The notes under the pieces were generated by a model. It was not told the origin of the DNA. It did not search any database and saw only the letters and a program-made list of their open reading frames with translations. A stretch of DNA of 33,555 nucleotides from Candidatus Aeolococcus gillhamiae (GTDB lineage: Bacteria; Chloroflexota; Dormibacteria; Aeolococcales; Aeolococcaceae), in NCBI GenBank assembly GCA_003244045.1, contig QHBU01000149.1, positions 1-33,555 of the forward strand, in the 5' to 3' direction. Position 1 is the first letter of the stretch, and every line of letters begins with the position of its first letter. Positions 1 through 33,555 of this stretch are shown here, one piece after another. Made by a program: the position numbers and the translations under genes.

Positions 1-1208
1 TGGTCCATGAACTGCGACAGCTGGCTGGAGCCGAAGAACTCCTTGATCGCCGCCACCACCGGCCGCGCGTTGATCAGGCTCGCCGACGTCACCGTCGCCG
101 AGTCGCAGATGGTCATGCGCTCCTTGATGATCCGCTCCATGCGGATCAGGCCCATGCGGAACTGGTTCTGGAGCAGCTCGCCGACGGCGCGGACGCGGCG
201 GTTGCCGAGGTGGTCGATGTCGTCCGCCTCGCCGGTGCCGTTGTTGAGCGCGATCAGCTTGCGGATGATCGAGATGAAGTCATGGTTGTCCAGAACGCGA
301 CGGTCGCGATCCTGGGCGCGCTCGCGGGCCTCGTCCTCGGGGACGCCGAGGTTCTTGTCGAGCTTGAACCGGCCCACCTTGGAGAGGTCGAACCGGCGGC
401 CGTTGAAGAAAAGCGAGTTGAGCAGGTTGCGCGCGTTCTCCACCGTTGGCGGATCGCCGGGGCGGATCTTGCGGTACAGCTCGATCAGGGCCTCCTCGAC
501 GCTGGTGGTTGGGTCCTTGTCGAGGGTCGCGGCGATGTACTGATGCTCGGGATCGACGTCCTGCTCGGCGAAGAACGACTTGATGTCGTCGTTGCTCGCG
601 TAGCCGAGCGCGCGCACGAGTGTGGTCACGGGGACCTTGCGCTTACGGTCGATCTTGACGGTGAGCACATCCTTGCCCGAGGTCTCGATCTCGAGCCAGG
701 CGCCGCGGTTGGGGATGAGCTTGGCCGAGTAGAGGAGGCGGCCTGAGGTGCGGTCCTCGGCGGCGGTGAAGTACACGCCGGGCGAACGGACCAGCTGCGA
801 CACCACGACGCGCTCGGTGCCGTTGACGATGAACGTGCCCTCGGTGGTCATCATGGCGAAGTCGCCCATGAAGACCTCGGCCTCCTTGATCTCGCCGGCG
901 TTCTCGCCGGTCTTGATGTGGAGGCGGGTGTTGATGCGCAGTGGCGCGGAGAAGGTCATGTCGCGCTGGCGGCACTCCTCCTCGTCGAACTTGGGCGCGC
1001 CGAACTCGTAATCGAGGAAGCGCAGCTCGTAGTTCTTGCCGGTGTAGTCCGTGATCGGGTTGATCTCGTCGAAGAGCTCCCGGAGCCCCTCGGTGCAGAA
1101 CCAGCGGAACGAGTCCAACTGGGTCTGGATCAGATTGCCCACCTCAAGCCTGTCGGTGATCTTTCCGTAGTTGTGGCGGGTGGACAGTCTGGAAGCATTC
1201 AAAACCAT
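1..1208 (-). CDS. rpoB: RNA polymerase beta subunit, N-terminal part (3' end outside window)
   Basis: Encodes the first ~402 residues of the beta subunit of DNA-directed RNA polymerase, the catalytic core enzyme of transcription. The translation shows typical beta-subunit blocks: [11 protein letters not shown], a stretch around [16 protein letters not shown], and at the window edge [10 protein letters not shown]. The last is the start of the rifampicin-resistance region, where the residues equivalent to E. coli Q513 and D516 are wild type. The ATG at 1208 is chosen because GAGGGA lies about 10 bases upstream and no in-frame alternative has a better site. The N-terminus is shorter than in E. 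coli, as in Actinobacteria and Chloroflexota. Unusually, a VOC-family gene separates it from rplL. The frame runs off the left edge, so it is partial only because of the window. Confidence 0.97.
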
Positions 1209-1270
1209 GTGCTAGAGTTCCCTCGACAAGGTAGGCGCGCGGGTACCGACGGCGACGGGCACAAGGACGT

Positions 1271-1279
1271 ATCGTACCA
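1271..1279 (-). promoter_or_regulatory. Possible extended -10 promoter of rpoB
   Basis: On the minus strand the sequence TGGTACGAT matches an extended -10 element (TGnTATAAT-like) about 63 bases upstream of the rpoB ATG. No convincing -35 box is seen, which is tolerated for extended -10 promoters. A dedicated promoter would make sense because an intrinsic terminator follows rplL. The rest of 1209-1434 shows no gene. Confidence 0.3.
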
Positions 1280-1434
1280 AAGCTCGGCCGATCGGCGCCG
1301 CATGGTCTCTTGCGCCCTGGAGAGAGAAGTTCTACCCCGATTTGAGTTCGCTCAAGCACGGGTGGCGCCGCCTGCGCTGGGGCGTTTGGGGTTGTTGCCG
1401 CGTCGCAGCGAGGTCCTCTGCTCAGCGCTGGGTC

Positions 1435-1794
1435 TTACTCGTCCGGCTTCAGCGCCCGCAGGATGCAGAACTCGTTGCCCTCGGGGTCGGCGAGCACCAC
1501 CCAGGTCTGCTGACCCTGGCCGATGTCGACGTGACGGGCACCCAGGGCCAGAGCACGCTCCACCTCCGCGGCCTGGTCGTCCGGACGGAGGTCGATGTGG
1601 AGGCGGTTCTTGCCCGACTTCCGGTCGGGGACGGTGAGGAACAAAAGGTCACGGCCGTCCGGCCCGAAGTCGATCCAGTGCTCGGTGCCGTCGTCGTCCG
1701 ACTCCAGCGGCATGCCGAGCAGCTCTGCCCAGAACCCGCCGACCCGGCGGGCGTCGTTGCAGTCGATGACGGTGGTTTGGAAGAGCAGGCCCAC
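1435..1794 (-). CDS. VOC/glyoxalase-like small protein
   Basis: A 119-residue single-domain protein of the vicinal oxygen chelate superfamily (glyoxalase_6-like). The N-terminal strand LLFQTTVIDCNDARRVGGFW is followed by WAELLG, then by HWIDFGPDGRDLLFL, NRLHIDLRPDD and a C-terminal VLADPEGNEFCIL motif, the usual order of this fold. The substrate cannot be predicted: members include lyases, dioxygenases and resistance proteins. The frame is open further upstream, but that stretch overlaps the rplL terminator and coding region, so the GTG at 1794 just after the terminator is preferred; its SD is poor. Its place between rplL and rpoB on the same strand is unusual. It may be read by leak-through from rplJL. 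Confidence 0.8.
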   Translation of the reverse strand: MGLLFQTTVIDCNDARRVGGFWAELLGMPLESDDDGTEHWIDFGPDGRDLLFLTVPDRKSGKNRLHIDLRPDDQAAEVERALALGARHVDIGQGQQTWVVLADPEGNEFCILRALKPDE

Positions 1795-1803
1795 CGCCTC
1801 ATT

Positions 1804-1839
1804 AAAACGGAAAAGGCCCGCGCCACTCCGGCGCGAGCC
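1804..1839 (-). terminator. Intrinsic terminator after rplL
   Basis: On the minus strand GGCTCGCGCC and GGCGCGGGCC form a ten-base stem with one mismatch around a GGAGT loop (1815-1839), followed by TTTTCCGTTTT. It sits about 37 bases after the rplL stop and separates rplJL from the VOC and rpoB genes. In many bacteria a partial terminator here sets the ratio of L7/L12 to polymerase. Confidence 0.8.
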
Positions 1840-1876
1840 CTTATCAGTGCGACGCTCCGTCGCCCGATCGCTTCGT

Positions 1877-2272
1877 CTAGCGGATCTCGACCGAGGCGCC
1901 GGCGTCCTTGAGCTTGGCAGCGGCGGCGTCCGCGTCCTCGCGGGAAACGCCCTCGCGCACCGGCTTGGGGGCACCGTCGACCAGATCCTTGGCCTCCTTG
2001 AGGCCGAGGCCGGTGATCTCACGAACGGCCTTGATGGCGTTGATCTTGGCGTCGCCCGGCCCGGTGAGCACCACGGTGAACTCGGTCTGCTCCTCGACAG
2101 GTGCCTCGCCACCGCCGCCGCCGGCTGCCGGGGCTGCGGCCGCTGCGACCGGGGCGGCCGCCTTGACGCCGAGCTTCTCCTCCATGAGCTTCACGGCGTT
2201 GACGACGTCGAGCACGGTCCACTCTTTGAGGGACTCGACGAAATCCTCCGGGGTCAGGGTCTTGGTTGCCAT
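1877..2272 (-). CDS. rplL: Ribosomal protein bL12 (L7/L12)
   Basis: A 131-residue acidic ribosomal stalk protein that recruits translation GTPases to the 50S subunit. The N-terminal dimerisation segment ([20 protein letters not shown]) is followed by an Ala/Gly-rich hinge around residues 38-58 and the C-terminal domain with [18 protein letters not shown] and [19 protein letters not shown] good AGGAG site lies just before the ATG at 2272. It lies 22 bases after rplJ, so the two are cotranscribed. It is followed by an intrinsic terminator. Confidence 0.98.
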
Positions 2273-2294
2273 TGGTTGTCTCCTGTGGGCGGCG

Positions 2295-2852
2295 TTATGC
2301 GGCCGCTGCGAGCTGGTCGCGGTACGCCTCGAGCGTCGACGCGAAGGTGGCGGTGATCGAATCGAGCGCACCGGCGAGCTGGGTCAGCGGGGACTGCAGC
2401 GTCCCGGCGAGCTGGGAGAGCAGCGCCTCGCGAGAGGGCAGCTCGGACAGGGTCTTCACCGCGGCGGCGTCGAGGACCTGGCCTTCGACGAGGCCGGCAA
2501 CGGACGGCAGGCGCTTGTTGACCCGGAAGTACTCGCTGAGCACCCGGGCGGGGACGGCCAGGTCGGCGTACCCCAGCGCCAGCCCGACCGGGCCGACGAG
2601 CACCTCGCTGAACGCGGGCACCCCGGCTGACTCGGCGGCGCGGCGGGCCAGGGTGTTCTTGACCACGACGTAGTCGACCCCCTGGGTGCGCAGCTGAGCG
2701 CGGAGCTCCTCGAGCTGGGCCACGGTCAGGCCGCGGTAGTCAGTGACCACAGCGGACGTGGCTCGGGTCAGCTTGTCGGTGAGGCGTTCCACCGCCTCCC
2801 GCTTGCGTGGGCCGGCGCGGGTGCCGCTCACCTCGGCGGCGTTCGTGGACAT
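2295..2852 (-). CDS. rplJ: Ribosomal protein uL10
   Basis: A 185-residue stalk-base protein that binds 23S rRNA and carries the L7/L12 dimers on its C-terminal helix. Seen in the translation are [20 protein letters not shown], the VKNTLARRA block and a C-terminal helix ending in YRDQLAAAA. The ATG at 2852 is preceded by a strong AGGAGG; an upstream in-frame methionine would add a 19-residue extension without support. In bacteria uL10 with L12 represses its own mRNA through the leader described separately. The usual upstream genes rplK and rplA are not here; the neighbour is a permease gene. Confidence 0.98.
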
Positions 2853-3040
2853 GCGTTCCTCCTGGTGCAGGAGCCTCCGGCGACACCCACCGCTGTGTGA
2901 GGTGGGCATCGCGGACAGCGCGTCGCCGGACGCTCAACCGCTTCGCTCACTCACCTACCGCAGGAGATTGAGGAGCACGGCGCCCCGCCTGCGGTCTCTG
3001 GCGAGAGGTTGCCTCGACGGCACCCTGGATTGGTTTGCGG
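2853..3040 (-). ncRNA. L10-type leader of rplJL mRNA
   Basis: The untranslated leader before rplJ has the hallmark CCAGAGACCGCAGGCGG segment. The ACCGCAGG part of it (plus-strand 2988-2995) pairs perfectly with CCTGCGGT (2957-2964), and GGTAGGTGAG follows, as in ribosomal L10 leaders (RF00557). A CCCACC/GGTGGG hairpin follows, then the SD hairpin listed separately. By analogy, L10(L12)n binds here and represses translation. A TATCCT at 3046-3051 is a weak candidate -10 element just upstream. Confidence 0.75.
2859..2873 (-). promoter_or_regulatory. Hairpin sequestering the rplJ ribosome-binding site
   Basis: On the minus strand CTCCTG-CAC-CAGGAG is a perfect six-base stem with a three-base loop. 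Its 3' arm contains most of the AGGAGG Shine-Dalgarno of rplJ. Folding would block initiation, fitting a switch controlled by the upstream L10-binding structure. Confidence 0.6.
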
Positions 3041-3066
3041 AGCCGAGGATAGCAGGGACCCGGTCC

Positions 3067-4014
3067 TCAGTTGGCGCGCTGCTCCCGGCCCATCTCGCCC
3101 GCGGCCACCAGCTGGGCACGCGCGCGCCGCGGCATCAGCCCGTCGGTGGCCCGCACCAGCATCCACACCACCGGGGCGATCACCACCACGGCGAGCAGGA
3201 TCACGCCGAGCTCGACGTTGCCCACCTGGACGAGCTTGAGCCCCGACGCCAGCAGCACGAACGCCAGCACCCGGCGGATGAGCCGTGCGGGCGCGCGCGC
3301 TGAGATGCGGGCCCCGAGGTAGACGCCGGGGATGCTGCCGACCAGCAGCGAGGCGGTCAGCGCCACACGGAAATCGCCGAAGAGCAGGTGGCCGAGCGAT
3401 GCCGCACCCACCAGTGGGATCGCCTGGACGAGGTCGGTGCCGACCAGCTGCGAGGCGCGGATCCGGGGGTACAGAAAGAGCAGCAGCACGATGATCAGCG
3501 AGCCCGATCCGACCGATGTCATGCCCACCACCAAGCCGCCGAGGGCGCCGATCAGCATTGTCGGCACCGGGCGCACCGTGATGGCCGAGGGATCGGCGAC
3601 GGTAAGGTGCTCGCCGCGGGCGCGCTGGCGGAGGTTGAGCAGCGCCTTGACCACGATGGCCCCGGCGGCCACCAGCAGCGCCACCCCCAGGATGATCTGC
3701 ACGGCGCTCTCCACCCGATGCCCGCGGCCGATGGCCCGCAGGATGAGCACCCCGACGAAGGCCGACGGCACCGAACCGATCACCAGCCACTTCACCAGGC
3801 CCCGGTTCACGGTCCCCTGGCGGAGATGCACCAGGGCACCGACCGGCCGCATGAAGAAGGACGCCACTAGGTCGCTCGACACCGCGGCCAGCGGCTGCAC
3901 GTTGAAGACGACGACCAGGATCGGCGTCATCAGCGCCCCGCCACCCATGCCGGTGAGGCCGACAACGAAGCCGACGATCAGCCCCGCCAGTGCGAGCGTG
4001 AGATCCAGGTGCAT
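3067..4014 (-). CDS. TauE/SafE family anion permease
   Basis: A 315-residue membrane protein of the TauE/SafE (DUF81) family, implicated in export or uptake of sulfite, sulfoacetate and related sulfur or organic anions. The first helix carries the family motif GFVVGLTGMGGGALMTP (about residues 13-30), and the second half repeats it as GLVVGMTSVGSGSLI, the internal duplication typical of the family; around eight membrane segments are visible. The ATG at 4014 has a G-rich SD (GGGGGGA). The frame is open upstream, but that stretch is hydrophilic and overlaps the promoter. Transcribed divergently from cysQ, which suggests a link to sulfur metabolism. The substrate is unproven. Confidence 0.88.
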   Translation of the reverse strand: MHLDLTLALAGLIVGFVVGLTGMGGGALMTPILVVVFNVQPLAAVSSDLVASFFMRPVGALVHLRQGTVNRGLVKWLVIGSVPSAFVGVLILRAIGRGHRVESAVQIILGVALLVAAGAIVVKALLNLRQRARGEHLTVADPSAITVRPVPTMLIGALGGLVVGMTSVGSGSLIIVLLLFLYPRIRASQLVGTDLVQAIPLVGAASLGHLLFGDFRVALTASLLVGSIPGVYLGARISARAPARLIRRVLAFVLLASGLKLVQVGNVELGVILLAVVVIAPVVWMLVRATDGLMPRRARAQLVAAGEMGREQRAN

Positions 4015-4077
4015 CCGGCTGCGTTCCCCCCTACCCGTCGACCCTTCGATTGCTGGAGCGTTAGGCGCGTCTGACTG

Positions 4078-4106
4078 ATTCTGCCGGTCGGGAGGTCGGT
4101 CGTCAA
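4078..4106 (-). promoter_or_regulatory. Sigma70-like promoter of the TauE gene
   Basis: Minus-strand TTGACG (4106-4101) and CAGAAT (4083-4078) are separated by 17 bases, giving a leader of about 57 bases before the TauE ATG. It is paired with a divergent promoter for cysQ in the same 240-base spacer. Confidence 0.55.
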
Positions 4107-4133
4107 GTCCCCGGCTCTGCCCGACTTGGTCCC

Positions 4134-4161
4134 TTGACGATGCGACGCTTTTGGCTACAAT
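4134..4161 (+). promoter_or_regulatory. Sigma70-like promoter of the cysQ operon
   Basis: TTGACG (4134-4139) and TACAAT (4156-4161) with a 16-base spacer. Transcription would start near 4168, about 85 bases before the cysQ GTG. It is one of the clearest promoters in the window. Confidence 0.65.
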
Positions 4162-4253
4162 GAAGCGATTGGTCCGGGGCGTCGCCACGTGGTCTCGTAG
4201 GATACGTCGCCGGGCGATCGGGTTGGTCGAATCGTGAGCAGGGGGTTCGCAGG

Positions 4254-5048
4254 GTGGCTTCTAACGCTGCCGTCTCGGTCCGCGCTGGGGATCAGTGCGA
4301 CCATGAGCTCGCCCGGCGGATCGCTGAGCAGGCGGGGCGCGCCCTGGTGGCCCTGCGCGACGGCGCCGGTCCCGACGCTGACCCTCAGCAACTTCGCGAC
4401 CGGGGAGACCGGCAGTCGCACGAGCTGATCATGGAGCTGCTCGCGGAGCTGCGGCCGGGGGACGCCGTGCTCTCTGAGGAGGGCACGGATGACTCCCGCA
4501 GGCTCGGTGAGCGCCGTGTCTGGATCATCGACCCGCTCGACGGCACCCGGGAGTTCGGTGAGCCCGGCCGCGCGGACTGGGCTGTCCACGTCGCGCTGGT
4601 GGAGGAGGGGACACCGGTGGCGGCTGCCGTGGCGCTGCCGGCGGCGGGCCTGGTCTTCGGTACCTCGCCGTCGCCGGCGCTGCCGGCCGGTTCGGGCGGC
4701 CCGCTGCGGCTGGTGGTCAGCCGGTCGCACACGCCCCCGGCCGCCGCGGAGATCGCCCGCCGCCTCGGCGCGGTGCTGGTGACCATGGGATCTGCCGGCG
4801 CCAAGACCATGGCGGTCGTCCGCGGCGAGGCGGCCGCATACGTGCACATGGGCGGCCAGTACGAATGGGATTCGGCGGCCCCGGTCGGTGTGGCACTGAG
4901 TGCCGGCCTGTGCGCGACGCGCGCGGACGGGTCGCCGCTGCGCTACAACCAGCCCAACCCGTGGCTGCCCGACCAGGTGGTGTGCCACCCCGAGCACCAG
5001 GACGCCATCCTCGCGGCGGTTCGTGCGGTAGTGGATCACGGCACGTGA
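4254..5048 (+). CDS. cysQ: CysQ-like 3'(2'),5'-bisphosphate nucleotidase
   Basis: A 264-residue member of the lithium-sensitive, Mg-dependent inositol monophosphatase fold. Members with this pattern hydrolyse PAP (3'-phosphoadenosine 5'-phosphate), the by-product of sulfotransferases and PAPS reductase, and some also act on fructose-1,6-bisphosphate or inositol phosphate. Metal-binding motifs are complete: LSEEGTDD (73-80), DPLDGTREF (93-101) and WDSAAP (205-210). DPLDGTREFGE with DWAVHVAL resembles mycobacterial CysQ. The GTG at 4254 has an AGGGGG site about 7-10 bases upstream. Its stop overlaps the next GTG (GTGA), so it is translationally coupled to the antiporter. The presence of three sulfotransferase genes in the window supports a PAP-clearing role. 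Confidence 0.85.
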   Translation: MASNAAVSVRAGDQCDHELARRIAEQAGRALVALRDGAGPDADPQQLRDRGDRQSHELIMELLAELRPGDAVLSEEGTDDSRRLGERRVWIIDPLDGTREFGEPGRADWAVHVALVEEGTPVAAAVALPAAGLVFGTSPSPALPAGSGGPLRLVVSRSHTPPAAAEIARRLGAVLVTMGSAGAKTMAVVRGEAAAYVHMGGQYEWDSAAPVGVALSAGLCATRADGSPLRYNQPNPWLPDQVVCHPEHQDAILAAVRAVVDHGT

Positions 5049-6517
5049 GTCTCAGCAACTTCGCCACGCTCCACCTCCTGCTCGCCCTCAGCGTGATCCT
5101 CATCGCCGCGCACGGGATGGGCTTCCTCTTTCGGCGCGCGCGTCAGCCGCAGGTGGCCGGTGAGATCGTCGGCGGCCTGCTCCTCGGACCCACCGTCCTC
5201 GGCGCGCTGCGCCCCGACCTCGCCCACCAGCTGACGGCGGGCAGCGCGTCGACGACGGCGGTGCTCGGGGCCGTCTACCAGTTGGGTCAGCTGTTGCTCA
5301 TGTACTGCGCCGGCGCAGCGCTGCGCGCTCGGCGCCGCCCCGGTGAGGGCCGGACGACGAGCCTGATCGCGCTGCTCGGCAACGTGGTGCCGTTCGCCGC
5401 CGGAGCCCTCTTCCTCGGTGTGTTCAACCCCGGTCACCTGGTGGGCACCGCGCAGAACAACACCGCGTTCCTGCTCGTCTTCTGTTGCGGCGTGGCTGTC
5501 ACCAGCATCCCGGTGATCTCTCGCATCCTCGCCGACCTCGGCATCCTCGGCACGTCGTTCGCGCGCATCGTGCTGAGCGTCGCGGTCATCGAGGACCTTG
5601 TCCTCTATGTGATCCTGAGCATCGCTCTGGGTCTGGTCGCACCGGTGCACGGCGACAACTTCACGCTCGCCAGCCTGCTCTCGATCCATCCCGGCTCGGC
5701 GGCCGCCGACGCCTACTACGTCGTCGTCTCCATCGCCGCTTTCGCGGTGCCGTTGGCGCTGGGACGCTCGTTCGTCGAGCGCCTCGGGTCGCACCGCATC
5801 AATGTCCTGGGCCGTGGCAACGCGCTGGCGTTCCAGATCGTGTTCATGATGGCCATGACCAGCGCGGCGCTGTTCCTGGGCATCTCCCCGATCTTCGGCG
5901 CCTTCATCGCGGGACTCCTCGCCGGCACGCTCACCGGGACCGCCGCCAGCGCGCAGGCGACGATACAGAGCTTCGCGTTTGGGTTCTTCATCCCGGTGTA
6001 CTTTGCAATCGTCGGACTCAAACTCGACCTCATCCACCAGTTCGACCCCGCGTTCTTCGCGCTTTTCCTGCTCTTCGCCTGCGCCGTCAAGGCGATGAGC
6101 GTGTACGCGGGGGCGCGCATCGCCCGCGAGCGCCGGGGCAGCGCGCTCAACCTCGCCGTGGCGCTCAACGCGCGTGGAGGGCCGGCCATCGTGCTGGCAT
6201 CCGTCGCGCTTGACGCGCATGTGATCGCGCAGCGCTTCTACGTCGACCTGGTTCTGCTCGCACTGCTCACCTCGATGCTGGCGGGCGCCTGGTTGGACCG
6301 CGCGCTCAGACGCGGCACCTTGTTCGAGGACGACCCCGTCAGCGGACGTTTCCTCCCAGGCAACGCGGCGCACCTGACTACCGTTGACTTGACGGGCGAT
6401 CCGCATGACGCAGCCGCGACATTGACAAGCCATCAAGCCGTCGATACCCTCTTCCACGGGCCATCGGCGGTCGAACAACGTGTCCCGGTCCAGCCGGGGG
6501 AGGGGGGAAGGCAATGA
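5045..6517 (+). CDS. Kef/CPA2-type cation:proton antiporter
   Basis: A 490-residue membrane protein of the Na+/H+ exchanger (CPA2) family, about 12 hydrophobic segments. Typical signatures are QPQVAGEIVGGLLLGPTVLG near the N-terminus, TSIPVISRILADLGIL in the middle with the conserved VIEDLVLY segment, and NARGGPAIVLASVAL in the last helices. There is no C-terminal TrkA-N nucleotide-binding domain; the tail of about 60 residues is hydrophilic and not recognised. The GTG at 5045 overlaps the cysQ TGA by four bases; an upstream in-frame ATG lies deep in cysQ and is unlikely. Its own stop overlaps the next ATG. Ion specificity cannot be read from sequence. Confidence 0.9.
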   Translation: MSLSNFATLHLLLALSVILIAAHGMGFLFRRARQPQVAGEIVGGLLLGPTVLGALRPDLAHQLTAGSASTTAVLGAVYQLGQLLLMYCAGAALRARRRPGEGRTTSLIALLGNVVPFAAGALFLGVFNPGHLVGTAQNNTAFLLVFCCGVAVTSIPVISRILADLGILGTSFARIVLSVAVIEDLVLYVILSIALGLVAPVHGDNFTLASLLSIHPGSAAADAYYVVVSIAAFAVPLALGRSFVERLGSHRINVLGRGNALAFQIVFMMAMTSAALFLGISPIFGAFIAGLLAGTLTGTAASAQATIQSFAFGFFIPVYFAIVGLKLDLIHQFDPAFFALFLLFACAVKAMSVYAGARIARERRGSALNLAVALNARGGPAIVLASVALDAHVIAQRFYVDLVLLALLTSMLAGAWLDRALRRGTLFEDDPVSGRFLPGNAAHLTTVDLTGDPHDAAATLTSHQAVDTLFHGPSAVEQRVPVQPGEGGRQ

Positions 6518-7215
6518 CCAACTTGGAGTACGTCCGCTCGCCGCGTATGAACGCCGTGGAAGGACCATGCCGCGTCTTCCTTGTCCGCCACGGCACGACG
6601 CGTATGAATGTCGAGAACCGTTACCGCGGACGGGCCGACGTCCCCCTGGATGCCCAGGGCTACCAGGAGGCGGTCGACGCTGCGCGCACGCTCTCGCCGG
6701 CCGGCCTGAGCGCCGTGTACACCGGGCCGCTGCGCCGCACCATCGCCACCGCGCAGATCATCGCCGACGAGGCCGGCGTCCCCGACATCCGCATCCTCCA
6801 GGGTTTGATCAACCTCGACTACGGCATCTGGCAGGGGCTCACTGCCAAGGAGGCGGCCGCGCACGATCCGCGTGCGTTTGAGCTCTACAAGACCAACCCG
6901 TTGCGCTGTGTCTGCCCCGATGGGGAGCGCATCGCCGACGCGCAGGAGCGGATGCTTGCGGCAGTGGAGCTGATCGGGTCACGACACCAGGGCGAGACAG
7001 TGACCGCCGTGTCCCACGCCGTGATGATCCGGTTGCTGATCGCCAAGCTCGAGGGCGCAGCCGGCGAGGGCTGGCGCGTGCCGGTCAACCGTGGCGGCGT
7101 CATCGAGTTCCACGTGGCCGACGGCAACGTGGAGCTGATCACCGCGGTCGGCGAGGGATCCGACGAAGAGGAGGCCATCGCCAGCCCCGCTCCGCGCGTG
7201 GCCAACGGGGGTTGA
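6514..7215 (+). CDS. Histidine phosphatase (phosphoglycerate mutase-like) protein
   Basis: A 233-residue histidine phosphatase superfamily enzyme. The nucleophile motif VRHGTT is at residues 24-29, the conserved arginine lies in TGPLRRTIATA (70-80), and the second catalytic histidine is in VSHAVMIR (His168). PDGE (135-138) replaces the more usual GGES. The family includes alpha-ribazole phosphatase, sugar phosphatases and phosphoglycerate mutases, so the substrate is open. The ATG overlaps the antiporter stop as ATGA and is preceded by a purine-rich GGAGGGGGGAAGG site. Third gene of the cysQ operon. The acidic C-terminal tail (EGSDEEEA) is outside the domain. Confidence 0.88.
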   Translation: MTNLEYVRSPRMNAVEGPCRVFLVRHGTTRMNVENRYRGRADVPLDAQGYQEAVDAARTLSPAGLSAVYTGPLRRTIATAQIIADEAGVPDIRILQGLINLDYGIWQGLTAKEAAAHDPRAFELYKTNPLRCVCPDGERIADAQERMLAAVELIGSRHQGETVTAVSHAVMIRLLIAKLEGAAGEGWRVPVNRGGVIEFHVADGNVELITAVGEGSDEEEAIASPAPRVANGG

Positions 7216-7232
7216 CCCTCAGCTGACACGAC

Positions 7233-7270
7233 GAGCCGCCGCCGGCGCGATAGTGCGCCGGCGCCGGCTC
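7233..7270. terminator. Bidirectional hairpin between convergent genes
   Basis: GAGCCG-CCGCCGGCGC and GCGCCGGCG-CCGGCTC pair around GATAGT with a single bulge. It follows the histidine phosphatase by 17 bases and overlaps the stop codon of the convergent sulfotransferase. There is no clear T-run, so it may act as a stability element or a weak terminator for both strands. Confidence 0.6.
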
Positions 7271-8192
7271 AGTTGTACTTCCAGCGCTTGAGCAGGGGCC
7301 AGCTCAGCAGCGTGACCACGCGCCGGCTGGAGCGCGGCAGCGAGCGTACCCATGCGTCGTCCTCGCGCATGACGACGTTGCCGTGCTCGAACCGCATGTC
7401 ATTGCCAACAGCGGTGTGATCGACGCTGAGCACCACCCCCGATGTTGAGATGAAGTCCAGGTCGCTGTCGGTGGTGGGCCTGCCCGCGAAGGCGGCGATG
7501 CGGCCGAGCAGCGTGCGCGGCTCGCGCACGACGTCCTCGTACCTGGCCACCAGCACGCGGGCGCCGAGAGCGCGCATGACGTCGAAGAGCAGGTGATAGA
7601 CGTTCCAGCGCATGGTGATCACCGCCGGTGCGTAGTTGTGCTTGTAGACGACGCGGTCGACGCTGTCGCGCATGATCTGCTTCTTGGTCGCGGAGTACGC
7701 CGTGCCCCTGCTGTCGCGCACCAGCTGGAGGATGCTCAGGTGCATGCCGGGGACTCCGCGCAGCACCAGCGCGTACGCGGGTGCCTTGGTCGAGTCGATG
7801 ATCACCTCGTCACCGCTGACCGTGTGCAGCGCGTCGTACAGGCGCTGCAGCAACGCTCGGTACCGTCGCAGCCGCCTCGCGAACGCCGGCGAAAGCGCGG
7901 GCGCGAAGAGGAGCGGGATGTACCGCTGCCTGGTCACCTGCGGGTGAAGCGCGACCAGCTCCTCCGCCTGAGGCGATTTCCAGCCACCGAAGGCGGCCTC
8001 GCCGACCGCTTGCCAGAAGTCGCACTCCATGAAACGCTCGCCGCACCCGCAGAGGCGGTTCTCCACCAGGCTGTGGGTGGTGAGCAGCCCGAACTCGCCC
8101 GTGGACAGGAACCCCGGGATCTGGCCGAGCATGCGGTCGACGAGCGTGCTGCCACTGCGCGTGCAGCCGCCGATGTAGAGAACCCTGGACAA
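7269..8192 (-). CDS. Sulfotransferase (PAPS-dependent family)
   Basis: A 307-residue cytoplasmic sulfotransferase. The 5'-phosphosulfate loop is CTRSGSTLVDRML (10-22) and the 3'-phosphate binding motif is VRDSRGTAYS (158-167), the usual order. It also has ENRLCGCG...EC (44-57), shared with the N-terminal half of the double sulfotransferase at 30994-32922, and VIIDSTKAPAY, matching VIVDSSKLPAY there. The acceptor is unknown. The start is TTG at 8192 with a clear GGAGG about nine bases upstream; no ATG is suitably placed. It lies downstream of the lectin gene on the same strand but is separated by a hairpin terminator. Confidence 0.85.
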   Translation of the reverse strand: MSRVLYIGGCTRSGSTLVDRMLGQIPGFLSTGEFGLLTTHSLVENRLCGCGERFMECDFWQAVGEAAFGGWKSPQAEELVALHPQVTRQRYIPLLFAPALSPAFARRLRRYRALLQRLYDALHTVSGDEVIIDSTKAPAYALVLRGVPGMHLSILQLVRDSRGTAYSATKKQIMRDSVDRVVYKHNYAPAVITMRWNVYHLLFDVMRALGARVLVARYEDVVREPRTLLGRIAAFAGRPTTDSDLDFISTSGVVLSVDHTAVGNDMRFEHGNVVMREDDAWVRSLPRSSRRVVTLLSWPLLKRWKYN

Positions 8193-8289
8193 CGTCGGAA
8201 CCTCCGTGTCCTCAGATCATCGAGGACGGGCAGCGTTTGGAGACCGCGACGTCGCGGCTTTTCGCAGCATTGTCACCCTTAAATGCTGT

Positions 8290-8319
8290 GGGCCGGCAAC
8301 GCCCGTGCGTTGCCGGCCC
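8290..8319 (-). terminator. Hairpin terminator after the lectin gene
   Basis: A perfect 12-base inverted repeat, GGGCCGGCAACG and CGTTGCCGGCCC, with a six-base loop, about 20 bases beyond the lectin stop codon. On the minus strand it is followed by ACAGCATTTAAGG rather than a pure T-run, so strength is uncertain. Confidence 0.65.
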
Positions 8320-8339
8320 ACCATGGATGCTGCGAAGGC

Positions 8340-9218
8340 CTAGCCGCTGAAGTTGACCGGGCCGTGCCAGGAACCCTGGGCGTACCAGCCCTCCCAGAGT
8401 TTGGCGCCGGCGCCCTGCCAGAAGACGATCTGCTGGCTGCCGTCGGTGGTGACCACGGCGCTGGGCGCCGAGCTCAGCAGGCCCTGGCCGGCGAGGGCGG
8501 AGGCGGTGATGTCGGCCGGGCCGTGCCACGAGCCGAGGGTGAACCAGTCCTCCTGGAGGTGTCCGCCGGGGCTCCTGAAGAAGACGATCTGGGTGGAGCT
8601 GTCCGGGGTGACCGCGACGCTCGGCGACGACGCGAGGGTGCCGAGGCTGGTCAGGTCAATGGGACCGTGCCACGAGTTAAGAGTGAACCAGTCCTCATTG
8701 AGGTGGTTGTCGAGGCCCTGGAAGAAGACCAGCTGCGTGGAGCCGTCCGGGGTGATGGTGGCGCTCGGCGCGGAGGCTAGGGTGCCGAGGCTGGCGAAAT
8801 CGACGGGGCCGTGCCAGCCGCCGGCGCTGAACCACGCCTCACCGGGGTGACCGTCAGCGCCCCGCCAGAACACGAGCTGGGAGCCGTCGGTGGTGGTGAC
8901 CACCGACGGTGCGGAGGCGAGGGCGCCTTGGCCATTGAGGGCGGCGCCGGTGATGTCGACGGGCCCGTTCCAGGAACCACTGAACCACGCCTCAAAGAGG
9001 TGGCCGCCGGGACCCTTCCAGAAGACGAGCTGGGTGGAGCCGTCCTTGGTGACCGCGACCGCCGGGGTGGAGGTCAGCGCGCCGAGCTGCGGGAAGGAGA
9101 TCGGACCGTGCCAGCTCCCCTGGGCGAACCACGCCTCGTTGAGCTGACTGGTGGTCGTGCTCTTCCAGAAGACGAGCTGCTGGCTGCCATCCGGGGTCAC
9201 CGCCGCCTGGGGCGCGCC
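8340..9218 (-). repeat. Direct repeat copy 1: PLL propeller coding region
   Basis: This segment is highly similar at DNA level to 10338-11213 in the same orientation (around nine in ten bases by eye). Both copies end at the stop codon and start at the VGAPQxAVTPDGS segment. The main length difference is a one-residue indel in the fifth repeat. Domain duplication or gene conversion is likely. Confidence 0.85.
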
Positions 9219-10067
9219 CACGTTCTTCGGCAGGAACGACGGCGTCCCCGAGAAGCTGTAGTTGTCACCCGAGGTCACCGTGGGACTCGTGCCCCTGTCC
9301 TGGGCGGTGACCGTGTCCGTGCCACCGCTGGGGAGGCTGCTGGGCGCGTGGTAGGTGATCGACACCATGCCGTTGTTGTCCGCGACGAATGTCTTCGGAG
9401 TGGAGGTCAGCGGCTTGGTCAGCGTCGGGTTGTTGTCGACGGCCGTCGCGCTGCCCGCACCGACGAAGGACAGGAAAACTGTGCCACTGGGAATGCCAGC
9501 GCCAGCGGCGTCCTTGACGATGACACTGAAGGTGACCGAGGCGCCGGCGGCCAGGGATCCCGTGGGGGCGATTGGCGGCGCCGGGCTCCACCCGTACGAG
9601 GCCACGGCGGAGAAGGCGTACGCATCGGACCCAGTGATAGTGGGAGTTGCCGAATCACCGGCGGTGATGACATCCCGTCCGGAGGTTGGCACGGGACCCG
9701 GGGAGGGCGTGTACGTGATGACCAGTTGGCCGCTGCTTGCCGGGAAGGAGGTCGGTGTCGGGCCCAGGGCCGTGGTTCCGACCTTTGCAGAGCCGCCCAC
9801 GGTGCCGGGGGGCTTCAGACCGACCGATGCGAACGAGAGAAAAATGTTGGACCCCGGAACTGGCGCGCCGGTCGAGTCGGCCGCCGTCACCGTCACTGAG
9901 ATCGGCGCCGATGCCGTCGTCAGGGTCCCGGCTGCCGCAATGGGCTTGGGGGTGAACGTGTACTTGGTCACCGGTCCGGCCGCAGCCGAATGGTGGAAGG
10001 TGCCGAAGCCTGCCGCGGCGACCGTGGCAAGGGCGGCGAGGGCGATGACAAACCGCTGACGAACCAT
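8340..10067 (-). CDS. Secreted Ig-like protein with PLL-type lectin propeller
   Basis: A 575-residue secreted protein. Residues 1-30 form a signal peptide (cleavage likely near SAAAG). Two Ig-like domains of invasin/Big_1 style span about 35-155 and 156-275. From about 283 to the end there are six repeats of 45-52 residues, each with the pattern SAPSxxxTxDGSxQLVFWxGxxxHLxEAWF followed by GSWHGPVD. This resembles the PLL/Photorhabdus lectin beta-propeller, which binds fucose and other sugars at the blades. A seven-blade fold would need one more repeat, so six or a cryptic seventh are both possible. ATG at 10067 with AGGAGG. No enzyme domain is visible. It is probably a secreted or wall-bound glycan binder. 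It is near-duplicate in its propeller with the adjacent phosphoesterase. Confidence 0.85.
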   Translation of the reverse strand: MVRQRFVIALAALATVAAAGFGTFHHSAAAGPVTKYTFTPKPIAAAGTLTTASAPISVTVTAADSTGAPVPGSNIFLSFASVGLKPPGTVGGSAKVGTTALGPTPTSFPASSGQLVITYTPSPGPVPTSGRDVITAGDSATPTITGSDAYAFSAVASYGWSPAPPIAPTGSLAAGASVTFSVIVKDAAGAGIPSGTVFLSFVGAGSATAVDNNPTLTKPLTSTPKTFVADNNGMVSITYHAPSSLPSGGTDTVTAQDRGTSPTVTSGDNYSFSGTPSFLPKNVGAPQAAVTPDGSQQLVFWKSTTTSQLNEAWFAQGSWHGPISFPQLGALTSTPAVAVTKDGSTQLVFWKGPGGHLFEAWFSGSWNGPVDITGAALNGQGALASAPSVVTTTDGSQLVFWRGADGHPGEAWFSAGGWHGPVDFASLGTLASAPSATITPDGSTQLVFFQGLDNHLNEDWFTLNSWHGPIDLTSLGTLASSPSVAVTPDSSTQIVFFRSPGGHLQEDWFTLGSWHGPADITASALAGQGLLSSAPSAVVTTDGSQQIVFWQGAGAKLWEGWYAQGSWHGPVNFSG

Positions 10068-10151
10068 CAGATGCGAACCTCCTGGGGTCTTTTCTCGAGA
10101 TTGGCCGCACGCAGGCTAACACCCGCGGCGATTTTTGGATTCATCTCAAAC

Positions 10152-10168
10152 ACTCGTTGTTAATGAGT
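10152..10168. promoter_or_regulatory. Operator-like imperfect palindrome
   Basis: ACTCGTTGTTAATGAGT is an imperfect 17-base palindrome (ACTC outer arms, TT/AA inner pairs) about 85 bases upstream of the lectin gene start on the minus strand. It could bind a dimeric regulator. No regulator is encoded nearby, so this is only a candidate. Confidence 0.2.
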
Positions 10169-10215
10169 CGCGCGCCTGTCTCACTGGCACATGACCGCGC
10201 TCAACGTCTCCACAC

Positions 10216-10243
10216 ACTATACGCACTGTGCACATTCGCACAA
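10216..10243 (-). promoter_or_regulatory. Candidate promoter of the lectin gene
   Basis: Minus-strand TTGTGC and TATAGT with a 16-base spacer, about 150 bases upstream of the lectin ATG in the 270-base gap 10068-10337. The -35 box is weak. No gene is seen in this gap. Confidence 0.3.
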
Positions 10244-10337
10244 CCCTGGTCGCGTCAATCGTTACCGCGCAATCGCTGAGGCGCAATCGCCGGTACAGAC
10301 TGACGCGAACGACCCGCGTGCTTGCCGCGAGCGGCTC

Positions 10338-11213
10338 CTAGCCACTGAAGTTGACGGGGCCGTGCCAGGAACCCTGGGCGTACCAGGCCTCCCAGAGGGT
10401 GGCGCCGGCGCCCTGCCAGAAGACGAGCTGGGTGGAACCGTCGGTGGTGATCGTGGCGCTCGGGGCCGAGGTCAGCAGGCCGGCACCGCCGAGCGCGTTG
10501 GTGATGTCGGCGGGGCCGTGCCAGGACCCCTGGGTGAACCAGTCCTCCTGGAGGTGGCCGGCGGGGCTCTTCGAGAAGACGATCTGGGTGGAGCTGTCCG
10601 GGGTGACCGCCACGCTCGGCGACGACGCCAGGGTGCCGAGCCCGGCGAAGTCCACGGGGCCGTGCCAGGCGTTGAGCGTGAACCAGTCCTCATTGAGGTG
10701 GTTGTCGGCGCCCTGGAAGAAGACGAGCTGGGTGGAGCCGTCCGGGGTGATCGTGGCGCTCGGCGCCGAGGCGAGGGTGCCGAGGCCGGCGAAGTCGACG
10801 GGGCCGTGCCAGCCACCGGCGCTGTACCAGGCCTCGCCGAAATGGCCGTCACCGCCGCGCCAGAAGACGAGCTGGGAGCCGTCCCTGGTGGTGACCACCG
10901 ACGGTGCGGATGCGAGTGCGCCCTGGCCATTGAGGGCCGCGCCGGTGATGTCGACGGGCCCGTTCCAGGAGCCACTGAACCAGGCCTCGAAGAGGTGGCC
11001 GCCGGGACCCTGCCAGAAGACGAGCTGGGTGGAGCCGTCCTTGGTGACCGCGACGGCCGGGGTGGAGGTGAGTGGTCCGAGCTGCGGGAAGCTGATCGGG
11101 CCGTGCCAGCTCCCCTGGGCGAACCACGCCTCGTTGAGCTGGTTGGTGGAGGTGCTCTTCCAGAAGACGAGCTGCTGGCTGCCATCCGGGGTCACCGCCA
11201 CCTGGGGCGCGCC
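10338..11213 (-). repeat. Direct repeat copy 2: PLL propeller coding region
   Basis: Second copy of the lectin propeller DNA, in the same orientation as 8340-9218 and about 2 kb away, here fused to a phosphoesterase domain. Recombination between the copies would delete the intervening lectin gene 5' part or generate fusions. Confidence 0.85.
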
Positions 11214-12248
11214 GACAGCCTGTGGCGAGAAGGGCGGCGGCGGAGGCGGCGGCGGCCCTGACCCAACGCCGAACGCGCCGCTGATGTCACCGTTGGCCGG
11301 ATCGGACGACGCGCCGAGCTGACCGACACCGTATGTATTCTCGATCCCCCGGAGGATACCGAGGAGGTTTCCGCCCGCGGTGTATGCACCGGCACCGCTG
11401 TTCTTGTTGGAGATCACCAGGGTGGCGACGTGGCCACCATTACCCCCGTTCCAGCCGCTCGTGTCAGTGCCCACCGACTCGTCCCAGGTGACGATGATGG
11501 TGCCGTTCTGCCGGTACCAGGCCGAGCTCATGATGGACGGGAGGTTGTTCTGCAGCCACGTGTCGCCCGTCGACACTGCGTTGGCGGTGCAGGGAGTGGT
11601 GCTGGTGTGCATGTCGTTGCACTGGTTGGGGGTGATCCACACGAAATCGGGCGGGGACGAACTGTTGAGGTCCGTCGACGCGTTGGGGCTGTACGGAACG
11701 ACGTTGGCACACTGCGCGGGGTTGTTGCGAATGCTCGCGAAGGCGACGAACGGGTTGTGGCTGGCCAGGTAATTGCCGGAGTCCCCGACGGTGTAACACG
11801 GGCTGGGCATGTCCTCCATGTACGCCTTCCAGCTGAACCCCGCGTTAGCGAGTTCGTCAACGACGGTTGTGTTGGCGTACGGAAACGGGGTGCCAGTGGG
11901 GTCCGTTCCGGCGATGAGGTCGTAATAGTCGGGGATGCTGCCGTGCGCCTGTGCGTACCACCTGGTGGCCGACCTATATTGCGAGGCGAGCGAGTTGATG
12001 TACGGCGCGGTCGAGTTGCCGATGATGGAGGGCGAGCCATCACTGGCGCTGTACGCCTTGTTCTCTTCGACGATGACCATCACATGCGGCGGCGTTCCCG
12101 CAGCCGTCGCGCCGACCGGACCGACCAGGGCGAGATGGCCTGCACCCAGAACGCCGATGACCGACGCGCTGAGAGCCAGGGCGGCTGCGCCAGGCACGCT
12201 GCACCGCCAGCGGCCGCGGGCCCGTCTCGTCGCCGCCGGGCCGATCAT
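10338..12248 (-). CDS. Secreted phosphoesterase fused to PLL-type lectin propeller
   Basis: A 636-residue exported protein. Residues 1-50 form a signal sequence with an arginine-rich n-region and a long hydrophobic core. A PF04185-type phosphoesterase (acid phosphatase/phospholipase C relatives) spans about 54-340, with the metal-binding EENKAY (61-66), IPDYYDLIAG, a PDFVWITPNQCNDMH block and IIVTWDES. A run of eight prolines links it to six PLL lectin repeats (about 348-636). The lectin may hold the enzyme on a sugar-bearing surface; the substrate is unknown. The ATG at 12248 is listed, but a TTG at 12260 has much better spacing from GGGGAG. A TATGAT at 12318-12323 is a possible -10. First member of a five-paralog family in this window. 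Confidence 0.85.
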   Translation of the reverse strand: MIGPAATRRARGRWRCSVPGAAALALSASVIGVLGAGHLALVGPVGATAAGTPPHVMVIVEENKAYSASDGSPSIIGNSTAPYINSLASQYRSATRWYAQAHGSIPDYYDLIAGTDPTGTPFPYANTTVVDELANAGFSWKAYMEDMPSPCYTVGDSGNYLASHNPFVAFASIRNNPAQCANVVPYSPNASTDLNSSSPPDFVWITPNQCNDMHTSTTPCTANAVSTGDTWLQNNLPSIMSSAWYRQNGTIIVTWDESVGTDTSGWNGGNGGHVATLVISNKNSGAGAYTAGGNLLGILRGIENTYGVGQLGASSDPANGDISGAFGVGSGPPPPPPPPFSPQAVGAPQVAVTPDGSQQLVFWKSTSTNQLNEAWFAQGSWHGPISFPQLGPLTSTPAVAVTKDGSTQLVFWQGPGGHLFEAWFSGSWNGPVDITGAALNGQGALASAPSVVTTRDGSQLVFWRGGDGHFGEAWYSAGGWHGPVDFAGLGTLASAPSATITPDGSTQLVFFQGADNHLNEDWFTLNAWHGPVDFAGLGTLASSPSVAVTPDSSTQIVFSKSPAGHLQEDWFTQGSWHGPADITNALGGAGLLTSAPSATITTDGSTQLVFWQGAGATLWEAWYAQGSWHGPVNFSG

Positions 12249-12260
12249 TCCACTGCGCAA

Positions 12261-12891
12261 GTCAATCTCCCCTACCCTATGCCTCACCGGTGGCCGTCCT
12301 GGAGAAGCTTGTCCACTATCATAGGGGACAGCGCCGGATGGTGCGATTGGTAGTTTCGACACCAATCCACCAGAATTCGGTCCTGCAGCCCAGGCCTCCG
12401 GGGACCGTGGTGGTGGTCGGCGCGCGGGACGACGTGTGGCTGAGCATGCTGTTCTCGGTGCCCAACGCCGGGGCCACCCTGGTCGCACGAGCTGACGTGG
12501 GCGAACGCCCAGCCGCGACTGCGGCGAGCGAATCATGTTGATGAACGCTCTCGCGCCAGACCTTCCGGGGTCGCGCGGCCACGTCGGGGCCGTTGACCCG
12601 GCGCCGATCCTCCGCGTCGCGCCGAACGCGGGGGCAAGCGAGTCTTCCGGCATGACGTCTTTGTTGGATGACCGCACAGGCAGACTGTTATGAAAAGGGG
12701 CGCGAAGGGCACAGAATCGATCTGGCACACCCCGCTGTATTCCCGCGTTCCTTTTCCGCGCCTGTCCCGCCGTGCGCGGACGTTTGGATGCCGCTGCGGC
12801 ACCGCCTTGTGGCAAAGGTGGTCATCGGCTATTCTACAGGTGCCCAAGCTCGCGTTGGTGTGCGTGGGTCGCGCAAAAATTGGGGGGATCA
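12261..12891. other. Divergent intergenic region with possible short gene remnant
   Basis: 630 bases between two divergently transcribed phosphoesterase genes. It should hold both promoters. Part of it, roughly 12398-12520, reads on the plus strand as TVVVVGARDDVWLSMLFS and following residues with high third-position GC, within an open frame starting at 12290 and ending at 12541. I do not recognise it, and it has no good SD. It may be a gene remnant or chance. The remainder shows no gene or RNA that I can identify. Confidence 0.3.
12807..12835 (+). promoter_or_regulatory. Candidate promoter of the IPT-phosphoesterase gene
   Basis: TTGTGG (12807-12812) and TATTCT (12830-12835) with a 17-base spacer. 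It would start transcription near 12842, about 50 bases before the ATG at 12892. Confidence 0.45.
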
Positions 12892-14790
12892 ATGGTCGGG
12901 AGGGGGCGGTTCTTTGTACGTCGCAGGGCGACGTCGATCAAAGTTGTTGGTCTCGCCGGTATTCTCGCCGTCGGGTTGATCGCGGGCGATCGCGTCACCG
13001 TCTTCGGCGCGTCGCCCGCGGTATCGGAATCGTTCGGCGCGGCAAATTCGTCCGCCGGGACGTCTCTGCCTGCGACCGGCGCTGCCACAGGTCCCGCTGA
13101 TCTGCTCGTCACAACGATCCGGACGCGAGCGCTCGGTAGCGCCGCCACCGTCACGGGCGTGACCGACACTGCGACCAACACCTGGACCAAGGCGACAGGG
13201 GTGACCGCCGCCCAGGCCGATGAGGAGATCTGGTACTCGAGCGGAGCGAATAGCGTGACCGGGGTGACCGTCTCCGTAAGCGCCGCAGCGTCCATCAGCT
13301 TCACGGTGCTCGACGTCACTGGCGCGTCAGCTCCGCTGGACCAGCAGGCGACGTCTTTCGGTACCGGCACCGCCGCGACAACGGGCACCACACCGCCGAC
13401 GGTCGCGGCGAGCGAGATCGCCATCGCCGACGTCGGCTGGAACAGCACAGCAACACCGAGCGGTCAGACGCCCGGGTACCAGACAACCACCGTCTTCCAG
13501 TCCAAGGCGAGCGGCGCCGCCAGCGGTGAACAGGCGGCCTGGACAGCGCTCTCGGCAACTGGCACACAGACATACGGGGCCACGCTGAGCGGCTCGGTGG
13601 CGTGGACCGGGGCCATCGCCACATTCCAGGCCGGCGGCTCGCCGCCGGCGGCGCCGACGATCAGCAGCTTCAGTCCCAGCAGCGGACCGGTGGGGACGCA
13701 GGTGACGATCAACGGGACCAACTTCACCGGTGCGACGGTGAAGTTCAACGGGACCGCAGCCGTTAACCCGACGGTGACGGCGACACAGATCACCGCCAAC
13801 GTGCCGTCTGGGGCAACCAGCGGACCGATTTCCGTGGCCACGTCGGGCGGCTCGACGGACACCACTAACTGCACGCCCGCCTGTAACCCGACGTCGTTCA
13901 CCGTGACGACCGCCACGGCGGCACCGCACATCATGTTCATCATCGACGAGAACAAGGCTTACAACAGCAGCGTTGGGACGCCCTATGTCATCGGAAGCTC
14001 GAACGCGCCGTACATCAACAGCCTGGCAAAAGCGTACCGCTCCGCTACCCAATGGTACGGCGACGAACACAACAGCCCGCTCGACTACTACGACCTCATC
14101 TCCGGGAACAACCAGTCAGGGGGCAGCAAGCCGTACACCGCCCGGACTCTGGGCGACCAGTTCAACGCCGCGGGTATCCCGTGGGTGGCCTACATGGAAG
14201 GGATGCCGAGCGCTTGCTATACCGGTCAACCCACAAGTTTCTACAGTCCGACCCACAACCCGTTCGCAGGCTTCCAGAACTACTCGCAGTGGTGCGGCAA
14301 TGTAGTGCCGTACCCCTGCCCATCGCAGTTCGGTAGCGGTTGCCTGAACACCAGCGCAGGCGCGACGGCAATGATGGCAACGCTCAACGCAGCGAACGGC
14401 CCCGACTTCGTATGGATCAGCCCCAACATGTGCGACGACATGCACACGAACGGCGGTCCGTGCCCGAGCAACGGTGTCGCCACCGGTGACACCTGGCTAA
14501 GCAACAACCTACCCACCGTGATGAGCTCACCGTGGTACACAAGCGGTGGTGTGATCATCATCACGTGGGACGAGAGCATAAGCAAGGACACATCAGGGTG
14601 CCCGGGTTGCGGTGCCACTGGCGGACACGTTCCCACCGTCGTGATCAGCGCCAACAACAAGGGGCTCGGACAGTTCACTAATCCGGGAGATCTGTTTGGC
14701 ATCCTGCACGGCATCGAGGCCGCGTACGGTCTCCCGTTCCTCGGTCATGCCGCCGATGCGCCCGTGGGAAATATCGGCGGGGCATTTTAG
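12892..14790 (+). CDS. Secreted phosphoesterase with N-terminal unknown domain and IPT/TIG domain
   Basis: A 632-residue exported protein. A basic n-region and hydrophobic stretch (about residues 12-35) form a signal or anchor. Residues 48-246 are an unrecognised beta-rich domain starting SFGAAN and containing GEQAAW and AWTGAIATF; it recurs in two neighbours. An IPT/TIG Ig-like fold follows (about 249-342; FSPSSGPVGTQVTINGTNF). The PF04185-type phosphoesterase (344-632) has DENKAY, LDYYDLISG, PDFVWISPNMCDDMH and IIITWDES. Its catalytic part is closest to that of the divergent lectin-fused gene. ATG at 12892 with GGGGGGA five to six bases upstream. Substrate unknown. The next gene follows after 36 bases, so an operon is likely. 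Confidence 0.85.
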   Translation: MVGRGRFFVRRRATSIKVVGLAGILAVGLIAGDRVTVFGASPAVSESFGAANSSAGTSLPATGAATGPADLLVTTIRTRALGSAATVTGVTDTATNTWTKATGVTAAQADEEIWYSSGANSVTGVTVSVSAAASISFTVLDVTGASAPLDQQATSFGTGTAATTGTTPPTVAASEIAIADVGWNSTATPSGQTPGYQTTTVFQSKASGAASGEQAAWTALSATGTQTYGATLSGSVAWTGAIATFQAGGSPPAAPTISSFSPSSGPVGTQVTINGTNFTGATVKFNGTAAVNPTVTATQITANVPSGATSGPISVATSGGSTDTTNCTPACNPTSFTVTTATAAPHIMFIIDENKAYNSSVGTPYVIGSSNAPYINSLAKAYRSATQWYGDEHNSPLDYYDLISGNNQSGGSKPYTARTLGDQFNAAGIPWVAYMEGMPSACYTGQPTSFYSPTHNPFAGFQNYSQWCGNVVPYPCPSQFGSGCLNTSAGATAMMATLNAANGPDFVWISPNMCDDMHTNGGPCPSNGVATGDTWLSNNLPTVMSSPWYTSGGVIIITWDESISKDTSGCPGCGATGGHVPTVVISANNKGLGQFTNPGDLFGILHGIEAAYGLPFLGHAADAPVGNIGGAF

Positions 14791-14826
14791 GGATCGCCGG
14801 CAGCACCGCGGGTGAAGGGGGACAAG

Positions 14827-17115
14827 GTGAGGGGTAGGCGCCTCCGCCGCCGTCGTGGTTCGATTCGGTTGGCGGTACTTCCAACGCTTGCGTTGGCGGG
14901 AGCGGTCGCCGCGACTTTACCGGTGCTGCAGATGAAGTCGGCGAGCGCCAGCTCCGGGTTTGTGCAGTCCTTTGGTGCGGCGACCGGAACCGGCAGCGCC
15001 ACACTGTCGGCATCGCCGTCGACCGCCACCACGGCAGGCAACCTGCTCGTCGCCACCGTCAGGGATCGCAACGTCACCTCACCGGCACCCATCCTGAGCG
15101 TCACCGACTCGGCATCGAACGTCTGGGTCCGCGCGGCGAGCGTTTCCCAACGGCAGGCGGTGGAGGAGATCTGGTACGTCGCGAATGCCGCCAGCCTGTC
15201 CACGGCCCAGTCGGTGACGGTGACGGCCGGGGGGACATCCGCGTCCAGCTCGGCGATCGCCCTAACTGTCATCGTGGCGGTGGGTGACGCGTCGACGACG
15301 CTCGACAAGTCGGCGACGGCGTCGGGCACCGGCACGGCGGCATCGACCGGCACGACTGCCCCCACAACCCAGTCGGCAGAGTTCGCCGTTGGCGACGTTG
15401 GCTGGAACGGCTCGTCAACACCGAGCCAGGCGTCTGGATACACTGCTACCGGCGTCGAGCAGGCGAAGGTGAGTGGCAGCCAGGCGGGGGAGCAGGCCGC
15501 CTGGCAGGTGCTCAGCGCCACCGGTCCTCAGGGCTATGGCGCCACCCTCAGCTCTGCCGTCGCGTGGACGGGGGCAATCGCGACGTTCAAAGTCGCCGCC
15601 GGCCCGACGCCTACACCAAGCGCCACCCCAACCGCGACACCGACTGCCACCCCGACGCCGCCGCCAACCGGCGGAGACTGGCCTGAGTACCTGCACGACC
15701 CGCTGGGAAGCGGCTTCACCAGCGAAACCCTGGTCAACCCGTCGAATGCCGCAGCGCTGAAGCCACAGAAAGGCTGGCCGGTGGCATTGACGAATGGAGC
15801 GGTCTGTCCGAGCACGCAAGACACCTGCTCCAACATGATCTTCTCGCAGCCCATCGTGGCCACCGTGAGCGGTGCCCCCCTGGTGTACGCGGGCTCGTGG
15901 AACGGCAGCGAGTTCGCGCTGTGCGCAGCGGCCTCGTGCACCGTGGGCTCGACCACGTACAACGACGGCCAGGTGGTGTGGAGCACATACATCGGTCGCA
16001 CGAGCGGATGCGGTGGTCCCCAGAAGAGCGCCGTCCAGGGGGTGACGTCCGCAGCCGCGGTCGCCACCGTCGCGGTCAACGGCGTGAGCCAGCCCGTGGT
16101 GTTCGTGGGCGGGGGAGGAGACATCGCCCAGTCGGGCGCCGTGATACCGGGTGCAACGTCACAGTACATGGCGCTCAATGCCCTCACCGGCGCCGTGCTC
16201 TGGCACACGTCGCTGGGATCCGCTCCCACCAGCTACTCGTGGAGCTCGCCGCTGTTCGCCAACGGAAGCCTGTACGTCGGCATCTCGTCGCTCAGCGACT
16301 GCCCGCTGGTGCAGGGAGGGCTTGCCCAGCTCGCTCCCGCCACCGGCACGGTGCTGCACTCCTTCGCGACCGTGCCGAGCGGCTGTTTCGGCGGCAGCAT
16401 CTGGGGCTCCCTGACGTCGGACGCCGCCGGCAACGTGTATGCGGCCACAGGGAACCCCGGGGGCGGGTGCACGTCGTCCGAGCCCTACGCGCCGGCGGTG
16501 CTCGAGCTGAGCCCCACGCTCGCATTGGCGGGGTCCTGGCAGCTGCCCGTCGTCGAGCAGGGCCCTGACAGCGACTTCGGCTCAACGCCAACCATGTTCA
16601 CCGGCACGGTCACGCCCGGCGGGACACTGTTGGCGCTGGTGGGGGTGGCCAACAAGAACGGCATCTACTACGTCTTCCAGCAGGGCAGCCTCGGCGCCGG
16701 CCCGCTGCAACGCGTGCGCGTCGCCAACGGGACGGGCGGATTCAAGGGCAGCATCTCGCCCAGCTCGTGGGACGGCAGCAGGCTGTACATCGCCGGCGGA
16801 AACACGAGCATCAACGGGACCGCATACGTCGGCAGCCTGCGTGCGTTCGACCCCAACAACCTGGCGGCGCCGCTGTGGCAGGTCGGCTTCACCAGCGGCG
16901 CGGCGGTGGGAGCGGTCGCCGCCGATCCCGGCCTCGCCATGGTGGGACATGCGCGCGTCGAGACCATCGTCAATACCCAGACCGGCGCCGTGCTGCTCAA
17001 CGCCACCGCCGCCTCGGGCGGCTCCTTCTGGGGAGCGGCCTCGATCGCCCACGGCGTCATCTACGTCGGCGACACGACCGGGATTCTGCACGCCTACAGC
17101 GTCAACGGAGTCTGA
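14827..17115 (+). CDS. Secreted PQQ-like beta-propeller protein with shared N-terminal domain
   Basis: A 762-residue exported protein. An arginine-rich n-region and hydrophobic core form the signal (about residues 1-42). Residues 48-258 carry the same unrecognised domain as the flanking phosphoesterases (SFGAATG, GEQAAWQVLSATGPQ, AWTGAIATFK). A PT-rich linker (259-282) leads to a PQQ-type beta-propeller (283-762), opening with GDWPEYLHDPLGSGF and showing repeated LNALTGAVLWH and GVIYVGDTTGILHAYS blades. Such propellers occur in alcohol and sugar dehydrogenases and in non-enzymatic scaffolds; cofactor binding cannot be told. The GTG at 14827 is preferred because AAGGGGG lies five bases upstream; another GTG is at 14812. 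Probably cotranscribed with the preceding gene. Confidence 0.82.
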   Translation: MRGRRLRRRRGSIRLAVLPTLALAGAVAATLPVLQMKSASASSGFVQSFGAATGTGSATLSASPSTATTAGNLLVATVRDRNVTSPAPILSVTDSASNVWVRAASVSQRQAVEEIWYVANAASLSTAQSVTVTAGGTSASSSAIALTVIVAVGDASTTLDKSATASGTGTAASTGTTAPTTQSAEFAVGDVGWNGSSTPSQASGYTATGVEQAKVSGSQAGEQAAWQVLSATGPQGYGATLSSAVAWTGAIATFKVAAGPTPTPSATPTATPTATPTPPPTGGDWPEYLHDPLGSGFTSETLVNPSNAAALKPQKGWPVALTNGAVCPSTQDTCSNMIFSQPIVATVSGAPLVYAGSWNGSEFALCAAASCTVGSTTYNDGQVVWSTYIGRTSGCGGPQKSAVQGVTSAAAVATVAVNGVSQPVVFVGGGGDIAQSGAVIPGATSQYMALNALTGAVLWHTSLGSAPTSYSWSSPLFANGSLYVGISSLSDCPLVQGGLAQLAPATGTVLHSFATVPSGCFGGSIWGSLTSDAAGNVYAATGNPGGGCTSSEPYAPAVLELSPTLALAGSWQLPVVEQGPDSDFGSTPTMFTGTVTPGGTLLALVGVANKNGIYYVFQQGSLGAGPLQRVRVANGTGGFKGSISPSSWDGSRLYIAGGNTSINGTAYVGSLRAFDPNNLAAPLWQVGFTSGAAVGAVAADPGLAMVGHARVETIVNTQTGAVLLNATAASGGSFWGAASIAHGVIYVGDTTGILHAYSVNGV

Positions 17116-17399
17116 CACTATCCAATCAGCCGGTGTGGTGTGTTTGCTGCTGCGACATTTGATGCGTTTGCGTCTCCCGCCCCGTGCTTGCAATACTGGC
17201 GGCCGGATTTAGGGGGGCACCTATCACGGTAGGGAGATACACGTCGTGGCAGCCGTTGCACGCGCCTGCACGCGCCGACGTCAACGCCGCGGTCACGGGC
17301 GCCGAGGATGGACAACAGGTCTGTCTCGACATGTCACCCGCTCACGACGAAATCGCACAGCCGGGAGGAGTCGCGGAGACTCCTGCGTACGGTGGTCGC
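17116..17399 (+). other. Leader/intergenic region before the anchored phosphoesterase
   Basis: 284 bases without a convincing gene. It contains a strong 7-base hairpin AGGAGTC-GCGGA-GACTCCT near 17367-17385, just upstream of the chosen start. TTGCGT and AATACT with an 18-base spacer near 17168-17197 are a weak promoter candidate. The phosphoesterase frame is open through most of it, so an N-terminal extension from ATG 17331 is possible. I do not recognise a riboswitch class. Confidence 0.3.
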
Positions 17400-18599
17400 A
17401 TGTCCTTGCGCACCCGCCTTCACCGTTCCGCTCCCACTCCCGGCGCGACTGCACCGACTCCTTCGTCGTCGCGCCGATTCGCCCGCTGGCACAGTGACTC
17501 GATCGCGCGGACCGGCGTCGCCGTCCTCGGCATCGTCGCCATCGGAGCCATCAGCGTGCTCGCCGTGGAGGAGCACAACCCGACCGCCGTGCATCGGGTC
17601 AATGGGCCACAAGCCGTCGCTGGGTGGAACGCACTGGACGGCCATGAGCGGGACCACGTGCCGGCGCTGCACTCGAGACCGGCGGGCACACCGAAGCCCG
17701 CCCCGACCGCAACACCCTCTCACGCGGCGACCGCGCTCGTACCGCCGTCATCGGGGCAGGCGCCCATCCGCAGAGCGGCAACAGTGGTGCGTTCCGGCCT
17801 TCCGCACGTGATGGTGATCATGGAGGAGAACAAGGGGTACGCGGCCACTCTCGGTTCGTGCGCGTCGGACCCCTACTACTGCTCGCTGGCGTCGACATAC
17901 GCGACGGACACCTCATGGTTCGGCATCGGCCACCCGAGCGCGCCCAACTACATCGGCATCGCCAGCGGCGGGATGCAGGGGGTGACCAGCGACTGCACGC
18001 CGCCCGCGTGCGGGCCGTTCGGCGCCCCATCGCTGGGTGGACAGCTCACCGCCGCGGGGATCCCGTGGCGTGCCTACATGGAGAGCATGCCGTCGCCGTG
18101 CTATGCGAGCGGCAGCTCGGGCCTATACGCCGAGAAGCACAACCCCTTCCTCTACTTCAACGATGTGCGGGCCGCGGCGAACTGCGCCTCGGTCGAGCAG
18201 CCCTACCCGGGGGCCGCAGGCCTGGTCTCCGCCCTCAACGGTCCGGGCGCGCCGGACTTCGTGTGGATCACCCCCAACCTCGCCAATGACATGCACGACG
18301 GCAGCGTCCAGCAGGGCGATGCGTGGCTGAGCGCCAACCTCGCCCCCGTGCTGGCGTCGCCATGGTTCACAGGAGGCAACGCCACCGTGATCGTGACCAT
18401 GGACGAGGGCCCGTCGGGCAACCAGATTCCGATGGTCGTGATCTCCAGCAACGCCAAGAGGAAGGGTCCCGTGGCAACGCCGGGCAACCATTACGGCACG
18501 CTCGGATCCATCGAGCGCGCGTACGGCCTCGGCCTGCTCGGCGCAGCGGGGAGCAGCAGCAGCGGCGACCTCGTCTCCCTGTTCGGCGGCCCCAAGTGA
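17400..18599 (+). CDS. Membrane-anchored phosphoesterase (PF04185-like)
   Basis: A 399-residue protein without accessory domain. A basic cytoplasmic start is followed by one membrane segment (about 37-56), a Pro/Ala-rich spacer (95-130) and the phosphoesterase domain (134-399). Motifs: EENKGY (142-147), HPSAPNY (178-184, Ser180 likely equivalent to the family nucleophile), PDFVWITPNLANDMH, MDEG (334-337) and GNHYGTL. Several cysteines (154, 161, 199, 204, 234, 262) could form disulfides, consistent with an extracytoplasmic site. The ATG at 17400 has only a weak SD; ATG 17331 would add 23 residues. A sulfotransferase gene follows after 25 bases and is probably cotranscribed. Confidence 0.83.
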   Translation: MSLRTRLHRSAPTPGATAPTPSSSRRFARWHSDSIARTGVAVLGIVAIGAISVLAVEEHNPTAVHRVNGPQAVAGWNALDGHERDHVPALHSRPAGTPKPAPTATPSHAATALVPPSSGQAPIRRAATVVRSGLPHVMVIMEENKGYAATLGSCASDPYYCSLASTYATDTSWFGIGHPSAPNYIGIASGGMQGVTSDCTPPACGPFGAPSLGGQLTAAGIPWRAYMESMPSPCYASGSSGLYAEKHNPFLYFNDVRAAANCASVEQPYPGAAGLVSALNGPGAPDFVWITPNLANDMHDGSVQQGDAWLSANLAPVLASPWFTGGNATVIVTMDEGPSGNQIPMVVISSNAKRKGPVATPGNHYGTLGSIERAYGLGLLGAAGSSSSGDLVSLFGGPK

Positions 18600-18624
18600 G
18601 GCCCAAGCCGCCCATCATCGGCTG

Positions 18625-19566
18625 ATGCTGGTCTTCTTCATCGGGACCGGGCGGTGTGGCTCCACCCCGGTTGTCGAGGTGGTGAGCCGCCACCGTGACG
18701 TCGGTTTTGTGTCCAACTTGGACGACAAGCTGAGCCAGCTCAACATGGCTGGCCGCTGGAACAACGCCCTGCACCGCCTCTCGCCGCCGCGCGACCCGCG
18801 CATGCGCCCGTTCCGTGACCGTCGCAAGCTCATCGAGCTCGGCCGGTTCCGCGTCGCGCCGTCGGAGGGCTGGAGCATCCTCGACCGCCAGGTGGCCCCG
18901 GTCATCTCGATGCCCTTTCGCGACCTCCTCGCGGAGGACTGTACGCCGTGGCTGCAGGGCCGTCTCAATGGCTTCTTCGAGCGGCGCATGGCGGTCCAGG
19001 GCCGGGGCACCTTCGTCCACCACTTCACCGGTTGGCCGCGCACAGGCATGCTCCATGCCGCCTTCCCGGATGCGAGGTTTGTCGAGGTGGTTCGGGATGG
19101 CCGCGCCGTCGCCAACTCCTGGCTGCAGATGGGCTGGTGGCAGGGCTACCGCGGCCCCAACGCCTGGCACCTCGGACCGCTGCCCCCTTCGTACGCGCAG
19201 GAATGGGACGACTCGGGTCGATCCTTCGTGACTCTCGCGGGCCTCGGCTGGAAGGTGCTCATCGACGCCTTCGATTCGGCCCGCTCGCTGATCCCGCCGT
19301 CGCAGTGGCTGCGCGTCCGCTACGAGGATGTTATCGCCGAGCCACGCCGCCACGTCGCCGAGATCCTGGACTTCAGTGGACTGGAATGGACCGACGAGTT
19401 CGAGAGGTCGTTTGCGGAGTACCCGTTCGTTGGCTCACGCATCGAGGGCTTCCGCCGCGATCTCGATCGGGACAACATCGCGCTCCTCGAATCCAGCCTT
19501 GCACCGACGCTTCGCACGCTCGGCTACGTTGTCGACGCACCCGAGCCGAAGTCCGCGCTTCCCTGA
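18625..19566 (+). CDS. Sulfotransferase family protein
   Basis: A 313-residue sulfotransferase of the Sulfotransferase_3 type. The PAPS 5'-phosphosulfate loop is GTGRCGST (7-14) and the 3'-phosphate motif is VRDGRAVANSW (156-166); RYEDV follows later, as in the family. It lacks the CGCG-EC motif of the other two sulfotransferases, so it is a different subgroup. The acceptor is unknown. Starts at ATG 18625, 25 bases after the anchored phosphoesterase, without a strong SD, which suggests translational coupling or reinitiation. Confidence 0.85.
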   Translation: MLVFFIGTGRCGSTPVVEVVSRHRDVGFVSNLDDKLSQLNMAGRWNNALHRLSPPRDPRMRPFRDRRKLIELGRFRVAPSEGWSILDRQVAPVISMPFRDLLAEDCTPWLQGRLNGFFERRMAVQGRGTFVHHFTGWPRTGMLHAAFPDARFVEVVRDGRAVANSWLQMGWWQGYRGPNAWHLGPLPPSYAQEWDDSGRSFVTLAGLGWKVLIDAFDSARSLIPPSQWLRVRYEDVIAEPRRHVAEILDFSGLEWTDEFERSFAEYPFVGSRIEGFRRDLDRDNIALLESSLAPTLRTLGYVVDAPEPKSALP

Positions 19567-19650
19567 GGAACCGCGAGCCCTCTCCGGCCCGAACGTGCCG
19601 AGAATGGCACACCGCACCATCTACCAGAAACGCCTACAGTGGCGGGTGCC

Positions 19651-19656
19651 TATAAC
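19651..19656 (+). promoter_or_regulatory. Candidate -10 element before the two-IPT phosphoesterase
   Basis: TATAAC lies 29 bases before the ATG at 19685 in a 118-base gap. No clear -35 is present. A short leader with GGGGGCGGG as SD follows. Confidence 0.3.
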
Positions 19657-19684
19657 GGCACAGGGCACAGGGGGCGGGCTCTTG

Positions 19685-21757
19685 ATGCTAGCGCGTCCAC
19701 AGCGATTGGCCGCCGGCGGCACTTGGTTTGCACGGCAGGCGCGCTCGCTCGCGCTCGGTGGGATCGTCGCCACCACCGTGATGGGGTGGACAGTGGCGCA
19801 GGCCATACCCGGGTTCGGGACATCGTGGGGGGTCGCGCAGAGCTTTGGTGCAGCCAGCGCTTCGACGGCGACCTCGCTGACAGCGTCGACGGCGACCAGC
19901 ACAGGAAGCGGCGACCTACTCGTGGCTGCCATACGAGCACGCGACACCAGCGCGCTGTCGACGGTGAAAGGCATCTCCGATTCCGCAAGGAACGTGTGGG
20001 TCAAAGCGGTGACGGTCATCCAGGGTACCCAGGCGGACGGCGAGATCTGGTACGCCGCGCATGCTGTAGGCGTCGCCGGTGTCACGGTGACGGTCACAAC
20101 GCCGGCTGCACTCGCGATGACGGTCCTCGACATCACCGGCACCTCCGCGACCGCGTTGGACCGCACCGTCGCACTCTCGGCGAATAGCGCATCGGCGTCG
20201 ACCGGGACGACGTCCGCAACGACCCAGGCGAACGAGATTGTCGTTGGCGCCATCGGATGGAACGCGAAGGTCACCCCCAGCGCGCCTGCTGGGTACGCCA
20301 TCGGGACCATCGAGCAGTCGAACGCCTCGGGAACAGCGAGCGGCGAACAGACGGCGTGGAAGGTGGTCAGCGCCGACGGTCCGCAGGGATACGGAGTTAC
20401 TCTGAGCAGCCCAGCTGGTTGGACGGGCACTATGGCCACGTTCGCGATAGCGACATCGCCACCGCCGACGGTGACGGGCTTCAGTCCCTCCGCTGGACCG
20501 GATGGCGGCACCGTCAGCATCACCGGCAGCGGGTTCACCTCCGCAACCGGGGTGGCCTTCAACGGCATCAGCCAACCTGTCTTCACCGTGAACAGCGACA
20601 CCCAGGTCACCGCCACCGTGCCCACCGGAGCCACGAGCGGTCCGATCACGGTGACCAACTCCGGCGGTGCGGGCACCTCATCACGGTCCTTCACGGTGCA
20701 GCCCACGATCACTGTTCTGAACCCCACGAGCGGCCCGATCGGGGCCGCGGTGACGATCTCGGGGTCAGGCTTCAGCGGTGTCACCGGCGTAGCCTTCTAC
20801 GGCGGAACAGCCGCGACGGTCACGACCTCCAGCGACTCGCAGATCTCCACGAGCGTTCCTAGCGGAGCCACCAACGGCCCGATCACGGTCACCACCGCGG
20901 GTGGAACAACCAGCTCGTCCGCTTCGTTCACGGTGACGACGCAGCCGGCCACACCCCACGTGATGGTTGTGCTTCTCGAGAACAAGGGCTACGCAGCCAC
21001 GCTGGGTAGCTGCGGCGCAGGCTCGCCCGACCCGTACTTCTGCTCCCTGGCATCGGCGTACACGAGTCTCACCTCGTGGCACGCCCTGTCTCACCCATCG
21101 CTGCCCAACTACCTCGCGTTGGTCAGTGGCTCAACGCAGGGATGCACCAGTGACACTTGCAAGGGTCCCTACACAGGCCCGGAGTTGGGGGGACAGTTGA
21201 CGGCGGCAGCAATTCCAATTCCGTGGGCCGCGTACATGGAGACGATGCCATCGGCTTGCTATACGCAGGGGAGCAGCGGAGCGTACGTCAGGAGGCACGA
21301 TCCCTTCCTGTACTTCAACGACGTTCTCAACAATGGTTGCGCCAACGATGTCCTGCCATATCCGGGAAGCAGCGCGATAGCGCCGGCGCTGACCGCACCG
21401 GGCGCGCCTGACTTTGTCTGGATAACCCCAGACCTCAATGACGACATGCACAAGGGCACCATCCAACAGGGCGATGCTTGGCTGCAGGCAAATATCGCCC
21501 CCGTGCTGAGTTCCCCCTGGTTCACGGCGGGCAACGCCACGGTCATCATCACAATGGATGAAGGCCTCAGCTCAGATACAACGAATCAGGTCCCCACTGT
21601 GATTATCTCGAGCAATGCTCAGGGGAAGGGCAATGTGAGCGCGCCTAGTGGCAATCACTACGGGCTGTTGCGTTCGATAGAGGAAGCGTTCGGATTGCCG
21701 TACCTCGGCGCAGCCGCGGACCCAACCAACGCCGATATCTCTGGCCTCTTCGGCTAG
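19685..21757 (+). CDS. Secreted phosphoesterase with unknown N-terminal domain and two IPT/TIG domains
   Basis: A 690-residue exported protein. The signal sequence covers about residues 1-40. The unrecognised N-terminal domain spans about 52-256 (SFGAASAS, GEQTAWKVVSADGPQ, GWTGTMATF). Two IPT/TIG modules follow (about 262-339 and 340-422; GFSPSAGPDGGTVSITGSGF, then LNPTSGPIGAAVTISGSGF). The phosphoesterase (about 424-690) has LENKGY, HPSLPNYLALVSG, PDFVWITPDLNDDMH, ITMDEG and GNHYGLLRSIEEAFGL. It belongs to the HPSxPNY subgroup with the genes at 17400 and 22022. The ATG at 19685 follows GGGGGCGGG; the frame is open further upstream but overlaps the sulfotransferase. The substrate is unknown. 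Confidence 0.85.
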   Translation: MLARPQRLAAGGTWFARQARSLALGGIVATTVMGWTVAQAIPGFGTSWGVAQSFGAASASTATSLTASTATSTGSGDLLVAAIRARDTSALSTVKGISDSARNVWVKAVTVIQGTQADGEIWYAAHAVGVAGVTVTVTTPAALAMTVLDITGTSATALDRTVALSANSASASTGTTSATTQANEIVVGAIGWNAKVTPSAPAGYAIGTIEQSNASGTASGEQTAWKVVSADGPQGYGVTLSSPAGWTGTMATFAIATSPPPTVTGFSPSAGPDGGTVSITGSGFTSATGVAFNGISQPVFTVNSDTQVTATVPTGATSGPITVTNSGGAGTSSRSFTVQPTITVLNPTSGPIGAAVTISGSGFSGVTGVAFYGGTAATVTTSSDSQISTSVPSGATNGPITVTTAGGTTSSSASFTVTTQPATPHVMVVLLENKGYAATLGSCGAGSPDPYFCSLASAYTSLTSWHALSHPSLPNYLALVSGSTQGCTSDTCKGPYTGPELGGQLTAAAIPIPWAAYMETMPSACYTQGSSGAYVRRHDPFLYFNDVLNNGCANDVLPYPGSSAIAPALTAPGAPDFVWITPDLNDDMHKGTIQQGDAWLQANIAPVLSSPWFTAGNATVIITMDEGLSSDTTNQVPTVIISSNAQGKGNVSAPSGNHYGLLRSIEEAFGLPYLGAAADPTNADISGLFG

Positions 21758-22021
21758 CCGGGCGATCCCGGTTCGCTGCAGACTCTCGCGCGCGTCACCG
21801 ACATTGGCGATGAGGTAACGACCGGGTCACGTCTTACCGGATCATTGCCGAGCCGTGACGGAGACCGCCATAGAGTGGGCCCCAGATCGCAAACGGCAGC
21901 GCTGCGGATCGTGACGTCACCGAAGCCGTGAGGCGGTCCAGACCACAGGCTCTGGATCTGCCCCACGCCTCTTGCGGGGGCGCGCGATCGGTGGCGATGC
22001 CCTGGAAAAGGGGATCACACA
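21758..22021 (+). other. Intergenic region, no gene seen
   Basis: 264 bases between two phosphoesterase genes. A short hairpin CCGGG-CGAT-CCCGG (21758-21771) abuts the preceding stop and may be a weak terminator. TTGCCG near 21844 followed by CATAGA is a poor promoter candidate. The AAGGGG site for the next gene is at its end. Confidence 0.3.
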
Positions 22022-24040
22022 ATGATCCGACGCTATCTGTCGCTAATTCCGCTCGCCTTCGCGCTGCTGCTTGCGGCCTCGTTCACGGGCGCGCGCACGC
22101 CGGCGAACGCCTCCGCTCTCGGTGCGCGCAACCCCTACGCGCAGCCGTTCGCCAGCTCGTCCATCTGGAACCAGCCGATCGGCAGCGCGGCGTCGTATGT
22201 GCCGGCGCGGATCGCGCCACCCACGGTGCGTGCGCTGACCGCTGACCAGACGTTCGTGCTGATGAACCCCAAGGCCCCGATGACCACGATCACGCGCAAC
22301 GGCGGTCAGCACGCCAACCGCTGCAACGGCAACGGCACGGTCGCCACGGTGCCGGTCCCGGCGTCGCTGGTGGTGCCGTCGTCGACGTCCAACAACGGCT
22401 ACGCGGCGGTCGAAGCGGACGGCAAAACGGTCATCGAGGGCGGTGACTTCGCACGCTGCGCGCCCGGGTCGACGCCGACCGTCGGCTCGGTGAAGGTCAT
22501 CGGCTCGCTCTACGGAGATGGCACCATTGGCGGCGTCGGCGGCTCTGGCCTGTCCGTTCTCGGTGGCCTGCTCCGCGTCAACGAGTTGGTGCCGGGCGCG
22601 ACGATCACCCACGCGCTGCGCGTCAACCTCGACGGCAGAGCCGACCTCTTCAAGGCGCCTGCTGCGACCTGCTACCGCTGGCCGGCCACGCGCTGCGACG
22701 GTTACGGGCCCGCGCGTTACGGCGGCACCAACCCCGCGCTGAAGATGGGCGCGCTGCTGGCACTGCCGGCGAACCTCGACCTCAGCAGCCTGGGCATCTC
22801 GTCGGGTCCAGGGCTGATCCTTGCCCGCGCGCTCCAGAACTACGGCGCATACGTCAGCAACGACACCGCCCGGCCGGTCTTCAGCATCGTCACCGAGGCG
22901 GGCGGCGCATCGACCGTGGCGCAGTTCCAGAGCGCCTGGGGCTTCTCGTTCACGACCTCTGGCGTGAGCGGCAGCCCCTGGGCGAACGACATCATGCTGA
23001 TCCTCAGGCACCTCGACGTGGTCAACAACAACGGCCCTGCTTCCGTCGGTGGCGGCGGCGTCGCCCGCGTGCCGCAGGCCCCTCCGCTCGACGGCTCGGG
23101 CGGTCCCACGCCGACGCCCTCGCCCACACCTAGCGACTCGCCGACCCCCTCGCCCACGCCCTCTCCGACGGCGACGCCGCGCCCCACCGGCACGCCGACG
23201 CCGAATCCCACACCGTCCCCGACCGGAACGCCCACCTCTTCGCCGACGCCCACGCCAACCGGCGGGAAGCCGCACGTCATGGTGGTGATGCTGGAGAACA
23301 AGGGGTACGGACCCACGCTGGGGACGTGCACCGCTGACCCGTACTTCTGCTCGCTCGCGGCCACCTACGCGTCGTACACAAACTGGCATGGCGTGGGCCA
23401 CCCGAGCCTGCCCAACTACCTCGCCTTCGACAGCGGAAGCTCGCAAGGATGCGCCTCAGACAGTTGCGCCACGGGCCTGAGCGCCACCGACCTCGGCGGC
23501 CAGCTGTCCATGGCCGGCGTCCCGTGGACCGCGTACATGGAATCCATGCCGTCGCCGTGCTACACGGGTGGGTCGGCGGGCGGATACGCCAGGAAGCACA
23601 ACCCCTTCGCCTACTTCACCGACAACGGCCCGACCTGCCACGTGCAGCCGTACCCCGGAGCCGCCGGGATGGTGGCGGCGCTCGACGGCCCGGCCGCCCC
23701 TGACTTCGCCTGGATCACCCCGAACCTCATCAACGACATGCACGATGGGACAGTCCAGCAGGGCGACGCCTGGCTCCAGGCCAACGTCGCGCCGATCCTC
23801 GCCTCGAGCTGGTTCACCAACTTCCCGTCCACGGTCATCGTGACCATGGACGAGGGCGACTCGGGTGGGTCGAACCAGATCCCGCTGGTGGTCATCTCGC
23901 ACGCCAGCAAGGGCCAGGGAGCCATCGCCACCGCGGGCAACCACTACGGCACCCTGCGCTCGATCGAGGAGGCGTACGGCCTCGGTCTTCTCGGGGGCGC
24001 AGCGGCCGCCGGCATCGCTGACCCGATCCACAGCTTCTGA
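22022..24040 (+). CDS. Secreted phosphoesterase fused to an uncharacterised N-terminal domain
   Basis: A 672-residue exported protein. A signal peptide (1-32, likely cut near ANASA) is followed by a domain of about 310 residues that I recognise only as an uncharacterised secreted family: it opens NPYAQPFASSSIWNQPIG and has CYRWPATRCDGYGP (about 217-230) and a YGAYVSNDT stretch. A long PT-rich linker (362-415) joins it to the phosphoesterase domain (416-672), with LENKGY, HPSLPNYLAFDSG, PDFAWITPNLINDMH, TMDEGD and GNHYGTLRSIEEAYGL. ATG at 22022 with AAGGGG nine bases upstream. The linker implies a flexible two-headed extracellular protein. The N-terminal domain could be an enzyme or binder; the sequence does not say which. 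Confidence 0.83.
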   Translation: MIRRYLSLIPLAFALLLAASFTGARTPANASALGARNPYAQPFASSSIWNQPIGSAASYVPARIAPPTVRALTADQTFVLMNPKAPMTTITRNGGQHANRCNGNGTVATVPVPASLVVPSSTSNNGYAAVEADGKTVIEGGDFARCAPGSTPTVGSVKVIGSLYGDGTIGGVGGSGLSVLGGLLRVNELVPGATITHALRVNLDGRADLFKAPAATCYRWPATRCDGYGPARYGGTNPALKMGALLALPANLDLSSLGISSGPGLILARALQNYGAYVSNDTARPVFSIVTEAGGASTVAQFQSAWGFSFTTSGVSGSPWANDIMLILRHLDVVNNNGPASVGGGGVARVPQAPPLDGSGGPTPTPSPTPSDSPTPSPTPSPTATPRPTGTPTPNPTPSPTGTPTSSPTPTPTGGKPHVMVVMLENKGYGPTLGTCTADPYFCSLAATYASYTNWHGVGHPSLPNYLAFDSGSSQGCASDSCATGLSATDLGGQLSMAGVPWTAYMESMPSPCYTGGSAGGYARKHNPFAYFTDNGPTCHVQPYPGAAGMVAALDGPAAPDFAWITPNLINDMHDGTVQQGDAWLQANVAPILASSWFTNFPSTVIVTMDEGDSGGSNQIPLVVISHASKGQGAIATAGNHYGTLRSIEEAYGLGLLGGAAAAGIADPIHSF

Positions 24041-24057
24041 CAGCAGGCGCGCTCCGT

Positions 24058-24088
24058 GCCCGGCCCATCCCCTCGGGTGGTGCCGGGC
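24058..24088. terminator. Hairpin between convergent genes
   Basis: GCCCGGC and GCCGGGC form a perfect outer stem, with partial pairing of CATCCC and GGGTGG inside. It follows the phosphoesterase stop by 17 bases and precedes the end of the convergent lipoprotein gene. There is no clear T-run. Confidence 0.5.
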
Positions 24089-24125
24089 TGCGCGAGCTGT
24101 GGTTTCACCCCAGTTGCGCGATTGC

Positions 24126-25244
24126 TCAGCCTTTGCTGACGGGCAGCGCAGCCACGACGGACGCGAGAGTCGCTGCTGGCACCGCGTTGTACCCCTTGGG
24201 CAGCTCAACCGCGTTGGCGCCGACGGAGGCTGCCCACTGGAGAGTCGTGGTCAGGTCACCGATGCGTGTCAGCGCCGCGGTCTGAAAGGAGATCGGGCTG
24301 CCCAGCAGGATCATCGCCTCATACATGTGCTGGTACAGCCCCGGCTGCAGAGGAAAGCGGATGGAATTGTTCTCGAGCACGCACTGCGGGCCGAGGGTCA
24401 CTCGGCAGTAGTGCATCATCTGCTCGGTGAAGTCCTCGTCGGAGGCGTGAACACCGGCGCCGACCACCAGCTGATAGGGATTGAAGGCCACGCCGATGCG
24501 CGTGCTGTGCCATACGGTGCCCAGCTGGATCTCCTGGCTGATACACGACTTGTCCGCGTTGATGGTGAAGCCCGCGCTGAGAAGGTTCTGCACGGTGGAT
24601 GGATCCTCGACGTCGCGGATCATGGTCTCGGCGTAGAACGTCATGCACCGCGACACGGTGACCTCGCGAATCTCCGGCACGGAGTCGTACCGGGCGGCGA
24701 GGCGCTTCCACAGGTCAGCGTACGCGGCGCCGAAGGCGTCAGTCCAGAAGCGCCCGACCGTGCCGGTGAGCGCCCCTGCCGTCACCGCCACGGGGGGCCC
24801 GCCGAGTTGTTTCGCCCAGGCAGGCGCGTACACACCCGTGTACAGGCGGATCTTGATGCCGACCGGCGTCTGACCAGCGACGGCATTCATCCGTCGCGCG
24901 GTGGTCATCGCCTGGTCGATGGCATTGTTCGCGACGATGTCGCCCGGCGTGGGCTGGAGGTCGCTCCAGTTGACGGCGACGACGAAGTTGGTGACGACGT
25001 TGCGCAGAGCAGCCGCAGGCGGACCGTCGCGATCGATCAGGCCGTGGAGCATCGGCTTCAGGTTGCTGTTCAGCGTTGGTTGCGGGCTTGCCGGCGTGGA
25101 GCTCGACCGGCTGGGGCTTGCGGTCACCAGCACCGGTGTCTGCTCGTCGCACCCGGCGAGCGCCACCAGGAGACCGGTCACGACGAGCAGCCCTCGCGTC
25201 GACCACGCCACACGGACGGCACGTTGAATCGCCGCTGATCTCAC
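24126..25244 (-). CDS. Lipoprotein with possible glycoside-hydrolase-like barrel
   Basis: A 372-residue predicted lipoprotein. The lipobox VALAGC places the lipidated cysteine at residue 32, followed by a Ser/Pro-rich spacer. The rest resembles the TIM-barrel start of GH42-like or related proteins: NFVVAVNWSDLQPTPGD, IKIRLYTGVYAPAW, a Trp/Tyr-rich helix YADLWKRLAARY and EIREVTVSRCM. Catalytic acids cannot be assigned with certainty, so it may be a glycan hydrolase or a non-catalytic relative. It is the last gene of the minus-strand polysaccharide cluster, 67 bases after a glycosyltransferase. The GTG at 25244 has no good SD. Alternative starts downstream would still include the lipobox. Confidence 0.65.
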   Translation of the reverse strand: MRSAAIQRAVRVAWSTRGLLVVTGLLVALAGCDEQTPVLVTASPSRSSSTPASPQPTLNSNLKPMLHGLIDRDGPPAAALRNVVTNFVVAVNWSDLQPTPGDIVANNAIDQAMTTARRMNAVAGQTPVGIKIRLYTGVYAPAWAKQLGGPPVAVTAGALTGTVGRFWTDAFGAAYADLWKRLAARYDSVPEIREVTVSRCMTFYAETMIRDVEDPSTVQNLLSAGFTINADKSCISQEIQLGTVWHSTRIGVAFNPYQLVVGAGVHASDEDFTEQMMHYCRVTLGPQCVLENNSIRFPLQPGLYQHMYEAMILLGSPISFQTAALTRIGDLTTTLQWAASVGANAVELPKGYNAVPAATLASVVAALPVSKG

Positions 25245-25311
25245 CCGCGACAGCCTAGCACGCCCTCATCGCAGCACCCTCGCGAGGCGGGTGAGGCAAG
25301 CGGGCGCTTCG

Positions 25312-26448
25312 TCAACCACGTAGCACGCGCAGGTACAGGTCCTCAGTGGCATCGGTCGCCGCATCCCAGTCGTATTCGCGCACCACCCGGTCGCCGAGCC
25401 GGCGTGCGCCCTCGCGCTCGGTGGACGGCGACGCGAGCACTCCGGCCAGCGCGTCGTGGAGCGCATGCGCGTCGCCGCTGCGGAACAGCCGACCACCGGG
25501 CCCACTCGCGCCGATCACCTCGCGGTGCGGAGGGATGTCGCTGGCGATCAGCGGGAGTCGATATGACGCCGCCTCCAGGAGAGTGAGCGGGAGCCCCTCC
25601 AACTTCGAGGGCAGCACGAACGCGGCGGCGTTGCTGTACAGCTCCGCCAGCAGCTCGCCATGCACCGGGCCAGTGAACACGATTCGTTGGTCGGACGCGG
25701 CATCGCGCTCCAGGGTGCGCACGTATTCGTCCGTATAACTGGACCCGCCGGCGATGAGCAGGCGCGCGCCCGTGTCGAGTCCCCGGAACGCGCGGATCAG
25801 CAACGCCGGATCCTTTTCGGGCACCAGTCGCCCGACGAAGAGCACGTAGTCACCGCCATGCACACCCCAGCGCTCGGTGATCAGCCGCGGCTGCCGGACC
25901 ACGGGCACGGACACGCCGTTGCGGATGTGATGGGCCTCGCGCCCGTGGTGGGTTCGGTAGTAGGCAGCGAGAGCGGCCGACACGGTGATCGTCGCGTGGG
26001 GCACATGGGCGCTGATCCATCCCGCCCCGCGCAGAGCAATGCGCGCGCCCAACCCCCACTTCTCACGGTCGTAGTCGAGGCCATGGACGGTGAGCACCAC
26101 CTTGCGCGCCGACAGCAGGCGCGGCAGCGGCGTGAAGACCGACGGGCCGATCGCGTGGTAGTGGAGGATCTGCGCGGACTCACGGCTGGGCATCATCGCC
26201 GCCGTCGTTGACAGGCCGCTGTGGACGAGCGCCTCGAGGTGCTTGGTCGGCGCGGTGGGGACGTAGCGCACGCGCATGCCGCGGTGCTCGCTGACATGGG
26301 TGCTGCTGTAGTTGTTCCGGGTGTACACGGTGACCTGGTGCCCGCGGGCGGCCAGCCGTGAGCCGATCTCCTCGACGTGGTGCTCGACGCCCCCGATGGT
26401 GGCCGGCACGCCGCGCTGACCGATGAAGGCGATACGCAGCCGCTTCAC
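25312..26448 (-). CDS. Glycosyltransferase family 4 protein
   Basis: A 378-residue GT-B glycosyltransferase that likely adds a sugar from a nucleotide-sugar donor to a lipid-linked or surface glycan. The N-terminal domain opens RIAFIGQRGVPATIGGVEHH, typical of WcaJ-neighbour rhamnosyl- or mannosyltransferase-like proteins. The C-terminal donor domain has YVLFVGRLVPEKDPALLIRA and the E-x7-E motif in LEGLPLTLLEAASYRLPLIA. The GTG at 26448 overlaps the upstream gene's stop as GTGA, indicating coupling; a longer frame exists upstream but lies inside the neighbour. The sugar donor and acceptor cannot be deduced. Confidence 0.9.
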   Translation of the reverse strand: MKRLRIAFIGQRGVPATIGGVEHHVEEIGSRLAARGHQVTVYTRNNYSSTHVSEHRGMRVRYVPTAPTKHLEALVHSGLSTTAAMMPSRESAQILHYHAIGPSVFTPLPRLLSARKVVLTVHGLDYDREKWGLGARIALRGAGWISAHVPHATITVSAALAAYYRTHHGREAHHIRNGVSVPVVRQPRLITERWGVHGGDYVLFVGRLVPEKDPALLIRAFRGLDTGARLLIAGGSSYTDEYVRTLERDAASDQRIVFTGPVHGELLAELYSNAAAFVLPSKLEGLPLTLLEAASYRLPLIASDIPPHREVIGASGPGGRLFRSGDAHALHDALAGVLASPSTEREGARRLGDRVVREYDWDAATDATEDLYLRVLRG

Positions 26449-27689
26449 GCGGCGCTCGCGGGGCGGAGGCTGACGCCGGCATCCCGGTACGCCGTTTCGA
26501 TGCGCTCCAGGTGTCGCTGCGGGGAGAACTCGGAGGCAACCCGCTGACGCGCGCGCTCGCGCATCGACATCCCATACCCGGGGTCGGCGAGGAACGGCGC
26601 CAGCGCCCCGGCAAGTGCGACGGGATCGTTGGCCGGCACCAGGTCGCCGGTCGCGCCCGGCTCGATCAGCTCGGGCAGCCCTCCCAGGGCACTGCCCACG
26701 ACGGGGACGCCGCGGGCCAGCGCCTCGAGCACCACCATGGGCTGGTTCTCGTACCACCGCGAGGGCACGACGACGACCGACGCCGCCCGCATCATGCGGT
26801 CGACCCCGGGCTTGTCGAGCAGCCCGTGGAAGCGCACGCGGCCCGGCGCCACCTGCTCCGCCAGAGCGCGGAGCCGCGCTTCTTCAGGCCCGGCGCCGGC
26901 GATGTCGAGGGTGGCGCCGTCCAGCATGCCCACCGCGCGGACGGCGACGTCGACGCCCTTCTCCGGGGAGAGCCTGCCCGCGACGAGGATGCCACCACCC
27001 GGTTCGTCCTTGAGAGCGAGCGGCGCGTAGTCGATGAAATGGGGCACGTGGCGCAGGCGGCGCACGAACACACCCGCCTCGGCCATCTTGTCCGCAAGGA
27101 AGCGGCTGGGACAGACGAACACCCTGACCGGTGCGTACGCGCGGGTTGCGGTGTGGATGAACAGCTCACCCGCCGCCGCTGCGCTGGCGGCGAGGGAGCC
27201 GTCCTTGCAGCGGCGCAGCAGCGCGTTGTGGAACTTGCCGCCGAGGCATGCTTCGCAGATGTTGCCGTGGTCGAGGAACTGGTACGTCGGGCAGGCCAGT
27301 TTGTAGTCGTGCAGGGTCATGACCGCGGGCAGGTGACGGCGCGCAACCGGCCGCAGCACCGAGGGCGAGAGCTGGTGATAGATGTTGTGCAGGTGCACGA
27401 CGTCCGGCTCGAAGCGGTCGATGACGGCGTGCATGCCGCGCGCGGCTGAGGTCGAGTACACCATCCGCGCCGCGCCCCTGACACGCCCGCTCATCGTGGT
27501 GGGCGGCGGCTCCATCTCGATGTGGCTGGGGAAGAACTGCTGGTACTCCAGGTGCGTGTTCAGCGGGTGTTGCATGCCGAAGAACGCGACGGTATGACCC
27601 GCAGCCACCTGCAGGTCGGCGAGGTCCTCCATGTACGCCTCGGCTCCTCCACGTCGATAGAGGAACTTGTTGACGTGGAGGATCCTCAC
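26445..27689 (-). CDS. Glycosyltransferase family 4 protein
   Basis: A 414-residue GT-B glycosyltransferase. It begins ILHVNKFLYRRGGAEAYMEDL, with DVVHLHNIYHQLSPSVL and a cysteine-containing NICEACLGGKF segment seen in many GT4 capsular enzymes, then GILVAGRLSPEKGVDVAV and the ENQPMVVLEALARGVPVVG donor-site motif. Start GTG 27689, 20 bases after the polymerase gene; SD weak. Same operon as the ligase/polymerase and the following glycosyltransferase, so it probably builds the repeat unit of a surface polysaccharide. Confidence 0.9.
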   Translation of the reverse strand: MRILHVNKFLYRRGGAEAYMEDLADLQVAAGHTVAFFGMQHPLNTHLEYQQFFPSHIEMEPPPTTMSGRVRGAARMVYSTSAARGMHAVIDRFEPDVVHLHNIYHQLSPSVLRPVARRHLPAVMTLHDYKLACPTYQFLDHGNICEACLGGKFHNALLRRCKDGSLAASAAAAGELFIHTATRAYAPVRVFVCPSRFLADKMAEAGVFVRRLRHVPHFIDYAPLALKDEPGGGILVAGRLSPEKGVDVAVRAVGMLDGATLDIAGAGPEEARLRALAEQVAPGRVRFHGLLDKPGVDRMMRAASVVVVPSRWYENQPMVVLEALARGVPVVGSALGGLPELIEPGATGDLVPANDPVALAGALAPFLADPGYGMSMRERARQRVASEFSPQRHLERIETAYRDAGVSLRPASAA

Positions 27690-27708
27690 GAGGCGCCGCG
27701 GGCTGAGC

Positions 27709-29229
27709 TCAGGCGCCGTGGGGCGCCGGGAGTGGCCTGAGGTTGTCGAGCGGGGCAGGCTCGTCCTCCTCCGCGGGCGCGGGGAGCCCGCGGAGGACGG
27801 CGTTCTGCCGGTACTGCGTGACCGCGAAGGCCGCGGCGGCGAAGGCGACGTAGTACCAGAGCACGATCACCTCGCTGATCACGTTGGAGACGATGCTGAT
27901 CAGCACGAAGGCGATGACGCAGCCGGCGAAACCGACGGCGATCGACCGCTCGTAGCTGGAGGGTCGCCGCTTGGTGAACCGTAACGCGTGTCGCGCGACG
28001 ACCACCATGCTGATGAGCAGCGCGAAGTAGGCGACGGTGCCCACCACACCGGTCTCGACATACGCTCGCAGGAAGTCGTTGTGGGGCTCCTTCTGCTGGT
28101 TGGTGGCGAAGGAGCTCATCTTCAGCCCGATCCCCGTGATGGGGTCCTTGGCGGCAAGGGGCAGCACCTGGCCCCAGTAGTTGAAGCGCCAGGTCAGCGA
28201 GTTGGACGCCGTGCCTGATGGGTTGGTGGACTGGCCGAGGTCGGCGAAGCGCGCCGCGATCGTCGGCACCGCGACCAGCGACACCAGCATCGTCCCGATC
28301 ATGATGGCCAGCATCGCCCGGCGACGGCCGAGGTACGCGACTGCGAACAGCCCCACCACCACCGCGATCCACGCGCTGCGGGTGTAGGTGAAGTACAGGC
28401 TGATCACACTGCAGATCAGCAGAGGACCCATGGCCAGACGCTTGCGGATGCTGAGGTGCGGGAACAGCGCGGCCCCCATGACGATGAGCATGGTCAGGTA
28501 GATCGCGAAGGGGTTGGGCTGGGAGAACGTGCCCTGGTAGCGGTCGAAGCCGCCGCTGCTGAACTGGGTGCGGTGGAACACCACGTTGAACATCGTGAGA
28601 CCCACGGGCAGCAGCGCCGAGACGTAGATCGCGCCGATCAGCCGCTTGATGCTCTCCCTGTCGACGAGCATCACCTCGAGAACCGCGAGCATGACCACCA
28701 CTGCCGTGACACGAATCGCCTCGAGAAAGCTGACCGAGACGCTCGCCGAGTCGATGATGCTGAGGAACCCCGCGGCGGCGAACAGGCCCAGGCAGATGCG
28801 GTGGATGGACGCGGGTGGCGCCACGCGGCCCTCCCGCTTGCGCGTGAGGTACCAGAAGAAGGCGATAAGGATGAAGATCACCGCCAGGCCGCCGGCGGGG
28901 TCGAGCCCCGACGCCGACGCGGTGGCGACCCCGGCGGTCCCGGTGCTCGTCGACGACGGCTTGACAACGTCCATGCTCGATCGCAGCACGATCGTCGCGT
29001 ACACGAAGGCCTCGAAGTTGACCACCCCCAACAGCACCAGGGCGAGCCCAGCGACGAGCGCGATGGGCAGGATCACGAGCAGCTTTGAGCCGCCGGTGGC
29101 CGCGACCATGGTGCTCTCCACCGCGAGCACGACGATCACCACCCCGCAGAGCGCCATCAGCAGGCGCTCACGCGGGCTCGAGGTCGGCGATCCGTGCCGG
29201 AGTCGGGAGTTGCGGATGAGGGTTGCCAT
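27709..29229 (-). CDS. O-antigen ligase / Wzy-like polymerase family membrane protein
   Basis: A 506-residue multi-pass membrane protein of the Wzy_C (O-antigen ligase/polymerase) family. About a dozen hydrophobic segments are seen. The diagnostic region is the periplasmic loop with PITGIGLKMSSF and KEPHNDFLRAYVETG, His383 lying in the HNDFL motif, followed by a membrane segment. Family members polymerise lipid-linked repeat units or transfer the chain to an acceptor; sequence alone does not separate these. ATG at 29229, SD weak. Preceded by a strong promoter (29340-29368). Confidence 0.85.
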   Translation of the reverse strand: MATLIRNSRLRHGSPTSSPRERLLMALCGVVIVVLAVESTMVAATGGSKLLVILPIALVAGLALVLLGVVNFEAFVYATIVLRSSMDVVKPSSTSTGTAGVATASASGLDPAGGLAVIFILIAFFWYLTRKREGRVAPPASIHRICLGLFAAAGFLSIIDSASVSVSFLEAIRVTAVVVMLAVLEVMLVDRESIKRLIGAIYVSALLPVGLTMFNVVFHRTQFSSGGFDRYQGTFSQPNPFAIYLTMLIVMGAALFPHLSIRKRLAMGPLLICSVISLYFTYTRSAWIAVVVGLFAVAYLGRRRAMLAIMIGTMLVSLVAVPTIAARFADLGQSTNPSGTASNSLTWRFNYWGQVLPLAAKDPITGIGLKMSSFATNQQKEPHNDFLRAYVETGVVGTVAYFALLISMVVVARHALRFTKRRPSSYERSIAVGFAGCVIAFVLISIVSNVISEVIVLWYYVAFAAAAFAVTQYRQNAVLRGLPAPAEEDEPAPLDNLRPLPAPHGA

Positions 29230-29339
29230 CAGTGTGCTACCGGTGCGTGAGCCCGCGGGCTGTGGGTACCGTGCACTGCCTCATGACCCGGGGCAACCCG
29301 ACCTTGCCGAGGGCGATCACAGACGCCGATACGCCTTGC

Positions 29340-29368
29340 ATTGTAAGGGAAAAAGTTGGTCATGACAA
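29340..29368 (-). promoter_or_regulatory. Sigma70-like promoter for the polymerase-glycosyltransferase genes
   Basis: Minus-strand TTGTCA (29368-29363) and TACAAT (29345-29340) with a 17-base spacer. It overlaps the 3' end of the flippase gene and would start transcription near 29333, leaving a leader of about 100 bases. It matches consensus better than any other site seen here. Confidence 0.65.
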
Positions 29369-30997
29369 CCTCTCAGCGTCGGCTTGGAGCGCGGCTGTCG
29401 CCGGCCGTCTCCGCAGCGAGCGCCAGGTCGTCGAAAGATCCTTGCCGGCGAAGAGCAGCATCGCCAGGGCGAGGATGGCGACCCCGCCCAGCCCGGTGAC
29501 CGCGGTGCGGAGAAAGAGCGTGCCGGTCGAGAGGGAGTCGTCGAGCTGGAAGAGCAGGACCGCCCCCACCATCGCTGCTCCGCTGATGACAGAAGCTGCG
29601 ACGAGCCGCGGCGCCAGACGTGCCAGGCCGCGAGCCGGTGAACCGATCGCGCGACGCAGGCAGTACCAGGCGTGGGTAACGTTGACGAACTGGGCCAGCG
29701 AGTACGCAAGCGCGATCCCGATGATGGCGTTGCGGTTTCCCCACCCGAATGGCAGGGTCAGAAGAGGCAGGAGAGCCAGGTTGGCGAGCACGCCGTAGAC
29801 GGTGTTGTGCAGAGGCGTGCGCGTGTCCAGGCGGGCGAAGAACGGCGCCAGCAGGACGCGCTGTAGAGCGGAGCCGACGAGGCTGATCGAGTACACGGCG
29901 AGAATCACTCCGAGCAGCGAAGCGCTTGCCCGGGTGAAGTTGCCCCGCTGGAACACGGTCAGCGCGGCGGGCTCAGCGAGGACTGCCAGGAAGACGGTGA
30001 GCGGCACGCTGAGCGCCAACATGATGCGCAGCCCCAGCCCGGTGATGCGCAGCGTCTCGCGATTGTCGCCACGGATGTGAGCCTCGGTGAGGCGCGGCAC
30101 GAGGGCGACGACGACAGAACGGAAGAAGATGGTGCCGCCGATGGCCGAGATGAGCCGGTAGCCGTAGTTGAGGATGGTGATGGAACCCACCGGGAGAAAC
30201 GACACCATCAGCTGCTCGCCAAGGCGGGCCAGCGGGTTGCAGCCGGCGGCGACGAACGGGCGCACCGACAGTTTGCCGACGGCGCGCAGCTCTTGGTTCT
30301 TCAGGTCGAGCACAGGGCGCAGGCGTAGCCCGCGTCGCACCGCCATCGCCGTCATGAATGACACCTGGCCGACAGCGCCGGCGAGGTAGCCCCAAGCGAC
30401 GACGGCGATGACGTGCCGCGGCCCGACCAGAATCACGGTTGCAGCCACGCCGCTCAGCACGACGTTCATCAGCGCGGGCACGATGAACGCGTAGCGTGCG
30501 TTGCAGAACGCCCGCATCACCTCCGAGACGGCCACCAGCGGCACCATCGCGAAGACGATGGGAACCATCGTCGCAGCGGTGGAGACCTCGTTCGAGGAGA
30601 TGCCAGGTGCGGTGATCCGGATCAGTGGTGTGGCCAGGAGAGAGGCGAGGACCACGAATGCGGCACCGGCGACGATGACGACGCCGACGATCCGCGACAC
30701 CAGGCGGCTGGTGGCGGCGTCACCGTTAGCCGTCATCGACGTCCGGAACGCGGCGACGAGTGCCTGGTTGGCAACCACGAGGACGACGGCAACCAGGCCC
30801 AGTGGAATCCGCGCGGCGACGAAGAAGGCGTCGGTGTTGCGCCCCGCGCCAAAGCGCGCGGCGATGGTGATGTCCAGCAGCAGGCCGACCCCGACACTGA
30901 CAGCCGCCGCGACACCCGTGAGCCCTGACTGGCGGATGACGGCGCGGTCCGAGTGGTGCCCGGCGGTGTCCGCCGGGTCCCCTGGACCCCGTCTCAC
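29360..30997 (-). CDS. MurJ/MviN-like polysaccharide flippase
   Basis: A 545-residue membrane protein with about 13-14 hydrophobic segments of the MOP/MurJ superfamily, which flips lipid-linked glycan units across the membrane. Signatures include ARFGAGRNTDAFFVAARIPLG near the N-terminus, ANQALVAAF, the SVRPFVAAGCNPLARLGEQ block and TVFQRGNFTRASASLLG. In a polysaccharide operon, a Wzx-like role is more likely than lipid II flipping. The GTG at 30997 overlaps the sulfotransferase stop (GTGA), matching other coupled pairs here; GTG 31006 is a close alternative. Confidence 0.88.
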   Translation of the reverse strand: MRRGPGDPADTAGHHSDRAVIRQSGLTGVAAAVSVGVGLLLDITIAARFGAGRNTDAFFVAARIPLGLVAVVLVVANQALVAAFRTSMTANGDAATSRLVSRIVGVVIVAGAAFVVLASLLATPLIRITAPGISSNEVSTAATMVPIVFAMVPLVAVSEVMRAFCNARYAFIVPALMNVVLSGVAATVILVGPRHVIAVVAWGYLAGAVGQVSFMTAMAVRRGLRLRPVLDLKNQELRAVGKLSVRPFVAAGCNPLARLGEQLMVSFLPVGSITILNYGYRLISAIGGTIFFRSVVVALVPRLTEAHIRGDNRETLRITGLGLRIMLALSVPLTVFLAVLAEPAALTVFQRGNFTRASASLLGVILAVYSISLVGSALQRVLLAPFFARLDTRTPLHNTVYGVLANLALLPLLTLPFGWGNRNAIIGIALAYSLAQFVNVTHAWYCLRRAIGSPARGLARLAPRLVAASVISGAAMVGAVLLFQLDDSLSTGTLFLRTAVTGLGGVAILALAMLLFAGKDLSTTWRSLRRRPATAALQADAERLS

Positions 30998-32922
30998 GCC
31001 GCCCACTTCTGCCGCTGTTGGCGATGCACGTCGTCAAGGCGGGCCGTCAGCTGGTCGCACAGCATGCGCACCCGCGGGTCGAGGTCCAAAGGCGGCCGGC
31101 CCCCGGACGACGGCGATCGCAGGTGAGCGACCAGCCCGGGGCGGTAGGTGAGGTCGAGGAACGAGCAGAGGGCGCCCATGGCCCCCGGCGGGTCGCGCAG
31201 AAGGTCCTGGTACGAGGCGAGCATCACATCGTTGCGCTGCTCGAGAAGGAGCTCGAAGTAGAGACCGTTGCGCATCCACCACATGAGAGCCGCTGCGCTC
31301 TCCGGGGTCATCGTCCGGTAGTCGAAGCTCGAGAGCACGCCGAGGGTTTCCGCGGAGAGCCGCTGTGCCTGCCACATGTCGTCGCCCCTGCCCGCCGCGA
31401 TGTCCCCAAGCACGAGGAGGTTGTTGCGCCCGAACTTGCTCACCGCGGAGCGAACCCGCCCGTCAACGTCGCGGTACGCCCAGATGGCGCGCCCCGGAGA
31501 CGGGGTGCTCACGTCGTCGAGGAGGTGATCGACCCGATGGGAATCGCAGAGTGGCTTGAAGAGCACGTAACGGTGCCGGCTGGCGAGCACGATGCGCTGG
31601 ACGACCTCGTCGGAACGTAGCTGGAACAGGTGGAACGCGGCGCTGTCGTTCTCGTTGCGCACCTCGAACTCCGGCGCCGTGTCGAGTCCGCGCGCCAGCA
31701 TGTTGGTGCCGGAGCGCTGCAGGCCCACCAGGTAGACGGGGATGGCGCGGCCCGCCGGCTGCGGGTGAGCCCGGCGCCAGCGGCGCTTGTCAGCCGCGAC
31801 CCGGGCGCGCGTGATGGGGTTGAGCTCGTCCTCCTCGACGAGGCGACCGAAACCCTCGGTGCGTCCCCAGCGGAGATGGCGACGCACCTTGCGGACCAGG
31901 CGCCCGGCGGAGCGCTCGTTCGCCGGGGCGCGGTCGAAGATGGTCTCGGCGGCGGCGGAATCGACGGCCGGGGCGCGGCGCGCGGCGCGCAGCGGGTAGC
32001 CGTACCGCAGCAGAAGTGGGGCGGTGGCCGCAGCCACGAGCCGCCGGTCGCGGCTGGGCATGTCGGTGAGCCAGCGTGTGTCGGCCCGCAGGTGAACGAT
32101 GCCGTTGCGTAGCCGGTCAGGGTTGCCGGCGACGCTGTGGTTGCTGTCGAGGTGGACCGTGCCACCCACCAGCGTGGGCGCCTGCGCGGGATCGGTGCCA
32201 GTCATGGCGAGGATCCGCGCCACCGCTGCTGCCGGGTCCGCGACAAAGTCCTCGTACCGCAGGCGCAGGTAGCTGTGCGAGCGGCCATCGAACAGCGCGC
32301 TCGCGGCGAGGTTCCAGACGTCCCACAGCATCGAGCTCTTGGCAGGACCGATCTTCTCCATGTGCAGGCGGCTGGCGCCGTCCGTCAGCGCTTTGCGGCT
32401 TGCCCAGGAGTGCGCCGCCCCGCGAGGGTCGCGCACGAGGTGCACGACACGCAGGTCGATGCCCGGCGTGGCCGCGAGCAGGGTGGCGTAGGCGGGCAGC
32501 TTGGACGAGTCGACGATCACCCGGCTCGAGGTGACCTCCGCGATGGCGGGATACAGCGCCGCCAGCGCCTCGCGGGCGGGTGCAGCTGTCGCCCCCCGCG
32601 TCGGGTCGAGGCCGGGCAGCAGGCGTCCCGACACCATGCGCGGGAGGTGACGGATCCTGCCGGTGTCGGCGAGCCAGCCGACCATCGCCCGCGGGTCGAC
32701 CGCCGCCCCGCGTCGCGCCGCCGTCGCCAGGACCTCGGTCCACACGGGGCATTCGGCAACGGGGACGCCGCACCCGCACAAGCGGTTCTCGATCAGGCCC
32801 CGCTGCCAGAGGAAGCGAACCTCGCCCGCGGCGAAGAAGCCATCGACCTCGCCAAGGACGTTGGCCAGCACGGTGCTGCCGCTGCGACCCGTACCTGCGA
32901 TGTAGAGGACTGTTGTAGACAT
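30994..32922 (-). CDS. Double-domain sulfotransferase
   Basis: A 642-residue protein made of two sulfotransferase domains. N-terminal domain: phosphosulfate loop GTGRSGSTV (10-18), ENRLCGCG...EC (45-58), VIVDSSKLPAY and VRDPRGAAHSW (163-173), RYEDF. C-terminal domain (about 393-642): loop GLQRSGTNML (400-409) and a second RD motif, YRDVDGRVRSAVSKFG (483-498). A basic linker (about 340-390) joins them. Single-domain sulfotransferases usually have 250-350 residues, so this is a fusion of two divergent ones, perhaps sulfating two positions of the same glycan. ATG 32922; SD weak. Coupled to the flippase gene, which supports action on a lipid-linked saccharide. The frame is continuous; I see no sign of a sequencing fusion. 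Confidence 0.87.
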   Translation of the reverse strand: MSTTVLYIAGTGRSGSTVLANVLGEVDGFFAAGEVRFLWQRGLIENRLCGCGVPVAECPVWTEVLATAARRGAAVDPRAMVGWLADTGRIRHLPRMVSGRLLPGLDPTRGATAAPAREALAALYPAIAEVTSSRVIVDSSKLPAYATLLAATPGIDLRVVHLVRDPRGAAHSWASRKALTDGASRLHMEKIGPAKSSMLWDVWNLAASALFDGRSHSYLRLRYEDFVADPAAAVARILAMTGTDPAQAPTLVGGTVHLDSNHSVAGNPDRLRNGIVHLRADTRWLTDMPSRDRRLVAAATAPLLLRYGYPLRAARRAPAVDSAAAETIFDRAPANERSAGRLVRKVRRHLRWGRTEGFGRLVEEDELNPITRARVAADKRRWRRAHPQPAGRAIPVYLVGLQRSGTNMLARGLDTAPEFEVRNENDSAAFHLFQLRSDEVVQRIVLASRHRYVLFKPLCDSHRVDHLLDDVSTPSPGRAIWAYRDVDGRVRSAVSKFGRNNLLVLGDIAAGRGDDMWQAQRLSAETLGVLSSFDYRTMTPESAAALMWWMRNGLYFELLLEQRNDVMLASYQDLLRDPPGAMGALCSFLDLTYRPGLVAHLRSPSSGGRPPLDLDPRVRMLCDQLTARLDDVHRQQRQKWAA

Positions 32923-32939
32923 GTTTGCTCGTCCGGACA

Positions 32940-32963
32940 GCCCCGCCCAGCGGCGGGCGGGGC
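32940..32963 (-). terminator. Hairpin between Wzz-like and sulfotransferase genes
   Basis: GCCCCGCCC and GGGCGGGGC form a perfect nine-base stem with a six-base loop in the 51-base gap. No T-run follows, so it may attenuate rather than end transcription or stabilise mRNA ends. Confidence 0.5.
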
Positions 32964-32973
32964 CTGCCTAGAC

Positions 32974-33474
32974 CTACCTACTGGCGCTCGTGCGGCTCTG
33001 TTCGGCCAGCTCGCCTTCGCCACGCGCGTCCGGTGCGTCGACGGGTGCACCGGTCGGAACAGCGCCGTTCTTCGCAGGCGGCTTGGTGGCCGTCTGTGCC
33101 GGCCTTGGCACCGCCCGGCGCCTGAACCTGGTGCCGATGAAGCCCGCCGGCGCGGCGCCGGCGGAGGCCGCGCGGCCGTCCGCGCGAGCGTCGCTGCTCG
33201 AGGTTGCGGTGCTCACGACGGCCGGCCGCCGGGCGCGCAGCAGCTCCTTGAGGAGGATGAGCGCCAAAGCGAGGATGAGCGCCACGGCTGCGGCGATGGC
33301 GGTGAACCTGAGGATGTCACCCACCCGGGACACCTTGCCGAGGTTGGTGACGCTGACCGTCTTGGGGTCGTGGTTCGCCGTCAGCAGGGCCTGTGCGTCG
33401 GCAAGCAGCTGCTGGTCATGGGACAGGACGGTGAGGGATGCCTGGCGCTGCTCGGTGAGCGAGGTGTACTGACC
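32974..33474 (-). CDS. Wzz-like chain-length determinant protein, C-terminal part (5' partial)
   Basis: C-terminal part of a polysaccharide co-polymerase/chain-length regulator-like protein. The frame read from the right has a glutamine-rich helical segment (QYTSLTEQRQASLTVLSHD), then TNLGKVSRVGDILRFTA leading into one membrane segment (AIAAAVALILALALILL) and a basic, then Ala/Pro-rich cytoplasmic tail of about 80 residues. This order (coiled coil, membrane helix, tail) is typical of Wzz/YveK-type proteins. No tyrosine-kinase domain is attached. A GTG at 33333 inside the frame would skip the coiled coil and is not the real start. The start lies beyond the window; the frame is broken near 33474 by an inverted join. 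Confidence 0.65.
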   Translation of the reverse strand, partial: GQYTSLTEQRQASLTVLSHDQQLLADAQALLTANHDPKTVSVTNLGKVSRVGDILRFTAIAAAVALILALALILLKELLRARRPAVVSTATSSSDARADGRAASAGAAPAGFIGTRFRRRAVPRPAQTATKPPAKNGAVPTGAPVDAPDARGEGELAEQSRTSASR

Positions 33475-33555
33475 GCGCGCTGCAGGCGGTCATCACCCAG
33501 CGACAGGCTGAGCTGGCCACGCTGGCCACGCAGGTCGGTCAGTACACCTCGCTCA
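33456..33555. repeat. Inverted repeat at contig end (probable fold-back join)
   Basis: TGAGCGAGGTGTACTGACC at 33456-33474 is the exact reverse complement of 33537-33555, with 62 bases between. Read on the plus strand, 33475-33555 encodes LQAVITQRQAELATLATQV followed by GQYTSL. This joins smoothly to the QYTSLTEQRQAS segment encoded on the minus strand. Thus the terminal ~80 bases are upstream coding sequence of the same gene in the wrong orientation. Confidence 0.75.

Follow-up and report, generated by a model that had tools for sequence, protein, structure and literature searches.

Genes at the locus

The window, meaning the whole stretch of DNA analysed here, covers 33,555 nucleotides of contig QHBU01000149.1 from Candidatus Aeolococcus gillhamiae, a soil bacterium from Dormibacterota, a phylum that has received little study; the genome is a fragmented metagenome bin (2.96 Mb, 302 contigs, 84% complete). 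An uninterrupted frame of 642 codons runs along the minus strand from an ATG at 32922 to a TGA at 30996-30994 with no internal stop, and the frame, Pfam matches, relatives and alignment identify its product as a fused double sulfotransferase of 642 amino acids (30994..32922). The gene is situated near the contig end. A preliminary description of this DNA had reported one continuous 642-codon frame, giving no strand, in a polysaccharide operon and in a GTGA overlap with a flippase gene; the frame, the overlap and the setting were all found.

The overlap joins the fusion stop to the GTG start of a MurJ/Wzx-like flippase (29360..30997, minus strand; PF03023, E 7e-59), a start backed by orthologues, which also begin at or near the fusion stop codon. 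The flippase directly follows the fusion in 7 of 8 loci, starting at or shortly after its stop. In two relatives (G025 and G014) the fusion ends in TAG immediately followed by the flippase ATG, and in a third (G013) the fusion does not directly adjoin the flippase. The flippase scores 203.6 bits against TIGR01695, below the equivalog cut-off of 235.55 for MurJ, which fits a Wzx-like role; it is MurJ-like rather than MurJ proper and probably acts as the Wzx of the cluster.

Further along the same strand are a Wzy/O-antigen ligase-like polymerase (27709..29229; PF04932, E 4e-22; 63-70% identical to its counterparts in fusion loci) and two GT4-type glycosyltransferases, one at 26445..27689 and one identified by Pfam at 25312..26757, whose true start is probably near 26440. 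A third sulfotransferase (PF13469) lies on the plus strand at 18625..19566. At the contig edge, 32974..33500 on the minus strand is probably the C-terminal part of a chain-length protein resembling Wzz, judging from a transmembrane segment and a coiled coil recognised by eye; its frame breaks near 33490, and a comparison with the Wzz of the orthologous locus L017 gave no detectable match. This fragment is the only sign of Wzz in the window itself. In L017 a Wzz (PF02706) lies upstream of the fusion, and the fusion relatives carry Wzz, a priming sugar transferase and two further sulfotransferases upstream. The parts of a Wzx/Wzy cluster are thus present as flippase, Wzy and glycosyltransferases in the window and as sugar transferase and Wzz in L017.

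APS kinase is needed to make PAPS. It was found in 7/7 other fusion carriers; a search of the window's own assembly (84% complete) for APS kinase and for ATP sulfurylase of the Sat type, as distinct from CysN/CysD, detected neither. A congener's assembly, 91% complete, does have APS kinase, and the missing genes are judged to reflect incompleteness.

Two sulfotransferase modules in one chain

The preliminary description had proposed a domain search of each half and structure prediction as checks on its claim of two sulfotransferase domains, and both came out in favour of the claim. Each half alone scores above a Pfam sulfotransferase cut-off, and AlphaFold structures predicted for each half separately have the fold of a PAPS sulfotransferase. 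The 25 N-type and 37 C-type proteins were aligned apart, because a joint alignment with the fusions misplaced the N sequences. The essential residues of a sulfotransferase are a Glu or His base, a Lys or Arg in the 5'-phosphosulfate loop and a Ser in the 3'-phosphate site (PMC11625862).

The N-terminal module (residues 1-313; 31984..32922, minus strand) matches PF13469 over residues 7-243 at 47.4 bits against a cut-off of 27. Its 5'-phosphosulfate loop GTGRSGST (residues 10-17; 32872..32895) is nearly invariant among the N-type proteins. E34 (32821..32823), a candidate catalytic base, is invariant and lines up with the second Glu in the GEETR motif of tyrosylprotein sulfotransferase (TPST). 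In the DSSK motif (residues 138-141; 32500..32511) D138 and K141 are invariant and S139 and S140 are conserved in at least 90%, and in the 3'-phosphate site RDPRGAAHS (residues 164-172; 32407..32433) R164, D165, R167 and S172 are invariant. The loop arginine R13 is also invariant, so that R13, E34, R164 and S172 supply the essential residues of this half. There is also a conserved CGCG at residues 49-52. The model of this module has pLDDT 84.7 and pTM 0.86, and its Foldseek matches are TPST, CurM and Ols sulfotransferases (best E 7e-8, probability 1.00).

The C-terminal module (residues 340-642; 30997..31905, minus strand) scores 35.7 bits against PF13469 (cut-off 27) and 25.2 bits against PF00685 (cut-off 22). 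Among the C-type proteins G400, Q402, R403, G405 and T406 are invariant in the 5'-phosphosulfate loop GLQRSGTNM (residues 400-408; 31699..31725), as are the candidate base E424 (31651..31653), K456 and P457 in FKPL (residues 455-458; 31549..31560), and R484 and S492 of the 3'-phosphate site (31447..31473). The essentials of this half are therefore R403, E424, K456, R484 and S492. Its model has pLDDT 90.6 and pTM 0.88 and matches 3-OST-3, TPST and NDST1 (best E 2e-5, probability 1.00). In profile alignments E34 and E424 both fall on one Glu of TPST, a residue that we take to be the catalytic base of that enzyme. Foldseek TM-scores are moderate for both halves (0.4-0.6), so the class of acceptor cannot be read from the fold.

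The two loops begin where they had been placed, at residues 10 and 400; the two RD pairs are present too, at 164-165 and 484-485 rather than at the quoted 163 and 485. Loss of PAPS-binding residues in one half, which the preliminary description had named as grounds for giving up its reading, did not occur. Both halves hold candidate PAPS sites that are presumably active, and the N and C modules are best explained as complete enzymes of two different sulfotransferase subfamilies. The phosphosulfate loop begins at residue 10, which leaves no room for a signal peptide; the fusion should therefore act in the cytosol, where PAPS is made.

The "basic linker" that had been described between the halves was rejected. 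Residues ~340-392 (31747..31905, minus strand) belong to the C module itself and form its conserved N-terminus: in Actinomycetota, C-type proteins that stand alone (L040 and L057 among them) open with this segment, for example RRVRRHLRWARTEGIRRLVEEDRLDPVDRARTALAKWRWRRTHP in L040. Stand-alone N-type proteins stop shortly past a GYPxR motif that corresponds to fusion residues 308-313. These ends and starts locate the true junction in a stretch of about 25 residues (~314-338; 31909..31983, minus strand) that varies in length and sequence in the alignment. AlphaFold confidence below 50 (pLDDT, residues 317-343) coincides with this stretch, and a short disordered junction between the modules is the best explanation.

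The fusion in relatives

Among 150 related genomes searched, seven others, all of the same family, carry the full-length fusion, each in one open frame of 637-696 codons and at 52-69% identity. Named carriers are filed under Candidatus Dormiibacterota, and one as Chloroflexi. The motif residues of both halves are invariant in the alignment of the eight fusions. Conservation of the full-length fusion is far beyond chance.

These relatives bear on two simple origins of the long frame. That the long frame is an artefact, two neighbouring genes run together by misassembly or a frameshift, is suggested by the fragmented bin, by the position near a contig end and by homologues that are two genes elsewhere. 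However, the eight genomes have one frame, the seven others are similar over the whole length with their motif residues unchanged, and in Micromonosporaceae the N and C genes point apart, an arrangement that no simple frameshift could turn into a fusion. An artefact is hardly credible and was rejected. The preliminary description had said that separate homologues combined with a sequence error would overturn its reading: the homologues are indeed two genes in Actinomycetota, and the sequence error is excluded by the shared fusion. Tandem duplication of one sulfotransferase gene within the lineage, suggested by the fold common to both halves, is just as implausible and was likewise rejected. 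BLASTP of the N half against the C half gives E 0.07, which is not significant, and the halves can be related solely by profile comparison (16% identity, probability 97%), in agreement with the divergence claimed earlier. Each half has its own separate-gene orthologues in Actinomycetota, at 44-62% identity.

Separate genes in Actinomycetota

An alignment of the C half was scanned against 84,980 species genomes and gave 53 loci. Six are the Dormibacterota fusion and about thirty are Actinomycetota loci with a stand-alone C gene, 27 of which have an N-type gene nearby. In Micromonosporaceae, the C gene occurs in 38 of 251 sampled genomes, and exactly the same 38 carry an N orthologue that is at least 60% identical to the query. 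The two genes lie on the same contig, 1,245-1,926 bases apart and divergently oriented, in all 38. Identical sets would have a chance of about 6e-46 under independence of the genomes, an assumption that does not hold, and the adjacency of the two genes is the sounder evidence.

The neighbours are shared as well. In the window, the glycosyltransferase at 26445..27689 and the third sulfotransferase share ~55% identity with the genes that directly flank the N gene in Micromonospora (52-56% for the sulfotransferase across Micromonosporaceae). Because these flanking orthologues are conserved, the glycosyltransferase, the N and C enzymes and the third sulfotransferase form a module common to two phyla.

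When the C tree is rooted on distant stand-alone relatives, the fusions nest among separate actinobacterial genes, so the separate genes are probably the older state. The N and C trees are broadly congruent. Seven of the fusions form one clade in both (support 99-100), and the eighth, from G013, tends in both trees to fall with Acidimicrobiia genes that are separate, a grouping with support 86. A single clade of all eight fusions is not rejected (AU p 0.097 concatenated, 0.31 for N, 0.56 for C).

Proposed function

We think it fairly probable, reading from the genes, that the fusion is a cytosolic bifunctional PAPS-dependent sulfotransferase whose two independent active sites place two sulfates on a lipid-linked repeat unit before it is flipped. 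In this pathway the two neighbouring GT4 glycosyltransferases would build an undecaprenyl-linked oligosaccharide repeat unit, and the N and C modules, working on the cytosolic face, would each sulfate that unit at a different position. The co-translated MurJ/Wzx-like flippase would then export the sulfated unit, and Wzy would polymerise it under the control of Wzz. The operon context is what suggests a lipid-linked acceptor and sulfation ahead of flipping. This reading is favoured by the fusion in eight genomes, the invariant motifs, the folds of both halves, the order of the operon and the co-occurrence of the separate genes (38/38). Against it are the other sulfotransferases of the cluster, which mean that sulfation need not be confined to the fusion, along with the APS kinase and Sat missing from the window's own assembly, the G013 fusion set apart from its flippase, and the modest TM-scores that hide the acceptor type.

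It is also conceivable that one half alone is catalytic and the other is an acceptor-binding or dimerisation module. Duplicated enzyme domains often leave one partner in such a non-catalytic role, sulfotransferases commonly dimerise, and the N and C modules always travel together. We nevertheless hold this to be quite unlikely, since no PAPS or candidate base residue is lost in either half of any of the 8/8 fusions and both families occur as stand-alone proteins. Another possibility concerns the acceptor: both sulfotransferases may act on a sulfated glycolipid or small molecule instead of a polymer, with the Wzy-like protein as a ligase. The N half has a weak match to NoeE (24 bits against a cut-off of 500), and PF13469 includes the Nod-factor sulfotransferase NodH (PMC11625862). 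However, the gene is surrounded in relatives by a complete set of Wzx/Wzy-type genes (for a priming sugar transferase, Wzz, flippase, Wzy and glycosyltransferases), and a non-polymer product seems unlikely.

For the bifunctional enzyme, a more specific proposal is that a two-headed sulfotransferase performs two regiospecific sulfations, coupled to each other, on one lipid-linked repeat unit and channels the product directly to the flippase; we put this forward tentatively, at slightly less than an even chance. If it is true, a sulfated-glycan pathway would be common to Dormibacterota and sporulating actinomycetes, groups with no chemically demonstrated sulfated polysaccharide in the literature searched. 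Bacterial sulfated polysaccharides have been stated to be known only from cyanobacteria (PMC13390465, PMC8205485), and a review counts six bacterial genera that have them (PMC11625862). The locus predicts a further, widespread bacterial source, and a sugar polymer bearing two specific sulfate groups. A fusion in one phylum together with perfect co-occurrence of neighbours in another is strong comparative evidence that both sulfotransferases share a product. It makes an observation from an uncultured lineage testable in ordinary laboratory strains of Micromonospora, and in the fusion itself glycan sulfation gains a ready-made candidate for a bifunctional enzyme.

Comparison with known systems

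The closest counterparts are the separate Micromonosporaceae genes (L040, L053; 38/251 genomes), which are orthologous to the N half at 44-49% and to the C half at 49-61%, are always adjacent, and have the same neighbouring GT4 and third sulfotransferase. They are two divergently transcribed genes in place of a single chain, and the L040 flippase belongs to the Polysacc_synt family and lies about 6 kb away, whereas the window has an adjacent MurJ-like flippase. In Pseudomonadota (L069-L071), a sulfotransferase ~30% identical to the C module is also fused to a glycan enzyme, but that partner is a GT4 glycosyltransferase and not a second sulfotransferase. NDST1, the heparan N-deacetylase/N-sulfotransferase, is likewise a bifunctional single chain with a PAPS sulfotransferase domain; its partner domain is a deacetylase.

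The wps-1 cluster of Actinoplanes missouriensis is of the Wzx/Wzy type and has two sulfotransferases, WpsB and WpsH, that come from different families (PMC13390465), a likeness drawn from the description of the cluster. Deletion of wpsH gives squashed sporangia, a sulfate-activation gene next door is also required for normal sporangia, and the sulfated polysaccharide was predicted by its authors, not shown (PMC13390465). The wps-1 sulfotransferases are separate genes, and the other genes of the cluster differ (GH26, GT2, GT26).

The synechan Xss cluster of Synechocystis resembles the fusion locus: it too is of the Wzx/Wzy type and has two sulfotransferases, XssA and XssE, which are from distinct subfamilies and encoded by separate genes, and synechan contains about two sulfates for every eight sugars (PMC8205485). 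The cluster belongs to a cyanobacterium and no fusion is described there, while the sulfated polymer of the present locus is predicted from genes. No tandem or bifunctional double sulfotransferase in one chain was found in the literature searched, outside of which lie most subscription journals. The use of two sulfotransferases was already known as separate genes from synechan; what the present locus adds is that the two are carried in one chain.

Sulfotransferases and neighbouring genes

The window encodes a second, more distant N-type sulfotransferase (7269-8192, - strand), which shares 35% identity with the N half of the fusion and 81% identity with one in a congener (L010). Another sulfotransferase (18625-19566, + strand) is interspersed among five paralogous PF04185 phosphoesterases (10338-12815 on the - strand; 12772-14790, 17184-18599, about 19637-21757 and 22022-24040 on the + strand), two of which carry TIG domains, and this group adjoins the polysaccharide operon. 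Proteins from the loose similarity group of these phosphoesterases are also encoded close to the fusion in L020 and L022, two loci that carry it.

Also adjoining the operon is the gene for a conserved 372-aa protein of unassigned family (24126-25244, - strand), which matched no Pfam family above its cut-off and has homologues close to the fusion in both L020 and L022 (42-53%). At the contig end lies a Wzz-like fragment (32974-33500, - strand) whose frame is broken near 33490, which may be an error at the assembly edge.

Sulfur-related genes and a different fusion

In genome G011, an APS kinase match immediately adjoins an N-type sulfotransferase match (G011:C7:36040-37412), and this adjacency links PAPS supply to the sulfotransferase. 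A TauE/SafE-type sulfite exporter family gene (3067-4188, - strand) shares the window's contig with the sulfotransferase genes.

Three Pseudomonadota loci (L069, L070 and L071) encode a distant C-type sulfotransferase fused to a GT4 glycosyltransferase at its C-terminal end; they have the enzyme family in common with the window's fusion, but the type of fusion differs, the partner being a glycosyltransferase.
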